From Pseudoduganella albidiflava (GTDB lineage Bacteria; Pseudomonadota; Gammaproteobacteria; Burkholderiales; Burkholderiaceae_D), in contig NZ_CP036401.1 in NCBI RefSeq assembly GCF_004322755.1, positions 2,852,001 through 2,916,000 on the forward strand: a DNA stretch of 64,000 nt, written 5' to 3'. The position numbers and the translations under genes were made by a program. This document shows positions 1 to 64,000 of this stretch, piece by piece (positions within the stretch are counted from its first letter, which is position 1; each line of letters starts with the position of its first letter). The notes below the pieces were generated by a model that saw only the letters and a program-made list of their open reading frames with translations, was not told the DNA's origin and did not search any database.

Positions 1-509
1 AGCTGCTGACGACCGGCGACGAAAGAACGCCGCCCGCATCGGTGCTGGCCATCCAGTCCGGCCTGAAGGCGGTGGGCATCGAGCTGCGCCTGAAACCTGT
101 CGCCGGGGCCGACCTGCCCGCCGCCGTGCGCGCGGGCGCCTACGATGCGCTGACCGGCGGCTGGTGGTCGGCGGCGACACCGGATGTCCTGTTCCTGCTG
201 TATCACAGCAGCCAGACCGCCCGGCAGAACACCTTCGGGCAGGATACCGGCCGCATCGCCGATCCGGTACTGGACGACCTGCTGCTTCGCGCCCGCCGGT
301 CCCGCGATGCGAACGAACGCGATGCGCTGTATCGCCAGGCGCAAAAGCTGCTGACGGAACTGGTGCCGGTCGTGCCGCTGCATGAAAGCCATCACCTGGT
401 CGCCTACTCGCGGCAGCTGAAGGGCGTGCTGTTCGACACCACGCACAATACGCCGATCCTGACGGGGGCGTGGCTGGCGCCGGCGGAGGAGGTGGCAAAA
501 GAGCGTTGA
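1..509 (+). CDS. ABC transporter substrate-binding protein, family 5 (C-terminal part)
   Basis: The reading frame is open from the window edge (first full codon at base 3) to the stop at 507-509, so only the C-terminal ~168 residues are present and the true start lies outside. Periplasmic solute-binding proteins of family SBP_bac_5 deliver peptides, nickel or oligosaccharides to an ABC permease. The tail shows the family style: a segment like 'IQSGLKAVGIELRLKPV', a 'YDALTGGWW' strand, and a late 'RDALYRQAQKLL..LVPVVPLHE' helix and strand. The substrate cannot be told from the tail. The next gene is a TonB receptor beyond a repeat, so no co-transcription is implied. Confidence 0.75.
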   Translation, partial: LLTTGDERTPPASVLAIQSGLKAVGIELRLKPVAGADLPAAVRAGAYDALTGGWWSAATPDVLFLLYHSSQTARQNTFGQDTGRIADPVLDDLLLRARRSRDANERDALYRQAQKLLTELVPVVPLHESHHLVAYSRQLKGVLFDTTHNTPILTGAWLAPAEEVAKER

Positions 510-603
510 TGGCGGGAGGCGATGCCGGCTATATCGCCGACGCGAAAAACGCTGGCGTCGCCACCGTAATGCCGTTCAGTTAAAGGTCGCCGGCTCATCG
601 AAA

Positions 604-684
604 GCGCATGCATTCACCCCAACAGCGAAGGGCTGGGGTCAGACCCGCCGGGTCTGACCCCGGCATTTGCACTTGGGGTGGGGT
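604..684. repeat. Intergenic hairpin repeat family A, copy 1
   Basis: An 81-bp element containing a 12-bp perfect inverted repeat with a 3-nt loop (GGGGTCAGACCC / GGGTCTGACCCC, about 636-662). Its outer ends carry the inverted pair CACCCCAA and TTGGGGTG. The same left and right parts recur at 3385-3534, on the other side of the next gene. It lies in the 273-bp gap before the TonB receptor. Confidence 0.8.
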
Positions 685-782
685 CATCTGAACAGCATTA
701 GCGTCGTCGCCCCCTAATTTTTTTCGTGATTCCGCTGACGCTTTCCGCATCTCGCTGCACAAGGGGTATACCAACGACATTC

Positions 783-3374
783 ATGAGGTATCCCTTGCAC
801 AAGCATTCCCTGACCCTGGCCGTGCTGGCCACGCTGCCCGCCTTGTTCAATCCCGCCTGCGCCCATGCCCAGGCATACGCCGACCGCCAGGATTACCGCC
901 TGCCGGCGGCGCCGCTCGAACAGACCTTGCTGGCCATCGCCGCCGACACCGGCGTGGCGCTTGCCTATGACCCCCGCCTGCTGGGCAGCGCCCGTTCGGC
1001 CCCCGTGGTCGGCCGCTACAACGCCACCGAAGCCATCGCCCGCGCGCTCGACGGCAGCGGCTTCGAGCTGGCCTCCGGCGGCGGCGGGGCCCTGACGATC
1101 CGCCGCCGCGCCGTCCAGAAGCCGGAAGCCCCGGCCGCGCCGCAGTTCCTGAAGGTGTCGGCGCCCGCCGCACCGGCCATCGTCGCTGCGGCGGCGGCAC
1201 AGCCGGCCGCCATGGCCACCGTCACCGTCAGCGGCGCGCGCCAGGGCCGCGGCGGCGCCACCGGCGAAGATCCGCAGCGCACGCCCACCTCGTCCTACCG
1301 CATCGGCGGCGACGAACTCGACGAGCAGAATGTCACCACGCTGGAGGAGTTGCAGCAGCTGGTGCCGGGCCTGAACATCCAGAGCACCGACCCGTCCGAC
1401 ATGCAGATCACGATCCGCGGCGTCGGCGACGGCGGCGGGCAAGCCAGCGGCGACGCGAACATCGGCATGCCAAGCAGCGTGGCCGTCTACGTGGACGGTG
1501 TCTACCTGGCCCGGCCCGGCATGCTGTCGAGCCTTGGCGATATCGCCCAGGCCGAAGTGCTGAGCGGCGCCCAGGGCACCATGTTCGGCGCCAATGCCAC
1601 GGGCGGCATCGTCAACATCACGACGAAATCGCCGACCTTCGTGCCCGAGGCGGAGATCACGGTATCGGCCGGCCAGCATGGCTACCAGCGCGTGCGCGGC
1701 GTCGCGTCCGGCCCCTTGTCCGAGAACTGGGCTGGCCGGCTCAATGTCGTGCGCAGCGCTGGCGATGGCGCGGTGACCAACCTGCGCACCGGCAACCGGC
1801 TCAATGGCGGCTCGTCGAACGGCCTGCGCGGCCAGCTGCTGTATCGCGGCGGCGAGCGGTTCACGCTGCGCCTGTCCACCGACTACAGCAACGGCAACAG
1901 CGAGCCGACTTCCGTGCTGGTGGCCACGCACGCGGTCAACGGGCGCGATGGCTACCTGGCCCATTCGGCCGCGGCGGGCCACAACGTGGTGTTCGGCCCG
2001 AACGTTGACCTGGACGACGAGAACCGCATCCACGTGGTGCAGGGCGGCGTCGCGGCGCTGGCCGAGTGGCAGTTCGGCGGCGGCTGGCAGCTGCGTTCCG
2101 TCACGTCGCTGCGCTACTTCCATTCGCAGCCGACGATGGCCGATGGCCTGTCGGTGCGGGTCTATGCGAACACCGGCACGGAGGTGCGCGACAAGACGTG
2201 GTCGCAGGAACTGCGGCTCGATTCGCCCGGCGGCCGCAGCCTGGCGTATGCACTGGGCCTGACTTACCTGGGCCAGCACGCCGAGACGCTGGCGCACACG
2301 CGCTACGCCGATACCTCCGTACCGGCGCTCTGGCTGGACAGCGCGGCGTTCCGCAACCTCAACATCATCCGCCTCGGCCTGCTGCGCGACCGCATGCTGT
2401 CGCCGTTCGCGCAGGGCACGCTGCGCGTGGGCGACTCGGTCGACATCACGGCCGGCGTGCGCGCCAACGTGCAAAAGAAGGGCGGCAGCTTCGTCCGCTA
2501 TAACCGTGTGCCGTTCAATTCCGGCTACCTGGAAGAAAACCACACGCTGCCTTCGGGCACGCTGACGGCCACGTGGCGCACGGCGCCCGGCTGGAGCGCC
2601 TACGCGGCCGCGTCGTACGGCGAGAAGTCCGGCGGCCTGAACATCTCCGCCGGCGCGGCGCGCCAGGCCGGCCTGGATTCGCTGTTCATCAAGCCGGAGA
2701 AGACGAGAAGCGGCGAAATCGGCGTGAAGGCCAGCCTGGCCGGCGACCGGCTGGCCCTGAAGGGCAACCTGTTCCTCACCGAGGTGAGCGACTTCCAGAC
2801 CCAGGGCTACAACCCGGACGACGGGCAGGTGTACCTGCTCAATGCCGGCACCTTCATCTCGCGCGGCGCCGAGGCCAGCGCGCGCTGGGCGCCGGACCGC
2901 CACTGGCGCGTCGACGCGGCGGCGGTGTGGAACGATACTTACTATACGCATTACGACAACGCGCGCTGCCCGCCGGAAGTCACGCTGGCGCCGAACCCGC
3001 CGCCGTCGTGCAACCTGACCGGCTCGCGCGTGTTCAACGCGCCGAAGCTGACCGCCAACGCCAGCGTTCGCTATGGCTGGACCTCGGACAGCGGCTTGCG
3101 CTCGTTCGTCTCGGCCCGCTACGCTTACCGGAGCTGGATGTTCGGCACCGTCGATACGTCGCAATTCACCCGGGTGCCCGGCTATGGCCTGGCCTCGTTC
3201 GCCGCCGGCACCGAGGGCAAGCTGGGCGAGGGGGAATGGAGCGCGTCGGTCTGGCTGAACAATGCCTTCGACAAGACGTACTACAAGCGTCTCGTGAACG
3301 GCGAGTATGGTTCGGTGGCCGGCTGGCTGGGCGAACGCCGTACACTGGGCGTGTCGCTGGGGTACCGGTATTGA
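783..3374 (+). CDS. TonB-dependent receptor with N-terminal STN domain
   Basis: Outer-membrane active transporter of 863 residues. The ATG at 783 is preferred over an upstream frame opening at 726 because it starts a clean signal peptide (hydrophobic stretch, then AHAQ). Residues ~30-90 form an STN (secretin/TonB N-terminal) domain, 'YRLPAAPLEQTLLAIAADTG'. Next come a linker, a plug with 'TLEELQQLVPGLNIQ' and 'VYVDGVYLARPG', and a 22-strand barrel ending in an aromatic residue (GYRY). An STN domain often contacts a FecR-type anti-sigma factor, but no fecIR pair is visible here. No good Shine-Dalgarno sequence precedes the start. It sits between two copies of repeat A and upstream of a pectin-type lyase, so an oligosaccharide or iron-chelate ligand is possible; the ligand is unproven. 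Confidence 0.88.
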   Translation: MRYPLHKHSLTLAVLATLPALFNPACAHAQAYADRQDYRLPAAPLEQTLLAIAADTGVALAYDPRLLGSARSAPVVGRYNATEAIARALDGSGFELASGGGGALTIRRRAVQKPEAPAAPQFLKVSAPAAPAIVAAAAAQPAAMATVTVSGARQGRGGATGEDPQRTPTSSYRIGGDELDEQNVTTLEELQQLVPGLNIQSTDPSDMQITIRGVGDGGGQASGDANIGMPSSVAVYVDGVYLARPGMLSSLGDIAQAEVLSGAQGTMFGANATGGIVNITTKSPTFVPEAEITVSAGQHGYQRVRGVASGPLSENWAGRLNVVRSAGDGAVTNLRTGNRLNGGSSNGLRGQLLYRGGERFTLRLSTDYSNGNSEPTSVLVATHAVNGRDGYLAHSAAAGHNVVFGPNVDLDDENRIHVVQGGVAALAEWQFGGGWQLRSVTSLRYFHSQPTMADGLSVRVYANTGTEVRDKTWSQELRLDSPGGRSLAYALGLTYLGQHAETLAHTRYADTSVPALWLDSAAFRNLNIIRLGLLRDRMLSPFAQGTLRVGDSVDITAGVRANVQKKGGSFVRYNRVPFNSGYLEENHTLPSGTLTATWRTAPGWSAYAAASYGEKSGGLNISAGAARQAGLDSLFIKPEKTRSGEIGVKASLAGDRLALKGNLFLTEVSDFQTQGYNPDDGQVYLLNAGTFISRGAEASARWAPDRHWRVDAAAVWNDTYYTHYDNARCPPEVTLAPNPPPSCNLTGSRVFNAPKLTANASVRYGWTSDSGLRSFVSARYAYRSWMFGTVDTSQFTRVPGYGLASFAAGTEGKLGEGEWSASVWLNNAFDKTYYKRLVNGEYGSVAGWLGERRTLGVSLGYRY

Positions 3375-3384
3375 TACGTTGCGA

Positions 3385-3534
3385 GCGCATGCATTTACCC
3401 CAACGGCGAAGGGCTGGGGTCAGACCCGCCGGGGTGGAGCAGGGGTTTCACGAAGCATGCTTCGCGCCTGCGGAACGATGCTGGCATGCATGCCAGCATT
3501 CCTTCCTGACCCCGGCATTTGCACTTGGGGTGGG
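3385..3534. repeat. Intergenic hairpin repeat family A, copy 2, with an inserted palindrome block
   Basis: Matches copy 1 at its left part (GCGCATGCATT through GACCCGCCGGG) and right part (TGACCCCGGCATTTGCACTT onward). It is split by about 70 bp holding two perfect palindromes: CGAAGCATGCTTCG, and the 22-bp dyad whose half is ATGCTGGCATG (about 3479-3500). It lies just after the TonB receptor stop and may act as a terminator. Confidence 0.78.
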
Positions 3535-3589
3535 CTTTTCCAATGCGCCGATTCGACATTCAAGAACATTGCTGGAGAAAAGGAGACCG

Positions 3590-6500
3590 ATGGACCGCCG
3601 TAAACTGCTGAAACTCACCGCACTGCTGGCCGGGGCGCCGACCATGGCGATGTCACCGGCACGCGCCGCCGCCGATACGGCGCTCGCGCCGCCTGAAACG
3701 ACCACGCTGGGCTGGCTGGATGGCGCGCCGCCCGCCAGCTTCACCGGCGCCACCTTCGGCGTGCCGTGGCCGCAGGGCCAGGTGCCGCGCGGCAGCGGCT
3801 TCACAATGCGCGCCGCCGGCGGCGCTGCGCCACCACTGCAATCATGGCCGCTGGCCTGGTGGCCGGATGGTTCCATCAAGTGGAGTGCCCATGCGATTGG
3901 CGCGGGTGAGCCGGCGGCCAGTTACGGCTTGCAGCCCGGGCCCGCGGTGCCGGCCGAAGCCGGCATGGCGCGCCGCGAAGGCGACGGCATCGTCGTCGAT
4001 ACCGGCAAGCTGCGTGCCCGGGTGCCGGGCAAGGGTGGCCAGGTGCTGGCCGAAGTGGCGCTGGCCGGCCACACGCTGCTGCGCGGCGGCGAACTGGTGC
4101 TGCTGACCGACGGCGTGGACGATGGCGAAGATGGCGAAGATGGTGACCGGCGGCGCCGGCGCTGGCAGGGCGAGGTCGCGCAGGCGGAGATCGAGCAGGA
4201 TGGCCCGGTGCGCACGGTACTGAAACTGACCGGCACGCACCGCGCCGGCGATGGCCCCGGCCTGCTGCCGTTCACGCTGCGGCTCGAATTCCACCGCGGC
4301 AGCGAGGCGATCCGCTTGCTGCACACCTTCGTCGTCGATGTCGATCCGGCGCGGCTGGATGTGCGCGGCATCGGCCTGCGCTTCGGCACCGCGCTGGACG
4401 GCGCCCCGCACGACCGCCATGTGCGCTTCACGTCCGCGGCCGGCGGCGTGTTCGCCGAAAGCGTGCGCGGCCTGACAGGCTTGCGGCGCGACGTCGGCGA
4501 CGACAACGCCGCCCTGCAGGTGGCCGGCCTGCCGCTGCCGCCGGTGGAACAGCTGCCCAAGGCGGTGCGCGATGGCCTGCAGTACGTGCCCGCCTTCGGC
4601 GACTACCGGCTGCTGCAACCGAACGCGGACGGTTTCACCATCGCCAAGCGCACGGCGAAGGGCCATGGATGGATTCCGGCCGGCGGCGGGACGCGTGCCG
4701 GGGGCACCGCTTATCTGGGCGGCGCTAAGGGCGGCGTGGCGTTCGGCGTGCGCAATTTCTGGCAAAGCCATCCCGGCCAGATCGACATCACCGGCGCGGC
4801 CGGCGACGCCGCCGCTGTCACGCTGTGGCTGTGGGCGCCCGAGGCACCGGCCATGCAGCTGCGCTTCTTCCACGATGGCATGGGCCAGGACACGCATGCG
4901 AAACAGCGCGCCGCGCTGGACATCACGTACGAGGATTACGAGCCGGGCTTCGCTTCCCCCTACGGCATCGCGCGCACCAGCGAACTGGAACTTCAGCTGC
5001 TGCCGGCCACGCCGACGGCCGCCGGGCTGGCGGCGATCGGCCAGCGCATCGCGCAGCCGCCCCGGCTGATGGCGACGCCCGGGCGCCTGCATGCGGCCGG
5101 CGTGTTCAGCGAATACTGGGCACCAGCGGGGGCACCCGCGGGAACACCAGCAGGCCGGGGAGGCGCACGTGCGAAGGCACTGGCGAATCGGCTGCAGACT
5201 CGGCTGGCGCAGCTGTTCGACTACTACCGGGGCCAGGTCGAACAGCGCCGCTGGTACGGCTTCTGGGATTATGGCGACGTGATGCATACCTACGATGCGC
5301 GCCGCCACCAGTGGCGCTACGACGTGGGCGGCTTCGCCTGGGACAACTCGGAACTGTCCACCGACATCTGGCTGTGGCACTACTTCCTCCATTCGGGACG
5401 GGCCGACGCGTTCCGGCTGGCCGAGGCGATGACGCGCCACACGGGAGAAGTGGACGTCCACCATATCGGTCCTTTCAGTCCCCTGGGCACACGGCACGGC
5501 GTGCAGCATTGGGGCGACAGCGCCAAGCAGCTGCGCATTTCCACCGCGATCAACCGGCGCTTCATGTATTACCTGACGGCGGATGAGCGCATCGGCGACC
5601 TGCTGGTCGAACAGCAGGACGCGGTGCGCCGCCTGCGCGACATCGCGCCGGGCCGCAAGATCGGCCAGCAGCCGGCCGGCGGCGCCAACGAAGCCAGCGT
5701 GGGTTTCGGCACGGACTGGGGCGCCATCGCCGGCGCCTGGTTCACGGCCTGGGAGCGCACCGGCGACAAGGCCTGGCGCGACAAGCTGCTGGCCAGCATG
5801 CGCACCATCGCCGCGCAGCCGAAAGGCTTCTTCACCGGCAGTGCCGTGATGGACCTGGACACGGGCGCCTTCCGCATCGCCGCCTCGGACAAGATCGCCG
5901 TCTCGCACCTGTCCGCCGTGTTCGGGTTGACGGAAATCTGCGCCGAACTGCTGCGCACCCTGCCGGAGCCGGCGTTCCGCGCCGCCTGGCTGCAGTACTG
6001 CCGGCTGTACAACGCCACGCCCGAGGCGCAGAAGGCCGAGCTGGGGCAGGCGCTCGGTCCGCTGAACCTGTCGCAGGGCCATGCGCGGCTGCTGGGCTAC
6101 GCGGCGGTGCAGGCGTCCGGCATGACGGAGCGGCAGGCGCTGATACGGGAAGCCTGGCGCCTGTTCGACGCGGGCAAGGCGGGGCTGCGCGAGGCGGATT
6201 TCGCGGTGCGGCGGGTGAGCCGGCCCGCGGTGCTGGACGATATCGACGAGGCGCCACGGATCTCCACCAATGGCGCGGCGCAGTGGGGCCTGGGGGCGCT
6301 CGGCCTGCTGGCGCTCGATGCCCGGGCGGCGCCTGCGGGCACGCTGCTGGTGCGGGATGATTTCCGCACCTTCGACGCGCGGCGCTGGCGCGTGGAAGCG
6401 GAGCAGGGCGATCCGCGCGAGGTCGTCACCGTCCGCAATGGCGCGCTGGTGCTCGACACCCGCGGCGGGCTCACCGTGTGGCTCACCCAGCCGCTCGACG

Positions 6501-6994
6501 GCCACTACGAGATTGCGTATACCTGCACGGTGCTGGACGAAGGCCAGCCTGGCGACCGGGTGTCGGACATGAACATGTTCTGGCAGGCCCGCATGGCGCG
6601 GCCGCTGTCCGGCAAGCTGGCCGACTACGACAGGGTGCCGATGTTCTACGCTGGCATCGGAGGCAACCACAACGCCACCACGCGGTTCCGGCGTTACGAC
6701 GGGAGCGGCGAGCGGCGATTGCTGCAGGAATATACCGACAGTCCTTACCTGCTGAAGGGGAATCACCCTTACCGGATCCGCATCGTCGTCGATGGCGGCG
6801 GTACCCGGCTGTATGTCGACGGGGTGCAGTATTTCGCGTCGCGCCAGCGGGTTGGCGCCGGCCTGTTCGGGTTCCGCACCACGCTGTCGCGGCAGCGCAT
6901 CACCGATTTCGCCGTGTTTCGTTTGGCCGACCCCCTGTCCAAGCGAACGATCGTGCCAAAAGGGTCCCGCACGCGGGCCGCCACTTCAGGGTAA
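3590..6994 (+). CDS. Secreted YetA / exo-rhamnogalacturonan-lyase-like protein with C-terminal DUF6250-type domain
   Basis: A 1134-residue exported protein. The ATG at 3590 has a strong AGGAG five bases upstream and starts a signal with a twin-arginine-like 'DRRKLLKL' and a cut near ARAAA. The open frame runs back to 2573, but that part overlaps the receptor and is not coding. Residues ~35-120 resemble the N-terminal RIFT-barrel of PcRGLX/YetA proteins ('FGVPWPQGQV', 'WPLAWWPDGSIKWSAHA'). A central beta-sandwich and an alpha/alpha toroid follow ('FWDYGDVMHTYD', 'WDNSELSTDIWLWHYFL'). The last ~220 residues ('LLVRDDFRTFDARRWRVE', then 'YDRVPMFYAGIGGNHN') look like a jelly-roll DUF6250 module. 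Family knowledge suggests release of unsaturated sugars from rhamnogalacturonan; the exact activity is inferred. Confidence 0.75.
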   Translation: MDRRKLLKLTALLAGAPTMAMSPARAAADTALAPPETTTLGWLDGAPPASFTGATFGVPWPQGQVPRGSGFTMRAAGGAAPPLQSWPLAWWPDGSIKWSAHAIGAGEPAASYGLQPGPAVPAEAGMARREGDGIVVDTGKLRARVPGKGGQVLAEVALAGHTLLRGGELVLLTDGVDDGEDGEDGDRRRRRWQGEVAQAEIEQDGPVRTVLKLTGTHRAGDGPGLLPFTLRLEFHRGSEAIRLLHTFVVDVDPARLDVRGIGLRFGTALDGAPHDRHVRFTSAAGGVFAESVRGLTGLRRDVGDDNAALQVAGLPLPPVEQLPKAVRDGLQYVPAFGDYRLLQPNADGFTIAKRTAKGHGWIPAGGGTRAGGTAYLGGAKGGVAFGVRNFWQSHPGQIDITGAAGDAAAVTLWLWAPEAPAMQLRFFHDGMGQDTHAKQRAALDITYEDYEPGFASPYGIARTSELELQLLPATPTAAGLAAIGQRIAQPPRLMATPGRLHAAGVFSEYWAPAGAPAGTPAGRGGARAKALANRLQTRLAQLFDYYRGQVEQRRWYGFWDYGDVMHTYDARRHQWRYDVGGFAWDNSELSTDIWLWHYFLHSGRADAFRLAEAMTRHTGEVDVHHIGPFSPLGTRHGVQHWGDSAKQLRISTAINRRFMYYLTADERIGDLLVEQQDAVRRLRDIAPGRKIGQQPAGGANEASVGFGTDWGAIAGAWFTAWERTGDKAWRDKLLASMRTIAAQPKGFFTGSAVMDLDTGAFRIAASDKIAVSHLSAVFGLTEICAELLRTLPEPAFRAAWLQYCRLYNATPEAQKAELGQALGPLNLSQGHARLLGYAAVQASGMTERQALIREAWRLFDAGKAGLREADFAVRRVSRPAVLDDIDEAPRISTNGAAQWGLGALGLLALDARAAPAGTLLVRDDFRTFDARRWRVEAEQGDPREVVTVRNGALVLDTRGGLTVWLTQPLDGHYEIAYTCTVLDEGQPGDRVSDMNMFWQARMARPLSGKLADYDRVPMFYAGIGGNHNATTRFRRYDGSGERRLLQEYTDSPYLLKGNHPYRIRIVVDGGGTRLYVDGVQYFASRQRVGAGLFGFRTTLSRQRITDFAVFRLADPLSKRTIVPKGSRTRAATSG

Positions 6995-7002
6995 TATTGA
7001 CG

Positions 7003-7055
7003 GTTACGCACGTCGTGTCACTTTGATATCGGATCAGCCGATGACACGCGTAACC
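7003..7055. repeat. Nested inverted repeat upstream of maeB
   Basis: GTTACGC-acgtc-GTGTCA on the left pairs with TGACACGCGTAAC on the right. Inside this is a second stem, ATCGG / CCGAT. No T-run follows, so it could be an operator or a weak terminator for the upstream lyase gene. Confidence 0.5.
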
Positions 7056-7120
7056 AGAATTATTCACCATTGCGCCCCGCCGCCGCAGGGCGGCGCCATG
7101 GGCGGCCTGAAGGAGAAAGC

Positions 7121-9319
7121 ATGACCATCGAACGTAATGACGACAACCAGGACGTCCGCCGCGAGCAGCAACTGCGCGCGGACGCGCTGGAGTACCATCG
7201 CTTCCCCACCCGCGGCAAGATCGAAGTGGTGCCGACCAAGCCGCTGTCGAACCAGCGCGACCTGTCGCTGGCCTATTCGCCGGGCGTGGCCTACGCCTGC
7301 GAGGAAATCGCCGCCAACCCGGCTGCCGCCGCCGAATACACGTCGCGCGCCAACCTGGTGGCCGTGATCTCGAACGGTACCGCGGTGCTTGGCCTGGGCA
7401 ATATCGGCCCGCTGGCCTCGAAGCCCGTCATGGAAGGCAAGGGCTGCCTGTTCAAGCAGTTCGCCGGTGTCGACGTGTTCGACATCGAGCTGGCCGAGAA
7501 CGACCCCGACAAACTGGTGGATGCCATCGCCATGCTGGAACCGACGGTGGGCGGCATCAACCTGGAAGACATCAAGGCGCCCGAATGCTTCTACATCGAG
7601 AAGAAGCTGCGCGAGCGGATGAACATCCCCGTCTTCCACGACGACCAGCACGGCACCGCGATCATTTCCAGCGCCGCGCTGCTGAACGCGCTGAAGGTCG
7701 CCAACAAGCGCATCGGCGACATCAAGCTGGTCGCCTCCGGCGCCGGCGCCGCGGCGATCGCCTGCCTGGACATGATGGTGGGCCTGGGCGTGCGCCGCGA
7801 GAACGTCTACGTGACCGACTCGCGCGGCGTGATCTGGCAGGGCCGCGAAGCCAATATGGAAGCCAATAAGGCGCGCTATGCGCAGGCCACCGATGCGCGC
7901 ACGCTGGCCGACATCGTGCGCGGCGCCGACGTGTTCCTGGGCTGCTCGACGGCCGGCGTGCTGACCGGCGAGATGGTCAAGACGATGGCCGAGCGCCCCG
8001 TCATCCTGGCGCTGGCCAATCCGGAACCGGAAATCCGCCCCGAGGTGGCGCTGGCCGCGCGGCCGGACTGCATCATCGCCACCGGCCGTTCGGATTACCC
8101 GAACCAGGTCAACAACGTGCTGTGCTTCCCGTACATCTTCCGCGGCGCGCTCGATTGCGGCGCCACCCGGATCACCGAGGAAATGAAGCAGGCGTGCGTG
8201 GTGGCGATCGCCGCGCTGGCCGAGGCCGAAGTATCGGAAACGGTGGCCGCCGCCTATGCCGGCCAGACGCTGGCCTTCGGCCCCGACTACATCATCCCGA
8301 AACCGTTCGACCAGCGCCTGATCTCCGCGATCGCGCCGGCGGTGGCCAAAGCGGCCGCGGAATCCGGCGTGGCCACCACGCCGATCGCCGACCTGGCCGC
8401 CTACCGCGCGCAGCTGGAACAGCAGGTCTACCACACCGGCCTGGTGATGAAGCCGCTGTTCACGGCCGCCAAGGCCGCGCAGAAGCGCGTGGTGTACGCC
8501 GAGGGTGACGAGGAGCGCGTGCTGCGCGCCGTGCAGACCGTGGTCGACGAAGGCCTGGCCAAGCCGGTGCTGGTGGGCGAGGGCGCCAAGGTGGAAGCGG
8601 CCATCGCCGCCGCCGGCCTGCGCCTGAAGCGCGGCACCGACTACACGCTGGCCGAACCGGGCGGCGCGGAGTCGACCGACCATGCGCTGGCGCTGCTGAA
8701 GTCCGGCGAAGCCGATGCCGTGATCTGCGGCCTGCGCGGCAGCATCGACACCCACCTGGAGCAGGTGCGCAACACCATCGGCCTGGCGCCGGGCGCCGAA
8801 GTGATGGCGACGATGAATGCGCTGGTGCTGGAAAAGCACACGCTGTTCGTCACCGACACGCACGTCAACGACGACCCGACCGCGCAGGAACTGGCCGCGA
8901 TCGCGCGCCTGGCCGCCGAGCAGGTGCGCCATTTCGGCCTGGAGCCGAAGGTCGCGCTGCTGTCGCACTCCACCGCCGGTTCTTCCGAGCGCCCGTCGGC
9001 CCGCAAGATGCGCGACGCCCGCGCGCTGCTGGCCCACGCGTCCCCGGACCTGCCGGTGATCGGCGAAGTGCAGGGCGACGTCGCGCTGGCCGGCGGCGTG
9101 ATCCCCGGCTTCACCGGTGAAGCCAACGTGCTGGTGATGCCTTCGCTGGACGCCGCCAACATCGCCTTCAACCTGCTGAAGGTCACGGGCGGCAAGGGCG
9201 TCACCGTCGGTCCCGTGCTGCTGGGTGCCGCACAACCCGTGCACGTGCTGGGCCCGGGCGCCACGGTGCGGCGCATCGTCAACATGACGGCGGTCGCTGT
9301 CGCCGGTGCCGTGCGTTGA
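7121..9319 (+). CDS. maeB: NADP-dependent malic enzyme with phosphotransacetylase-like domain
   Basis: Oxidative decarboxylation of malate to pyruvate with NADPH formation; cytosolic. It has 732 residues, close to the ~760 usual for the MaeB type. The ATG at 7121 follows a good AAGGAG. The N-terminal malic domain contains 'SLAYSPGVA' and '[10 protein letters not shown]'. The NAD(P)-binding part has '[16 protein letters not shown]' and 'ALANPEPEI'. From about residue 430 comes a phosphate acetyl/butyryl-transferase-like domain ('[14 protein letters not shown]', '[10 protein letters not shown]'), which in this family is regulatory rather than catalytic. It stands alone and ends in a strong terminator. 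Confidence 0.95.
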
Positions 9320-9340
9320 TCGGCTTTGCCGGGTAAATGA

Positions 9341-9371
9341 AAGGGCCGCCGGCATGCCGGCGGCCCTTTTT
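9341..9371 (+). terminator. Rho-independent terminator of maeB
   Basis: Perfect stem GGGCCGCCGGC / GCCGGCGGCCC with a 2-nt loop, followed by TTTTT. It lies 22 bp after the maeB stop. Confidence 0.9.
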
Positions 9372-9544
9372 GCATGCGGGCGCAAGCTGCGACCCGGCGA
9401 ACCGATGGGGCGTGGCGATGGCGATCGGCGGGCTTGCCAGCCTGCGGCTGTGCAGTGTGCCTATCCCGGAACCGCTGGCACGCAGGCTCGCGAACCGTTC
9501 ATCCGCCGCGCCATGCGGCCGTGGTGCCCGGCTTCGTCACGGCA

Positions 9545-9958
9545 TCACGCCTTGAAAGTGTTCAGCAACGTTACCGCTGGCGAAACGCCGTAGATCTTGC
9601 GGCCCGTCTTCGCCGCCTCGATGATGTCGATGAGTTCCTGGTACTTGTCGGCCTGCCGCTCCTCCAGGTTGGTCATGTTCATGGTCCAGCGCACGAAGGT
9701 GCGGAAGGCTGCGGGCTCGTTATACAGGAGGCGCAGGTCGTGGTGGCGGGGATCCTTGCCGATCTTGTCATACAGCGATGCCAGGGTGGCGGCGGAGCCT
9801 TCCAGTACCTGCATGAACCAGCCGCCGTTGTAGAACAGGCTTCCGGTGACATCGATCCGTGCGTTATTGGCTTTCGCCTGCGCCCAGAGAGCGGCCAGTT
9901 CGTCCTTGCCCGGTTTGCCGGTGGATTGACTCAGGTATACGAGTTGATGGAGTGACAT
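9545..9958 (-). CDS. BLUF-domain blue-light sensor protein
   Basis: A 137-residue stand-alone BLUF (blue-light sensing using FAD) protein. The hallmarks are in order: 'LVYLSQ' with the light-active Tyr near residue 8, 'NNARIDVTGSLFY' with the flavin-contacting Asn, 'GWFMQVLEG' with the key Gln, 'DPRHHDLRLLY', and a C-terminal 'VRWTMNM' strand. Such short proteins signal by protein-protein contact, since no output domain is fused. It is transcribed toward maeB and diverges from the small secreted protein at 10206. The Shine-Dalgarno sequence is poor. The partner is not evident in this window. Confidence 0.88.
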   Translation of the reverse strand: MSLHQLVYLSQSTGKPGKDELAALWAQAKANNARIDVTGSLFYNGGWFMQVLEGSAATLASLYDKIGKDPRHHDLRLLYNEPAAFRTFVRWTMNMTNLEERQADKYQELIDIIEAAKTGRKIYGVSPAVTLLNTFKA

Positions 9959-10205
9959 GACAGGGGAGAGTGGGTGGGTGGGGGGCTGGTTTTCCTGGCC
10001 TAGTCTAACCGGCCTTCGTCCCTTTCAGGCGTTCGCTAACCTTCAGGGCGCCATCGCGCTCTGATAAGGTAGTCTTGCTGTACAGCCCGGACCTGCGGAA
10101 ACGTCCGCAATCCGGGCTCGTGGTCCGCCACGACCGCGGCTGGGTTCGCGCCGGGTGCGGGCCACGGTCTTCCATGCAAGGCGGATATCGATCGGAGAGC
10201 GGGCC

Positions 10206-10577
10206 ATGCGCAGTGTGCGTCTACTACGGGGTTGTATTCCTGTATTCGTTGCTTCATTCGTGGTCGCCAGTTCGTCCGGCGCGCCGGTCAAACCTGTCAA
10301 GCCCGAACCGCCGAAAACCAGGGAACAATGCGCCGCCAGGGGAGGCGAGTGGATGCTGTACCCGTTGGGGCCGTTCCATTTCTGCGCCGTGAAGACCAGC
10401 GACCGGGGCAAGGCCTGCGCCGACGACAGTGAATGCCAGGGCGACTGCGTTCCCGTGGAAGAGCCATCGGCACGGCCGGGCGCGAGGCCCGGCGTGTGTG
10501 CGCCGACGCTGCCGATGCCGGGCGGTTGTCCGCGGCACCTGGTGGACGGGAAGCTCGTCGAAGACCCCTGCATCTGA
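10206..10577 (+). CDS. Small Cys-rich secreted protein of unknown function
   Basis: 123 residues. The ATG at 10206 follows a GGAGAG and starts a short signal peptide (RLLRG-CIPVFVASFVVASSSG). The mature part is Pro-rich at first (PVKPVKPEPPK). It then has cysteine-bearing motifs 'EQCAARGGEWM', 'HFCAVKTSDRGKACADDSEC', 'CVPVEE', 'GVCAPTLPM' and 'GGCPRHL', ending in 'DPCI', a pattern that suggests several disulfides in the periplasm or outside. I do not recognise a named family. Translation from the frame opening at 10155 would add a non-signal tail and is unlikely. Confidence 0.65.
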   Translation: MRSVRLLRGCIPVFVASFVVASSSGAPVKPVKPEPPKTREQCAARGGEWMLYPLGPFHFCAVKTSDRGKACADDSECQGDCVPVEEPSARPGARPGVCAPTLPMPGGCPRHLVDGKLVEDPCI

Positions 10578-10632
10578 CGTTGTTACGACATGCGGGAAGC
10601 TGGGCGGGCCGGATAGCCCAACTGGTCATCGC

Positions 10633-10683
10633 TTGACTCGGATGTGTCCTGCTTGTAAGATTGATTATCTTATTGCAATAAGA
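10633..10683 (+). promoter_or_regulatory. Sigma-70-type promoter with overlapping 16-bp palindrome
   Basis: TTGACT (10633-10638), a 17-bp spacer, then TAAGAT (10656-10661). The perfect palindrome TCTTATTGCAATAAGA (10668-10683) begins about where transcription would start, a typical place for a repressor. It serves the PEP-CTERM gene at 10712. Confidence 0.6.
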
Positions 10684-10711
10684 CCAATTCACCAACTCAC
10701 CTACGGATACC

Positions 10712-11470
10712 ATGGATTTCCCGCGCTCGCTCATTACCGCCCTGGCCCTGTCGATCGGCATGACGACCGCTGCGTCAGCCGCCGGCCCCATCGAAACGCT
10801 TTATGACGGCAACGGCAGCCCGGCCGCGCAGGGATGGTCCGCGGGCGGCCGCGGCACGCAACTCCCGAGTGAGGGAATAACGCAGTTCATGACGGCGAAC
10901 GACACGCCTCGCACCAGCCAGTTCCAGTACTTCCAGTACGCCACCGGCGCCACCGACTACATTGCTTCGATCCGGCTGCTGGTCGTGTCGTCGAGCTACA
11001 ACCTGATGGACGCGGCGCTGACGTTCAATCCGTTCAACGTGCTGCTGACGCCCGCTTCCAGGGCGAATACCTTCATGATCGGCAACGATGTCGTCGCGTG
11101 GGGCGACCTGCAGGGCGCTTCGCACACACTCGATACCAACATCTTCCATGACTATGCGTTCCGCTACAACGGCGGCAAGCTGGACCTGTATATCGATGCC
11201 TCGTTTGCCGACATCGCGTCCGGCACGGCCAGCGCGGTCCTCAGCAGGACGTTGATGGATCCGGTCTTCGGCACGCTGTCGGGCGGCATCACGTGGGGCG
11301 ATGCGACGAACGACTTCGGCTACGACTCCAATTATCTGGTCGACAACGTCAAGTTCCAGGACCTGGGAGCGGTGTCCCCGGTCCCGGAGCCGTCGACGTA
11401 CGCGATGATGGGCCTGGGCCTGGCAGGTCTCCTGCTCGGATCCCGTCGCCGCGGCGGCCAGGCTTCGTAA
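10712..11470 (+). CDS. PEP-CTERM sorting-domain protein
   Basis: 252 residues. The N-terminal signal peptide ends near ASAAG. The body is a beta-rich lectin- or LamG-like region with no catalytic motif that I can name. The end is the classic PEP-CTERM signal: 'VPEPSTYAMMGLGLAGLLLG' followed by a basic SRRRGG tail. Family knowledge: such proteins are handled by an exosortase, usually in exopolysaccharide-making Gram-negatives. No exosortase gene lies in this window. It is monocistronic, with its own promoter and terminator. Confidence 0.85.
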   Translation: MDFPRSLITALALSIGMTTAASAAGPIETLYDGNGSPAAQGWSAGGRGTQLPSEGITQFMTANDTPRTSQFQYFQYATGATDYIASIRLLVVSSSYNLMDAALTFNPFNVLLTPASRANTFMIGNDVVAWGDLQGASHTLDTNIFHDYAFRYNGGKLDLYIDASFADIASGTASAVLSRTLMDPVFGTLSGGITWGDATNDFGYDSNYLVDNVKFQDLGAVSPVPEPSTYAMMGLGLAGLLLGSRRRGGQAS

Positions 11471-11513
11471 CCGGTCCCACGATCCGCGCATTGCTGGTCG
11501 GCGCGGACATTCC

Positions 11514-11538
11514 AGAAGGCGCACAGTGCGCCTTCTTT
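11514..11538 (+). terminator. Rho-independent terminator after the PEP-CTERM gene
   Basis: AGAAGGCGCA / TGCGCCTTCT stem with a 3-nt loop, followed by TTT, 43 bp after the stop. Confidence 0.8.
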
Positions 11539-11720
11539 CGACTCAAAATTTGCAACTAACCGAAAGATGAAGTAAAGCGATCGACCTCGCCTGAACCAAC
11601 GGATCCACCGCCCGGGCCGACAGGGCGAACGGTTTCGCACCGCCGCGGCGTGCCGCCACCCGTGCACCACACCACCGCCAGCCATGCTAACGTCCGCCTT
11701 TTCGCAACAAGGAGCAGCCA

Positions 11721-13577
11721 GTGCGGTCATGCCTGTTTCTCCTGGCGGCGGTGCTCCAGACCGCGGCCGCGGCGCACGCCCAGGTGCAAGCGCAAGCAAG
11801 CCCCACCTATCGCAACCCGCTGCCGGTCAGGCTGGCCAGCGGCGAGTTCGCGCAGAACTGCGCCGACCCGGCGGTGCTGCGCGATCCGCAGGCGGCGCAA
11901 CCCACCTGGTACCTGTACTGCACGACCGACCCGGTCAGCCGCAATGAAAGGGAAGGGGACGGTTACCGCTTCCGCCTGCTTCCCGTGTACCGCTCGACGG
12001 ACCTGGTGCACTGGGACTGGGTAGCCGATTCCTTCACCGACCGGCCGGCGCCGGCCACCGCGCGCTCGTGGCTGTGGGCACCCGAGCCGCAATACCACGA
12101 TGGCCGCTACTGGCTGTACTACACGATCACCGATACGGACGACGCGCACAGCCCCGAGGCGGGCTGCGACAGCGACAGCTCGATCGGTGTCGCCAGCAGC
12201 GCCTCGCCAGCCGGGCCATGGCAGGCCAGCGGCAAGCCGGTGGTCGGGCCGCGCCGCGCGGCGCCCGGCTGCAAGTTCGACTGGACCTTCGACCCCGACG
12301 TGGTGGTCGACGACACGGGCGCGCGCTGGCTGTACTACGGCAGCTATGGCGGCGGCCTGTTCGTCCAGCGCCTGGCGGCGGACGGCCTGTCGGTGGAAGG
12401 CGAAGCGCGCCGTGTCGGCACGTCCGGCCGCTACGAAGGCGCCGAGGTGGTGCGCCACGATGGCTGGTATTACCTGTTCGCGTCGGCCACCGACTGCTGC
12501 GCCGGGCCGCTGACGGGGTACTCGCTGCATGTCGGCCGCGCCACCAGTCCGCTCGGCCCGTTCCTCGACCGGCACGGCAACGACATGGCGGCACCGCGCG
12601 CCGGCGGCACGCCCGTGCTGGCGCAGAGCGGCAACCGCTGGATCGGCGCCGGGCACAACTCCGTGCTGCAGGATGGGGCCGGGCAGTGGTGGACGATCTA
12701 CCACGCCGTCGATGCCGGCGATCCGCTGTTCGCGCCCGGCCTGACGCGGCGCCCCGCGCTGCTCGACCGGATCGACTGGGCAGGCGGCTGGCCGGTGGTC
12801 GCCGAGGGCAGGGGACCGTCGGACCGGGACTTGCCGGCACCGGCCACCAGTGCGGGCGGGGCGCGCCCGGCACCGGCGTTCGGCGGCACCGGTGCCGGCC
12901 TGCGCCTGCTGTGGCGCGAGGATTTCACGAAGGCGCCGGCCGCGCCGTGGCGCTGGATACGCCAGCCCGGCAGCTGGCGCGCCACGCCCGAAGGCCTGGC
13001 CGGGCACACCCAGGCGGGCGACCTGTACGTGGACACCAACACGGCACCGCTACTGGCGCGGGCGCTGCCGCCCGGCGACCTGCGCATCGAGACCCGCGTC
13101 CGCCTCGATGCGCCGGACGAGTGCTGCACGCCCCACGTGCAGGCAGGCATCGTGGCGCTGAAGGACGACGACAACTACGTGAAGCTGTCGGTGCTGGCCA
13201 ACGCCGGCCTGCACCAGGTGGAATTCGGCAAGGAGCAGAAACCGGTGCCGGCGCACCACCCCCGCTATGGCAATACGGTGGCCGGCACGCCTTCCGCGCA
13301 GGCGGCCTGGACTTGGCTGCGGCTGGACGTGCGCCGCGAAGGCACAGGCCCCGGCGCGCTGGAACGGTGGACCGCCTGGTCCAGCCAGGATGGCCGCGAC
13401 TGGGTCGGCGGCGGCACGTGGACGCACCGCCTCGGCACGGGCGCGCGCATCGGCCTGGTGGCGATGGGCGCCGGCGGCCGGGCCGTGACGTTCGGGCCGC
13501 TGGCCGTCAGCGCGTTGTATCCGCCCCACTCAGCGGCCGGCGCAGCGGAAGCGCGCGCCACGGGAACTCAACCGTGA
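11721..13577 (+). CDS. Secreted glycoside hydrolase family 43 protein with C-terminal jelly-roll domain
   Basis: 618 residues. The GTG at 11721 is chosen because ACAAGGAG stands eight bases upstream and a signal peptide (ending AHAQ) follows. A five-bladed GH43 propeller covers ~residues 30-380, with the general-base Asp in 'CADPAVLRD', the second Asp in 'FDPDVVVDD' and the acid Glu in 'YEGAEVVRHD'. From ~395 a concanavalin-like domain begins ('LLWREDFTKAPAAPW') with 'DDDNYVKLSV', typical of GH43 C-terminal modules. Arabinan or arabinoxylan is the likely target. It heads the operon that runs to 22791; the gap to the next gene is 42 bp. Confidence 0.85.
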   Translation: MRSCLFLLAAVLQTAAAAHAQVQAQASPTYRNPLPVRLASGEFAQNCADPAVLRDPQAAQPTWYLYCTTDPVSRNEREGDGYRFRLLPVYRSTDLVHWDWVADSFTDRPAPATARSWLWAPEPQYHDGRYWLYYTITDTDDAHSPEAGCDSDSSIGVASSASPAGPWQASGKPVVGPRRAAPGCKFDWTFDPDVVVDDTGARWLYYGSYGGGLFVQRLAADGLSVEGEARRVGTSGRYEGAEVVRHDGWYYLFASATDCCAGPLTGYSLHVGRATSPLGPFLDRHGNDMAAPRAGGTPVLAQSGNRWIGAGHNSVLQDGAGQWWTIYHAVDAGDPLFAPGLTRRPALLDRIDWAGGWPVVAEGRGPSDRDLPAPATSAGGARPAPAFGGTGAGLRLLWREDFTKAPAAPWRWIRQPGSWRATPEGLAGHTQAGDLYVDTNTAPLLARALPPGDLRIETRVRLDAPDECCTPHVQAGIVALKDDDNYVKLSVLANAGLHQVEFGKEQKPVPAHHPRYGNTVAGTPSAQAAWTWLRLDVRREGTGPGALERWTAWSSQDGRDWVGGGTWTHRLGTGARIGLVAMGAGGRAVTFGPLAVSALYPPHSAAGAAEARATGTQP

Positions 13578-13619
13578 CGCTGTGCAGGACATAAACGACT
13601 TATCATAAGGACAAACGTG

Positions 13620-15605
13620 ATGAGAGCCCCGCTGAAGGAGAATGAGATCGTGGACCACCCCCGGCCGCAATTGCGGCGCCCCCAATGGCTGAACCTGGAC
13701 GGACCGTGGCAGGCGATGCTGGACGACGATGCCGTGCACTACGAACCGGCCGACGTGCCGTTCGATCGCACGATCATCGTGCCGTTCCCGCCCGAGGCGG
13801 CGGCCAGCGGCGTGCACGACCGCGGCTTCCGCCGGCGCGTCTGGTACCGGCGGGTGGTGGGGCTGGACGACAACCTGCTGCCGTCGCCGGATGAACGCCT
13901 GAAGCTGCATTTCGGCGCCGTCAATCACCGTGCGCGCGTGTGGATCAACGGCCAGTTCGCTGTCCAGCACAAGGGCGGCCATGGCCCGTTCTCGATCGAC
14001 GTCACGCGCTACCTCGACGGGCGCTGCATGGAGATCGTCGTGCAGGCCGAAGACGATCCGCTGGACATGCACAAGGTGCGCGGCAAGATGGACTGGGAGC
14101 TGGAGCCCCACTCGATCTGGTACCCGCGCACTACCGGCATCTGGCGCACCGTGTGGATGGAGAAGGTAGCGCACTCGCATGTGTCGAAGGTGCGCTGGAC
14201 AGCGGACGTGTTCACGTGGCAGATCCGCCTCGACGCCGACGTGGCGCATCCCGGCCCGGGTCACACTGTGAACGTGGTACTGCGGCTGGGCGACAAGGTG
14301 CTGGTCTCGGACCGCTGCATGTTGACGGGCACCCGCCTGTCGCGGCTGTTCCAGCTGCCCGATCCCGGCATCGACGACGCCCGCGCGCACTGGATGTGGA
14401 GCCCGGAAAGCCCGCAGCTGATCGACGCCGAGATCACCCTGCATGCGGCGGACGGCCTGGTGCTCGACCACGTGATCAGCTACACGGCGCTGCGCACGGT
14501 CTCCGTGGACGGCGACCGCTTCCTCCTCAACAGCCGGCCGTACTACCTGCGCATGGTGCTGGACCAGGGCTACTGGCCGGAAAGCCTGATGGTCGCGTCG
14601 GCCGAGCAGCTGCGCCAGGACGTGGTGCTGATCAAGCGGCTCGGCTTCAACGGCGTGCGCAAGCACCAGAAATCGGAAGACCCCCGCTGGCTGTACTGGT
14701 GCGACGTGATGGGCCTGTGCGTGTGGGCCGAGATGCCGTCGGCGTACGGCTTCTCCAGCGAGACCGTGCATGGGGTGATGGAGGAATGGAAGGAGCTGGT
14801 CGAACGCGACATTTCCCATCCGTGCATCGTGGCCTGGGTGCCCACCAACGAATCGTGGGGCGTGCCGGAACTGATGCATGACCACCGGCAGGTCGACTTC
14901 GTGCGCGCCATGTACCACATGACACGGGCGCTGGACGGCACCCGCCCGGTGGTCGGCAACGACGGCTGGGAGATGCCGTGCGGCGACTTCGTCAACATCC
15001 ACGACTACCACGCCGACCCGGAAGAACTGGTGGCCCGCTACGGCACCCGCGAAGGCTTGAAGTACACGTTCGAGCACGTGCGCCCGGCGCGGCGCCGGCT
15101 CGTGATCGACGGCTTCGACGGCATCGGCAAGCCGCTGTTCCTGTCCGAGTTCGGCGGCATCGCCTGCATGGACGAGGCCGATCCGAAAGGCTGGGGCTAC
15201 TCGGTGGCGCGCGATGGCGAGGAACTGCTGGAACGCTACCGCAACCTGATGGCGGCGATCCATCGCTGCCGGCCGCTGTCCGGCTTCTGCTATACCCAGC
15301 TGACCGATACCTTCCATGAAAAGAATGGCTTGCTGACGGAACAGCGCGTGCCGAAGGCGCCGATCGCGGCGCTGGCCGAAGCCACGCGCGGCCCGGATGC
15401 GCGGCTGCACGACTGGTACACGGACCCGCTGGGCCACAGCGAACTGTGGCGCGGCAAGCGGGCGCCCGAGCCGGCCCCGATGGGCGGGCAGGCGGCGGCG
15501 GTGCCGGCCACGCCGGAAACCACCCATGCGTCGGCCGGACCGGAAGACCAGCCCGGCATGGCGGCACCGGAACCGGGCTTCCGCCTGCCCAGCGAGGCGG
15601 CGTGA
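13620..15605 (+). CDS. Glycoside hydrolase family 2 protein
   Basis: 661 residues with no signal peptide, so probably cytoplasmic. A GTG directly abuts the ATG at 13620; the ATG is better placed behind AAGGA. Order: sugar-binding jelly roll (~20-190), immunoglobulin-like sandwich, then a TIM barrel. The acid/base Glu is in 'WVPTNESWGVPE' and the nucleophile Glu in 'LFLSEFGG'. Family 2 includes beta-galactosidases, glucuronidases, mannosidases and arabinosidases, and sequence alone does not separate them here. It probably trims oligosaccharides brought in by the adjacent ABC proteins. The last ~50 residues are a Pro/Ala-rich tail. Confidence 0.85.
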   Translation: MRAPLKENEIVDHPRPQLRRPQWLNLDGPWQAMLDDDAVHYEPADVPFDRTIIVPFPPEAAASGVHDRGFRRRVWYRRVVGLDDNLLPSPDERLKLHFGAVNHRARVWINGQFAVQHKGGHGPFSIDVTRYLDGRCMEIVVQAEDDPLDMHKVRGKMDWELEPHSIWYPRTTGIWRTVWMEKVAHSHVSKVRWTADVFTWQIRLDADVAHPGPGHTVNVVLRLGDKVLVSDRCMLTGTRLSRLFQLPDPGIDDARAHWMWSPESPQLIDAEITLHAADGLVLDHVISYTALRTVSVDGDRFLLNSRPYYLRMVLDQGYWPESLMVASAEQLRQDVVLIKRLGFNGVRKHQKSEDPRWLYWCDVMGLCVWAEMPSAYGFSSETVHGVMEEWKELVERDISHPCIVAWVPTNESWGVPELMHDHRQVDFVRAMYHMTRALDGTRPVVGNDGWEMPCGDFVNIHDYHADPEELVARYGTREGLKYTFEHVRPARRRLVIDGFDGIGKPLFLSEFGGIACMDEADPKGWGYSVARDGEELLERYRNLMAAIHRCRPLSGFCYTQLTDTFHEKNGLLTEQRVPKAPIAALAEATRGPDARLHDWYTDPLGHSELWRGKRAPEPAPMGGQAAAVPATPETTHASAGPEDQPGMAAPEPGFRLPSEAA

Positions 15606-15677
15606 AGGCAGTAGCCGCGCGGTTGCGATAACCACGACAACAACCAGACCTCGAACGAAACGAGGGGGAGACACGAC

Positions 15678-16970
15678 ATGCGAGCTGGCCGATGGGCCAC
15701 CGCGGCGCTGGCACTGCTGCTCCTGTGCGGCTCCGCGGCACGCGCCGACGTGCAGGTGGTGCAGATGTGGACGCTGGTGTCCGGCGGCGACGGTGCGCGG
15801 CTGCGCGCGCTGGTCGATGGCTTCAATGCCTCGCAGGGCGAGGTGCGGGTGGAAAGCACCACGCTGAAGTGGGGCGAACCGTTCTATACCAAGCTGATCA
15901 CCGCGACCGTGGCGGGCGCCGGCCCGGACCTGGCAACGATCCACCTGTCGCGGCTGCCGAACCTGGCGGGCGGCGGCGTACTGCGCCCCGTCACCGATGC
16001 CGAACTGGCGGCGGCGGGCCTGCGCGGCGCCGACTTCCTGCCGCGCCAGTGGGCCCGTTCGCAATACGCGGGGCGCGCTTATGCCGTGCCGCTGGACATG
16101 CATCCGCTGGTCCTGTACTACAACAAGGACCTGGCGGGCCAGGCCGGCCTGCTGGACGCCAGCGGCCGGCTGAAGACCATCACCGGCATGCCCGCCATGA
16201 CCGAGGCGTTGCGCGCCGTGAAGGAAAAGACCGGCAAGGCGGGCCTGGCGATGGAAGCGGCGCAAAGCACGTATGCGATCTGGCGCCTGTGGCTGTCGCT
16301 GCTGGCGCAGCAGGGGCTGCCGGTGGTGGCGAACGGGCAGTTCGCCTATGGCGCGGCAGGCGAGACCACGCTGGCCGCGATCGCGCACTGGTTCCAGGCC
16401 GGCTACGCCACGGCGGGCCAGGATTACCCGGCATCGACCAGCCAGTTCATGGCCGGGAATGCCGGCTTCATGATCAACGGCGTGTGGGAAGTGCCGGAAC
16501 TGGTGCGCGGCACGAAGGCCGGCACCATCCGCTTCCGCTACGGCATCGCGCCGTTGCCGCAACTGTATGGCAATGCCAGCACCTGGGCCGATTCGCATGG
16601 CTTCGCGATCCCCGCCAACGAGGGCCGGCCGATGACGCCCGAGAAGACCCGCGCGGTGCTGAAGTTCATCGCCTATGTCAGCACACATTCGTTCGGCTGG
16701 GCCGAGGGCGGGCACATCCCGGCCTACCGCCCCGTGGCCGAATCGGCGGCGGCGCGCGCACTGATGCCGAATGCGGAATACGCGGCGGCCGCGGCCAGCG
16801 TCGTCTACGATCCGCCCGGCTGGTACATGGGCGCGGCGGGGCCGCTGGAAGCGATCGCCTCGAAGTTCCTGCCGGCACCGCTGGCCGGCCAGCTGACACC
16901 GGCCGATGCGCTGCGGCGTTTCGAAAGCGAGGCCCAGCGGCTGCTGAAGAAGCGCCCGCCGCGCTACTAG
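15678..16970 (+). CDS. Sugar ABC transporter substrate-binding protein, family 1
   Basis: 430 residues with a signal peptide ending at ARAD. Features typical of family 1 binding proteins are 'VVQMWTLVSGGDGARLRALVDGFN', 'GAGPDLATIHLSRLPNLA', 'VLYYNKDLAGQAGL' and 'FMAGNAGFMINGVWEV'. It would capture an oligosaccharide in the periplasm for the two permeases that follow after 18 and 10 bp. The ATG at 15678 sits behind GGGGGAG. Confidence 0.88.
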   Translation: MRAGRWATAALALLLLCGSAARADVQVVQMWTLVSGGDGARLRALVDGFNASQGEVRVESTTLKWGEPFYTKLITATVAGAGPDLATIHLSRLPNLAGGGVLRPVTDAELAAAGLRGADFLPRQWARSQYAGRAYAVPLDMHPLVLYYNKDLAGQAGLLDASGRLKTITGMPAMTEALRAVKEKTGKAGLAMEAAQSTYAIWRLWLSLLAQQGLPVVANGQFAYGAAGETTLAAIAHWFQAGYATAGQDYPASTSQFMAGNAGFMINGVWEVPELVRGTKAGTIRFRYGIAPLPQLYGNASTWADSHGFAIPANEGRPMTPEKTRAVLKFIAYVSTHSFGWAEGGHIPAYRPVAESAAARALMPNAEYAAAAASVVYDPPGWYMGAAGPLEAIASKFLPAPLAGQLTPADALRRFESEAQRLLKKRPPRY

Positions 16971-16988
16971 CCACCAGCGAAAGGAAAC

Positions 16989-17861
16989 ATGCCGATGAGG
17001 GGTCGCCGCGCCGAAACGCTGTCCGCCACGCTGCTGCTGTTGCCGTTCATGGCGGCGTTCATCCTGTTCTTCCTGCTGCCCGCGCTGCAAACGCTGTACC
17101 TGTCGCTGACCGAGAGCAGCCTGACGCGCACCAGCGAGTTCGTCGGCCTGGCCAACTACGCCACGCTCATCCAGGATCCCTCGTTCTGGTCGTCGCTGGG
17201 CAATACCTTTTATTTTTCGCTGCTGACGGTGATTCCGCTGACCGCGCTGGGCCTGGTGATGGCGCTGCTGGTCGACCATTTCGCGGCGCGCCACGCCGGC
17301 GCGAGCGCCTGGCTGCAGGGCGCCTTCTTCCTGCCGTACGTGCTGCCCATCTCCGTGATGACGCTGATCGCGGACTGGATGCTGCAGCCGTCGTCGGGCA
17401 TCGTGAACCACCTGCTCGGCATGCAGCGCGCCTGGTTTTCCGACGTGCGCTGGGCCATGCCGGTGGTGGCCATCGCCACCATCTGGTGGACGGTCGGCTT
17501 CAACATGCTGATGTTCATCGCCGGCTTGCGCAATATCCCCCGCGAGCAGTACGAAGCGGCCGCGCTGGATGGCGCGCGCGGCTTCGCCGTGTTCCGCCAC
17601 ATCACGTGGCCCGCCCTGATGCCGGTGACGATCACCGCGCTGGTGCTGCAGCTGATCGCCTCGCTGAAAGTGTTCGGCCAGACCTACATCATGACCACGG
17701 GCGGGCCGTTCAATACCACCCGCGTGACGCTGCACTACATGTATGAAACGGCCTTCACGCAAAGCGACGCGGGCTACGCGGCGGCAGTGGCGATGGCCTT
17801 CATGTTCATCGTGGTGGCGCTGGGCCTGCTGCAGGCGCTGCTGCTGAAGAAACGAAAATGA
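16989..17861 (+). CDS. Sugar ABC transporter permease, MalF/UgpA type
   Basis: 290 residues with six predicted membrane segments. The EAA loop that docks the ATPase is seen as 'EQYEAAALDGARGFAVFRHI'. 'LYLSLTESSL..EFVGLANY' near the N-terminus is typical for carbohydrate CUT1 permeases. A second ATG lies two codons downstream (16995). It is paired with the permease at 17872; no ATPase gene follows. Confidence 0.9.
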   Translation: MPMRGRRAETLSATLLLLPFMAAFILFFLLPALQTLYLSLTESSLTRTSEFVGLANYATLIQDPSFWSSLGNTFYFSLLTVIPLTALGLVMALLVDHFAARHAGASAWLQGAFFLPYVLPISVMTLIADWMLQPSSGIVNHLLGMQRAWFSDVRWAMPVVAIATIWWTVGFNMLMFIAGLRNIPREQYEAAALDGARGFAVFRHITWPALMPVTITALVLQLIASLKVFGQTYIMTTGGPFNTTRVTLHYMYETAFTQSDAGYAAAVAMAFMFIVVALGLLQALLLKKRK

Positions 17862-17871
17862 CGGGGCTTGC

Positions 17872-18702
17872 ATGAAGACGACGCCGCTGCACTGGACCGT
17901 GATCGCCATCGCCTCCGCGCTGGGCCTGGCGATGCTATGGGTGGCGCCGCTGCTGTGGGCGCTGTCGACGTCGCTGCGGCCGGAATACGAGACCATCCTG
18001 CCGACGCTGCACCTGCTGCCGCAGCGCTGGACCGTGGAAGCGTTCACCAGGACGCTGGGCGCCGGCAACGTGCCCCGCTGGCTGTTCAACAGCGCGCTGG
18101 TGGCGCTGGCCGTGACGGTGGTGACGATGGCGATCAGCCTGATGGCCGCCTTCGCCTTCTCGCAGCTGCGCTTCCGCGGCCGCAACGCGCTGTTCCTGCT
18201 GTCGATGCTGGCGCTGCTGCTGCCGTTCGAGGCTCTCCTGGTGCCGCTGTTCCGCACCATGAACGGCCTGGGGATGATCAATACCTATGCCGGGATCGTG
18301 CTGCCGCAGGTGGTGTCGCCGATGGTGATCTATGTGTTCCGCCAGTTCTTCGACGCCGTGCCGCACGACTTTCGCGATGCCGCGCTGCTCGACGGCGCTT
18401 CGCCGCTGCGCGTGCTGTGGAGCGTGTACCTGCCGATGTCCGGCAATATCGTGTGGGCCATGGCGATCGTCACCTTCATCGCCGCGTGGAACAACTTCCT
18501 GTGGCCGTTCATCATCGTCACGTCCAACGACATGATGACGATTCCCCTCGGGCTGACGCAGACCTACGACGCGTTCGGCGTGCGCTACGCCCAGCTGATG
18601 GCCGCCGCGCTGCTCGGCGCCTTCCCGGTGGCGCTGGCGTATATCGTGTTCCAGCGCCGTGTCACGCAGGGCCTGCTGGCCGCCACGGGCCTGAAGGGAT
18701 AA
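17872..18702 (+). CDS. Sugar ABC transporter permease, MalG/UgpE type
   Basis: 276 residues and six membrane segments. The EAA loop reads 'HDFRDAALLDGASPLRVLW'. 'ALSTSLRPEYETI' and the late 'TYDAFGVRYAQLMAAALLG' fit the second CUT1 permease. It starts 10 bp after its partner, so the pair is surely co-translated. The complex needs an ATPase supplied from elsewhere, such as a shared MsmX/UgpC-type protein. Confidence 0.9.
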   Translation: MKTTPLHWTVIAIASALGLAMLWVAPLLWALSTSLRPEYETILPTLHLLPQRWTVEAFTRTLGAGNVPRWLFNSALVALAVTVVTMAISLMAAFAFSQLRFRGRNALFLLSMLALLLPFEALLVPLFRTMNGLGMINTYAGIVLPQVVSPMVIYVFRQFFDAVPHDFRDAALLDGASPLRVLWSVYLPMSGNIVWAMAIVTFIAAWNNFLWPFIIVTSNDMMTIPLGLTQTYDAFGVRYAQLMAAALLGAFPVALAYIVFQRRVTQGLLAATGLKG

Positions 18703-18826
18703 GCGTCGCATCGGCGCAACCGAACGGCGAAGCGCGTTGGCATCGAATTAAGTCTGTGTCTATGATCGGGAAGCTTCCCCAGGCGGAGCCCCATCAGCCT
18801 GGCCACATCACAGACCGGAGACAGCG

Positions 18827-21811
18827 ATGAATTCCTTGAGTGAGTTTCGCCGGATGGACCAGATCCGGACAAGCACGAGCCGGATGAACATGAGCCAGAT
18901 GAAAATGAGCCGGATGCGCCGCGCCGTTGCCGCCGCCATGTGCGTGCTGGCGGCGGGATCGGTGGCCGCGCAGCAGGCCGGCGCACAGGACAACCAGCAG
19001 CGCAACCAGCAAAACAGCCAGCAAAACAACCAGCAGAACAGCGCCCAGGCAGTGCCGCTGCCCGCGCCCCAGCCGCCCCAGGATGCGTCCGGCCAGCCGG
19101 TCGCCGCGGAGTATACTTCCGGCCAACCGGCCCCCGCGCAGGATACCGGCGCCGGTGCCGCCGTGCAGGGCGGCCCGATCGCCACCGTCGAAGTCACCGG
19201 CATCCGCCGCAGCATCCGTTCGGCCGAGCAGATCAAGCGCGATGCGACGCAGGTCGTCGATTCGATCAATGCCGACGATATCGGCAAGTTCCCGGACCGC
19301 GCGGCGGGCGATGCGCTGCAACGCATCGCCGGCGTGCAGGTGGGCCGCGACCGGGGCGAGACGTCGACCGTGACGATCCGCGGCCTGCCGGACGTCGTCA
19401 CCTCGCTGGACGGCAACGACATCTTCACGGGACGCGGCCGCCGGCTGTCGTACCAGGACTTGCCGGTGCAATCGATCGCGGGCATGGACGTGTACAAGTC
19501 CGCCACGGCGAACCAGCCGGAAGGCGGCATCGCCGGCGCCGTCAACATCCGCCTGCGCGCGCCATTCGACTACAAGGGCCAGACGGTCACCGGCTACCTG
19601 GAAAACCGCCGCCAGAAGATCAATGGCAGCGAAGCCGCGGAAACGCGCAACAGCCCGGGGGGCGGCGTGTTGTACAGCAACCGCTGGAAGACCGATGTCG
19701 GCGAGATGGGTTTCCTGTTCGACGCCGCCTACAACAAGGAACACTGGGGCTACCCGGTGCAGTGGGTGGACCGCCCGGACCGCATCTTCTCCGTCAGCCC
19801 CGACGGCACCGCGGTGCGCCTGAACGACGACCAGCCACTGGCACCCCTGAAGGCCGGCGACACGCTAGGCAACCTGCCGCAAGTGGGCGGCATCTACAAC
19901 GGCGGCGTCCGCGAGCGCTTTTCCGGGCACGGCGCTTTCCAGTGGAAGATCAATCCCAAGCTGGACTTCACCACCCAGTACCTGGGCACCGGCTACCGCG
20001 CGCGCAGCCAGGTCGACTACATCCTCGGCATCGTCGGCTGGGCGCCGCGCCTGAACAGCGTGGTGCTGGGCGAGCGGGGCTGCGATACGCCGCAAGGCCA
20101 GATCTGCCCGATCCTGTCGGCCAACGCGCCGCCGGCGCAGTACGGCCCCACGCCATATGACTGGGATCCGTACATGGCCACCAGCGCGTGGGGCGTCCAG
20201 GAACGCACCAACACGCATTACCTGAACTCGACCCTGCGCTTCCGCGACGGCCCATGGGATGTCACCACGGGCCTGGCCTTTACCCACTCGAAATTCATCC
20301 AGGACCGCGTGATCGTCGACCAGCAGATCCCGAACGCCACCGTGGGTGTCTACACGTATGGCGCGGATGGCCACGGCGGCTACGCGTCGGTGACGACGCC
20401 GACCAGCGCCACGCCGCTGCGCGATCCCAACGAATTCGTGCTGCGCGGCTTGGTGCAGAACTGGGAAGAGTCGCTCGGCAAGCAGACGCAGTGGCGCACC
20501 GATGCGACGTACAAGTTGAGCGAGGGCTTCCTGCGCGCCGTCAACGTGGGCCTGCGCCTGTCGTCGCGCTCCACCAGCTATCACTCCGCCGAAGCGGCGC
20601 GCGACATCGACAAGCGCGCCACGCCCAGGAGCCCGGGCGATGTGTTCGGCCCGGGATTCGAGACCCTGAGCCCCGGCGTGGACCGGCTGGGTGGCCAGTA
20701 CTACGTGCCGTCGCGCGACTTCCTGCTCGACCAGACCGACCAGGTGCGCGCCGCGTATGGTTTCCCGGCCGGCCGCGTGCCGGACGACCCGAACCGCCAG
20801 TTCGAGCAGCGCGAACGCAGCACCGCGGCCTATCTCAGCGCGCGCTGGCAGACCACCGTGGGCGGCCTCGATGTGAGCGGCGATGCCGGCGTGCGCGTCG
20901 TCCATGTCAAGCGCAAGCTGGAAGGCACCAGCCGGGTCGGCAACGTGATCACGCCGATCGACCTGTCCACGTCGGAAAACAATTATCTGCCCAACCTTTC
21001 CGCGCTGGTCGGCTGGCGTGAAGACCTGCAGTCGCACTTCTCGGTGGGCAAGACGCTGACGCGACCGGACTTCCTGCGCCTGAATCCCGCCCTGTCGCTG
21101 ATTCCGCCCACCGTCAACGCGCCCGGCACGGGCAGCGCCGGCAATGCCGCGCTGGCGCCGACCAAGTCGACCAACCTCGATGCGACGCTGGAATACTATT
21201 TCCAGGGCAATGGCTACGCGCAGCTGGCGCTGTTCCACCGCGACTTCACCGGCTACCTGCAGGACTACACGCAGGACGAGATCATCGACGGCCAGCGCTA
21301 CCGCGTAACGCGGCCGCAGAATTCCGGCCAGGGCACGCTGAAGGGCTTTGAATTCGGCACCCAGAAGTTCTTTGATTTCCTGCCGGGCTTCTGGAGCGGC
21401 TTCGGCGCCCAGTACAACTTCACGTGGATCGACGCCGACAATGAAACGCGGCTCGACGTCAATTCCGATGTGCTGACGAAGGGCCGCCTGATCGACGTGG
21501 CCAAGAAAAGCCACAACCTGGCGCTGCTCTACGAAGGCCACGGCCTGACCGGGCGCCTTGCCGCCACGCGCCGTGGCGACTACGTGGAGCAGATCGCCGA
21601 GCCGCGCTTCCTGCAGGACCGCGTCGTCAAGGCGTCGACCTATGTCGACCTGTCGCTGTCGTACGAGCTGACGAAGAACGTCTCGCTGCAGTTCGACGCG
21701 ATCAACCTGACGAAGGAGAAGTACGAAAGCTACGTGGGCGATCCGGTGCGCCCGCGCGACATCCGCTACACGCCCACCACCTATGGCGTGGGCCTGCGCT
21801 TCAAGCTGTGA
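18827..21811 (+). CDS. TonB-dependent receptor, carbohydrate-type
   Basis: 994 residues. The first ATG has GGAG six bases upstream. It gives a long, Met-rich pre-sequence (MNMSQMKMSRMRR) before the hydrophobic signal AVAAAMCVLAAGSVAA, and starts at 18884 or 18905 are also possible. After the signal comes a Q/N tandem repeat, a Pro/Ala linker, then a plug of the Xanthomonas/Caulobacter sugar-receptor class ('VVDSINADDIGKFPDR', 'LQRIAGVQVGRDRGE', 'VTIRGLPDVVTSLDGND'). A barrel ends in RFKL. It lies between sugar permeases and a GH43 gene, so it probably imports the oligosaccharide that this operon degrades. Confidence 0.9.
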   Translation: MNSLSEFRRMDQIRTSTSRMNMSQMKMSRMRRAVAAAMCVLAAGSVAAQQAGAQDNQQRNQQNSQQNNQQNSAQAVPLPAPQPPQDASGQPVAAEYTSGQPAPAQDTGAGAAVQGGPIATVEVTGIRRSIRSAEQIKRDATQVVDSINADDIGKFPDRAAGDALQRIAGVQVGRDRGETSTVTIRGLPDVVTSLDGNDIFTGRGRRLSYQDLPVQSIAGMDVYKSATANQPEGGIAGAVNIRLRAPFDYKGQTVTGYLENRRQKINGSEAAETRNSPGGGVLYSNRWKTDVGEMGFLFDAAYNKEHWGYPVQWVDRPDRIFSVSPDGTAVRLNDDQPLAPLKAGDTLGNLPQVGGIYNGGVRERFSGHGAFQWKINPKLDFTTQYLGTGYRARSQVDYILGIVGWAPRLNSVVLGERGCDTPQGQICPILSANAPPAQYGPTPYDWDPYMATSAWGVQERTNTHYLNSTLRFRDGPWDVTTGLAFTHSKFIQDRVIVDQQIPNATVGVYTYGADGHGGYASVTTPTSATPLRDPNEFVLRGLVQNWEESLGKQTQWRTDATYKLSEGFLRAVNVGLRLSSRSTSYHSAEAARDIDKRATPRSPGDVFGPGFETLSPGVDRLGGQYYVPSRDFLLDQTDQVRAAYGFPAGRVPDDPNRQFEQRERSTAAYLSARWQTTVGGLDVSGDAGVRVVHVKRKLEGTSRVGNVITPIDLSTSENNYLPNLSALVGWREDLQSHFSVGKTLTRPDFLRLNPALSLIPPTVNAPGTGSAGNAALAPTKSTNLDATLEYYFQGNGYAQLALFHRDFTGYLQDYTQDEIIDGQRYRVTRPQNSGQGTLKGFEFGTQKFFDFLPGFWSGFGAQYNFTWIDADNETRLDVNSDVLTKGRLIDVAKKSHNLALLYEGHGLTGRLAATRRGDYVEQIAEPRFLQDRVVKASTYVDLSLSYELTKNVSLQFDAINLTKEKYESYVGDPVRPRDIRYTPTTYGVGLRFKL
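18995..19042 (+). repeat. Four 12-bp tandem units inside the TonB receptor
   Basis: Four near-identical units such as CAGCAAAACAGC encode QQRN-QQNS-QQNN-QQNS just after the signal peptide. The unit length keeps the frame, so copy number can vary without breaking the gene. Confidence 0.85.
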
Positions 21812-21840
21812 GGCACGCTGAAAGACACGAGGGAACCCGC

Positions 21841-22791
21841 ATGTCCGAGTACGTCAACCCGGTTTATCCGGCCACCTTCGCCGACCCGTTCGTGCTGCGG
21901 CACGGCGGCTTCTTTTACGCCTACGGCACGGCGCCGGGCAGCGCGGACGGGCGCGCATTCCCCGTGCTGCGCTCGCCGGACCTGGTGAACTGGGAACCGC
22001 TCGGCCATGCGCTGGTGCCGCCGGGCGGCCACGATTTCTGGGCGCCCGAAGTGGCCTGGCACGACGGCACGTTCTACATGTACTACTCGGCGCAGGGCAT
22101 CGAGGGGCGCGACCACCAGTTGCGCGTGGCCACCAGCGCCGATCCGGCCGGGCCCTTCGTCGACGCGGGCGTGGTGCTGGTACCCGACCAGCCATTCTCG
22201 ATCGACGCCCACCCGTTCAAGGACGACGACGGCCAGTGGTACCTGTACTACTGCGTCGACTTCCTCGAACTGGAGGACGACCACCGGGTGGGCACTGGCA
22301 TCGTGGTGGACCGGATGCTCGACATGTGTACGCTGGAAGGCAAGCCGCGCATGGTGCACCGGCCGCACGAGGACTGGCACCTGTTCCTGAAGCAGCGCAC
22401 GATGTACGGCAATGTCTACGACTGGCACACGGTGGAGGGCGCGGCCGTGCTGAAGCACGATGGCCGGTATTTCTGCTTCTACAGTGGCGGCGCGTGGGAA
22501 AAGGAAAACTACGGCGTCAGCTGGGTGGTGGCGGACCATCCGCTCGGCCCGTACCGGCGGCCGGACGAGGGTGGGCGGGCACTGCTGATGAGTACCTTGC
22601 CCGGCCGGCTGATCGGGCCGGGACACAACTCGTTCGTGGCGTCACCGGGCGGGAATGAAACGTGGATCGTGTATCACGCCTGGGGCCCTGACCGCGCCGG
22701 GCGGCGCATGTGCATCGACCGGCTGCGCTGGGAAGACGGGCGGCCCGTGACGGCGGGGCCGAGCGATTCGGCGCAGGCGGCGCCGGTGTGA
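21841..22791 (+). CDS. Glycoside hydrolase family 43 protein (cytoplasmic)
   Basis: 316 residues and no signal peptide. The ATG at 21841 is preferred over a frame opening at 21808. Single-domain propeller: catalytic base in 'YPATFADPFVLRHG', second Asp in 'SIDAHPFKDDDGQWYLYY', acid Glu in 'TVEGAAVLKHDGRYF', plus 'HDFWAPEVAWHDGTFYMYYS'. An exo-acting arabinofuranosidase or xylosidase role on imported oligomers is plausible. It starts 29 bp after the TonB receptor and closes the operon. It lacks the C-terminal jelly-roll module of the first GH43. Confidence 0.87.
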   Translation: MSEYVNPVYPATFADPFVLRHGGFFYAYGTAPGSADGRAFPVLRSPDLVNWEPLGHALVPPGGHDFWAPEVAWHDGTFYMYYSAQGIEGRDHQLRVATSADPAGPFVDAGVVLVPDQPFSIDAHPFKDDDGQWYLYYCVDFLELEDDHRVGTGIVVDRMLDMCTLEGKPRMVHRPHEDWHLFLKQRTMYGNVYDWHTVEGAAVLKHDGRYFCFYSGGAWEKENYGVSWVVADHPLGPYRRPDEGGRALLMSTLPGRLIGPGHNSFVASPGGNETWIVYHAWGPDRAGRRMCIDRLRWEDGRPVTAGPSDSAQAAPV

Positions 22792-22838
22792 AGTGAGTTC
22801 CGGTGGGGTTGCTGGCGGCTGATGCAGCTGGTGGCTTT

Positions 22839-22961
22839 GGTGTCGGACACCGGCTTCATGGTGTCGGACCGCTGCTGCGGACCGACCGGTTCATGCATGA
22901 ACGTCGCGGTGTCTGCGGGCGAAAACCGGTGTCCGACACCCAACTACCGGTGTCCGACACC
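22839..22961. repeat. Intergenic hairpin repeat family B, copy 1
   Basis: Begins GGTGTCGGACACC (22839-22851) and ends GGTGTCCGACACC (22949-22961), with further GGTGTCGGACC and ACCGGTGTCCGACACC units between. The units can pair across the element. A second copy lies at 54071-54176. It stands between convergent genes. Confidence 0.8.
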
Positions 22962-22985
22962 AGCCCGGTGACGCCGCACTTGCAA

Positions 22986-23174
22986 TTACGAAAAATCGCG
23001 CCGTTCGCCCGGCATGGCCAGCACGCGCTTGATGACGGAAGGCTTGATGCGCTTGCGGGTCAGGAACATGTGCGCATCCTTCAGGCCGGTGGACTGCTGC
23101 AGCAGCAGGGCACGGTTGATGATCAGTTCCGTTTCGATATCGGTGCGGGAGTAAGCACGGCGGACTTTGTACAT
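22986..23174 (-). CDS. Small basic protein, 62 residues, unknown function
   Basis: The ATG at 23174 has an excellent GAAGGAGAG ahead of it, which decides this start within a much longer open frame. The protein is basic and probably helical: it starts MYKVRRAYSRTDIETELIIN and continues with RALLLQQSTG and KRIKPSVIKRVLAMPG. I do not recognise a family. About 80 bp upstream is a 17-bp element identical to one in front of the similarly small gene at 56009. It is the last gene of a minus-strand run that also includes the 69-residue protein, but the 131-bp gap suggests its own promoter. Confidence 0.7.
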   Translation of the reverse strand: MYKVRRAYSRTDIETELIINRALLLQQSTGLKDAHMFLTRKRIKPSVIKRVLAMPGERRDFS

Positions 23175-23253
23175 CTTGTCTCTCCTTCGGTAGTGACTTG
23201 CTGCATGACGTGATGGAATGGTTCCATCGTAATGCGCCGGGCACGGCCGTACC

Positions 23254-23270
23254 GTGCGCCAGTTCACGTA
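23254..23270 (-). promoter_or_regulatory. 17-bp element shared with 56283-56299
   Basis: Plus-strand GTGCGCCAGTTCACGTA, followed by (A)GG. It is identical to the copy upstream of the small gene at 56009 and is at a similar distance from the start codon (79 versus 73 bp). Confidence 0.6.
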
Positions 23271-23305
23271 AGGCAACCGATGAGAACAGCCGGGCGCACC
23301 CGCGC

Positions 23306-23515
23306 TCAGTCCGGCACGCGCTCGCGGTTCCCCACGGGCCCGAACAGCGCAGCCACCATCGGATCGCGGCGTACTGCCGGTGCCGGCTGGCGCAACGGGG
23401 AGGGCGCGTCGTCGCACAGCCGGTGCAGCCGGTGGCCGTCCGGGGTCACGAACACGGCGATGCGGCCGCCGGGCAGCGGCTCGAAGGCCGGCTTCCTGAG
23501 GCGCAGGGTCGTCAT
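23306..23515 (-). CDS. Small protein, 69 residues, unknown function
   Basis: The ATG at 23515 overlaps the stop of the membrane-protein gene in an ATGA, which indicates translational coupling. Sequence style: 'MTTLRLRKPAFEPLPGGRIA', then 'VFVTPDGHRLHRLCDD', and a C-terminal 'DPMVAALFGPVGNRE'. No family recognised. The tight coupling suggests that it works with, or on, the membrane protein. Confidence 0.65.
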   Translation of the reverse strand: MTTLRLRKPAFEPLPGGRIAVFVTPDGHRLHRLCDDAPSPLRQPAPAVRRDPMVAALFGPVGNRERVPD

Positions 23516-24834
23516 CGGCCCGCTCCCGCCGTATCGAGGACTGCGCCGCGCGCCGCCGGCGGGACACGGCCGGCGCGCAGGGCAGCGGCCAGGTTGGCGA
23601 ACCATGCCAGGCACGATACGCACAGCAGCGCGCCGGCCGGCCGCGCCAGCTGGGCGGGCCAGGCGCAGGCCGCCACCAGCGCCAACAGCGCGGCGGCGTG
23701 CAGCAGGTACTGGCCGCGCGCCGCGCCATCCGGCAGCATGCGGTGCACCGGCGGCACGCTGGCAGGCGCACCGCCGGAGAGGCCCATGCCGTGGGCATGG
23801 CGCAGGTGATACCAGGACAGGAACGGCACGATCTTGTAGGTCATGCCGTTGATGGTGGACAGCGCAAATCCCACCACCAGCAGCACGCCGCACGCGACAT
23901 CGAGCGCGGGATCGGCCGGCAGCAGGCCGCGGGCGAGGGCCGCCGGCAAGGCCAGCATGGCGGTGCGCCAGAACAGCGTGGCGGCATCGGCCCGCGGACG
24001 CTTCCGGCGGGCCAGCAGGCGCAGCGTCACCCACGCGAACGCCACGTAGCCTGCGCCCAGCAGCAACAGCGCCGCATGCCGGAACGGTCCGGCGATGCCG
24101 GCCGACAGCGACGACGCCACCAGCAGCAGGAACAGCATGGTAGTGTAGCCGCCACTGATCCAGCGGGGATACGGTTCGGTGACCAGGAACATCGGCACCA
24201 CCTGGAATGCCACGCCGACGATCAGCAGGGCCACCCAGCCCAGCAAGCCCCAGGCTGCGTGCAGGTCGGCCAGCAGCGGAAGCGAGAGGGGAGGGGGCAG
24301 TGCGCGGGGCCAGGCCAGAGCCGCGCCCATCCACAATCCCAGGACGACCGTGACAACGAGCGCGCCCAGCGCCAGCCGGATCGCCGCCAGCGACGCGTCG
24401 GCGCCGCCGGGGAACTGTTGCCACAGGCCGATGGTGCAGCAGCCGAGCAGCAGAAAGAACGCCACCCCGAGGCATGCCAGCGCGCCGGCGAACAGCAGCG
24501 CATGGCCGACGAGGAAGGCGGCGGCCAGCAGCAGCGTGCCCGCGCACAGTGCACCGTGCATCGTGTTCGCCGTGCGCGAGCCCCCCGGTACGGCGATGCC
24601 CGCCATTACGGGCAGGATCTGCAGCAGCGCGCCGATCATCGCCATCGACAGGCAGCCCAGGGTGAGCAGGTGCGTGAGTGCCAGTGTCAGCGGCGACCAG
24701 CGCGTGACGAGCGCGGCTTCGCCATGCCACGCCAGCAGGCCCGCGGCCAGCGCCGCGAACAGGGGAACGGACATCAGGAACCGCATCGGCAGGGCAAGCG
24801 GCGGAAGGTGGTCGAACGATAGCGCACGTTGCAT
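23512..24834 (-). CDS. Polytopic membrane protein, NnrS / heme-copper-oxidase-like
   Basis: 440 residues and about 12 hydrophobic segments. His- and Gln-bearing helices 'LTHLLTLGCLSMAMIGALLQ', 'WVALLIVGVAFQVVPMFLVT' and 'STINGMTYKIVPFLSWYHLR' resemble metal-binding helices of NnrS and oxidase subunit I folds. A good AGGAGG precedes the ATG at 24834. It lies 41 bp after the hemerythrin gene and overlaps the 69-residue gene. A role in NO or heme-copper metabolism is inferred from context; the family name is uncertain. Confidence 0.65.
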   Translation of the reverse strand: MQRALSFDHLPPLALPMRFLMSVPLFAALAAGLLAWHGEAALVTRWSPLTLALTHLLTLGCLSMAMIGALLQILPVMAGIAVPGGSRTANTMHGALCAGTLLLAAAFLVGHALLFAGALACLGVAFFLLLGCCTIGLWQQFPGGADASLAAIRLALGALVVTVVLGLWMGAALAWPRALPPPLSLPLLADLHAAWGLLGWVALLIVGVAFQVVPMFLVTEPYPRWISGGYTTMLFLLLVASSLSAGIAGPFRHAALLLLGAGYVAFAWVTLRLLARRKRPRADAATLFWRTAMLALPAALARGLLPADPALDVACGVLLVVGFALSTINGMTYKIVPFLSWYHLRHAHGMGLSGGAPASVPPVHRMLPDGAARGQYLLHAAALLALVAACAWPAQLARPAGALLCVSCLAWFANLAAALRAGRVPPAARGAVLDTAGAGR

Positions 24835-24875
24835 GGGTCCCTCCTAGGCGGCGGCCCGCGGGCACGAGGCGCCGC

Positions 24876-25334
24876 TCATGCCGCCTCCCCGGCAGGAGCG
24901 GCCACCGCGCGCATGCGCGCCAGCACGGCCATGGCGCTGGCGCCCAGCAGGCGTTCGGCCATCGGATACAGCACGCCTTCTTCCTTCAGGTTGTGCTGGT
25001 GCGTCAGCATGCGCAGGCCGTCGGCCAGGTCGAAGAAGGTGCCGCCGTCGCGGGCCTCGATGGCGGCTGCCATCGACTGGATCAGCGAGCGCATGTGCTC
25101 GTGCTCGCTTCGCATCACGGCGGTTGCGCCGGGGGCAGAGCCGCTGGCCCGGTCGATGGCGGGGAACAGGATGCGCTCTTCCTGGTTCATGTGCTGCGCC
25201 AGGTGCCACGCGAACGTGGCGAAGGCTTTCGTGGCGTTTTCCCAGTCGGCGCACGCGACGCGCGATTCGGCCCAGCCGTATTGTTCGTCGCAGGCGCGGT
25301 GGTCGCTGGCAAGGTACTGATGGATGGTGTCCAT
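24876..25334 (-). CDS. Hemerythrin-domain protein
   Basis: 152 residues. The start at 25334 gives the standard N-terminus 'MDTIHQYLASDHRACDE'; the frame extends upstream to 25457 without reason. The di-iron ligand pattern is visible: an early 'DHRACDE', 'HLAQHMNQEERILFP', 'EHEHMRSLI' and 'HQHNLKEEGVLYP'. Such proteins bind O2 or NO or repair Fe-S centres. It is the first gene of a minus-strand unit and is divergent from ubiU, with which it shares an FNR/Dnr-like box. Confidence 0.88.
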   Translation of the reverse strand: MDTIHQYLASDHRACDEQYGWAESRVACADWENATKAFATFAWHLAQHMNQEERILFPAIDRASGSAPGATAVMRSEHEHMRSLIQSMAAAIEARDGGTFFDLADGLRMLTHQHNLKEEGVLYPMAERLLGASAMAVLARMRAVAAPAGEAA

Positions 25335-25369
25335 GGTGCTTTTCTCTTCTCTCGTGGTGACCTGCAGCC

Positions 25370-25441
25370 ATTGTCCCACCGGGGTATCGGCCAATTCCTT
25401 GATCCCGGTTAAGGATTCGAGCCTTGGCCTGGCGGTACAGT
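25370..25441. promoter_or_regulatory. Divergent promoter with FNR/Dnr-like box between hemerythrin and ubiU
   Basis: Box TTGATCCCGGTTAA (25399-25412) is close to the consensus TTGAT-N4-ATCAA. A -10-like TACAGT starts 30.5 bp from its centre on the plus strand (25436), and GACAAT is at exactly the same distance on the minus strand (25375-25370). This puts the box near -41.5 for both genes, the class II activator position. Confidence 0.6.
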
Positions 25442-25470
25442 GCCGGCACGCAAACATCGAAAGACACTGG

Positions 25471-26481
25471 ATGACTCAACTGGAAAGTCCCTTCGAACTG
25501 GTCTGTCCCGCCGGCAGCTTGCCGGCCCTGAAAGGCGCCGTGGACAATGGCGCAGACTGCGTGTACCTGGGTTTTCGCGACGCCACCAATGCCCGCAACT
25601 TCGCCGGCCTCAATTTCGACGACAAGGCGATCGCCGCCGGCATCGCCTATGCGCATGCACGGCGGCGCAAGGTCCTGCTCGCGCTCAATACCTATCCGCA
25701 ACCTGGCGGCGAAGCGCTGTGGAGGGGCGCCATCGACCGCGCCGCCTCGGCCGGGGTGGACGCGGTGATCCTGGCCGACCCGGGCCTGATGCGCTACGCC
25801 GCCGAATTCCACCCGGGCCTGCGGCTGCACCTGTCCGTGCAGGGCTCGGCGACGAACGTGGAAGCCATCGAGTTCTACCGGCGCGAGTTCGGCATCGCCC
25901 GGGCTGTACTGCCGCGCGTGCTGTCGCTGGCCCAGGTCGAGCAGGTGGTCTCCAATACGGCCGTCGAGATCGAGGTCTTCGGGTTCGGCAGCCTGTGCGT
26001 GATGGTCGAAGGACGCTGCGCGCTGTCGTCCTACGCCGCCGGCGAATCGCCCAACACGCATGGCGTCTGTTCGCCGGCCGGCGCGGTGCGCTGGCAGCAG
26101 CGGCCCGAGGGGCTGGAGGCACGCCTGAACGGCGTTCTCATCGACCGCTACGGCCCTGGCGAACATGCCAGCTATCCCACCCTGTGCAAGGGGCGTTTCG
26201 AGGTGGCCGGCGAAACCTACTACGCCATCGAGGAGCCGGCCAGCCTGAATACACTGGAGCTGTTGCCAACGCTGATGGCGATGGGCGTGGCGGCGATGAA
26301 GATCGAAGGCCGCCAGCGCAGCCCCGCCTATGTGGCGCAGGTGACGCGGGTGTGGCGCGAGGCGATCGACAGCGCCCGCGCCGGGCGCTTTTCCGCGAAG
26401 CCGGCATGGATGGCGCAACTCGATGCCGTGGCCGAGGGCCGGCAGCACACGCTGGGCGCGTATCACCGCGCCTGGAAATGA
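25471..26481 (+). CDS. ubiU: O2-independent ubiquinone biosynthesis protein UbiU (peptidase U32 family)
   Basis: 336 residues. UbiU and UbiV form a [4Fe-4S] heterodimer that hydroxylates the ubiquinone ring without O2. Cysteines at 176, 183, 200 and 239 ('GSLCVMVEGRC', 'THGVCSP', 'PTLCKG') have the spacing 7-17-39 that I recall for E. coli UbiU. The start 'MTQLESPFELVCPAGS' at 25471 is chosen over an upstream opening at 25324. The Shine-Dalgarno sequence is weak. It is the first gene of ubiUVT, likely switched on without oxygen by the box upstream. It could be misnamed a protease or collagenase. Confidence 0.93.
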   Translation: MTQLESPFELVCPAGSLPALKGAVDNGADCVYLGFRDATNARNFAGLNFDDKAIAAGIAYAHARRRKVLLALNTYPQPGGEALWRGAIDRAASAGVDAVILADPGLMRYAAEFHPGLRLHLSVQGSATNVEAIEFYRREFGIARAVLPRVLSLAQVEQVVSNTAVEIEVFGFGSLCVMVEGRCALSSYAAGESPNTHGVCSPAGAVRWQQRPEGLEARLNGVLIDRYGPGEHASYPTLCKGRFEVAGETYYAIEEPASLNTLELLPTLMAMGVAAMKIEGRQRSPAYVAQVTRVWREAIDSARAGRFSAKPAWMAQLDAVAEGRQHTLGAYHRAWK

Positions 26482-26489
26482 CGGGAGAA

Positions 26490-27395
26490 ATGATGATGAT
26501 GAAGCTAGCAATCGGGCCGCTTCTGTACTACTGGCCGCGCGCCACCGTGATGGACTTCTACGAGGCGGTAGCCGCCGGTCCGGCAGATGTTGTCTACCTG
26601 GGCGAAGCGGTGTGTTCGCGCCGGCACGAGCTGCGCGCGGCGGACTGGCTGCAGGTCGCCGGCCGGTTGCGCGACGCCGGCAAGGAGGTCGTGTTGTCCA
26701 GCATGGCGCTGATCGAGTCCGGTTCCGACGTGGCAGCGCTGCGCCGGCTGGCAGCACAGGAGGCTTTCGCCGTGGAGGCCAACGACATGGGGGCCGTCGG
26801 CCTGCTGCACGGCCGCCCCTTCGTGGCCGGCCCGCACCTGAACATCTACAACGCCGCCACGCTGCTGTTGCTGCATGGCCTGGGCGCGCGGCGCTGGGTC
26901 ATGCCACTGGAGATGGGGCAAGCCGGGCTGGAGGAACTGCAGAGCACGCGTCCGGAAGGCATGGAGACGGAAGTGTTCGCGCTGGGCCGCATGCCGCTGG
27001 CCTTCTCGGCGCGCTGCTTCACGGCGCGCCAGCGCAACCTGCCAAAGGATGACTGCCGTTTCAGCTGCATCGAGCATCCGGACGGCCTGGACATGACCAC
27101 GCGCGACGGCAAGCCGTTTCTCGTGCTGAACGGCATCCAGACGCAGTCCGCCTCCGTGTGCAACCTGGCCGCCGAGTTCGAAGCGCTGCGCACGGCCGGC
27201 GCCGACGTGCTGCGCATCAGCCCCCAGTCGCGCCATGCGATGGAGGTCGTGGCGCTGTTCGACGACCTGCGCCGCGGCCGCGCCACACCCGAAGCCGCAT
27301 CGCGTTCGCTGCTGCCGCTGCTGCCCGGGCCCGCATGCGACGGCTACTGGCACGGCAGGCCGGGCCTCGAGTGGCAGGCAGGGAGCGCGGCATGA
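26490..27395 (+). CDS. ubiV: O2-independent ubiquinone biosynthesis protein UbiV
   Basis: Partner of UbiU. Four ATGs in a row (26490-26501) follow GGGAGA. Starting at the fourth (26499) puts the first cluster cysteine at residue 39, as in E. coli, and that start may be the true one. The other three cluster cysteines are in 'SARCFTARQRNLPKDDC' and 'RFSC', with spacings 13 and 4 as in E. coli UbiV. The gap to ubiU is 8 bp and the stop overlaps ubiT in ATGA, so the three genes are made together. Confidence 0.93.
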   Translation: MMMMKLAIGPLLYYWPRATVMDFYEAVAAGPADVVYLGEAVCSRRHELRAADWLQVAGRLRDAGKEVVLSSMALIESGSDVAALRRLAAQEAFAVEANDMGAVGLLHGRPFVAGPHLNIYNAATLLLLHGLGARRWVMPLEMGQAGLEELQSTRPEGMETEVFALGRMPLAFSARCFTARQRNLPKDDCRFSCIEHPDGLDMTTRDGKPFLVLNGIQTQSASVCNLAAEFEALRTAGADVLRISPQSRHAMEVVALFDDLRRGRATPEAASRSLLPLLPGPACDGYWHGRPGLEWQAGSAA

Positions 27396-27907
27396 GGGGC
27401 CTGGACCATGCTGCCGACGGCGCGGCATCGCCGGCGGGCCAGCCCGGCGGCCTGCCGGCCTTCGTGGGCGCCTTCGGCAGCCGCTTGCCGCCGTGGCCCG
27501 GCTCGGCGCTGTTCGCCGCCGGCCTGAACGTCGCACTGCGGTGCCGGCTGCCGGACGATGTACTTGAACGGCTCTCCGGCCGCAGCCTGCGCATTAGCGT
27601 CCGGGACGCCGGCGTTGCCTTCGACGTGAGCTGGAATGGCAAGCGATTCGTACCAGGATCCGTGGCGGGACAGCCCGACCTGGAAATTGCCGCCGGTGCG
27701 GCCGACATGATGGCGCTGCTGCGCCGCGAGGCTGATCCAGACACGCTGTTCTTCGGCCGCCGCCTGTCCATGCAAGGCGATACCGAACTGGGGCTGCTAG
27801 TAAAAAACACCCTGGACGGGCTCGACATCGACCTGCCGCCACCCCATCCGCTGGCGGTGCTGCGCTGGCTGCGGGAACAGGACCGGCAGCGACAGGCGCC
27901 GCGCTAG
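27392..27907 (+). CDS. ubiT: Ubiquinone anaerobic biosynthesis accessory factor UbiT (SCP2 domain)
   Basis: 171 residues; lipid-binding SCP2 protein. In E. coli, UbiT is needed with UbiUV for anaerobic ubiquinone and is thought to hold the hydrophobic intermediates. The SCP2 core is visible: 'SLRISVRDAGVAFDVSW', 'PDLEIAAGAADMMALLRRE' and 'PDTLFFGRRLSMQGDTELG' followed by LLVKN. The ATG at 27392 overlaps the ubiV stop. It is convergent with nrdG, with only 6 bp between the stops. Confidence 0.88.
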   Translation: MRGLDHAADGAASPAGQPGGLPAFVGAFGSRLPPWPGSALFAAGLNVALRCRLPDDVLERLSGRSLRISVRDAGVAFDVSWNGKRFVPGSVAGQPDLEIAAGAADMMALLRREADPDTLFFGRRLSMQGDTELGLLVKNTLDGLDIDLPPPHPLAVLRWLREQDRQRQAPR

Positions 27908-27913
27908 CATCGA

Positions 27914-28612
27914 TCACGCGTGGCGCAACAGGACCTTGCCGAACCGGCCGCGCAATGCGGCCATCAGTGCATCCGGGGGATACGCCGCCGCGCTGGTCAA
28001 TCCGGCATCGGCGCAACCCTGCGCGCGAAATTGCTGGATGACCCAGTGGCGTACCCCCAGCGCCGAAAGCTCATCGGCCATGGCGAGCAAAGCGGTTGGC
28101 GGCAGCAGGGCTGGATGCACGGTGGTGCGGCACTCGCTGGCGACACCGGACGCGATGATCCCGGCAACGCAGGCACGGGCGGGAACGCCGCTGCCCGGCA
28201 CACCCGTCACCGTTTCATAGTCGGCGAACGGTGCCTTCACGTCGAAGCCTACCCAGTCGACCAGGTGCAGGATGGCATGCAGCCGTTCGGGATACAGGCA
28301 CGCCGTATGCAGCCCGACCTTGAAGCCGAGCGCGCGCACCTGCCGCATCGCTTCCGGCAGCGCCGCGTCGGTGGTCGGTTCGCCGCCGCTGAACACCACG
28401 GCGTCCAGCAGGCCGCGGCGCCGTTCCAGGATCGCCAGGAGGTCGCGCCAGTCCAGCGGGCTGCGCGGCGGGCGGACCTGCAGGTGGGGATTGTGGCAAT
28501 ACCCGCAGCGCCAGGCGCAGCCCTGCACGAATACCACCGCGGCCAGGTGGCCGGGGTAGTCGGTGGCGGTGAACGGCGTGAAGCCACCCACGTTCAGCGG
28601 GCGGCCCGCCAT
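27914..28612 (-). CDS. nrdG: Anaerobic ribonucleoside-triphosphate reductase activating protein
   Basis: 232-residue radical-SAM activase that installs the glycyl radical on the class III reductase. The cluster motif is 'CAWRCGYC' (CxxxCxxC), preceded by 'TATDYPGHLAAVVFVQG'. 'FSGGEPTTDAALPEAM' is the GGE SAM-binding strand. Its ATG overlaps the stop of the 65-residue gene (ATGA), so it is coupled to the piece that carries the glycine it would activate. Confidence 0.93.
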   Translation of the reverse strand: MAGRPLNVGGFTPFTATDYPGHLAAVVFVQGCAWRCGYCHNPHLQVRPPRSPLDWRDLLAILERRRGLLDAVVFSGGEPTTDAALPEAMRQVRALGFKVGLHTACLYPERLHAILHLVDWVGFDVKAPFADYETVTGVPGSGVPARACVAGIIASGVASECRTTVHPALLPPTALLAMADELSALGVRHWVIQQFRAQGCADAGLTSAAAYPPDALMAALRGRFGKVLLRHA

Positions 28613-28809
28613 CAGCCTGCCGCCTGCGGGGGCGCCGCGGCAGCCTCGCGGAAGTACAGCCGCTCGTGGAACTCGCCCTGCTTGCCGGTGTTGAACGACG
28701 CGACGGGGCGGTGGTAGCCCATCACGCGTGTCCAGATTTCACAGGGCTGGCGTTCCGGGTCGTCGGCGCGCAGTGCAGTGGGCAGTTCGGCTGGAATAAC
28801 GGGGTTCAT
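28612..28809 (-). CDS. Separate glycyl-radical domain of class III ribonucleotide reductase
   Basis: 65 residues. The core 'CEIWTRVMGYHRP' followed by 'FNTGKQGEFHERLYF' is the C-terminal glycyl-radical loop normally found at the very end of NrdD (E. coli has RVCGY with Gly681, then a NAGKQEE motif). The radical glycine would be Gly31. Its ATG overlaps the nrdD stop (ATGA) and its stop overlaps the nrdG start (ATGA). It must supply the radical in trans to the 679-residue NrdD, which ends at its zinc site without this loop. A frameshift product joining the two is the alternative. Confidence 0.85.
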   Translation of the reverse strand: MNPVIPAELPTALRADDPERQPCEIWTRVMGYHRPVASFNTGKQGEFHERLYFREAAAAPPQAAG

Positions 28810-30845
28810 GCTGACTCCTTCAGTGGTTGGCAAGTGGAAGCGCGCTGCCGCCGTTCGAGCAGGTCAGCGTCGCATTTCGGGCAAAACGGGTGGTGGCCCG
28901 ACAGGTAGCCGTGCTTCGGGCAGATCGAGAACGTGGGCGTGACGGTGATGTAGGGCAGGCCGAAGCGGGTCAGCGCGCGCTTGACCAGTTCACGGCAGGC
29001 TTGCGCGCTGGATACGGCTTCCGTCATGTACAGGTGCAGCACGGTGCCGCCCGTGTACTTGCGCTGCAATGCATCCTGCCGTTCCAGCGCCTCGAACGGA
29101 TCGTCCGTGAAGCCCACCGGCAGCTGCGAGGAATTGGTGTAGTACGGCATGTCGGCGGTACCGGCCTGCAGGATGCAGGGAAAGCGCTTGCGGTCTTCGC
29201 GGGCGAAGCGGTATGTCGTGCCCTCGGCCGGCGTCGCCTCCAGGTTGTACATGTGGCCCGTCTGTTCCTGGAACTCCAGCATGCGCGCGCGCACATGGTC
29301 GAGCAGCCGCAGTGCCAGCGCGTGGCCGCGCGGGTCGGTGATGTCGTAGCGGTCGCCGGAATAGTTGCGGATCATCTCGTTCACGCCATTCACGCCCAGC
29401 GTGGAAAAATGGTTGCGCAGCGTGCCGAGGTAGCGTTTCGTGTACGGGAACAGGCCGTTGTCCATGTGGCGCTGGATTACCTTGCGCTTGATCTCCAGGC
29501 TCTGGCGGCCCAGCTCCAGCAGGCGGTCCAGCGCGGCCAGCAGGGCCGCTTCGTCGTCCGGATGCAGGTGGCCGAGGCGGGCACAGTTGATGGTGACCAC
29601 GCCCAGCGAACCGGTCTGCTCGGCCGAGCCGAACAGGCCGTTGCCCCGTTTCAGCAGCTCGCGCAGGTCCAGCTGCAGCCGGCAGCACATCGAGCGGATC
29701 ATGTTCGGCTGCAGTTCCGAATTGATGAAGTTCTGGAAGTAGGGCAGGCCATAGCGCGCCGTCATGCCGAACAGCAGGTCGGCGTTCGGGCTGTCCCATG
29801 CGAAATCGGCCGTGATGTTGTAGGTCGGGATCGGGAACGTGAAGGCGCGGCCCCTGGCGTCGCCCGCCATCATGACCTCGATGTAGGCGCGGTTGACCAT
29901 GTCCATTTCCGGCTGCAGGTCGCCATACGTGAAGGGCTGCTCGGCGCCGGCAATCACCGGTACCTGTTCGCGCAGGTCTTCGGGACAGGTCCAGTCGAAC
30001 GTCAGGTTCGTGAACGGCGTCTGCGTGCCCCAGCGCGACGGCACGTTCAGGTTGTAGACCAGCTCCTGGATGGCCTGGCGCACGGCCTCGTATGGCAACG
30101 CATCCTTGCGCACGTATGGCGCCAGATAGGTGTCGAAGGAACTGAACGCCTGTGCGCCGGCCCATTCGTTCTGCAGCGTGCCGAGGAAATTGACGATCTG
30201 CCCGCATGCGCTGGACAGGTGCCGCGGCGGTGCGGACTCCACCTTGCCGGGCACGCCGTTCAGGCCCTCCGCCAGCAGCGTGCGCAGCGACCAGCCGGCG
30301 CAATAGCCAGCCAGCATGTCCAGGTCGTGGATATGCAGGTCGGCGTCACGGTGGGCCTGGCCCACTTCGGGCGGATACACGTGGTTCAGCCAGTAGTTGG
30401 CGATCATCTTGCCCGATACGTTCAGGATCAGGCCACCCAGCGAATAGCCCTGGTTGGCGTTGGCGTTCACGCGCCAGTCCTGTCGCCGGAGGTACTCCTC
30501 GATCGAGGTTTCCACGTCGACCAGCGAACGGCGCGTCTGGCGCAGCGTGCGGTGCTGCTCGCGGTAGATCACGTAGCGCCGCAGCGTGTGGCGGTAGCCT
30601 GCGTCGTAGAGCACGCTCTCGACATGGTCCTGCACCTCCTCGACGGAGAGCGGGGCTTCGCGGGCAGCCTGGAGCCGGCGTACGGTATTGTAGGCCAGGC
30701 GCTGCGCGGCTTCCTCGCCGTACTCGCCGCTGGCGGTGCCGGCGCGCCGCAGGGCCGAGAGGATCTTGGCGGCGTCGAATGCCTGCATGCTGCCGTCGCG
30801 CTTGACGATGGTGTGCAGCGGTTTCGGTTCGGTGGTCGGGGTCAC
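28806..30845 (-). CDS. nrdD: Anaerobic ribonucleoside-triphosphate reductase large chain, lacking its C-terminal glycyl loop
   Basis: 679 residues. Class III reductase that makes dNTPs without O2. The GTG start at 30845 is supported by CAAGGAG upstream. An ATP-cone lies at ~10-95 ('IVKRDGSMQAFDAAKILSAL'). The barrel follows, with 'YSLGGLILNVSGKMIANYW', 'DLHIHDLDMLAGYCAGW', 'MIRSMCCRLQLDLREL' and 'GVNGVNEMIRNYSGDRYDI'. The C-terminal zinc site is 'CPKHGYLSGHHPFCPKC'. The chain then stops after ~24 residues; the RVxGY radical segment that should follow is on the next, overlapping gene. Confidence 0.93.
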   Translation of the reverse strand: MTPTTEPKPLHTIVKRDGSMQAFDAAKILSALRRAGTASGEYGEEAAQRLAYNTVRRLQAAREAPLSVEEVQDHVESVLYDAGYRHTLRRYVIYREQHRTLRQTRRSLVDVETSIEEYLRRQDWRVNANANQGYSLGGLILNVSGKMIANYWLNHVYPPEVGQAHRDADLHIHDLDMLAGYCAGWSLRTLLAEGLNGVPGKVESAPPRHLSSACGQIVNFLGTLQNEWAGAQAFSSFDTYLAPYVRKDALPYEAVRQAIQELVYNLNVPSRWGTQTPFTNLTFDWTCPEDLREQVPVIAGAEQPFTYGDLQPEMDMVNRAYIEVMMAGDARGRAFTFPIPTYNITADFAWDSPNADLLFGMTARYGLPYFQNFINSELQPNMIRSMCCRLQLDLRELLKRGNGLFGSAEQTGSLGVVTINCARLGHLHPDDEAALLAALDRLLELGRQSLEIKRKVIQRHMDNGLFPYTKRYLGTLRNHFSTLGVNGVNEMIRNYSGDRYDITDPRGHALALRLLDHVRARMLEFQEQTGHMYNLEATPAEGTTYRFAREDRKRFPCILQAGTADMPYYTNSSQLPVGFTDDPFEALERQDALQRKYTGGTVLHLYMTEAVSSAQACRELVKRALTRFGLPYITVTPTFSICPKHGYLSGHHPFCPKCDADLLERRQRASTCQPLKESA

Positions 30846-30918
30846 TCCTGCTCCTTGATGATGGTCGGTCGTTCCTGCCAGGGGAAGCGATGATCCGGGT
30901 TGGGTTGCGCTCTGCGCG

Positions 30919-31296
30919 TCAGAATGGCATGGGCTGCCGGGTGGCGGCGACCGTCACGATGTAGCCGAAGAGCGCCAGCGCGGCTGCCAGTGCGGCGATC
31001 CGCACGCGCACGGTGCGGCCATACCTGAGCGCGATGGCGCCCAGCACGATGTAGGCGCACAGCGCGAGCACCTTGGCGGTCAGCCACGGCTGCGCGAACG
31101 GGTACTGCCCGCTCAGCGTTGCCAGGCCGATCGCGCTGGCCAGCAGGCCGGTATCGACCAGGTGCGGCAGGGTACGCACCCATCGCCGGCGCAGCATGTC
31201 CGGCATGGCCAGCATCCAGATGCCACGCAACAGGAACAGCGTGCCGCTGGCCGTCACGCAGGCGATGTGCACATGGCGCAGCGCGAGGTAGTCCAT
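30919..31296 (-). CDS. SirB-family membrane protein
   Basis: 125 residues with four hydrophobic segments, matching the SirB family (a small membrane family whose role is unclear). Starts 'MDYLALRHVHIACVTASG' and has 'PHLVDTGLLASAIGLA' and 'TAKVLALCAYIVLGAIAL'. It lies 12 bp after the DUF2249 gene and 73 bp before nrdD, so it is probably in one transcript with them. Confidence 0.8.
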   Translation of the reverse strand: MDYLALRHVHIACVTASGTLFLLRGIWMLAMPDMLRRRWVRTLPHLVDTGLLASAIGLATLSGQYPFAQPWLTAKVLALCAYIVLGAIALRYGRTVRVRIAALAAALALFGYIVTVAATRQPMPF

Positions 31297-31308
31297 GATG
31301 TGTCCCCG

Positions 31309-31611
31309 CTATTCCCCGGTGGCGAGGAAGTCGATGACGATCTCGCCGGGTGTCCGGGACACGTAGCGGGCCCTGACGCGCGGGCCGTAATACTGGCCTA
31401 TCTGGCGCAGCAGGGGCAGCGGGTCGTGGTCGTTGTAGAAGCGCATGATCTCGCCGGGTGTCAGGGCGTCGAGCGCGCCGAAGATGGCGGCATGGCGGAA
31501 GCGCCTCGCCACGCCGCGCGCATCGAACGGGTGGACTGCGTGCCCGCTGTCGGGCTGGCTGGCATCGTGCGGCGCGTCGTGGACGGCGGGGTGCGAACAG
31601 TGGTGGGACAT
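31309..31611 (-). CDS. DUF2249-type protein with His-rich N-terminus
   Basis: 100 residues. The start at 31611 follows CCCCAGGAG. The first ~30 residues are His-rich (MSHHCSHPAVHDAPH). The rest is a compact TusA-like DUF2249 domain: 'FDARGVARRFRHAAIFGALD', 'LTPGEIMRFYNDHDPLPLLRQ' and 'GEIVIDFLATGE'. Relatives sit near hemerythrin and denitrification genes. First gene of the minus-strand operon that ends with nrdG, and divergent from the NsrR-like regulator. Confidence 0.75.
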   Translation of the reverse strand: MSHHCSHPAVHDAPHDASQPDSGHAVHPFDARGVARRFRHAAIFGALDALTPGEIMRFYNDHDPLPLLRQIGQYYGPRVRARYVSRTPGEIVIDFLATGE

Positions 31612-31727
31612 GGCGGCTCCTGGGGTTGTCGCTGGTCCTGCGCCCGGCGGGATGCCGGCGGCCATCAGCGAAACATGTGGCGATTGTAGGGAGGCCTGGC
31701 CGGCAATGCACCGCCGAACCCGCTTTT

Positions 31728-31771
31728 CTTAATCCAGGTTATGAACGCCGGCGGCGGACCCGTTGAATAAT
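31728..31771 (+). promoter_or_regulatory. 16-mer box and -10 of the NsrR-like gene
   Basis: CTTAATCCAGGTTATG (31728-31743) is an imperfect FNR/Dnr-like dyad. AATAAT (31766-31771) begins 30.5 bp from its centre, the same spacing as at ubiU. The identical 16-mer stands before nnrS (47944). On the other strand, TACAAT (31688-31683) could serve the DUF2249 operon. Confidence 0.55.
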
Positions 31772-31810
31772 CGGTCGGTTCGCCGGCATGTGCCGGCCGG
31801 AGGATTTGCC

Positions 31811-32260
31811 ATGCGACTGACGAGCTGCACCGACTACGCGCTGCGCACCCTGATCTACCTCGCCGCGCGGCCGCGCCGGCTGGTGACGATCGCCGAGATC
31901 GCCGCATATCACGGAATTCCAAAAAACCATCTCACCAAGGTGGTCCAGCGCCTGGGGCGCGCAGGCATGCTGCGCACCGTGCGCGGGCGGCAGGGCGGCA
32001 TCGCGCTGGGGGTGCCGGCCGAGGCGATCCGCATCGGCGCCGTGGTGCGGGCCACCGAGCCGGATTTACGGATGGTCCCTTGCTTTGCCGGTGCCGCCGC
32101 AGCCTGCCCCGAGGCCGGTACCTGCACGCTGCAGGGGGTCCTGGCGCGGGCTGCCCGGGCGTGGCTTGCGGAACTCGATGGAGCGACATTGGCCGACGTG
32201 GCGCATGGGGGGACAGTGGCGTTGCCGGCCTTGCTGCCTGCATGCGGGGCAGCCGCCTAG
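31811..32260 (+). CDS. nsrR: Rrf2-family regulator, NsrR-like
   Basis: 149 residues. NsrR is a [Fe-S] repressor that lets go of DNA when NO attacks the cluster. Winged helix 'MRLTSCTDYALRTLIYLAAR', 'TIAEIAAYHGIPKNHLTKVV' and 'VRGRQGGIALG'. Three cluster cysteines at 91, 99 and 105 ('PCFAGAAAACPEAGTC'), like NsrR and spaced a little more widely than in E. coli (91, 96, 102). The ATG at 31811 is behind CCGGAGG. Context (nar, nnrS, hemerythrin) favours NsrR over IscR. Confidence 0.83.
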   Translation: MRLTSCTDYALRTLIYLAARPRRLVTIAEIAAYHGIPKNHLTKVVQRLGRAGMLRTVRGRQGGIALGVPAEAIRIGAVVRATEPDLRMVPCFAGAAAACPEAGTCTLQGVLARAARAWLAELDGATLADVAHGGTVALPALLPACGAAA

Positions 32261-32417
32261 CGATTGGCCGGTGCCGGGAGAGCGCTGGCGCTGCGGGAGC
32301 CCCCTGGCCGAAGGCAGCAGGCCGGCTCGATGCCAACATCGGGCGGCGACGGACCCCTGCAGGCCGGCCGCCAATCCGTGATCAACGTGGTATTCCGGTA
32401 GCGCCCGGACCCCGGAA

Positions 32418-32507
32418 CTAGTCCTTCCGGCCAGTTCCGCCTACCTCTTTGCGCCAGCCCCTCACGCAGTTCGGCCAATTGGCGCGGGGCGGCTGGCCGC
32501 GTACGCT
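32418..32507 (+). promoter_or_regulatory. narK1 promoter region with CTAGTC box
   Basis: CTAGTCCTTCCG starts at 32418, followed by AGTTCC. A possible -10, TACGCT, is at 32502-32507. The same 12-mer is at the narG promoter and a related pair is at moaA. No clear FNR box lies at -41.5. Confidence 0.5.
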
Positions 32508-32537
32508 GGTGGCATCGCGCAGAGCGTCGGAGAAAAC

Positions 32538-33794
32538 ATGAACAACAATGCAGGAAAAGCCAACCGGGTGCTGGTCGCCAGCACTTTTTCGTTCACGGTG
32601 TGTTTTGCCGTGTGGATGATGTTCGCGGTGCTGGGCATCCCCATCAAGAAGATGCTGGGACTGAACGAAACCCAGTTCGGCCTGCTGGCGGCGATGCCTG
32701 TACTGTCCGGCGCGCTGGTGCGGGTACCCCTGGGGATCTGGACCGACCGCTTCGGTGGCCGCATCGTGTTCTTCGGCGTGATGCTGGCGACCGTGATTCC
32801 CGTGGCGCTGATCGGCCGTGCCACGCAGTACTGGCAGTTCCTTGCGCTGGGCCTGCTGCTCGGGCTGGCCGGCGGCTCGTTCTCGGTGGGCACGCCCTAC
32901 GTCGCACGCTGGTTCCCGAAGGAGCGCAAGGGTCTGGCCATGGGCATCTTCGGCGCCGGCAATTCCGGCTCGGCGCTGACCAAGTTCGTCGCGCCCGGCA
33001 TCATCGCGACCTGGGGCTGGCAGGCGCTGCCCGGCGTGTATGCCGCTGCGCTGCTGGTGACCGCGCTGCTGTTCTGGGTGTTCTCGGCCACCGATCCCGC
33101 CCACAACGTCGTGTCGACCGCTTCGTTCTCCGGCCAGCTGGAGGTCCTGAAGGACCGCCGCGTGTGGCGCTACTGCCAGTACTACTCGGTGGTGTTCGGC
33201 GGCTACGTGGGCCTGGCGCTGTGGATGACCAAGTACTACGTTGCCGAATACGGTTTCGACCTGGGCCTGGCCGCCTTGCTGGCCGCCTGCTTCTCGCTGC
33301 CCGGTGGCGTGCTCCGCGCCCTCGGCGGCTGGGTGTCCGACAAGTACGGCGCCTACAAGGTGACGTGGTGGGTGATGTGGGTGTGCTGGGTGTGCTTCTT
33401 CCTGCTGTCGTATCCGCCAACCAGCATGCAGGTGAAGACCGTCGACGGTGCGCTGATGGTCGATCTGGCGCTGTCGCCCTCTGTGTTTACCGCACTGCTG
33501 TTCGTGGCCGGTACCGCGATGGCCATCGGCAAGGCTTCGGTGTTCAAGTTCATCGGCGACGAATTCCCCGACAACATCGGCGCCGTCTCCGGCGTGGTCG
33601 GCCTGGCCGGTGGCCTCGGCGGCTTCGTGCTGCCGATCATGTTCGGTGCGCTGCTCGACCTCACCGGCGTGCGCTCGTCCGCCTTCATGCTGCTGTACGG
33701 CACCGTGTGCGTGTCGCTGGTGTGGATGCACTTCTCGTTCCGCCCTGCTGGCGCCGCGCTGGCGCGGATGCCCGTGGCCGTCGCCGCGCGTTGA
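32538..33794 (+). CDS. narK1: Nitrate/nitrite transporter, NarK1 type (MFS)
   Basis: 418 residues with 12 membrane helices. Nitrate/proton symporter type by family. The NNP signature glycine-rich stretches are seen in 'GLLLGLAGGSFSVGTPYVAR' and 'GKASVFKFIGDEFPDNIGAV'. 'RVPLGIWTDRFGGR' is the MFS loop motif. The ATG at 32538 follows CGGAG. It is followed after 49 bp by a second NarK, the usual K1-K2 pair of betaproteobacteria that brings in nitrate and exchanges it for nitrite. Confidence 0.92.
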   Translation: MNNNAGKANRVLVASTFSFTVCFAVWMMFAVLGIPIKKMLGLNETQFGLLAAMPVLSGALVRVPLGIWTDRFGGRIVFFGVMLATVIPVALIGRATQYWQFLALGLLLGLAGGSFSVGTPYVARWFPKERKGLAMGIFGAGNSGSALTKFVAPGIIATWGWQALPGVYAAALLVTALLFWVFSATDPAHNVVSTASFSGQLEVLKDRRVWRYCQYYSVVFGGYVGLALWMTKYYVAEYGFDLGLAALLAACFSLPGGVLRALGGWVSDKYGAYKVTWWVMWVCWVCFFLLSYPPTSMQVKTVDGALMVDLALSPSVFTALLFVAGTAMAIGKASVFKFIGDEFPDNIGAVSGVVGLAGGLGGFVLPIMFGALLDLTGVRSSAFMLLYGTVCVSLVWMHFSFRPAGAALARMPVAVAAR

Positions 33795-33843
33795 AGCGCT
33801 CGCCGCAATTCCTACTCATCGATCGAAGCAAAGGAGTATCACC

Positions 33844-35229
33844 ATGAGCAAATACCTGATCAGCACCTGGGAGCCGGAAGCTCCCGCGTTCTGGCAACGT
33901 AGCGGCCGCAGTACGGCGAACCGCAACCTGTGGATCTCGATCCCGGCGCTTGCGCTGGCGTTCGCGGTGTGGATGGTGTGGAGCGTGGTCGTGGTCAACC
34001 TCCCGGTCGTCGGATTCACCTACAGCACCAACCAGCTGTTCTGGCTGGCGGCGGTACCTGGCCTGTCCGGCGCCACGTTGCGCATCTTCTATTCCTTCAT
34101 GGTGCCCGTGTTCGGCGGGCGCAAGTGGACGGCGCTGTCGACCGCGTCGCTGCTGGTGCCTGCCATGGGCATCGGTTTCGCCGTGCAGGATCCCGCCACC
34201 GGCTACCCGACGATGCTGGTGCTGGCGCTGCTGTGCGGCTTTGGTGGCGGCAACTTCGCCTCGTCGATGGCCAACATCAGCTTCTTCTATCCGAAGGCGC
34301 AGAAGGGCTACGCACTGGGCATGAATGCGGGCCTGGGAAACCTGGGCGTCTCGGCGGTGCAGTTCGTGGTCCCGCTGGTGATCACGGCGGGTGTGTTCGG
34401 CACGCTGGGCGGCGCGCCGCAGTCGCCCGTGCAGCCCGGCCATGGCGACGCGCTGTGGCTGCAGAACGCCGGCTTCATCTGGGTGCCGTTCATCATCGCC
34501 TCGACCCTGGCTGCATGGTTCGGCATGAATGACCTGGCCTCGGCGAAGGCATCCTTCGCCGAGCAGGCCGTGATCTTCACGCGCCGGCACAACTGGCTGA
34601 TGTGCTGGCTGTACACGGGCACGTTCGGCTCGTTCATCGGCTATTCAGCCGCATTCCCGCTGCTGATCAAGACACTGTTCCCGGAAGTGGATCCGCTGCG
34701 CTACGCCTTCCTCGGCCCCCTGGTCGGCGCATTCGCCCGCGTCGGCGGCGGCATCATGGCCGACAAGCTGGGCGGAGCGCGCGTTACCCTGTGGACCTTC
34801 GCCGGCATGATCCTGGCGGTATTCGGCGTGCTGGCTTTCCTGCCGCAGGCGGGCAACCCGGGCAATTTCACGCTGTTCTTCTGGATGTTCATGCTGCTGT
34901 TCGCCGGCACCGGCATCGGCAATGCCTCGACGTTCCGCATGATCCCGGTGATCTTCATGACCCAGCACCAGCGCGCCGCGGCCGGCAAATCGAGGGCAGA
35001 GCAGGACGCCGCGATCGTCAACGCCAACAAGGAAAGTGCCGCCGTGCTGGGCTTCACATCAGCGTTCGCCGCCTACGGCGCCTTCTTCATCCCGAAAAGC
35101 TACGGCACGTCGATCGCGCTGACCGGCCGTCCCGATGCCGCGCTGTACTGCTTCATCGCGTTCTACGCCAGCTGCATCGCCATCACGTGGTGGTGGTATG
35201 CGCGCCGCAACGCCCCGATGCCATGCTGA
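33844..35229 (+). CDS. narK2: Nitrate/nitrite antiporter, NarK2 type (MFS)
   Basis: 461 residues with 12 helices and an N-terminal cytoplasmic arm 'MSKYLISTWEPEAPAFWQRS', typical for NarK2. The family motifs are 'GFGGGNFASSMANISFFYP' and 'GMNAGLGNLGVSAVQF', then 'FAGTGIGNASTFRMIPVIF'. AAAGGAG precedes the ATG. It is co-transcribed with narK1 and the Dnr-like regulator (20 bp gap). Confidence 0.93.
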   Translation: MSKYLISTWEPEAPAFWQRSGRSTANRNLWISIPALALAFAVWMVWSVVVVNLPVVGFTYSTNQLFWLAAVPGLSGATLRIFYSFMVPVFGGRKWTALSTASLLVPAMGIGFAVQDPATGYPTMLVLALLCGFGGGNFASSMANISFFYPKAQKGYALGMNAGLGNLGVSAVQFVVPLVITAGVFGTLGGAPQSPVQPGHGDALWLQNAGFIWVPFIIASTLAAWFGMNDLASAKASFAEQAVIFTRRHNWLMCWLYTGTFGSFIGYSAAFPLLIKTLFPEVDPLRYAFLGPLVGAFARVGGGIMADKLGGARVTLWTFAGMILAVFGVLAFLPQAGNPGNFTLFFWMFMLLFAGTGIGNASTFRMIPVIFMTQHQRAAAGKSRAEQDAAIVNANKESAAVLGFTSAFAAYGAFFIPKSYGTSIALTGRPDAALYCFIAFYASCIAITWWWYARRNAPMPC

Positions 35230-35249
35230 ACGGGTGCGGAGCACGGAGC

Positions 35250-35930
35250 ATGGACAAGAGCCGCATCAGGGTGCAGTCCTTCCTGGCCAACGTGCCGCTG
35301 TTCGCGCGGCTGCGCGCCGATGAACTGGACCGCATCGCGCTGGGCACCACCAGGCTGCAGGTCGAGCGCGGCGAACTGGTGTTCCAGCGCGGCGAACCGT
35401 GCGTGGGCTTCCATATCGTGGTGTTCGGCCAGATCAAGCTGTCATTCACGTCCGCGCAGGGCGCCGAGAAGGTGGTAGAGCTCGTCGGGCCCGGACAGAG
35501 CTTCGGGGAGGCCCTGATGTTCATGAGCAAGCCGTACATCGTGACCGCGCAGGCGATGGAAGACACCATGCTGCTGCACGTGGCCAAGCCGGTCATCTTC
35601 CGCGAGCTGCAGGGCGACCCGGACTTCGCCTGCGCCATGCTGGCCGGCGTGAGCATGCGCATGCACAGCCTGATGTGCGACCTGGAATCATATTCGCTCC
35701 GCTCCGGCACCCAGCGGGTGGTCGGCTACCTGCTGAAGGATTGCGCGGACGGGGGCAGCGAGGAACTCACGCTGCCGGCCACCAAGGCGGTGCTGGCCTC
35801 GCGCCTGAACCTCACGCCCGAGCATTTTTCGCGCATCATGGCCGACCTGTCGGCCCGCCACCTGATCGCCTTCAAGGGACGCCGGATCACGATCCCCGAC
35901 GTCGACCGCCTCAAGACTTGCGCCGGCTAG
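35250..35930 (+). CDS. Crp/Fnr-family regulator, Dnr-like
   Basis: 226 residues. The cyclic-nucleotide-like sensor fold is at ~15-140. There is no N-terminal cysteine cluster, so it is not an oxygen-sensing FNR; Dnr/NnrR proteins of this kind sense NO with heme. In the HTH, 'LTPEHFSRIMADLSARH' keeps the E..SR residues that read TTGAT half-sites. It could therefore bind the boxes seen before ubiU and hemerythrin. It follows narK2 by 20 bp and is the last gene before the terminator at 36011. Confidence 0.82.
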   Translation: MDKSRIRVQSFLANVPLFARLRADELDRIALGTTRLQVERGELVFQRGEPCVGFHIVVFGQIKLSFTSAQGAEKVVELVGPGQSFGEALMFMSKPYIVTAQAMEDTMLLHVAKPVIFRELQGDPDFACAMLAGVSMRMHSLMCDLESYSLRSGTQRVVGYLLKDCADGGSEELTLPATKAVLASRLNLTPEHFSRIMADLSARHLIAFKGRRITIPDVDRLKTCAG

Positions 35931-36010
35931 CTCACCGGCTTCCGGCGCCCCGCGCCCCGGCACGCCGGCCGCACCCAGCTCCAGGGGCGGCGGCCGATGT
36001 GCTGTTTCAC

Positions 36011-36039
36011 AGGCACGCCCACCCGGCGTGCCTTTTTTT
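36011..36039 (+). terminator. Terminator after the narK1-narK2-dnr unit
   Basis: Stem AGGCACGCC / GGCGTGCCT with a short loop, followed by a run of seven T. Separates narK from narG. Confidence 0.9.
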
Positions 36040-36060
36040 CCTTCGATGCGGGCGGGCCTG

Positions 36061-36149
36061 CTAGTCACAACGGCCTATATGCCTAGTCCTTCCGAGTTCC
36101 TCCACGGCACTTCCTGCCGATATTCACGCGGCGCCCCGCTCGCTACACT
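36061..36149 (+). promoter_or_regulatory. narG promoter region with two CTAGTC boxes
   Basis: CTAGTCA (36061-36067) and CTAGTCC (36083-36089) are 22 bp apart, two turns of DNA. CTAGTCCTTCCG is identical to the narK1 box. Possible -10 TACACT (36144-36149) in the context GCTACACTGGCC, echoing GCTACAATGCC at moaA. Confidence 0.55.
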
Positions 36150-36202
36150 GGCCTCAATGACAACTCCACGCATGTCGCGCGGAGCGGAATCAAGGAGGCA
36201 GC

Positions 36203-39200
36203 ATGAGTCACTTTCTGGATCGGCTGAAATTCTTCAGCAAGCCCAAGTCCACGTTCTCCGATGGCCACGGCGTCGTCGTGCATGAGGACCGCACCTGGGA
36301 AAACGCTTACCGCCAGCGCTGGCAGCACGACAAGATTGTGCGCTCGACGCACGGCGTGAACTGTACCGGCTCGTGCAGCTGGAAGGTATACGTGAAGAAT
36401 GGCCTGATCACCTGGGAAACCCAGCAGACCGACTACCCGCGCACCCGTCCCGACCTGCCCAACCATGAACCGCGCGGCTGCCCGCGCGGCGCCAGCTATT
36501 CCTGGTACGTGTATTCGGCCCAGCGCGTGAAGTACCCGATGATCCGCGGCCGGCTGATGGACATGTGGCGCGAGGCGCGCAAGACGATGGGCCCGGTGGC
36601 GGCATGGGAATACGTGAGCCAGGACCGGGAACGGGCGAAGCGCTACAAGTCGGTGCGCGGCCTGGGCGGCTTCGTGCGCGCCAGCTGGGACGAGTGCAAC
36701 GAGATGATCGCCGCCGCCAATGCGCTGACGATCAAGAAGTATGGCCCCGACCGCATCGTCGGCTTTTCGCCAATCCCGGCGATGTCGATGGTCAGCTATG
36801 CGGCAGGCACGCGCTACCTGTCGCTGATCGGCGGCGTGGCGCTGTCGTTCTACGACTGGTATTGCGACCTGCCGCCGGCCAGCCCGCAGGTGTGGGGCGA
36901 ACAGACCGACGTGCCGGAATCGGCTGACTGGTACAACTCCACGTACCTGATGGTGTGGGGCTCGAACGTGCCGATGACGCGCACCCCCGATGCCCATTTC
37001 TATACCGAAGTGCGCTACAAGGGCACCAAGACGGTGGCCGTGTCGTCCGATTTCGGCGAAATGGCCAAGTTCGGCGACATCTGGCTGGCGCCGCGCCAGG
37101 GCACCGATGCCGCGCTGGCGATGGCGATGGGCCACGTGATCCTCAAGGAGTTCCATGCGGCGGGCCAGTCCGCCTACTTCCGCGGCTATGCCAAGCAGTA
37201 CACGGATTTCCCGATGCTGGTGCTGCTGAAGGAACACGAGGGAACCCTGATCCCCGACTATTTCCTGCGCGCGTCGCACCTGGCCGGCAACCTGGATGAA
37301 ACCAACAACCCGGAATGGAAGACGCTCGTCATCGACGAGGCATCCGGCCGGATCGTCGCGCCGTCCGGCTCGATCGGCTTCCGCTGGGGCGAGGACGGCA
37401 AGTGGAACCTGGAAATGAAGGAGGGCGGCAGCCGCGCCCCGGTCGATCCGCTGCTGTCGCTGATCGACGCGCGCGACGACGTGCGGCCGGTCGGCTTCGC
37501 CTACTTCGGCGGGCGCGATGCGCAGGACCTGATCACCCGCAACGTGCCCGTGAAGCGCGTGGCGCTGGCGGACGGCACGACGGCGCTGGTGGCTACCGTG
37601 TTCGACCTGTCGCTGGCCAACTACGGCATCGACCGCGGCCTGGGCGGCGGCAACGTGGCCACCTCCTACGATGACGACGTGCCCTACACGCCGGCGTGGC
37701 AGGAAAAGCATACCGGCGTGAAGCGCGCCGACGTGATCACCGTGGCGCGCCAGTTCGCCGAGAATGCCGACAAGACGCGCGGCAAGAGCATGGTGATCGT
37801 CGGCGCGGCGCTGAACCACTGGTACCACATGGACATGACGTACCGCGGCATCATCAACATGCTGATGATGTGCGGCTGCATCGGGCAGTCCGGCGGCGGC
37901 TGGGCGCACTACGTGGGCCAGGAAAAGCTGCGCCCGCAAACCGGCTGGACGCCTCTTGCTTTCGCGCAGGACTGGAACCGGCCGATGCGCCAGATGAACG
38001 GCACCTCGTTCTTCTACGCCCACACCAGCCAGTGGCGCCATGAAAAGCTGCACACCAGCGATATCGCATCGCCGACGGCCGGCCCGGAGGTGGCGCCGAT
38101 GTCGCTGCTGGACCTGAACGCCAAGGCCGAGCGCATGGGCTGGCTGCCATCGGCGCCGCAGCTGCAGACCAATCCGCTCGACGTGGTCGACGCCGCCACG
38201 GCGGCCGGCGAGGATCCCGCCGCCTTCGCGGTACGCCAGCTGAAGGAAGGCAAGCTGCAGATGTCGTGCGACGACCCGGACAATCCGGCGAACTTCCCGC
38301 GCAACATGTTCGTGTGGCGCTCGAACATCCTGGGCAGTTCGGGCAAGGGCCACGAGTACTTCCTGAAATACCTGCTCGGCACGCAGAACGCGCTGATGAG
38401 CGACGAGGACGACTGCATCAAGCCGCGCGACGTGAAGGTACGGCCAGCCGTGGAGGGCAAGCTGGACCTGCTGGTGGTGCTGGACTTCCGCATGTCGACC
38501 ACCTGCCTGTACGGCGACATCGTGCTGCCCACCGCCACCTGGTACGAGAAGGACGACCTGAACACGTCGGACATGCATCCGTTCATCCACCCGCTGTCCG
38601 AAGCCGTGCAGCCGCTGTGGCAGTCGAAGTCGGACTGGGAAATCTACAAGGGTATTGCGAAGAAGTTTTCCGAGATCGGCGGCGCGTACCTGGGTACCCG
38701 CAAGGATATCGTTCTCACCCCGCTGATGCACGACACGCCGGGTGAACTGGGGCAGCCGTTCGATCCGAAGGACTGGCGTGCCGGCGAATGCGAGCCGGTG
38801 CCCGGCAAGACGATGCCGAACATGACCGTCATCGAGCGCGACTTCCGCCAGGTGTACAAGAAATTCACGTCCATCGGCCCGTTGCTGGAAAAGATCGGCA
38901 ACGGCGGCAAGGGCATCGGCTGGAAGACGGGGCACGAAGTGGACGTGCTGCGCGGTATCAACCGCACGGTGCTGGAAGAAGGCGTGTCGCACGGCCAGCC
39001 GCGGCTCAACACCGCCATCGACGCGGCCGAGATGATCCTGTCGCTGGCGCCGGAAACCAATGGCCACGTGGCGGTGAAGGCCTGGGAAGCGCTGTCGAAG
39101 ATCACGGGCCGCGACCATACGCACCTGGCCCTGCCGCGCGAGCACGACAGCATCCGCTTCCGCGACGTGCAGGCGCAGCCCCGCAAGATCATTTCCTCGC

Positions 39201-39910
39201 CCACCTGGTCGGGCCTGGAATCGGAAGAAGTGAGCTACAACGCCTGCTACACCAACGTGCATGAGCTGATCCCCTGGCGCACGCTGACCGGCCGGCAGCA
39301 GTTCTACCAGGATCACCGCTGGATGCGCGACTTCGGTGAAGGTTTCTGCGTGTACAAGCCGGCGATCGATACCCGTACCACCGGCGCGGCGATGGGGGCG
39401 AGCCCGAACGGAAACAAGGAGATCGCGCTGAATTTCATCACGCCGCACCAGAAATGGGGGATCCACTCGACGTACTCGGACAACCTGCGGATGCTGACCC
39501 TGTCGCGTGGCGGCCCCCATGTGTGGCTGTCGGAAATCGACGCGAAGGCGGCCGGCATCGTCGACAACGACTGGATCGAGGTCTTCAACGTGAACGGCAC
39601 CCTGACTGCCCGCGCCATCGTCAGCCAGCGGGTACCGGTGGGGATGACGCTGATGTATCACGCGCAGGAAAAGATCGTCAACGTGCCGGGCGCGGAAATG
39701 TCCGGCAAGCGGGGCGGCATCCACAACTCGGTGACCCGGGCGGTGACCAAGCCGACGCACATGATCGGCGGCTATGCCCAGCTGTCGTGGGGCTTCAATT
39801 ACTACGGCACGGTGGGCTCGAACCGCGACGAATTCGTGGTGGTGCGCAAGATGAACAAGGTCGACTGGATGGAACGTCCGCTGGACGAACGCGCCCCCGC
39901 GCAGGCATAA
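36203..39910 (+). CDS. narG: Respiratory nitrate reductase alpha subunit
   Basis: 1235 residues, normal length. Reduces nitrate to nitrite on the inner side of the membrane with a Mo-bisMGD cofactor. The FS0 cluster ligands are His50, Cys54, Cys58 and Cys93 ('HGVNCTGSC', 'RGCPRGASYS'). The Mo ligand Asp222 sits in 'YDWYCDLPPASP'. A clear CAAGGAGG stands before the ATG at 36203. First gene of narGHJI-ppiC. The enzyme needs NarJ and, by context, MoaA for its cofactor. Confidence 0.98.
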   Translation: MSHFLDRLKFFSKPKSTFSDGHGVVVHEDRTWENAYRQRWQHDKIVRSTHGVNCTGSCSWKVYVKNGLITWETQQTDYPRTRPDLPNHEPRGCPRGASYSWYVYSAQRVKYPMIRGRLMDMWREARKTMGPVAAWEYVSQDRERAKRYKSVRGLGGFVRASWDECNEMIAAANALTIKKYGPDRIVGFSPIPAMSMVSYAAGTRYLSLIGGVALSFYDWYCDLPPASPQVWGEQTDVPESADWYNSTYLMVWGSNVPMTRTPDAHFYTEVRYKGTKTVAVSSDFGEMAKFGDIWLAPRQGTDAALAMAMGHVILKEFHAAGQSAYFRGYAKQYTDFPMLVLLKEHEGTLIPDYFLRASHLAGNLDETNNPEWKTLVIDEASGRIVAPSGSIGFRWGEDGKWNLEMKEGGSRAPVDPLLSLIDARDDVRPVGFAYFGGRDAQDLITRNVPVKRVALADGTTALVATVFDLSLANYGIDRGLGGGNVATSYDDDVPYTPAWQEKHTGVKRADVITVARQFAENADKTRGKSMVIVGAALNHWYHMDMTYRGIINMLMMCGCIGQSGGGWAHYVGQEKLRPQTGWTPLAFAQDWNRPMRQMNGTSFFYAHTSQWRHEKLHTSDIASPTAGPEVAPMSLLDLNAKAERMGWLPSAPQLQTNPLDVVDAATAAGEDPAAFAVRQLKEGKLQMSCDDPDNPANFPRNMFVWRSNILGSSGKGHEYFLKYLLGTQNALMSDEDDCIKPRDVKVRPAVEGKLDLLVVLDFRMSTTCLYGDIVLPTATWYEKDDLNTSDMHPFIHPLSEAVQPLWQSKSDWEIYKGIAKKFSEIGGAYLGTRKDIVLTPLMHDTPGELGQPFDPKDWRAGECEPVPGKTMPNMTVIERDFRQVYKKFTSIGPLLEKIGNGGKGIGWKTGHEVDVLRGINRTVLEEGVSHGQPRLNTAIDAAEMILSLAPETNGHVAVKAWEALSKITGRDHTHLALPREHDSIRFRDVQAQPRKIISSPTWSGLESEEVSYNACYTNVHELIPWRTLTGRQQFYQDHRWMRDFGEGFCVYKPAIDTRTTGAAMGASPNGNKEIALNFITPHQKWGIHSTYSDNLRMLTLSRGGPHVWLSEIDAKAAGIVDNDWIEVFNVNGTLTARAIVSQRVPVGMTLMYHAQEKIVNVPGAEMSGKRGGIHNSVTRAVTKPTHMIGGYAQLSWGFNYYGTVGSNRDEFVVVRKMNKVDWMERPLDERAPAQA

Positions 39911-39944
39911 GCCGGCAAAAGCAGGCAAAACAAGGAGCAAACAA

Positions 39945-41501
39945 ATGAAAATCAGGGCACAAATCGGCATGGTGCTGAACCTGGACAAGTGCATCGGCTG
40001 CCACACCTGCTCGGTCACCTGCAAGAATGTGTGGACCAGCCGCGACGGTGTCGAGTACGCATGGTTCAACAACGTGGAAACCAAGCCCGGCATCGGCTAC
40101 CCGAAGGAATGGGAAAACCAGGACAAGTGGCAGGGCGGCTGGCGCCGCACGGCCGCGGGCACGATCGAGCCGCGCCAGGGCGGACGGCTGAAGATCCTGG
40201 CCAACATCTTCGCCAACCCGAACCTGCCGCCGATCGACGAGTACTACGAACCGTTCACGTACGACTACGAGCGGCTGCAGAACGCGCCGCTGTCGGAAAC
40301 GCCGCCCACGGCACGCCCCGTGTCGGTCCTGACGGGCAAGAAAATGGACAAGATCGAGTGGGGCCCGAACTGGGAGGACGATCTCGGCGGCGAATTCGCC
40401 CAGCGCAGCAAGGACAAGCTGTTCGACAACATGCAGAAGGAGATGTACGGCACCTTCGAGAATACCTTCATGATGTACCTGCCGCGCCTGTGCGAGCATT
40501 GCCTGAATCCGACCTGCGTGGCGTCCTGCCCGTCGGGGTCCGTGTACAAGCGCGAAGACGATGGCATCGTGCTGATCGACCAGGACAAGTGCCGCGGCTG
40601 GCGGATGTGCATCTCCGGTTGCCCTTACAAGAAGATCTACTACAACTGGAGTTCCGGCAAGGCGGAGAAGTGCACGTTCTGCTTCCCCCGCATCGAGGCC
40701 GGCCAGCCGACCGTCTGCTCGGAAACGTGCGTGGGCCGCATCCGCTACCTGGGCGTGATGCTGTATGACGCCGACAAGATCGAATCCGCGGCGTCGGTGG
40801 CCGACGAGCGCGACCTGTACCAGTCGCAGCTTGGCCTGTTCCTCGACCCGCACGACCCGGCGGTGATCGCCGAGGCGCGCCGCCAGGGCATCCCCGACGC
40901 GTGGCTGGACGCGGCGGTGCGCTCGCCGGTCTACAAGATGGCCATGGAGTGGAAGATCGCCTTCCCGTTGCACCCGGAATACCGCACGCTGCCGATGGTG
41001 TGGTACATCCCGCCGCTGTCGCCGATCCAGGCCGCCGCCGAATCGGGCAAGCTGGGCACCAATGGCGTGCTGCCCGACACGGCCAGCCTGCGCATTCCCG
41101 TGCAATACCTGGCCAACCTGCTGACGGCCGGCGACCAGGTGCCGGTGCTGAAGGCGCTGGACCGGATGCTGGCGATGCGCGCCTACATGCGCGGCAAGAG
41201 CGTCGACGGGGTGGAGAACGTCGAGGCGCTGCGGCAGGTGGGGCTGGACAGGGCGACGGTGGAGGACATGTACCACATCATGGCCATCGCCAACTATGAA
41301 GACCGCTTCGTGATCCCGTCCAGCCACAAGGAAATGGTCGAGGACAGCTTCAACGAGAAGGGCAGTTGCGGCTTCAGCTTCGGCAACGGCTGTTCGGATG
41401 GCGTGTCGGACGTGAGCCTGTTCGGCAAGAAAAAACAGGGCTCGACGATCTTCATGTCGATGCCGAAGTCACGCAGGAAAAAAGAACCGGAAGGAGTATA
41501 G
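39945..41501 (+). CDS. narH: Respiratory nitrate reductase beta subunit
   Basis: 518 residues. Electron-transfer subunit with three [4Fe-4S] and one [3Fe-4S] clusters between NarI and NarG. Cysteine groups: 'CIGCHTCSVTC' at the N-terminus, 'CEHCLNPTCVASCPSG', 'CRGWRMCISGCP' (the Trp replaces a Cys, marking the 3Fe site), and 'CTFCFPRIEAGQPTVCSETC'. The gap to narG is 34 bp with AAGGAG present. Confidence 0.98.
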   Translation: MKIRAQIGMVLNLDKCIGCHTCSVTCKNVWTSRDGVEYAWFNNVETKPGIGYPKEWENQDKWQGGWRRTAAGTIEPRQGGRLKILANIFANPNLPPIDEYYEPFTYDYERLQNAPLSETPPTARPVSVLTGKKMDKIEWGPNWEDDLGGEFAQRSKDKLFDNMQKEMYGTFENTFMMYLPRLCEHCLNPTCVASCPSGSVYKREDDGIVLIDQDKCRGWRMCISGCPYKKIYYNWSSGKAEKCTFCFPRIEAGQPTVCSETCVGRIRYLGVMLYDADKIESAASVADERDLYQSQLGLFLDPHDPAVIAEARRQGIPDAWLDAAVRSPVYKMAMEWKIAFPLHPEYRTLPMVWYIPPLSPIQAAAESGKLGTNGVLPDTASLRIPVQYLANLLTAGDQVPVLKALDRMLAMRAYMRGKSVDGVENVEALRQVGLDRATVEDMYHIMAIANYEDRFVIPSSHKEMVEDSFNEKGSCGFSFGNGCSDGVSDVSLFGKKKQGSTIFMSMPKSRRKKEPEGV

Positions 41502-41504
41502 GCC

Positions 41505-42185
41505 ATGAACCGTCATTACCAGATGCTGTCGCTGCTGCTGCAATACCCGGAAGCGGAGCTGGTCGGCGCGCTGCGCGAGATCGAGGCCGTGCTGGCGCAG
41601 CGCCCGGCCTGGCGCGAGCGGCTGCAGCCCCTGCTGGCATGGCTGGGCACCACGCCGCTGATCGAGCTGCAGCAGGACTACGTGGCCACCTTCGACCGCA
41701 ATCCCGGCCATTCGCTGCACCTGTTCGAGCATGTGCACGGCGAATCGCGCGACCGCGGCCAGGCCATGGTGGACCTGATCGAGGAATATCGCCGGCATGG
41801 CCTGGACATGGCGTGTGACGAGCTGCCGGACTACGTGCCGCTGTTCCTGGAGTTCCTCGGCCAGCTGCCCGACCAGGATGCGGCGCGCCTGCTGGGCGAT
41901 GCGGTCGACGTGCTGGCCCACCTGGGCAGCAAACTGTCGGCATCGGGCAGTCCGTACGGCGTGGCACTCGTGCTGCTGGTGGAGGTCAGTCCGGTGGCGC
42001 CCAGGCCGCTGACCGAGCCCCCGGTACGCGACATGGACGAGGCGCTGGAGACCTTCGGCCCCGGCGCCGATGGCGCGGAGCCGCTGCTGAACAGCGCCAA
42101 TGCGCGTGCCGGCCTGCCCGGCGGCGTACAGCCGATCAATTTCCACCCGAAGAAGCCGGCGCCGCACGCCGTGCCGCAAGCCTGA
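41505..42185 (+). CDS. narJ: Nitrate reductase molybdenum cofactor assembly chaperone
   Basis: 226 residues. Chaperone that holds NarGH until the cofactor is inserted and then docks it to NarI. TorD-like start 'MNRHYQMLSLLLQYPEAELV', with 'LFEHVHGESRDRGQAMVDL' and 'ELPDYVPLFLEFLGQLP' typical for NarJ. The start is 3 bp after the narH stop. Confidence 0.96.
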   Translation: MNRHYQMLSLLLQYPEAELVGALREIEAVLAQRPAWRERLQPLLAWLGTTPLIELQQDYVATFDRNPGHSLHLFEHVHGESRDRGQAMVDLIEEYRRHGLDMACDELPDYVPLFLEFLGQLPDQDAARLLGDAVDVLAHLGSKLSASGSPYGVALVLLVEVSPVAPRPLTEPPVRDMDEALETFGPGADGAEPLLNSANARAGLPGGVQPINFHPKKPAPHAVPQA

Positions 42186-42195
42186 AGGAGCCGTG

Positions 42196-42879
42196 ATGAA
42201 CTACGTACACCAATTCCTGTTCGGGATCTATCCCTATATCGCGCTGGCGATCTTCCTGCTGGGAAGCCTGATCCGTTTCGACCGCGAACAGTACAGCTGG
42301 CGCTCGGAATCGAGCCAGGTGCTGCACCGCGGACCGCTGCGCCTGGCCAGCCCGCTGTTCCACATCGGCGTGATCGGGCTGTTCTTCGGCCACGCCGCGG
42401 GCCTGCTGACGCCCGTGGCCGTGTGGGATGCGCTGGGCGTGCCGCACGGCGCCAAGCAGCTTTTCGCCATGGTGGCCGGCGGCGTGATGGGCACCTTCGC
42501 CCTGGTTGGCCTCGTGCTCCTGCTGGTGCGCCGCTTCCAGAGCGACCGGCTGCGCCACGTCACCACGTTCAAGGACAAGATCGTGCTGCTGTGGATCCTG
42601 GCCACGCTGCTGCTGGGACTGTCGTCGATCGTGTCGTCCGCCTCGCACATGGATGGCCACATGATGGTGCTGCTGATGGGCTGGGCCCAGCACATCGTGA
42701 CGTTCCGGGCCGATGCGGCGGCATTGATCACCGAGGCGCCGCTGGTGTTCAAGCTGCACCTGTTCATGGGCATGTCGCTGTTCGTCATCTTCCCGTTCAC
42801 CCGGCTGGTGCACGTGTGGAGCGGCTTCGGCGCCGTGGGCTACCTGGGCCGCGCGTTCCAGCTGGTGCGCAGCCGCTGA
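42196..42879 (+). CDS. narI: Respiratory nitrate reductase gamma subunit (cytochrome b)
   Basis: 227 residues with five membrane helices. Diheme quinol oxidase that feeds electrons to NarH. The His pairs are in 'PLFHIGVIGLFFGHAAG' and 'FKLHLFMGMSLFVIFPFTR' followed by LVHVW, as in E. coli NarI. The ATG at 42196 follows GAAGGAG. The quinol may be the ubiquinol made by the UbiUVT route in the same island. Confidence 0.97.
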   Translation: MNYVHQFLFGIYPYIALAIFLLGSLIRFDREQYSWRSESSQVLHRGPLRLASPLFHIGVIGLFFGHAAGLLTPVAVWDALGVPHGAKQLFAMVAGGVMGTFALVGLVLLLVRRFQSDRLRHVTTFKDKIVLLWILATLLLGLSSIVSSASHMDGHMMVLLMGWAQHIVTFRADAAALITEAPLVFKLHLFMGMSLFVIFPFTRLVHVWSGFGAVGYLGRAFQLVRSR

Positions 42880-42905
42880 CCCGACCAATTCAAAGGAATC
42901 CGATC

Positions 42906-43658
42906 ATGGGTATCGCAGTCAATGGCGTCGACATCACCGACGCCGAAATAGGCGCCGAACTGGCGCACCACGGGGCGGCCGCCAATCCATTGCAGCAGGC
43001 CGTGCACGAAGTCGTGCTGCGGCGCGTGCTGCTGGACGAGGCGGACCGGCTGGGCATCGTCGCCGGAGATTCGACGGACGACGAGCGCATCGAAACGCTG
43101 TTCGCCTGCGAGGTGCAGGTGCCGGAGGTGGACGAACCGGCGTGCCGCCGCTACTACGACGCGCACCGTGCCGCCTTCACGCGGGGCGAACGGGTCGAGG
43201 CGCGCCACATCCTGTTCCAGGTGACGCCGGCGGCACCGCTCGAACTGCTGCGCGAAACGGCCACGCTGATCCTCGACGCACTGCGCCAGTCGCCGGAACG
43301 CTTTGGCGAGCTGGCGCGGCGCTACTCGAATTGCCCGTCCGGCGCGGTCGAGGGCAGCCTCGGGCAGCTGGGACGCGGCGACTGCGTGCCCGAGTTCGAG
43401 GCCGTGCTGTTCCGGCTGGCGCCTGGCGAACTGGCTGGCCGCCTGGTCGAGACCCGCTTCGGGCTGCACATCGTGCAGGTGCTGCGAAGGCTCGACGGCA
43501 CGCTGCTGCCGTTCGACGCCGTGCACGGTCACGTGGCCGACACGCTGCGCCGGCAGGCCTGGCAGCGCGCGCTGCATCAGTACCTGCGCCTGCTTGCCGG
43601 GCGCGCGAAGATCGAGGGAGTGGAGCTGGAGGGAGCGAGCAGTCCACTGGTGCAGTGA
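42906..43658 (+). CDS. Parvulin-type peptidyl-prolyl isomerase in the nar operon
   Basis: 250 residues and no signal peptide, so probably cytoplasmic. The parvulin core is at ~95-195: 'RVEARHILFQVTP', 'FGELARRYSNCPSGAVEG', 'LGQLGRGDCVPEFE' and 'ETRFGLHIVQVLRR'. The N-terminal part ('MGIAVNGVDITDAEIGAEL') is SurA/NifM-like. In many betaproteobacteria a ppiC-like gene follows narI and probably helps NarGHI fold. The gap to narI is 26 bp. Confidence 0.9.
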   Translation: MGIAVNGVDITDAEIGAELAHHGAAANPLQQAVHEVVLRRVLLDEADRLGIVAGDSTDDERIETLFACEVQVPEVDEPACRRYYDAHRAAFTRGERVEARHILFQVTPAAPLELLRETATLILDALRQSPERFGELARRYSNCPSGAVEGSLGQLGRGDCVPEFEAVLFRLAPGELAGRLVETRFGLHIVQVLRRLDGTLLPFDAVHGHVADTLRRQAWQRALHQYLRLLAGRAKIEGVELEGASSPLVQ

Positions 43659-43692
43659 CGGCGGCGCCGGCATCGATCCGCATCGCCGCGGG

Positions 43693-43767
43693 AGCGAACT
43701 AGTCACAAAGAACTAGTCCCGCTCCACCTTCGTGCCACTGACCGCCAGCCGGCGCGCTTGCTACAAT
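43693..43767 (+). promoter_or_regulatory. moaA promoter with paired CTAGTC boxes in a dyad
   Basis: GGAGCG-a-ACTAGT and ACTAGT-cc-CGCTCC form an imperfect inverted repeat. Within it CTAGTCA (43699) and CTAGTCC (43713) lie 14 bp apart. -10 TACAAT is at 43762-43767, with CTGACC 18 bp upstream as a possible -35. Confidence 0.6.
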
Positions 43768-43795
43768 GCCATCATCAACCATCAAGGGGCCGCCG

Positions 43796-44770
43796 ATGCT
43801 GACCGACCGCTTCGGCCGAACCATCGATTATCTGCGCGTGTCGGTCACCGACCGCTGCGACCTGCGCTGCACGTACTGCCTGCCGAACGATTTCACGGGC
43901 TTCGAAGATCCGCCCGACTGGCTCACGTTCGACGAGATCGTGCGCGTGGTGCGGGCCTTTGCACGCATGGGCACGCGCCGCGTGCGCCTGACGGGCGGCG
44001 AACCGCTGACGCGCGGCCGGCTGCCCGAACTGGCCGCCCGGCTGGCGGCGCTGCCAGGCTTGCAGGACCTGTCGCTGTCGACCAACGGCACTCGGCTGGC
44101 ACGCCATGCGGCGGCGCTGAAGGCGGCCGGCGTGGCGCGGCTCAATGTAAGCCTCGATTCGCTGGACCGTGCCTGCGTGGCCGGCATCACGGGGCGCGAC
44201 TGCCTGCCCGACGTCCTCCAGGGCCTGGAAGCGGCACGCGATGCGGGCTTCGCGCCGATCAAGATCAACATGGTGGCGATGGCCGGCGTCAACGGGCACG
44301 AGATCGAGGCCATGGCCGCGTTCTGCATCGAACGCGGCTTCCTGCTGCGGCTGATCGAGGCGATGCCGATGGGCGAGACCGGGCGCGCCGCGGGCTGGCT
44401 CGACCTGGGCCCGGTGCGCGACCGGCTGGTGGAGCGCTTCGGGCTGGTACCGCAGGCGCGCGAGCTGGGCGGCGGACCGGCGCGCTACTACGGCACGCCG
44501 GACGGGCAGGCGGGGATCGGCTTCATCACGCCGATGTCACAGCATTTCTGTGCCACCTGCAACCGGGTGCGGCTGTCCGTCGATGGCACCCTGTACCTCT
44601 GCCTGGGCCAGGAAGAGAAGGTCGAACTGCGCCCGCTGCTGCGCAATGGCGGCAGCGACGCCGACCTGGAACGGGCCATCCGCGCCGCGATCGAGCTGAA
44701 GCCGCGCGAGCACGATTTCACCCGACAGCCGGAAAAGATCGTCCGCTTCATGTCGCAGACCGGCGGCTGA
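43796..44770 (+). CDS. moaA: GTP 3',8-cyclase
   Basis: 324 residues. Radical-SAM enzyme for the first step of molybdenum-cofactor synthesis. N-terminal cluster 'CDLRCTYC'; C-terminal cluster 'FCATCNRVRLSVDGTLYLC'; the C-terminal Gly-Gly is present (SQTGG). The ATG at 43796 follows AAGGGG. An upstream in-frame ATG (43766) overlaps the -10 element and is rejected. Placed between nar structural and sensor genes, it likely boosts cofactor supply when NarG is made. Confidence 0.95.
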   Translation: MLTDRFGRTIDYLRVSVTDRCDLRCTYCLPNDFTGFEDPPDWLTFDEIVRVVRAFARMGTRRVRLTGGEPLTRGRLPELAARLAALPGLQDLSLSTNGTRLARHAAALKAAGVARLNVSLDSLDRACVAGITGRDCLPDVLQGLEAARDAGFAPIKINMVAMAGVNGHEIEAMAAFCIERGFLLRLIEAMPMGETGRAAGWLDLGPVRDRLVERFGLVPQARELGGGPARYYGTPDGQAGIGFITPMSQHFCATCNRVRLSVDGTLYLCLGQEEKVELRPLLRNGGSDADLERAIRAAIELKPREHDFTRQPEKIVRFMSQTGG

Positions 44771-44891
44771 GCGCATGGGCGGGCATCCCGGCGGTATACT
44801 GCGTGGCATGAAAGGACGAACATGGACCGGACAATGCCAATGCAGGAACCTGATAGCCTCCCTGGTGCGCCACCTGGCGGGGGGCGCCGGC

Positions 44892-46847
44892 ATGCGCATC
44901 GCTGACATGGTGGGCGCGCCCGCGCATGCAGCCTGGAACAGGCTGTCGACAAAAGTGGTCGGGAGCCTGCTGGCTTTCCTGATGGTGGCGCTGACGGTGA
45001 TCGGCGCGACGCTCTACCTTTCCTGGCAGCTCGAAGGCAGCGGCGCGGCGATCAACGTGACCGGCAGCCTGCGCATGCACAGCCTGCGGCTGGAACTGGC
45101 CGTGGCCGGCACGGCCGACCCGGCGCGGCGCGATGCCGCGCGCGCCGATGGCGCGAGCCAGCTCGTGCGCATCGATGCAGTGCTGGAAACATTGCGCGTC
45201 GGCGACCCGCAGCGCCCGCTGTTCCTGCCGCCATCCGCAATCATCCGGCGTGGTTTCGAGCACGTGGCAGGCCGCTGGCACAGTGACCTGCGGCCCGCGG
45301 CGGCGGCGCTGCTGGCGCAACCGGCCATCGCCTCGCCGCAGGCCCGGGCATTCCAGGCGCAGGCCGACAGCTTCGTGCGCGACGTGTCCGGGCTGGTCGA
45401 GGCGATCGAGCGAGACAGCGAGAACCGCACGTTCTGGCTGCGCGGGTCGCAGCTCATGCTGCTGGCGTTCGCCGTCGGCGGGACGGTCTGCATCGTTTAC
45501 CTGCTGTTCAACCTGATCATCGCGCCGGTGGCGTCGCTGGAGGCGGGCATGGCGCGCATGCGCGAACGTGATTTCGCGGTGCGCCTGCCGGTCGACCGGC
45601 GCGACGAATTCGGCCAGCTGGCGTACGGCTTCAACCAGATGGCCGACCGGTTGCAGGGCGTGTACGCCAACCTGGAACAGCTGGTCGATTCGAAGACCGC
45701 CGCGCTGGCCGCGCAGAACCGCGAGCTGGCGCTGCTCTACGACAGTGCCGCGTTCCTGCAGAAGCCGCAGCGCGCCGAAGCCATGTGCGACGGCTTCCTG
45801 CAGCGGCTGACCGACTATTTCGGCGCCGATGGCGGCTCGGTGCGCGTGCTCGATCCGGAGAAGGGCAACCTGCACATGATGGTCCACCGCGGCCTGCCGG
45901 CGCCGCTAGTGGAGGCGGAGCGCTGCATGAAGGTGGGTGAGTGCCTGTGCGGCGAGGCGGTGGAAAAGAAGATCATGGTGGTGCACGACATGCGCCGCAT
46001 CGACCGCGACGTGCAGCTGCAATGCCACCGCGAAGGTTTCGCCACGGTCTCGGTGTTCCACCTGTACGCACAGGGCCAGTACCTGGGCATGTTCAACCTG
46101 CATTTCCGCAGGCACCGCGAACTGGGGTCCGCCGACAAGTCGCTGCTGGAGACGCTGGGCCAGCTGCTGGGCACGGCGATCGAAAACCTGCGGCTGGGTG
46201 CGCGCGAACGCGAGATGGCGATCTCGGAAGAACGCAACCTGGTGGCCCAGGGCCTGCACGACAGCATCGCCCAGGGCCTCAATTTCCTGAACCTGCAAGT
46301 GCAGATGCTGGAAGACTCGGTCCGCCGCCAGCAGTACGGCGACGTGTCCGGCATCGTGCCGCTGCTGCGCGCCGGAGTGCAGGAAAGCTACGAGGACGTG
46401 CGCGAACTGCTGCTCAACTTCCGCACCCGGCTGGCCGAGGAAAGCCTGCTTGCCACACTGCAATCGGCGCTCGGCAAGTTCGAGCGGCAGGCCGGCATCG
46501 CCGCCACGCTGGACGCCGATCCGGATGGCGCGCCATTCCCGCGCGAACACCAGCTGCAGTTGCTGTTCATCGTGCAGGAAGCGCTGTCGAACGTGCGCAA
46601 GCATGCCGGCGCAGGCCATGTCCAGGTGGTGCTGCGCGACCGCGACGATTTCACGCTGGCGATCGCCGACGATGGCGGCGGCTTCGATATGGCCGACCTG
46701 GAGCGCAAGGGCGACAGTCACGTGGGCATCCACATCATGCGCGAGCGCGCGCAGCGCGTCGGCGCCACGCTGGACGTGCGTTCGGCGCCCGGCGCGGGCA
46801 CCACGGTCACGCTGCACCTGCCGCGCGAGCGGCGCCTGGCGGCCTGA
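44892..46847 (+). CDS. narX: Nitrate/nitrite sensor histidine kinase NarX
   Basis: 651 residues from the ATG at 44892; in-frame ATGs at 44775 and about 44808 are alternatives. TM1 ~23-44. A periplasmic four-helix sensor follows, with the P-box 'NVTGSLRMHSLRLELA' (~55-70) that binds nitrate. TM2 ~183-208, then HAMP, then a GAF-like region with 'CMKVGECLCGEAVEKK'. HisKA_3 has the phospho-His in 'VAQGLHDSIAQGLNFL', and the ATPase domain has 'DDGGGF' and 'GIHIMRERA'. The narL gene follows after 26 bp. Confidence 0.93.
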   Translation: MRIADMVGAPAHAAWNRLSTKVVGSLLAFLMVALTVIGATLYLSWQLEGSGAAINVTGSLRMHSLRLELAVAGTADPARRDAARADGASQLVRIDAVLETLRVGDPQRPLFLPPSAIIRRGFEHVAGRWHSDLRPAAAALLAQPAIASPQARAFQAQADSFVRDVSGLVEAIERDSENRTFWLRGSQLMLLAFAVGGTVCIVYLLFNLIIAPVASLEAGMARMRERDFAVRLPVDRRDEFGQLAYGFNQMADRLQGVYANLEQLVDSKTAALAAQNRELALLYDSAAFLQKPQRAEAMCDGFLQRLTDYFGADGGSVRVLDPEKGNLHMMVHRGLPAPLVEAERCMKVGECLCGEAVEKKIMVVHDMRRIDRDVQLQCHREGFATVSVFHLYAQGQYLGMFNLHFRRHRELGSADKSLLETLGQLLGTAIENLRLGAREREMAISEERNLVAQGLHDSIAQGLNFLNLQVQMLEDSVRRQQYGDVSGIVPLLRAGVQESYEDVRELLLNFRTRLAEESLLATLQSALGKFERQAGIAATLDADPDGAPFPREHQLQLLFIVQEALSNVRKHAGAGHVQVVLRDRDDFTLAIADDGGGFDMADLERKGDSHVGIHIMRERAQRVGATLDVRSAPGAGTTVTLHLPRERRLAA

Positions 46848-46873
46848 CTGGCTGACCGTTACAAGGAGAATAC

Positions 46874-47560
46874 ATGCAATACGAGCAAGCGGCCGACCAG
46901 CCGATCAGCGTGCTGCTGGTCGACGACCATACCCTGTTCCGCAGCGGCATCCGCTCGCTGCTGCAGCGGCATCCCGAGTTCGACGTGGTGGGCGAGGCGG
47001 CCGACGGCATCGAGGGCATCAAGCGCGCCAAGCAGCTGAAACCGCAGGTCGTGCTGCTGGACCTGAACATGCCGGGCATGTCCGGCCTGGAGACGCTGCA
47101 GCTGCTGCTGCAGGATTGCCCGGACAGCGCGGTGGTGATGCTGACGGTGTCCGAGGATGCGCTGGACCTGTCGGCAGCGCTGCGGGCCGGCGCGGCCGGC
47201 TACCTGCTGAAGAATATCGATACCGATTACCTGGTGCGTGCGGTGCGCCGCGCGGCGGCCGGCGAAACCGTGGTGGCCGAGGCGATGACGGGCAAGCTGG
47301 TGGCCCAGCTCCAGGCCGGCACGCGCGAGCCCGGACCGGCCTCGGAACTGGACCGGCTGACCCCGCGCGAGCGCGAAATCCTGGAGTTCCTGGCTCGTGG
47401 CGAAAGCAACAAGATGATCGCCCGCGCCCTCGACCTGTCGGAAAGCACGGTCAAGATCCACGTGCAGAACGTGCTGAAGAAGCTGAACCTGTCGAGCCGC
47501 GTGCAGGCCGCCGTGTTCGCGGTCGAACAGCGCCATGCGCACGCCGCGGGCGTGCGCTAG
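46874..47560 (+). CDS. narL: Nitrate/nitrite response regulator NarL
   Basis: 228 residues. Receiver with the acidic pair in 'LLVDDHTLF', phospho-acceptor Asp63 in 'VVLLDLNMPGM', Thr in 'VMLTVSED' and Lys in 'GYLLKN'. LuxR-type HTH: 'LTPREREILEFLARGESNKM' and 'STVKIHVQNVLKKLNL'. The best candidate for reading the CTAGTC boxes at narK, narG and moaA. Confidence 0.94.
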   Translation: MQYEQAADQPISVLLVDDHTLFRSGIRSLLQRHPEFDVVGEAADGIEGIKRAKQLKPQVVLLDLNMPGMSGLETLQLLLQDCPDSAVVMLTVSEDALDLSAALRAGAAGYLLKNIDTDYLVRAVRRAAAGETVVAEAMTGKLVAQLQAGTREPGPASELDRLTPREREILEFLARGESNKMIARALDLSESTVKIHVQNVLKKLNLSSRVQAAVFAVEQRHAHAAGVR

Positions 47561-47592
47561 CGCCTGCCCGGTTCCGGGCCGGGACATCCGTC

Positions 47593-47859
47593 CTACGAGC
47601 AGCATCCGCCGCAGCAGCCGCCCGCAGGGGTCCCGGCCGCCAGGGTGGCGGGCACGCCCTGGGTGCGCAGCGCGGCCTGCAGCCGGCCGGGTGACGTGGC
47701 CTCGCCGTCGTAGTCGATGCTGACCACGCCGGTGGCGGTGGCCAGCCGCACGGCCAGCACGCCGCGGGCATTGCCGAGGGCTGCCGTGATGGCCGAGGCG
47801 ATGGTATCGGTGGTGGTGCTGTCCGGGGCGGTGTGCAGCATCAGTTCGGTGGTTGCCAT
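47593..47859 (-). CDS. Small HMA-like protein with Cys-rich C-terminal tail
   Basis: 88 residues; the start at 47859 follows AAGGAG. The ferredoxin-like pattern resembles a heavy-metal-associated domain ('TIASAITAALGNARGVLAVRL', 'GVVSIDYDGEATSPGRLQAA'), but the usual N-terminal CxxC is absent. Instead the chain ends in GGCCGGCCS, four cysteines that could bind metal. It is divergent from nnrS across a 177-bp region with the 16-mer box. Function not established; metal delivery or sensing is possible. Confidence 0.72.
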   Translation of the reverse strand: MATTELMLHTAPDSTTTDTIASAITAALGNARGVLAVRLATATGVVSIDYDGEATSPGRLQAALRTQGVPATLAAGTPAGGCCGGCCS

Positions 47860-47943
47860 GGGGTTCTCCTTAATTGACAGGCTTCCAGCGTAAGCGGCCC
47901 GGCGCACTGCCGTCCACCGCGGGCTGCGTCGGTTCATGAATAA

Positions 47944-47959
47944 CTTAATCCAGGTTATG
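47944..47959 (+). promoter_or_regulatory. 16-mer box before nnrS
   Basis: CTTAATCCAGGTTATG, identical to 31728-31743 at the nsrR-like gene. A -10-like CACAAT begins 47.5 bp from its centre (47999). It may also serve the divergent HMA-like gene. Confidence 0.55.
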
Positions 47960-48036
47960 TTTTGGCGCGCGCGCGTTGGCCCGCCACCGGCAAGGCCGCA
48001 CAATCGGCACCAACGATCACGCACAAGGAGCATATC

Positions 48037-49257
48037 GTGGCATTGCTGACCATCGAAGAACCGGATGCACCCGCCGCCGCCGGCTGGACCCGCCGGCCCC
48101 TGTGGGCGCTGGGCTTCCGGCCGTTCTACCTGCTGGCCGCGGGGTTTGCCGCGCTGGCCATCCCGGCCTGGCTGGCTGCCTACCATGGCCTGCTGCCACG
48201 CGCCGGCGCGCTGACCCTGCTGTGGCACCTGCACGAGATGGTGTTCGGCATGGCCGTGGCCGTCGTCATCGGCTTCCTGTACACGGCCGGCCGCAACTGG
48301 ACCAACCTGTGGACGCCGCGGCATGGCGCGCTGGCGCTGCTGGCGGCGCTGTGGGTGGCGGGCCGCCTTGCCATGCTCGTCGACGCGGGCGATACGGCCA
48401 GGACCTGGGCGGCACTGGTGGACAGCCTGTTCCTTCCGGTGGCCACGCTGCCGCTGTGGCGCGTGCTGCGCCGCGCCGCCAACCGCCGCAACTATTTCAT
48501 GGTGCTGCTGTTGGTGCTGCTCGCGGTGGCCAACCTGTGCTGGCATGCGGCGGTACTGGGCCTGGCTTCCTGGTCACCGATGCTGCCATTGCAGGCGGCG
48601 CTGTTCATCATCGTGCTGATGGAGGCGGTGATCGGCGTGCGCGTGTTGCCGATGTTTACCCGCAATGGCGCGCCCGGCAGCACGCCGGCGGTGCGCCCCT
48701 GGCTCGATCGTGCCGGACTGGCGTGCACGGTGGCGGCATCGGTGGGCTGGGTTGCCGGGCTGGCCGCGCTGGCACCCGGCGCGATGGCGGCACTGGCCGG
48801 CGCCGCCGGCGTGCTGACGCTGGTGCGCCTGGCGGGATGGCAGCCGCAGCGCACCCTGCGCGTGCCGCTCCTGTGGGTGCTGCACCTGTCCTACGCGTGG
48901 ATCGGCGCCGGCTTCCTGCTGCTGGGCGCCGCCGCGCTGGGCCTGGCTGGCACCAGCGCTGCCTTCCACGCGCTGGCAGTAGGCTCGATGGGCGGGCTGG
49001 TCATCGGCATGATGTGCCGCACGTCGCTGGGCCACACTGGCCGGCCGCTGAAGGCGGGCAGCGCCGAAGTCGTCATGTTCGCGGCGATCCAGCTGGCCGC
49101 ACTGGCCCGCGTGACGGGATCGCTGGACCTGGCGGCGGCCTGGCGCGAGCCGGCACTGGTGGTGGCCGGCATGGCATGGACAGTGGCGTTCGGCCTGTTC
49201 GTGCTGGCGTACCGGCCCAGGTTGTGTGCCGCGCGGCTCGACGGCAAGGAAGGGTAG
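48037..49257 (+). CDS. nnrS: NnrS-family membrane protein
   Basis: 406 residues with about 12 membrane helices. NnrS proteins are heme-copper proteins linked to NO stress and to protecting cells while nitrate is respired. Typical parts: 'LGFRPFYLLAAGFAALAIPA', 'WHLHEMVFGMAVAVVIGFL', 'AVANLCWHAAVLG', 'VIGVRVLPMFTRNGAPG' and 'GSMGGLVIGMMCRTSLGHTG'. The GTG start at 48037 lies six bases after AAGGAG. The box upstream suggests control with nsrR. Confidence 0.9.
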   Translation: MALLTIEEPDAPAAAGWTRRPLWALGFRPFYLLAAGFAALAIPAWLAAYHGLLPRAGALTLLWHLHEMVFGMAVAVVIGFLYTAGRNWTNLWTPRHGALALLAALWVAGRLAMLVDAGDTARTWAALVDSLFLPVATLPLWRVLRRAANRRNYFMVLLLVLLAVANLCWHAAVLGLASWSPMLPLQAALFIIVLMEAVIGVRVLPMFTRNGAPGSTPAVRPWLDRAGLACTVAASVGWVAGLAALAPGAMAALAGAAGVLTLVRLAGWQPQRTLRVPLLWVLHLSYAWIGAGFLLLGAAALGLAGTSAAFHALAVGSMGGLVIGMMCRTSLGHTGRPLKAGSAEVVMFAAIQLAALARVTGSLDLAAAWREPALVVAGMAWTVAFGLFVLAYRPRLCAARLDGKEG

Positions 49258-49341
49258 CGGCCGATACGGGAGCGCAGTCTCGCGGTGCCGGGCTCCGGCA
49301 TTCGCACCGATGCGACACAGAATGGTGGAAATGCCGGCACA

Positions 49342-49375
49342 TGATTGCTCGGAGGCAAAAAATGATGCAATATGG
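49342..49375 (+). promoter_or_regulatory. Promoter of HTH paralogue 1
   Basis: TGATTGCTC, a 17-bp spacer, then CAATATGG. The second paralogue has TGATTGCCT-N17-CAATATGG at 59816-59849. Confidence 0.6.
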
Positions 49376-49491
49376 AAGCTGTTCCGAAGCCCCGAGCACA
49401 ACCATTGTCCAATTGCCTGTCGCAAGTGTGCGACCAAGGCGCGCCGTCCACGACCGACCAGGCACGCCGATGATCCGTTCTGGAGCCCCTG

Positions 49492-49821
49492 ATGAAACCC
49501 GATTCACCGCAAGTGCTGTCCCACGTGATGTCCGAAGAGGAAGCGCTGACCTACAACCCGAACCGCCTGCTCGATGGCCTGATCGACATCATGCACCTGA
49601 AGAACGATGCGGCGCTAGCCCGCGCGCTCGAAGTGGCGCCGCCCGTGATCAGCAAGATCCGGCACCTGAAGCTGCCGGTGGGCGCTTCGCTGCTGATCCG
49701 CATGCATGAGGTGAGCGAGCTGTCGATCCGCGACCTGCGTTACCTGATGGGCGACCGCCGCCGCAAGTTCCGCATCAGCCCGACGCACTTCAAGCCGGGT
49801 GCCGCGCCCGCCGAGCAGTAA
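49492..49821 (+). CDS. Small Cro/CI-like HTH protein, paralogue 1
   Basis: 109 residues. 'LTYNPNRLLDGLIDIMHLKN', then 'DAALARALEVAPPVISKIRH' reads as a helix-turn-helix. 'GASLLIRMHEVSELSIRDLR' and 'YLMGDRRRKFR' follow. The same core recurs in the protein at 60038. No named family recognised; DNA binding is inferred from the HTH pattern. It stands alone after nnrS. The start at 49492 has no strong Shine-Dalgarno sequence, but the paralogue supports the frame. Confidence 0.78.
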   Translation: MKPDSPQVLSHVMSEEEALTYNPNRLLDGLIDIMHLKNDAALARALEVAPPVISKIRHLKLPVGASLLIRMHEVSELSIRDLRYLMGDRRRKFRISPTHFKPGAAPAEQ

Positions 49822-49989
49822 TCCCGACTGCTTTTTTAGCGCGTTTTCCAGCGGCTTTCCCGCCGCGTTGTCGTAATTCGCTGCCGTAACGCATGGCTGG
49901 CGGGCATACTGTGCCCGACCGGCCATGTTCCGTTTGCAGAAACCGCACACGGGCCTGGCACCTGAACGCAAACGAATGGAGAAAACGCG

Positions 49990-50922
49990 ATGACAAAGCC
50001 CGCAAGCCACACCCACTTCATCCACTACCGCATCTGCGATGCGTCCGCGGCGGTGCCGCTGGGCGACGATGAGTTCATCGCGGCGGACGACGAATCGAAC
50101 GTGCTGCACGTCTATCGCTACGATGCCGGCCCGCCGGTGCGCGAATGCGACCTCACTGAGCTGCTCGACACCCCGGACGGCGGCGAGGCCGATATCGAGG
50201 GGGCGGCCGAACTGGCGGGCAAGGTCTGGTGGATCACCTCGCACGGCTGCGACCGGAAGGGCAGGTCCAGCGCGACGCGGCGCCAGCTGTTCGCCACCGA
50301 CCCGCAAGGCAAGCCCGCCGGCAAACCCTACCGGAGGCTGCTGGACGACCTGGTGGAGCATCCGCTGCTGGCCCACCTGGACCTGGAGAAGGCGGCGCGC
50401 AAGGCGCCCAAGGACCCGGGCGGCCTGTGCATCGAGGGCCTGGCGGCCACGCCGGGCGGCGGCCTGCTGGTCGGTTTCCGCAACCCCGTGCCGCATGGGT
50501 ACGCGCTGATCGTGCCGCTGGCTGACCCGGCGCCGCTGCTCGAGGGCGGCCGCGCCACACTGGGGGCGCCGATCATGCTGGACCTGCAGGGCCACGGTAT
50601 CCGCGCCATCGAATGGCTCGACGACGCCTATTACATCGCCGCCGGCCCCCCGGCGGCCGGCGACGACTATGCGCTGTACCGCTGGTCCGGCCGCGCGGGC
50701 GACCAGCCGGTGGAGATCGATGTGCCGGGGCTGGCCGGCCTGCATCCGGAATCGCTGTTCTTCGACGCGCAAGGCACGCTGCACGTGCTGTCCGACGACG
50801 GCAAGGCACAGCCGGGCGGCCGCAAGTGCAAGGACTTGCCGGTGGAAGAGCGCACCTTCCGCCGCCTGTCGGTGCCGCGCGAAGTTTGGGACACTTTCAG
50901 TGACACCTTCCGGGACGCCTGA
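49990..50922 (+). CDS. DUF3616-domain protein
   Basis: 310 residues, with no signal peptide or membrane helix. Reads as a beta-propeller-like DUF3616 protein: 'DDESNVLHVYRYD', 'DIEGAAELAGKVWWITSHGC', 'GLCIEGLAATPGGGLLVGFR' and 'GIRAIEWLDDAYYIAAG' are typical strand repeats. GGAG precedes the ATG at 49990. The activity of the family is not known to me. It appears monocistronic. Confidence 0.8.
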   Translation: MTKPASHTHFIHYRICDASAAVPLGDDEFIAADDESNVLHVYRYDAGPPVRECDLTELLDTPDGGEADIEGAAELAGKVWWITSHGCDRKGRSSATRRQLFATDPQGKPAGKPYRRLLDDLVEHPLLAHLDLEKAARKAPKDPGGLCIEGLAATPGGGLLVGFRNPVPHGYALIVPLADPAPLLEGGRATLGAPIMLDLQGHGIRAIEWLDDAYYIAAGPPAAGDDYALYRWSGRAGDQPVEIDVPGLAGLHPESLFFDAQGTLHVLSDDGKAQPGGRKCKDLPVEERTFRRLSVPREVWDTFSDTFRDA

Positions 50923-51245
50923 TTCCGGCCGCCATGCCTCCCGCCGCCGCCTCGGCGGTGGGGCGGCTGTTGTTTTTTTGTAACGTATTCGGCTCCGCCG
51001 CTTCCCCTCGCGGCCTCGGCCACACCCTGCGCAAGGGCGCATGGACGCTTGTTTCCACGGCTTTTCCCAGCTATCTCGAAACGGCATACCTCTTGTGTAA
51101 AAAGTCATAGTTGGCGGCGCAACCACGCCATGTACCATCGGCCATGGTAACGTTGCCACATACGCTACAGGCGTATATGGCAACGTTACCCGCAACCGGC
51201 TCGATCCGGCCGGCGCATATAACGAACAACAGGAGACCCAAAACA
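50923..51245. other. 323-bp intergenic region before the third TonB receptor
   Basis: The first part is GC-rich with no recognisable gene; a GCCGCC...GGCGGTGGGGCGGC stretch followed by TGTTTTTTT (about 50931-50978) may end the DUF3616 transcript. The second part holds the LacI-type operators described separately. Confidence 0.5.
51145..51190 (+). promoter_or_regulatory. Pair of LacI-family-type operators in a large inverted repeat
   Basis: TGGTAACGTTGCCA (51145-51158) and TGGCAACGTTACC (51178-51190), each with the central ACGT step of LacI/GalR sites. Together they form 20-bp arms: GGTAACGTTGCCACATACGC against its near-perfect complement, with a TACAG centre. They lie 56 bp before the receptor start. 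Confidence 0.75.
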
Positions 51246-54029
51246 ATGCAAAACCATCGCATGCGCAAGACCGTCCTGGCGGCACTGATCGCCGAACTGC
51301 TGGTTCCCATGGCCGCGTTCGCGCAGGATGCCGCCGGCAGCACCAGCGCCACGGCACCGGCGGAAAACGCCGCAACGGTCGTGGTCAGCGGCATCCGCGC
51401 CTCCCTCAGTTCCTCGCTGAACACCAAGCGGATGCAGGATGGCGTGGTCGATGCCGTGTCGGCGGAGGATGCCGGCAAGTTCCCCGACACGAACATCGCC
51501 GAATCGCTGCAGCGCGTGACCGGCGTGCAAATCCAGCGCAACAACGGCGAGGGCCGCTATATCTCGGTGCGCGGCCTGGGGCCGGAGTTCAACAACGTGC
51601 TGGTCAATGGCCGCACGCTGACCAGCGATACGGGCGGCCGCGAATTCTCGTTCGACCTGCTGTCCTCCGACCTGATTTCCAAGGTGCTGGTGTACAAGAC
51701 CTCGCAGCCGTTCCTGCCCGAAGGCGGCATCGGCTCGACGGTGGACGTGCAGACGGCGCGCCCCCTGTCCGGCAAGACCGGGCATTCGTCGGTGATCAAC
51801 GTCTCGCACTCCTACGACGACAACTCCAAGGAACACACGCCGAACCTGGCCGGCATGTATACGTTCGCCAACGAAGCGCGCACCTTCGGCGTGACGGCTT
51901 CGGTGTCGTACACGGACCGTGCCTCCAAGCAGAACAAGGCCGTGACGGACGACTGGCACTACCGCGACGTGACGATCATCAACGGCGACCTGAACTCGCG
52001 CGGCCTGACGATGGCCGACGTGACGACGAGGAAGCTGTACATGCCGCAGAGCTTCGGCTTCCAGGTCGAAGACGAAAGCCGCAAGCGTACGGTCGGCAAC
52101 CTGACCGTGCAGTACAACCCGTCGCGCGACTGGAAGCTGTCGGCCGATGCGCTGTATTCGCGCCTCGACCAGCGCAACAAGGTGATCGCGTTCAGCGACT
52201 GGAACAACCCGGTGCAGGTTGGCGTGCAGTACGACGACAACGACCAGGTGACGTCGTTCCAGCGACCGGGGTCGGATTTCTACGCGAACAACCCGGGCCT
52301 GGTGGGTGAAGGAAGTCCGCTCACCGAAGGCAATTCGAACGACATGATCGTCAAGGGCGGCGACCGGCTGTCGGAAACCAAGGCCTTCGGCCTGAACTCG
52401 AAGTGGCAGCTGTCGCCGGACTGGAAGCTGGAAGGCGATGTCTCCACTTCGCGCACGACGTCGCAATCGCCTGACCAGTGGGTGGTGGCCGGCATGCTGC
52501 CCAGGAATGGCGACGTGCTGACGTTCGGCGCGCGGCCTACCGTGATCTTCGGCGACAACATCGCCGATCCCACCGCGGTGCGGGCCCACGCCGTGTCGAA
52601 CGGCGAAGTGTCCAATTCCGACAAGCTGCACGAAGGGCGCCTGAACCTGTCGTGGAACCGCGAGGAAGGCACGTTCAAGGGCATCGATACGGGCGTGTCG
52701 TATTCGCAGCGCGAAGTGGGGCGCCACGAGTTCGAGGCCGATTCCTGGAATGCGTTCAGCGGCTACCATGTGGCGTTGCCGGCGTCGCTGTTTACGGTCA
52801 CGCCGATGGACGACTTCTTCGGCGGCGGCGGGCAGGTACCGAAGGCCTTCCTGCGCTTCGATCCGAACGAATACATGGCTTACCTGAACCAGCCTTCGCT
52901 GCTGGGCCAGTCGAACGACCCGGCCCTGTACGGCGACAAGACGCGGTACCCGAACGGCCCGATGGGCATCAACTATGACGCGCCGGCGTCGCAGTGGGGT
53001 GTCCGGGAAAAAGTCTCCAGCATCTTCCTCGACACCAAGTGGGAAGGCGAGCGCTGGTCCGCCAACGCCGGCCTGCGCGTGGTGCACGTGAAGTCCCGCT
53101 CGACCGGCTTCTCCCGCGAGCTGATTTCCGCCGTGAAGAGCACCAACGACACGACGTACATCCTGAACTGGGGCCCGCGCGTGGCCAAGAGCGTGGACAA
53201 CAGCTACAACAGCTACCTGCCGTCGGCCAACGTGAAGTTCGACGTGACGAAGGACATGCTGCTGCGCCTGGCCGCGTCGAAGACGGAAACCCGGCCGACA
53301 CTGTCGCAGATGGGTGTCGACAACTGGTACGGCGGGCGCTTCGGCGACGTGCAGACCGGCGGCGGCAATCCCTACCTGAACCCGATGCAGTCGAAGAACC
53401 TCGACCTGTCGTATGAATGGTACCTGTCGAAGACGAACTATGTCAGCGCGGCGGTGTTCTACAAGAAGGTATCGGACTTCCTGGAAACGCGCCTGGTCGA
53501 CATGCGCATCCCGCAATATGACGAGGTGGTGCACGACAGCCGCGTGCGCAACGGGCAGAAGGGCAAGATCAAGGGTGCCGAGATCGCCGGCCAGTTCGCG
53601 TTCGACGAGGCGATCCCGTGGCTGCGCGGCTTCGGCGTGTCGGCCAACTACACGTACGTGGATGCTTCCGCCGAGCGTGACGGCGATGCCGCGGCGCTGG
53701 TGTGCGGCTACCCCGGCCTGTCGAAGCAGTCGTACAACGGTTCGGTGTTCTACGAGAACGGCAGCTTCCAGGCACGGGTCAGCTACAACTGGCGCAACCA
53801 CTTCTCGATCAATTGCGGCGGCGGCAGCGCCCAGCCGCGCAACCGCGCCGCGTATGGCCAGACCGACGCCAGCCTGCGCTACAACATCACCGACACGATC
53901 GCCATCTATGCCGATGCGATCAACCTGTCGAACCAGCAGGCGCATGAATACGCCAGCAACGAAAGCCAGTTCCTGATGCTGGAAGACGTGGGTCGGCGCG
54001 TCAACGTGGGCGTGCGCGTGGCGTTCTGA
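51246..54029 (+). CDS. TonB-dependent receptor, carbohydrate-type
   Basis: 927 residues. The ATG at 51246 follows CAGGAGA; the frame opens earlier (51111) across the operators and is not used. Signal peptide ends at AAFAQ. Plug of the TonB-Xanth-Caul class: 'VVDAVSAEDAGKFPDTNIAE', 'LQRVTGVQIQRNNGEGRYIS' and 'GPEFNNVLVNGRTL'. The barrel ends in a typical 'RRVNVGVRVAF'. No degradative enzyme adjoins it, so its sugar is unknown, but the LacI-type operators argue for sugar control. Confidence 0.92.
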   Translation: MQNHRMRKTVLAALIAELLVPMAAFAQDAAGSTSATAPAENAATVVVSGIRASLSSSLNTKRMQDGVVDAVSAEDAGKFPDTNIAESLQRVTGVQIQRNNGEGRYISVRGLGPEFNNVLVNGRTLTSDTGGREFSFDLLSSDLISKVLVYKTSQPFLPEGGIGSTVDVQTARPLSGKTGHSSVINVSHSYDDNSKEHTPNLAGMYTFANEARTFGVTASVSYTDRASKQNKAVTDDWHYRDVTIINGDLNSRGLTMADVTTRKLYMPQSFGFQVEDESRKRTVGNLTVQYNPSRDWKLSADALYSRLDQRNKVIAFSDWNNPVQVGVQYDDNDQVTSFQRPGSDFYANNPGLVGEGSPLTEGNSNDMIVKGGDRLSETKAFGLNSKWQLSPDWKLEGDVSTSRTTSQSPDQWVVAGMLPRNGDVLTFGARPTVIFGDNIADPTAVRAHAVSNGEVSNSDKLHEGRLNLSWNREEGTFKGIDTGVSYSQREVGRHEFEADSWNAFSGYHVALPASLFTVTPMDDFFGGGGQVPKAFLRFDPNEYMAYLNQPSLLGQSNDPALYGDKTRYPNGPMGINYDAPASQWGVREKVSSIFLDTKWEGERWSANAGLRVVHVKSRSTGFSRELISAVKSTNDTTYILNWGPRVAKSVDNSYNSYLPSANVKFDVTKDMLLRLAASKTETRPTLSQMGVDNWYGGRFGDVQTGGGNPYLNPMQSKNLDLSYEWYLSKTNYVSAAVFYKKVSDFLETRLVDMRIPQYDEVVHDSRVRNGQKGKIKGAEIAGQFAFDEAIPWLRGFGVSANYTYVDASAERDGDAAALVCGYPGLSKQSYNGSVFYENGSFQARVSYNWRNHFSINCGGGSAQPRNRAAYGQTDASLRYNITDTIAIYADAINLSNQQAHEYASNESQFLMLEDVGRRVNVGVRVAF

Positions 54030-54070
54030 TCGCGCTGTGATCGGAGAAGACACCGCGGCCGCGCGGTGTT

Positions 54071-54176
54071 GGTGTCGGACACCGGGTTCGTGGTGTGGGA
54101 CACCGGTTGTTGCCAGGAGTCGGCAGGAAGTCATTGCGGCAAACCGGTGTCGAACGCCCTGGGGGTGTCCGACACC
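54071..54176. repeat. Intergenic hairpin repeat family B, copy 2
   Basis: Starts GGTGTCGGACACC and ends GGTGTCCGACACC like the copy at 22839-22961. Inner units are diverged (GTGGGACACCGG, CCGGTGTCGAAC). It follows the TonB receptor. Confidence 0.78.
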
Positions 54177-54190
54177 AGGCACGCGCAATA

Positions 54191-54220
54191 AAGAAGGGGC
54201 GCCATGCGGCGCCCCTTTTC
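54191..54220. terminator. Bidirectional terminator between TonB receptor and APC permease
   Basis: AAGAAGGGGCGCC / GGCGCCCCTTTTC stem with a short loop. A/T runs on both sides suit the two convergent genes. Confidence 0.85.
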
Positions 54221-54245
54221 ACATCACTGCCTCTTCATTCCCTGT

Positions 54246-55643
54246 TCACTGCTGCTTGCCCAGCACCGAATGGTGGCGCGAGTAGCCGAAGTAGATGGCC
54301 AGGCCGATGACCAGCCAGATGCCGAAGGCAAGCCAGGTGTGCCACGACAGGTAGGCCATCAGCGTGACGCAGAACGCCACGGCCAGCATCGGAATCACCG
54401 GCACGCCGGGGCAGCGGAACGCGCGGTGCAGGTCCGGGCGCTGCTTGCGCAGGATGATCACGGCGATCGAGACCAGCGAGAACGCGGCCAGCGTGCCGAT
54501 GTTGATCAGTTCGGCCAGCACGTTCAGCGGCACCAGCGCGGCCAGCAGGCCGAACACGATGCCGACGATCCAGGTGGCGAGGAATGGCGTGCCGTGCTTC
54601 GGGTGGATCGACGACAGGCGCTTGGGCAGCAGGCCGTCGCGCGACATGGCGAAGATGATGCGCGTCTGGCCGTACGACATCACCAGGATCACGGTGGTCA
54701 TGCCGAGGATGGCGCCCAGGTCGACGAAGCCGGCGACCCAGTTTTCACCGGCGTATTTCAGCGCCAGCGAGACCGGGTGGTCGATCCCCTCGAACTGCCT
54801 GAACGGCACGATGCCCGTCATGATCGCCGAGACCACCACGTACAGGATCGTGCAGACGGCCAGCGAGCCGATGATGCCGATCGGCAGGTCGCGCTCGGGG
54901 CGCTTGACTTCCTCGGCGGCCGACGTGACGGCATCGAAACCGATGAAGGCGAAGAACACCAGGGCGGCGGCGGACAGCACGCCGGTGTGTCCGTACGGCA
55001 TGAACGGCTGCCAGTTGTCGGGTTTCACGTGGCCCACGCCGACGGCGATGAACAGCAGCACGACGCCGACCTTGATGGCCACCATGACGTTGTTCATGCG
55101 TGCCGATTCGCGGATGCCCAGCGACAGCATGCCGGCCAGCACGATCATGATGAGGAAGGCCGGCAGATTGAAGTAGGTGGCCACGCCGGGCACCGCGCCC
55201 GGCGCGCCGGTCAGGGCCGTCGGCAGCTGCACGCCGAAGCCGGCCAGCAGCGATTGCAGGTAGCCGGACCAGCCGACCGCGACAGCCGATGCGGCCAGGC
55301 CGTATTCCAGCATGAGGTCCCAGCCGATCATCCAGGCGACCAGTTCGCCCAGCGTGGCATAGCTGTAGGTATAGATCGAGCCGGCGACCGGCACGGTGGA
55401 GGCGAATTCCGCGTAGCACAGCGCGGCGAAGCCGCAGGCGAGGGCGGCGATGACGAAGGAAAGCGTGAGCGCGGGGCCGGCCGTCAGGGCGCCGGTACCG
55501 GTCAGCACGAAGATGCCGGTGCCGACAATGGCGCCGATGCCCATCAGGACGAGGTCGAACGGGCCCAGGACTTTCTTCAACCCGCCGGGCTTACGACTGG
55601 CCGCGACCATATCGTCAAGATTTTTGGTTCTGAAAATGCTCAC
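54246..55643 (-). CDS. APC-family amino-acid permease
   Basis: 465 residues with 12 or more membrane helices. The GTG at 55643 is chosen because TTGGAG lies six bases upstream and 'SIFRTKNLDDMVAASRKPG' is the usual start of the YfnA/CAT subgroup; the frame runs on to 55802 without support. Helix 1 has 'GPFDLVLMGIGAIVGTGIFV'. Further motifs are 'YAEFASTVPVAGSIYTYSYA' and 'VFFAFIGFDAVTSAAEEVK'. Probably a proton-coupled amino-acid importer; the substrate is not clear. Confidence 0.9.
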   Translation of the reverse strand: MSIFRTKNLDDMVAASRKPGGLKKVLGPFDLVLMGIGAIVGTGIFVLTGTGALTAGPALTLSFVIAALACGFAALCYAEFASTVPVAGSIYTYSYATLGELVAWMIGWDLMLEYGLAASAVAVGWSGYLQSLLAGFGVQLPTALTGAPGAVPGVATYFNLPAFLIMIVLAGMLSLGIRESARMNNVMVAIKVGVVLLFIAVGVGHVKPDNWQPFMPYGHTGVLSAAALVFFAFIGFDAVTSAAEEVKRPERDLPIGIIGSLAVCTILYVVVSAIMTGIVPFRQFEGIDHPVSLALKYAGENWVAGFVDLGAILGMTTVILVMSYGQTRIIFAMSRDGLLPKRLSSIHPKHGTPFLATWIVGIVFGLLAALVPLNVLAELINIGTLAAFSLVSIAVIILRKQRPDLHRAFRCPGVPVIPMLAVAFCVTLMAYLSWHTWLAFGIWLVIGLAIYFGYSRHHSVLGKQQ

Positions 55644-55785
55644 TGCTTCTCCAATTTTGTTGAGATTGTCTCCGGCGCCGCGCGTTGCCGGGTAGGCCCG
55701 CAGCGGTCTGTCGCTGTTTGCACAACGGCAAGCCCGGGCGGGCTCGCCGCCGCATACTAGCACACGGGGACAATGATGAAAATCA

Positions 55786-55803
55786 GTTAACGTATACGTC
55801 AAC
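55786..55803. promoter_or_regulatory. 18-bp near-palindrome upstream of the APC permease
   Basis: GTTAACGTATACGTCAAC is a dyad with one mismatched pair, 142 bp before the permease start. A possible operator. Confidence 0.45.
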
Positions 55804-55990
55804 GAGAGCGGCGGAAAAGCCGGCTCGGGGAGTGGCGAAAAGCAGTGGAGAAAGGCCGATCAAGCAGGGCGGCCGTGCAGGGCGAAGCGAGGGAAGGGCG
55901 GGGGTAAAGCGGAAAGAATGCGGGGAAAGTGCGGGGGAATGTGCGGAGAAAGTAACGGGAAAGAATCGCATCCCCGGCGCGCTGCCGGGG
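55804..55990. other. Purine-rich intergenic tract ending in a minus-strand terminator
   Basis: About 160 bp are strongly G/A-rich on the plus strand and carry no convincing gene. At 55972-55990, CCCCGGC / GCCGGGG forms a hairpin followed on the minus strand by GATTCTTTCC, a weak terminator for the small gene at 56009. Confidence 0.5.
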
Positions 55991-56008
55991 ACCCGTGTCA
56001 GGAAAGCC

Positions 56009-56209
56009 TCAGTGCAGGAAACGGCCGCGGCTGTCGATATAGCGGCTGCTTTCAGCCATCTTGTCCAGCCGCGCCTGCACCAGCCGGTGCCACGCGTCGA
56101 CCCACTTCGATGCCAGCATGCTTTCCTCGGCCGAGCGCGCGTAGAGCGTGCGTTCGACCGCGCGTTGTTGGCGTTGCAGGGCGTAGGAAACTTTGAAGAT
56201 GCTGTTCAT
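56009..56209 (-). CDS. Small protein, 66 residues, unknown function
   Basis: Reads 'MNSIFKVSYALQRQQRAVER', then 'TLYARSAEESMLASKWVDA' and 'WHRLVQARLDKMAESSRY'; helical and charged. An in-frame ATG four codons earlier (56221) is possible; GAAAG before 56209 is a weak Shine-Dalgarno sequence. No family recognised. It shares with the small gene at 22986 a tiny size, a lone minus-strand position and the 17-bp upstream element; the proteins themselves are only loosely alike. Confidence 0.62.
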   Translation of the reverse strand: MNSIFKVSYALQRQQRAVERTLYARSAEESMLASKWVDAWHRLVQARLDKMAESSRYIDSRGRFLH

Positions 56210-56282
56210 GGGCGCTTTCATCAGTCGGTAAGTGGCGTGGTGCCGATGAACTGCATTTTCCGGGTTTCAGCCCTGTTTGAAT

Positions 56283-56299
56283 GTGCGCCAGTTCACGTA
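56283..56299 (-). promoter_or_regulatory. 17-bp element shared with 23254-23270
   Basis: Plus-strand GTGCGCCAGTTCACGTA followed by GG, 73 bp before the start of the small gene at 56209. Confidence 0.6.
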
Positions 56300-56451
56300 G
56301 GACTGAGATTACACCGGCTGATGTCCGAATACTACACGGCGTCCTACAGTAGTCCGACTCTCAAAAACATGGCTCAACCATAAAGTGGAGGAAATGACAA
56401 CGAAACAGATCTCGGGCTGAACTCCGAAGACCATCGACAAGGACAACGACA

Positions 56452-57264
56452 ATGTTTAAGACCGCGCACACCGACACCTCCTCCCTCCCGGGCTCGATGA
56501 TCAACCTGGCCGCCACCGCGCCGAAAGCGCCGCGCGGCAAGCTGGCGCCGCAGGGCATCAGCGTGACGGGGGTGCAGCAGAACGAACTGCTGCGTGCGCT
56601 GCCGATGGATGAACTGGAGCGCCTGCTCCCGGGCCTGGAACTGGTGGCGATGCCAGCCGGTAAACATCTGTACGATTTCGGCGAGAAGATCGAATACAGC
56701 TACTTCCCGACCACGGCCATCGTGTCGCTGCAATATGTGAACGAGGATGGCATCACCACCGAGATCGCGGTGGTGGGGCGCGAAGGCGTGGCCGGCGTGG
56801 CGATGTACAAGGGCGAACGCGCCAGCAACACGGCGGTGGTGCAGGCCGCCGGCTACGGCTACCGCCTGCGCACCGATGCGCTGCGCGCCCACTTCGCCGA
56901 GGGCGGCATGCTGGCCCAGCAGCTGATGCGCTACACCAGCTGCCTGTTCGCGCAACTGGCGCAGAACGTCGTGAGCAGCCGCCACAGCAGTATCGAACAA
57001 AAGCTGTGCCGCTGGCTGCTGGAGCGCCTGGACCGCTCCCCATCGAATGAACTGAAGGTCACCCAGGAACTGATCGCCAACCTGCTGGGCGTGCGCCGCG
57101 AAAGCATCACCGCCGCCGCCGGCAAGCTGGCTGCCGACGGCCTGATCCAGTGCCGCCGCGGCATGGTGGTGGTGCTGGACCGCTCCGGCCTGGAACGCTG
57201 CGCCGGCGCCTGCTACTTCGCCGCCCGCGCCACCGCGGCGCAGGCCATGCACGGCAGCCACTGA
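56452..57264 (+). CDS. Crp/Fnr-family transcriptional regulator
   Basis: 270 residues. After a ~40-residue variable arm comes a cyclic-nucleotide-like fold ('AMPAGKHLYDFGEKIEYSYF', 'AVVGREGVAGVAMY') and a Crp-type HTH ('VTQELIANLLGVRRESITAA', 'LAADGLIQCRRG'). It lacks FNR cysteines and the E..SR reading residues of the Dnr-like protein at 35250, so it should read another site. Start ATG at 56452 behind AAGGA. The target is unknown; it is divergent from the small gene at 56009. Confidence 0.85.
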   Translation: MFKTAHTDTSSLPGSMINLAATAPKAPRGKLAPQGISVTGVQQNELLRALPMDELERLLPGLELVAMPAGKHLYDFGEKIEYSYFPTTAIVSLQYVNEDGITTEIAVVGREGVAGVAMYKGERASNTAVVQAAGYGYRLRTDALRAHFAEGGMLAQQLMRYTSCLFAQLAQNVVSSRHSSIEQKLCRWLLERLDRSPSNELKVTQELIANLLGVRRESITAAAGKLAADGLIQCRRGMVVVLDRSGLERCAGACYFAARATAAQAMHGSH

Positions 57265-57301
57265 CCCAGCCGCTGATCACCATGCCGGCGCGCCTGCCGG
57301 C

Positions 57302-59302
57302 TTACCCTTCAACGGGGCGGATGCCGCCCCGGCCCGCTTCCTTCGCCAGGTACATCTGGCGGTCCGCTTCGCGCAGCAGCTCGGCGGGTTCCGCCGCGTC
57401 GCCGGCGCCATGCATGGCGATGCCGATACTGGCGCCCACCTGCACCGTTTCCATCGATCCGCCGCGGGCCACCCCGACCGGCTCCGCCAGCGCGGCAATC
57501 AGCTTCGCCGCCACCATGCGCGCCTCGGCCAGCGTGTAGGGCTGCCCTTCGAGCACGACGACGAATTCATCGCCGGCCAGCCGCACCACGCTGTCGTTCT
57601 GGCGCACCGAACCCCGCAGGCGGCGCCCCACCTCGCACAGCAGCGCGTCGCCGGCATCGTGGCCGAGCCGGTCGTTGACGGCCTTGAAGCCATCGAGGTC
57701 GATGAACAGCACGGCGAAGCCGATGCCGTGCCGCTGCGAACGGGCCTTCGCCTGTGGCAGCAATTCTTCCAGCGCGCGCCGGTTCAGCAAGCCCGTCAGC
57801 GGATCGTGGCGCAGGTCGTACTCGCGCTGCGCCTCGGCCTGCTTGCGGTCGGAGATGTCATGCAGGAAAGCGGAAAACGTGCGCCGCCCGTCGATCTCCG
57901 TGGCGTGAATACGGATTTCCACCGTCAGCGTGCTGCCATCCTTGCGCCGGGCCGGCAACTCGAGCCGCTTGCCGACCACCGGCCCGGTGCCGGTGGCGCT
58001 GTAGCGCGCCAGCCCTTGCGCGTGGCGGTCGCGCAGGTCGGCGGGAATGATCAGCTGTTCCAGCGACCTGCCGCCCGCTTCCGCGGCGGTCCAGCCGAAG
58101 GTGCGCTCGGCCTGGCGGTTCCAGGCGATCACGCGGCCGCTGTCATCCAGGCCGATATAGGCATCGTTGGCGAACTCCAGGATGTTCGACAGTTCCGCCT
58201 CGTGGGCGCGCAGCGCCGCTTCAGCCTGCTGCTGGCGGCCGATCGCTTCGGTCAGGTGGCGGTTGGCCTCGACCAGCGCGCGGGTGCGGTCGTCGACCCG
58301 GGCTTCCAGCTGGGCGTGCAGTAGCGCCAGCTCTTGCTCGGCGGCCTTGCGCGCATCGATATCGATGACCGCCACGATGAAGTACTCGGGCCGGCCCCCG
58401 TCGTCGGTCTTCAGGCTGACGTTGGTGTGCACCCAGACGGCGCTGCCGTCGTGGCGGAGGTAGCGTTTCTGCCGCTCGTACTGGGTAATCTTGCCGGCCA
58501 GCAGATCGCGCACCAGCGCCATGTCGCCGGGCACGTCGTCGGGATGGGTGATCTGCCGGAACGTGAGCCGGCGGAATTGCTCTTCGGTGTAGCCGAGGAT
58601 CGCGCAGGCCGCCGCATTGACGGTCAGCCAGTTGCCGCTTTTCGCATCGATCAGGGCGATGCCGAAGCTGGCCAGCTCGAAGATCGAGCGCAGCCGGGCT
58701 TCGGTGCTGCGCATGGCCGCGTCCACGGCCTCCAGCTGCCCGCGCGCCAGCACCAGCTGTTCGCGCCGGTGCACCTCATCGGCGACGATGCCGGCCAGGT
58801 CCTGCAAGGCGGCCAGCTCGCCGGGGGCCAACTGGCGCGGCCGCGTGTCAATCGCGCACAGCGTGCCGATGGCATGGCCTTTCATCGAACGGATCGGCAC
58901 CCCGGCATAGAAGCGGATCTTCATCCCGCCCCGCACCAGCGGGTTGTCGGCAAAGCGGGAATCTTCCAGCGCATCGTTGACCACCAGCGGTTCGTGCTGT
59001 TCGATGGCATGGGTGCAGAACGAGACATTGCGGGGCGTTTCCGGCACATCCAGGCCGACCCGGGACTTGAACCACTGGCGGTCCCGGTCGACCAGCGAGA
59101 ACAGCGTGACGGGTGCGGCCAGCAGGCGGCTGGCCACCCGCGTGACCCGGTCGAACACGGGTTCGGGCGCCGAGTCGAGCAAGTCCAGCGCATGCAGCAA
59201 TGCCAGGCGGCCTCCTTCATCGGGAGATGCGGCGGCAGCCGGGGCTGGCGTACTGGCCGGGACCGGGGACGGCGTAGTGGGCGGTGGAAGCGACGCGGAC
59301 AT
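57302..59302 (-). CDS. Diguanylate cyclase with GAF and two PAS domains
   Basis: 666 residues, soluble. GAF ~45-180 ('APVTLFSLVDRDRQWFKSRV', 'VSFCTHAIEQHEPLVV'). PAS ~205-320 and PAS ~370-490 ('ILEFANDAYIGLDDSGRVIA'). The GGDEF domain is at ~500-665 with 'RQNDSVVRLAGDEF': the active site is AGDEF rather than GGDEF, and the RxxD inhibitory site is present. Makes cyclic di-GMP by family; the Gly-to-Ala change is common and does not by itself abolish activity. No EAL domain. It is convergent with the Crp-type regulator. Confidence 0.92.
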   Translation of the reverse strand: MSASLPPPTTPSPVPASTPAPAAAASPDEGGRLALLHALDLLDSAPEPVFDRVTRVASRLLAAPVTLFSLVDRDRQWFKSRVGLDVPETPRNVSFCTHAIEQHEPLVVNDALEDSRFADNPLVRGGMKIRFYAGVPIRSMKGHAIGTLCAIDTRPRQLAPGELAALQDLAGIVADEVHRREQLVLARGQLEAVDAAMRSTEARLRSIFELASFGIALIDAKSGNWLTVNAAACAILGYTEEQFRRLTFRQITHPDDVPGDMALVRDLLAGKITQYERQKRYLRHDGSAVWVHTNVSLKTDDGGRPEYFIVAVIDIDARKAAEQELALLHAQLEARVDDRTRALVEANRHLTEAIGRQQQAEAALRAHEAELSNILEFANDAYIGLDDSGRVIAWNRQAERTFGWTAAEAGGRSLEQLIIPADLRDRHAQGLARYSATGTGPVVGKRLELPARRKDGSTLTVEIRIHATEIDGRRTFSAFLHDISDRKQAEAQREYDLRHDPLTGLLNRRALEELLPQAKARSQRHGIGFAVLFIDLDGFKAVNDRLGHDAGDALLCEVGRRLRGSVRQNDSVVRLAGDEFVVVLEGQPYTLAEARMVAAKLIAALAEPVGVARGGSMETVQVGASIGIAMHGAGDAAEPAELLREADRQMYLAKEAGRGGIRPVEG

Positions 59303-59401
59303 GCCTCATTGTAGCGGCTGCGCCGGAAACAAGTCGGGCCGGAGAAGGGGGCGAAGAAGGGGGGCCGGCGCAGTGCGGCCGGCGGGCGCGGGGCCCGCCC
59401 G

Positions 59402-59665
59402 TCAGGCGTGGAAGGTGGCGCCGTCCAGCGTGCTGGATGCGTCGCGGCGCGGGCGCTGGCCGGTGACCGGGGCGGCCAGCACGCGGAGGATGGTTTCCGG
59501 CGGCAGGCCATGCTGGGCCAGGTAGGCCCAAGCCAGCGCGGCACCGCGTTCGGCGTCGTAGCGGATCGCCTGGTCGACCACCGCCGCCAGCGCAGGGTTG
59601 CTGCGCCGGTCATGCGGCTTGCCGCCAAGGTTGCCCTGTCCGCTTACCCGTCTCTCCAGAGTCAT
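59402..59665 (-). CDS. Hypothetical protein, 87 residues
   Basis: The ATG at 59665 follows TGGAG; a longer form from 59731 is possible. 'RRSNPALAAVVDQAIRYDAE', 'RGAALAWAYLAQHGLPPETI' and 'LRVLAAPVTGQRPRRD' suggest a small helical protein with a basic N-terminus. No family recognised. It lies upstream of the diguanylate cyclase on the same strand, 99 bp away. Confidence 0.6.
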   Translation of the reverse strand: MTLERRVSGQGNLGGKPHDRRSNPALAAVVDQAIRYDAERGAALAWAYLAQHGLPPETILRVLAAPVTGQRPRRDASSTLDGATFHA

Positions 59666-60037
59666 GCCGATCTCCACTGCTGTCACCGGGATAGCATCCG
59701 CTGTTGCAAACCGCAAGTCAAGCTGGCTCATGTATTTTCTGTCGTCGCGTTTCGGGGCGCCGGCTCGTTGCCGCGCTGTGCTGGAACATTGCGAAAAAAC
59801 TACAGTGTGTTTTGTTGATTGCCTTTAAAGAATTTTTCGTGCAATATGGTAACCGTCCGCCGCCCCCAACCTCAGCCGCGCGGACCGAGTTCCCTTCCGC
59901 ATCTCCGCGGGGACGCCGCTCCTGGCGCATCTCACGACCACCGGTCACGATATCGACGCACCCACCCAGGGGCTATCGCGTTCGTGCCGGCCGACAGGCC
60001 CCACCCGGGCTGTGAACCGCAAAATCTGGAGAACATC
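59666..60037. other. 372-bp gap before HTH paralogue 2
   Basis: Contains an AT-richer stretch (about 59790-59850) with the promoter of the HTH gene, then a long leader of about 185 bp. No other gene is supported here. Confidence 0.5.
59816..59849 (+). promoter_or_regulatory. Promoter of HTH paralogue 2
   Basis: TGATTGCCT, a 17-bp spacer, then CAATATGG; matches 49342-49375 in sequence and spacing. Confidence 0.6.
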
Positions 60038-60403
60038 ATGACGACCCTTCGCAGCGCTGCCAGCGCAACCAACAACCTGGACAACCACAATGGCATGCGT
60101 GCCGATGCGCACGAGGACGTGCTGCTGACGTACGACCCGAACCGGCTGCTCGATCACCTGATCGACCGGCTCGACCTGAAGAACGACGCGGCCCTGTCAC
60201 GCATGCTGGACGTGGCGCCGCCCGTGATCAGCAAGATCCGCCACTACCGCCTGGCGATCGGCGCCTCCCTGCTGATCCGCATGCATGAAGTGTCCGACAT
60301 TCCGATCGGCGACCTGCGCATCCTGATGGGCGACCGCCGCAGCAAGTTCCGCGTGGCGTTTTCCCAGAACGACGTGCCGGACATGAGCCTGCGCGCCGCC
60401 TGA
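60038..60403 (+). CDS. Small Cro/CI-like HTH protein, paralogue 2
   Basis: 121 residues. The ATG at 60038 follows CTGGAG. A ~28-residue variable arm leads to the core seen at 49492: 'LTYDPNRLLDHLIDRLDLKN', 'DAALSRMLDVAPPVISKIRH', 'GASLLIRMHEVSDIPIGDLR' and 'ILMGDRRSKFR'. About two thirds of the aligned core residues are identical. Likely a DNA-binding regulator; the target is unknown. Confidence 0.8.
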   Translation: MTTLRSAASATNNLDNHNGMRADAHEDVLLTYDPNRLLDHLIDRLDLKNDAALSRMLDVAPPVISKIRHYRLAIGASLLIRMHEVSDIPIGDLRILMGDRRSKFRVAFSQNDVPDMSLRAA

Positions 60404-60637
60404 GCCGGTGCATCGCCGCGCGGCGCGCCGCCGCCGCTGCGGCTGAGTGATGCTTTATGGCAACACTATTCCGGTATTCGCGGCGATCCGGACCCGCGCC
60501 GTGCCGCCCGGCGCCTTTCCTGGAGTACACTGACGGTTGCGCCTCGCTCCCTTCGCAAACATAAGGGAGCGATCCTTCCGCGAACCCCCGCCCCCGGTTC
60601 CTGAGTTTTTACCGCATCATTCGATCAGGAAGTTCCG

Positions 60638-63600
60638 ATGTCTCGTCACCCGGGGAGCGTGCGTCCGTCCACGCCATCTTCTACCCATTGTTCCCTCCTG
60701 GCGCGGCTGTTCCCGCGCCGCCGCCTGGGCAGCTGGCTGGCCCTGTGGCTGGCGCTGTCCGTGCTGCTGTCGACTTCCGTGCTGGTGGTCCTGCTGGGCC
60801 ACCTCGCCAGCAATGCGCTGAAGCAGTCAATTGCCGGCGCGCTGGCCGAGCGGGCACGCTATGCCGCGCAGCAGCTCGACAGCACGATGTACGAACGCTA
60901 CCGCGAAGTGCGGATGCTGGCGGCGCGCCGCGAATTCTCGGACGAGCGCCTGCCTGCCGCCGAACGGCGCCGCGTGGCCGAGAGCCTGCAGCAGAGCTAT
61001 CCGCTGTATGCGTGGATCGGGTTGACGGACCTGGACGGCAAGGTGCTGGCCGCCACCGGCGGCTTGCTGGAAGGCGCCGACGTGGCGAAACGCCCATGGT
61101 TTTCCGGCGCGCTGGCGGGCCGCCACGTGCACGACGTGCATGACGCGAAACTGCTGGCCAGGCTGTTGCCGCGCGAAGAGGGCGGACCGCCGCGCTTCGT
61201 CGACGTGGCCTTCCCCGTCGCCGGCCCGGACGGACGTGTGCAGGGCGTGCTGGGCGCGCACCTGAACTGGCGCTGGGCCGAGGCGATGCGCCTGCAGATC
61301 GACGCGGCCGGCGGCAGCGACGGTGAAACTCTGATCGTCGGCAGCGACGGCACGGTGCTGGCCGGGCCGCGCGCGGTGACGGGTACCGTGGTGGGTCCGG
61401 CGGTGCTCGCGGCGGCGCGGGCCGGCCGGCAACAGCATGCGGTGGAGCGCTGGGCCGACGGCCGCGACTACCTGGTGGGCGGCGCCGTCACGCGCGGCCA
61501 CGGCGGCTACCCGGGCCTGGGCTGGATCGTGCTGACCCGGCAGGATACCCGCGCCGCCTATGCCGAAGTGCGCAGCCTGCAGGCACGGGTCGCGCTGGTC
61601 GGCCTGGCCGTGGCGCTGGCCTCCTCGCTGATCGGCTGGCGGGTCTCGCGCCGCATCACGCGCCCGCTGCAGAACGCCGCCGCGCTGGCCGTGGCGATCG
61701 AGGAGGGCAGCAGCCACGCGATCGCGGTGCCGCGCGGCAGTTTCCAGGAACTGGCGGCGCTGACCGGCGCCGTCAATACCAGCCTGACCCGGCTCAAGGA
61801 GAAGGAGCGCCAGCTGACCGAGGTGAACGCCGAGCTGGAGGAACGCGTGGCGCAGCGTACCCGCGACGTGGCGCAATCGCTGGAAGCGGTGCGCCAGAAC
61901 GAGGCGCGCATCCGCGCCATCCTGGAAACCGCGCACGACGCCTTCATCGGCATGGACAGCGCCGGCCGCGTCACCGACTGGAACCCGCGCGCCGAACAGC
62001 TGTTCGGCTGGTCGCGCGAGGAAGTGCGCGGCCAGCCGCTGCACGACCTGGTGGTGCCGCCGGCCATGCGCGCGGCCCATACGGCCGGCCTGGCGCGCTT
62101 TCTGGCCGGCGGCGACAGCCGCGTGCTGGGCAAGCGCATCGAACTGATGGCGCTGCGCCGTGACGGCAGCGAGTTCCCCGTGGCGATGACGATCGGGCTG
62201 ATCGAGGTGGGCGGCAGCCGCTCGTTCGGCGCCTTCCTGGACGATATCTCCGAGCGCCGGCGCATCGAGCGCGAACTGGCCGACAGCGAAGAGTTCCTGC
62301 GCACCATCGCCGACAACAGCCCGGCCCTGATCGCCTATCTCGACCGCGACGAAGTGTACCGCTTCGCCAACCGCCGCTTCGAGACGCTGCTGGGCGTGGA
62401 CCCGGCGCGCATGATCGGCAAGCGGCTCGGCGACCTGGTCGGCCCGCAGGTGTACGACAGCCTGCGCGGCCACGTGCGCACCGTGCTGTCCGGCCAGGCG
62501 GTGCATTTCGAAACAGCGTTCGAGGTGCCCGGCTGGCCCACCTATTTCATGGCCGACTACATCCCCAGCATCGGCGCCGACGGCACGGTGCAGGGCTTCC
62601 ACGTGATGGCGATGGACATTACCGACCGCAAGATGGCCGAGCTGGCGCAGGCCCGCAACGAGCGCCTGGCGCAGGCGGCCAGCCGGGCCAAGAGCGAGTT
62701 CGTGGCCAATGTCAGCCATGAAATCCGCACGCCCCTGAACGCGGTGCTGGGGCTGGCGCACCTGCTCGAGCATTCCGGGCTGGCGCCGCAGCAGCGCGAA
62801 TACGTGGGCATGATCCAGTCGTGCGGCAAGACGCTGGTGGGCGTGGTCGACGATGTGCTCGATTTCTCCAAGATCGAGGCGGGCCGCGTCGACATCGCCG
62901 CGCTGCCGTTCGCGCTGGGCGAGATCGTCGAGGCGGCGGCCACCGCCATGCGGGCCAGCGGCAAGCCGCTGGAACTGGTGGTGGACGTGGAGCCGGACTT
63001 GCCGGCCATGTTCATCGGCGATGCGATGCGCCTGCAGCAGGTGCTGCTGAACCTGGTCGGCAATGCCCTCAAGTTCACCGCGCAGGGGCAGGTGGTGTTT
63101 ACCGCCAGCCGGCTGGCCCAGCACGGCAATACGGCGACCGTGCGCTTCGCCGTGCGCGATACCGGCATCGGCATCGACCCTGAGCAGCAGGCGCGCCTGT
63201 TCACGCCGTTCGAACAGGCCGACGCCGGCATTTCGCGCCGCTTCGGCGGCACCGGTCTCGGCCTGACGATCGCCCGCCAGCTGACCGAATTGATGGGCGG
63301 GCGTATCCAGCTGTCCAGCGTGGCGGGCGAGGGCAGCGAGTTTTCGGTGACGCTGCCGCTGGCCTGCGCGCCGCCGCCGGCCGCGCACCCGGGTCTCGAG
63401 GATGCTATGCAGCCCGGCGCCACCGCGCCGCTGCGCCTGCTGGTGGTGGAACCGCGCCGCGCCAGCCGCGCCAGCCTGGCGCGCGCCATCGAAACGCTGG
63501 GCTGGACGGCTGGCTGGGCCGAGTCGGCCGCGCAGGCGGTGGCCGCGGCCGACCTGCCCGTCGATGCCGTGCTGGTCGATGGCGACGCGGCGGTGGTGGC

Positions 63601-64000
63601 GCAGCTGCGCCGCGAACTGGCCGCGCGCTGGCCCGGCCGGACGGTGGCGTTCATGCAGCTGACCGGTGGTGTGCAGGGCAATCCGGTGCCGGATACGGTG
63701 CCGCTGGTGCGCCCGGTCACCGCGCAAAGCCTGCGTTCCGCGCTGGCCGGCGTGGTGTCGGCTGCCCCGCGCGTGTTGCCGGCGGATGCCCCGGCGGCGC
63801 CGGAGCGTGCCACCGAACTGGCAGGCGTGCGCGTGCTGCTGGTGGAGGATAATGCGCTCAACCAGCTGGTTGCCAAGGGTATCCTGGAGCCGGCCGGTGC
63901 GCTGGTGACGGCGGTGGGCGACGGCCAGCAGGCGGTCGACCTGTTCGCGGCCCGGCGCGGCGAGAGCCGCTGCGATTTCGATATCGTGCTGATGGATGTG
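60638..64000 (+). CDS. Hybrid sensor histidine kinase (3' end cut by window)
   Basis: 1121 residues are present and the frame is still open at the edge. A TM helix at ~33-55 and another at ~320-340 enclose a dCACHE-like periplasmic sensor. Next come HAMP, a coiled coil ('KEKERQLTEVNAELEERVA'), PAS ('ILETAHDAFIGMDSAGRVTD') and a second PAS ('TIADNSPALIAYLDRDEVYR'). HisKA has the phospho-His in 'VANVSHEIRTPLNAVLGLAH'; HATPase has 'DTGIGI' and 'RFGGTGLGLTIARQL'. A degenerate receiver follows ('RLLVVEPRRASRASLARA'), then a standard one ('RVLLVEDNALNQLVAKGI'). The window ends at 'IVLMDV', right at the phospho-Asp. Confidence 0.93.
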   Translation, partial: MSRHPGSVRPSTPSSTHCSLLARLFPRRRLGSWLALWLALSVLLSTSVLVVLLGHLASNALKQSIAGALAERARYAAQQLDSTMYERYREVRMLAARREFSDERLPAAERRRVAESLQQSYPLYAWIGLTDLDGKVLAATGGLLEGADVAKRPWFSGALAGRHVHDVHDAKLLARLLPREEGGPPRFVDVAFPVAGPDGRVQGVLGAHLNWRWAEAMRLQIDAAGGSDGETLIVGSDGTVLAGPRAVTGTVVGPAVLAAARAGRQQHAVERWADGRDYLVGGAVTRGHGGYPGLGWIVLTRQDTRAAYAEVRSLQARVALVGLAVALASSLIGWRVSRRITRPLQNAAALAVAIEEGSSHAIAVPRGSFQELAALTGAVNTSLTRLKEKERQLTEVNAELEERVAQRTRDVAQSLEAVRQNEARIRAILETAHDAFIGMDSAGRVTDWNPRAEQLFGWSREEVRGQPLHDLVVPPAMRAAHTAGLARFLAGGDSRVLGKRIELMALRRDGSEFPVAMTIGLIEVGGSRSFGAFLDDISERRRIERELADSEEFLRTIADNSPALIAYLDRDEVYRFANRRFETLLGVDPARMIGKRLGDLVGPQVYDSLRGHVRTVLSGQAVHFETAFEVPGWPTYFMADYIPSIGADGTVQGFHVMAMDITDRKMAELAQARNERLAQAASRAKSEFVANVSHEIRTPLNAVLGLAHLLEHSGLAPQQREYVGMIQSCGKTLVGVVDDVLDFSKIEAGRVDIAALPFALGEIVEAAATAMRASGKPLELVVDVEPDLPAMFIGDAMRLQQVLLNLVGNALKFTAQGQVVFTASRLAQHGNTATVRFAVRDTGIGIDPEQQARLFTPFEQADAGISRRFGGTGLGLTIARQLTELMGGRIQLSSVAGEGSEFSVTLPLACAPPPAAHPGLEDAMQPGATAPLRLLVVEPRRASRASLARAIETLGWTAGWAESAAQAVAAADLPVDAVLVDGDAAVVAQLRRELAARWPGRTVAFMQLTGGVQGNPVPDTVPLVRPVTAQSLRSALAGVVSAAPRVLPADAPAAPERATELAGVRVLLVEDNALNQLVAKGILEPAGALVTAVGDGQQAVDLFAARRGESRCDFDIVLMDV

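Follow-up and report, generated by a model that had tools for sequence, protein, structure and literature searches.

A class III ribonucleotide reductase that probably works as two chains, its glycyl-radical domain being a separate 65-residue protein with stand-alone relatives in viruses

Ribonucleotide reductase is essential, and the stable glycyl radical of its anaerobic form is taken to lie on the catalytic chain. In the window (the whole 64,000-nucleotide stretch of Pseudoduganella albidiflava DNA analysed here), the class III enzyme is encoded in two pieces, and from sequence comparison it is very probably an obligate two-chain ribonucleotide reductase whose glycyl radical would act in trans. 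The locus consists of the following features.

28806..30845, minus strand: nrdD large chain, 679 residues, GTG start; ATP-cone, barrel and zinc site, without the glycyl-radical loop
30549..30812, minus strand: ATP-cone of NrdD, residues 12-99 (PF03477, E 3.3e-17)
29682..29687, minus strand: C387-C388 codons in the SMCCR finger loop, the expected thiyl-radical site (invariant in alignment; role by the SCCR motif)
28872..28922, minus strand: NrdD zinc site, C642-x2-H645 ... C655-x2-C658 (invariant in alignment)
28815..28820, minus strand: AAGGAG inside nrdD, the likely ribosome-binding site of the small gene (read from sequence)
28806..28809, minus strand: ATGA overlap of the nrdD stop and the small-gene start
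28612..28809, minus strand: stand-alone glycyl-radical domain protein, 65 residues, ATG start (PF13597 match, relatives)
28714..28728, minus strand: RVMGY motif, small-protein residues 28-32, with the expected radical residue Gly31 (codon 28719-28717)
28610..28614, minus strand: TGATG overlap of the small-gene stop and the nrdG start, one base in common
27914..28612, minus strand: nrdG, radical-SAM activase of NrdG2 type, 232 residues (TIGR02495)

In a Pfam search, family PF13597 (NRDD, 562 positions) is divided between the two chains, with NrdD covering positions 2-535 and the 65-residue protein positions 531-562. The latter match (E 2.1e-7, 30.5 bits, cut-off 26.2) is the sole Pfam match of the small protein at E <= 0.001. 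NrdD scores 568 and 452 bits against PF13597 and TIGR02487, both over cut-off, and 1113 bits against NF006126; its fold gives Foldseek matches to solved class III ribonucleotide reductases, the AlphaFold models being single chains. As expected of this class, the gene of a partner activase adjoins, and its product scores 178 bits against TIGR02495 (cut-off 131), which places it in the NrdG2 type. The glycyl loop, expected on the same chain as the barrel, is missing from the 679-residue chain. An earlier note on this DNA had stated that NrdD stops soon after the zinc site and that the RVxGY loop lies on a separate ORF. Both statements hold, as the last zinc cysteine is followed by 21 residues and RVMGY is present on the 65-residue chain and absent from the large one. 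The ATGA that it gave for the overlap of nrdD and the small ORF is correct (28809-28806), but the second ATGA, between the small ORF and nrdG, was misread; the sequence there is TGATG (28614-28610), with one shared base. The ATG of the small gene has AAGGAG 5 nt upstream, and an Rfam search gave no match near nrdD, the small gene or nrdG.

The residues expected to carry the chemistry are invariant: C387, C388 and the zinc ligands C642, H645, C655 and C658 in a 40-row alignment of the large chain, and G31 in a 23-row alignment of the small proteins. The zinc role of the four ligands and the radical role of Gly31 in RVMGY are presumed from family knowledge. The putative role of C387-C388 follows the SCCR motif of Thermotoga maritima NrdD, as described in the available part of that paper (PMC4493059). 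We infer from comparison that the radical works in trans, with a small chain that binds the large one, carries the radical and is exchangeable. In such an enzyme, the 679-residue chain would contribute the ATP-cone, the zinc site and a barrel holding the radical cysteine, and the 65-residue chain would contribute the glycyl-radical loop. NrdG would charge Gly31 of the small chain with the radical, and the loop of that chain would enter the barrel of the large chain and draw hydrogen from C387 or C388 across the chain boundary. Splitting may allow an oxygen-cut 65-mer to be replaced instead of a 679-mer, and viruses have also taken up the exchangeable part, most likely to give host NrdD a fresh radical domain. 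A natural two-chain form would separate radical storage from catalysis, so that each part could be charged, exchanged or damaged alone, and the small chains could serve as a reagent of 44-65 residues for radical chemistry.

The earlier proposal that the small protein is the only radical source is borne out in the source genome, which contains one NrdD match and one match to the small-protein profile. A single class I/II catalytic gene is also present; its open frame spans 986 residues, and its length and solitary occurrence suggest that it is class I; if so, the split enzyme would be the only route to dNTPs without oxygen. The neighbourhood encodes a U32-peptidase-family protein and an SCP2 protein, which we take to be a UbiV/UbiT pair, as well as SirB, DUF2249, Rrf2 and an MFS transporter. 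This setting fits an anaerobic role of the split enzyme.

The small chain resembles YfiD/GrcA of Escherichia coli and Y06I of phage T4 in being a stand-alone glycyl-radical domain of which a phage version exists; these proteins are activated by the radical-SAM enzyme of their partner and act in trans, according to the available parts of two papers (PMC8683613, PMC12338860). In E. coli, PflB G734A with GrcA gives intermediate amounts of formate (PMC12338860, available part). YfiD and Y06I are the only validated spare parts, and ones for other glycyl-radical enzymes are considered possible, in the accessible text of PMC8683613. There are also distinct differences. YfiD and Y06I serve pyruvate formate-lyase (PFL) and mend the oxygen-cut enzyme, whereas the small chain belongs to class III ribonucleotide reductase by its PF13597 match. 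In addition, YfiD/GrcA is an extra copy beside an enzyme with its own domain, whereas the small chain of the window, the single match in its genome, is the only radical carrier. Thus, the analogy with YfiD/GrcA drawn in the earlier note was right in its logic but does not extend to homology, as the 65-residue protein is akin to the C-terminus of NrdD and has no PFL-type domain.

The split arrangement is widespread among cellular relatives. At E <= 1e-3, homologues of the 65-residue protein with 0.55-1.75 times its length number 4991. An even sampling of the phylum (299 genomes) yielded 34 with an NrdD match, nine of which have the domain in two separate frames; a tenth split genome (G211) was scored as one match across stops and has a separate small ORF. 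Many split pairs also occur in the order sample (399 genomes, 126 with an NrdD match) and in the class sample (369 genomes, 38 with an NrdD match). The homologue search proposed earlier, for a short NrdD beside a small RVxGY ORF, was made on 160 close loci with an NrdD score of at least 400 against the window NrdD, some places being taken twice. It returned 138 split loci, 12 fused ones and 10 without a small gene by the first filter. Six of these ten do possess the small gene beside nrdD, in a frame that stays open far upstream; of the others, one is truncated at a contig end and three are dislocated. R-[VIS]-x-G-[YF] is present in all 138 small ORFs of the split loci, which were found by profile. 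Among the 80 loci of named genomes that are closest to a viral sequence, out of at least 557 relatives, 75 have a separate small ORF in the vicinity of nrdD and nrdG; the rest comprise one fused locus, two with nrdG only, one with nrdD only and one with neither.

Fused forms also exist, and six fused rows of one family form a clade with support of 97 among split rows in a quick tree of 146 distinct rows, from which short, X-bearing and equal rows were left out. The tree suggests that the fused state was re-invented within the split group; a single clade of split rows is likewise compatible (p-AU 0.46) in an AU test on 77 of the 146 rows, with four long or odd rows out and every second split row kept. 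The small protein matches 28 plasmid records. The annotated order on pHG1 of Cupriavidus necator H16 is nrdD, small ORF, nrdG, plasmids of Acidiphilium and Actinomyces carry fused forms, and two Allochromatium plasmids have only this C-terminal piece of NrdD.

The two Cupriavidus systems are of the same kind as that of the window: C. necator H16 (pHG1) is split alike, its small ORF being annotated nrdD, and C. metallidurans CH34 has the same gene order, read from unannotated DNA. A paper by Siedow et al. 1999, which lay outside our literature search, reportedly deals with the C. necator H16 enzyme. In the available part of PMC2864759, Rmet_5137 and Rmet_5139 of C. metallidurans CH34 are named NrdDG and 5138 is left out. 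The class II pair NrdJa/NrdJb of Pseudomonas aeruginosa is similar to the window enzyme in that a C-terminal domain is a separate gene product; unlike in the window, what is split off there is a cysteine-rich domain serving terminal reduction and not a radical carrier (PMC5704485, available part). In the parts of the literature covered by our search, no class III ribonucleotide reductase with its glycyl loop on another chain and no stand-alone viral glycyl loop of this class is described. In the accessible text of PMC9669993, the glycyl domain is described as C-terminal, and class II is the only class named as split. In the available part of PMC3653736, split phage nrdD genes are put down to introns or inteins, with one case of unstated cause, and no split is described that detaches the glycyl loop.

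Viruses carry the small chain in a different setting. An IMG/VR search with the small-protein profile gave 181 relatives, and the best 80 were retained; the glycine was part of one of the two search patterns. All 80 loci have [TS]RxMGY, and the shortest viral small ORF has 44 residues. At 79 of these 80 loci, the fetched stretch showed neither NrdD nor NrdG. Whole records were searched for 48 of the 80: 47 have only the C-terminal piece, one has the NrdD body too, and a class I/II catalytic match is absent from all 48. All virus records are classed linear and their completeness is not given, so the absence of NrdD is provisional, and near-copies are still included in the counts. Among the top 25 of 146 families, the nearest neighbours (116, at 61 loci) include integrase (4), portal (3), terminase large subunit (3) and endolysin (2), with up to four matches per family among those listed. 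The large ORFs (83 of 113) include helicase (4), terminase large subunit (4), portal (3), primase (3) and tail fibre (3) among the top 25 of 290 families.

A second form is found in the archaeal virus ANMV-1, whose 144-residue 'nrdD' (KP703175) is a stand-alone glycyl loop like the small chain, but with two CxxC pairs ahead of it. PF13597 matches the whole ANMV-1 record only at positions 519-562. The available part of PMC4372165 calls this gene an oxygen-sensitive ribonucleotide reductase; short viral 'nrdD' genes of this type should not count as ribonucleotide reductase in annotation. A scan for ANMV-type loops, with the best 80 of 402 relatives kept, gave 56 stand-alone ORFs at loci lacking an NrdD body, 13 full-length NrdD and 11 outside the classification because of a motif misfit. 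For 42 of the 56, the start lies over 1500 bases into the fetched sequence. In 46 whole records chosen from the 56, together with ANMV-1, only the C-terminal piece (profile position 482 or higher) is present in 47 of 47. The CxxC...CxxC ribbon lies just upstream of the loop in 24 of the 57 (the 56 and ANMV-1).

Phage collections add little. The 65-residue protein of the window finds no phage in INPHARED at 1e-5, and two viral small proteins find only ANMV-1, a fecal contig, where the match sits in a full-length NrdD, and an Oceanotoga phage, where the feature is annotated as a class III large subunit. A scan of the same type with the whole ANMV-1 protein returned nothing. Positions of about 118-158 of phrog_4132 (179 positions, function unassigned) match the small proteins with E down to 4e-11, although this family has a longer N-terminal part. 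We considered it as the zinc-ribbon family of ANMV-1 and rejected it, because the ANMV-type proteins match phrog_487 (NrdD) or nothing.

We consider it likely, with less assurance than for the two-chain enzyme itself, that bacterial and archaeal viruses without a catalytic ribonucleotide reductase chain encode the radical part alone (at least 44 residues, with or without a zinc ribbon), which host NrdG would charge and host NrdD would take up. The part would also be a widespread plasmid gene, and the split enzyme of the window would be its cellular form. By analogy with YfiD and Y06I for pyruvate formate-lyase, the viral copies probably supply host NrdD. Alternatively, they could be decoys that block host NrdD or NrdG, for example against competing phages. 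Such pieces could bind either protein competitively, and the lack of a class I/II catalytic gene in the 48 viral records would suit this explanation as well. The conserved [TS]RxMGY of the 80 kept loci would be needless in a pure decoy (an argument that is partly independent, given the glycine in one search pattern), and the T4 precedent, Y06I, restores its enzyme according to the available part of PMC8683613. We therefore regard decoys as unlikely. If the viral copies are indeed spare parts for host NrdD, they would be the first such system among glycyl-radical enzymes outside pyruvate formate-lyase. With these genes, spare parts beyond that enzyme become directly testable.

The small protein might also be a leftover or a regulator, with the large chain working without a glycyl radical. 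A few viral relatives do vary beside the glycine (RCMGY in L291-L293), and one cellular relative, L025, has RSMGF. The glycine itself is nevertheless present in the motif of every small ORF of the 138 split loci, a set collected by profile rather than by motif. Moreover, a small-profile match is present in 144 of the 155 genomes searched, all of which have an NrdD match (the samples hold further such genomes, such as G478 with a cut NrdD). Among the other 11, six have a single-chain NrdD match, one has a fused NrdD (G295) and four have only an NrdD fragment or a partial weak match (G630, G833, G895, G998). We consider this alternative highly improbable.

Selection was measured as dN/dS on a 38-residue core, in pairs that share ancestry and are thus non-independent. 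The median is 0.234 for linked host copies (2409 pairs, 129 distinct cores), 0.258 for viral or unlinked copies (194 pairs, 75 distinct cores) and 0.23 for ANMV-type viral pieces (32 pairs). No host or viral/unlinked pair reaches a dN/dS of 1. The small-protein cores are under purifying selection, with medians of 0.23-0.26. Because the cores were chosen by a motif containing the glycine, both dN/dS and the letters conserved at 100% are silent on glycine loss; these letters include those demanded by the motif, and we dropped core conservation as proof of a kept glycine. As far as sequences can tell, the glycine is kept, on the evidence of the profile-found ORFs and the 23-row alignment.

The proposal of two chains, already made in the earlier note, was set against a single fused product of programmed frameshifting or stop read-through at the ATGA overlap. 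The four-base overlap in the window, the natural fusions and the small frame in phase with nrdD at 41 of the 138 split loci would all be compatible with fusion. However, the small gene has AAGGAG ahead of its own start, and across 131 distinct junctions among relatives the three relative frames are about equally frequent (remainders by three of 39, 46 and 46). The distance from the nrdD stop to the best small start, chosen by a rule that may err in single cases, ranges from -38 to +376 nt, and the nrdD stop codons are TGA (89), TAA (26) and TAG (16). The only small gene detected in each of three genomes lies away from nrdD: on the nrdD contig but about 9 kb away (G305); on another contig, 3.7 kb from the contig end, with nrdD more than 11 kb inside its own contig (G347); and 2.2 kb downstream of nrdD (G355). 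It adjoins nrdG each time, so there it travels with the activase and not with the barrel. A fused product is accordingly very doubtful, and a sequencing or assembly error breaking a single nrdD has a negligible chance, given the same break in relatives from several collections and the separate small ORF near nrdD and nrdG at 75 of the 80 named-genome loci. We rejected frameshifting, read-through and sequencing error on the frames, the spacing and the dislocated genes.

G305 and G347 belong to one genus. Two further candidates were left out of these counts: G442, considered as an unlinked nrdD/small pair, has nrdD at a contig end, and G439, considered as a dislocated case, is a draft genome in which a 6.9-kb contig carries both the small gene and nrdG, the small piece being the only NrdD match.

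Besides the copy at nrdD, extra copies of the small gene occur in eight of the 155 genomes (G367, G394, G457, G527, G538 with two, G614, G641 and G931), and each unlinked copy is in a genome with a split enzyme. Several have phage-type genes around them: the extra copy adjoins an endolysin in both G527 and G614, and lies near a RecE-type exonuclease and a class I ribonucleotide reductase large subunit in G931, a helicase in G367 and a member of phage family phrog_6278 in G394, while one of the G538 copies lies near a ParB-like protein. Among the few ORFs scanned by the copies of G641 and G457 and the other G538 copy, there are no phage-type genes; a piece of nrdG lies near the G457 copy, which may be a remnant of a second nrd locus. 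Nine unlinked copies were compared with the small protein of their own genome, and the resemblance is not consistent. The own-genome protein is the best match in four; in another four, between 2 and 10 of 128 others match as well or better. For the remaining copy (L208), the own-genome match is no better than typical (76 of 127).

The nrd genes of the window are bordered by two regions, with a U32-peptidase/SCP2 pair on one side and SirB, DUF2249, Rrf2 and MFS genes on the other.

26472-27904 (+), flanking region
30922-33791, flanking region

We take the U32-peptidase/SCP2 pair, by name, to be ubiquinone genes, and we read the surroundings as an anaerobic-lifestyle neighbourhood. Aerobic and anaerobic ribonucleotide reductases (RNRs) are held in one plasmid cluster of Azospira sp. 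I09.

L050:1-5501, pAZI09, class I alpha, split nrdD, small ORF, nrdG and class I beta

Six genomes (G315, G356, G398, G435, G470 and G641) have, besides the split NrdD, an additional single-chain NrdD match (profile 1-560), which is of a different type. In the fetched stretches of two Holosporaceae loci, L355 and L371 (the latter a 3.8-kb contig), the small radical ORF and nrdG are present and nrdD was not found; either the set is partial or nrdD is located elsewhere.

Two viral genes are as follows.

L298:2680-3114, 'nrdD' of the archaeal virus ANMV-1, C-terminal radical piece only
L297:1030-3438, full NrdD in a single frame, fecal phage contig MT835493

The published account of ANMV-1 includes a report of this gene as an oxygen-sensitive ribonucleotide reductase (PMC4372165); it is only the C-terminal radical piece. 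The MT835493 NrdD carries, C-terminal to the radical loop, a thioredoxin-fold-like tail with a CPNC motif, judged by eye to be a glutaredoxin.

The radical site is RCMGY instead of RVMGY in three viral copies (L291, L292 and L293) and RSMGF in one cellular copy (L025, genome G211). A free glycyl-radical ORF lies in a phage-type segment of genome G931 (L216, contig C3), in which the class I large subunit matches phrog_84.

2134-3135, RecE-like exonuclease
6303-6581, free glycyl-radical ORF
8715-11603, class I RNR large subunit
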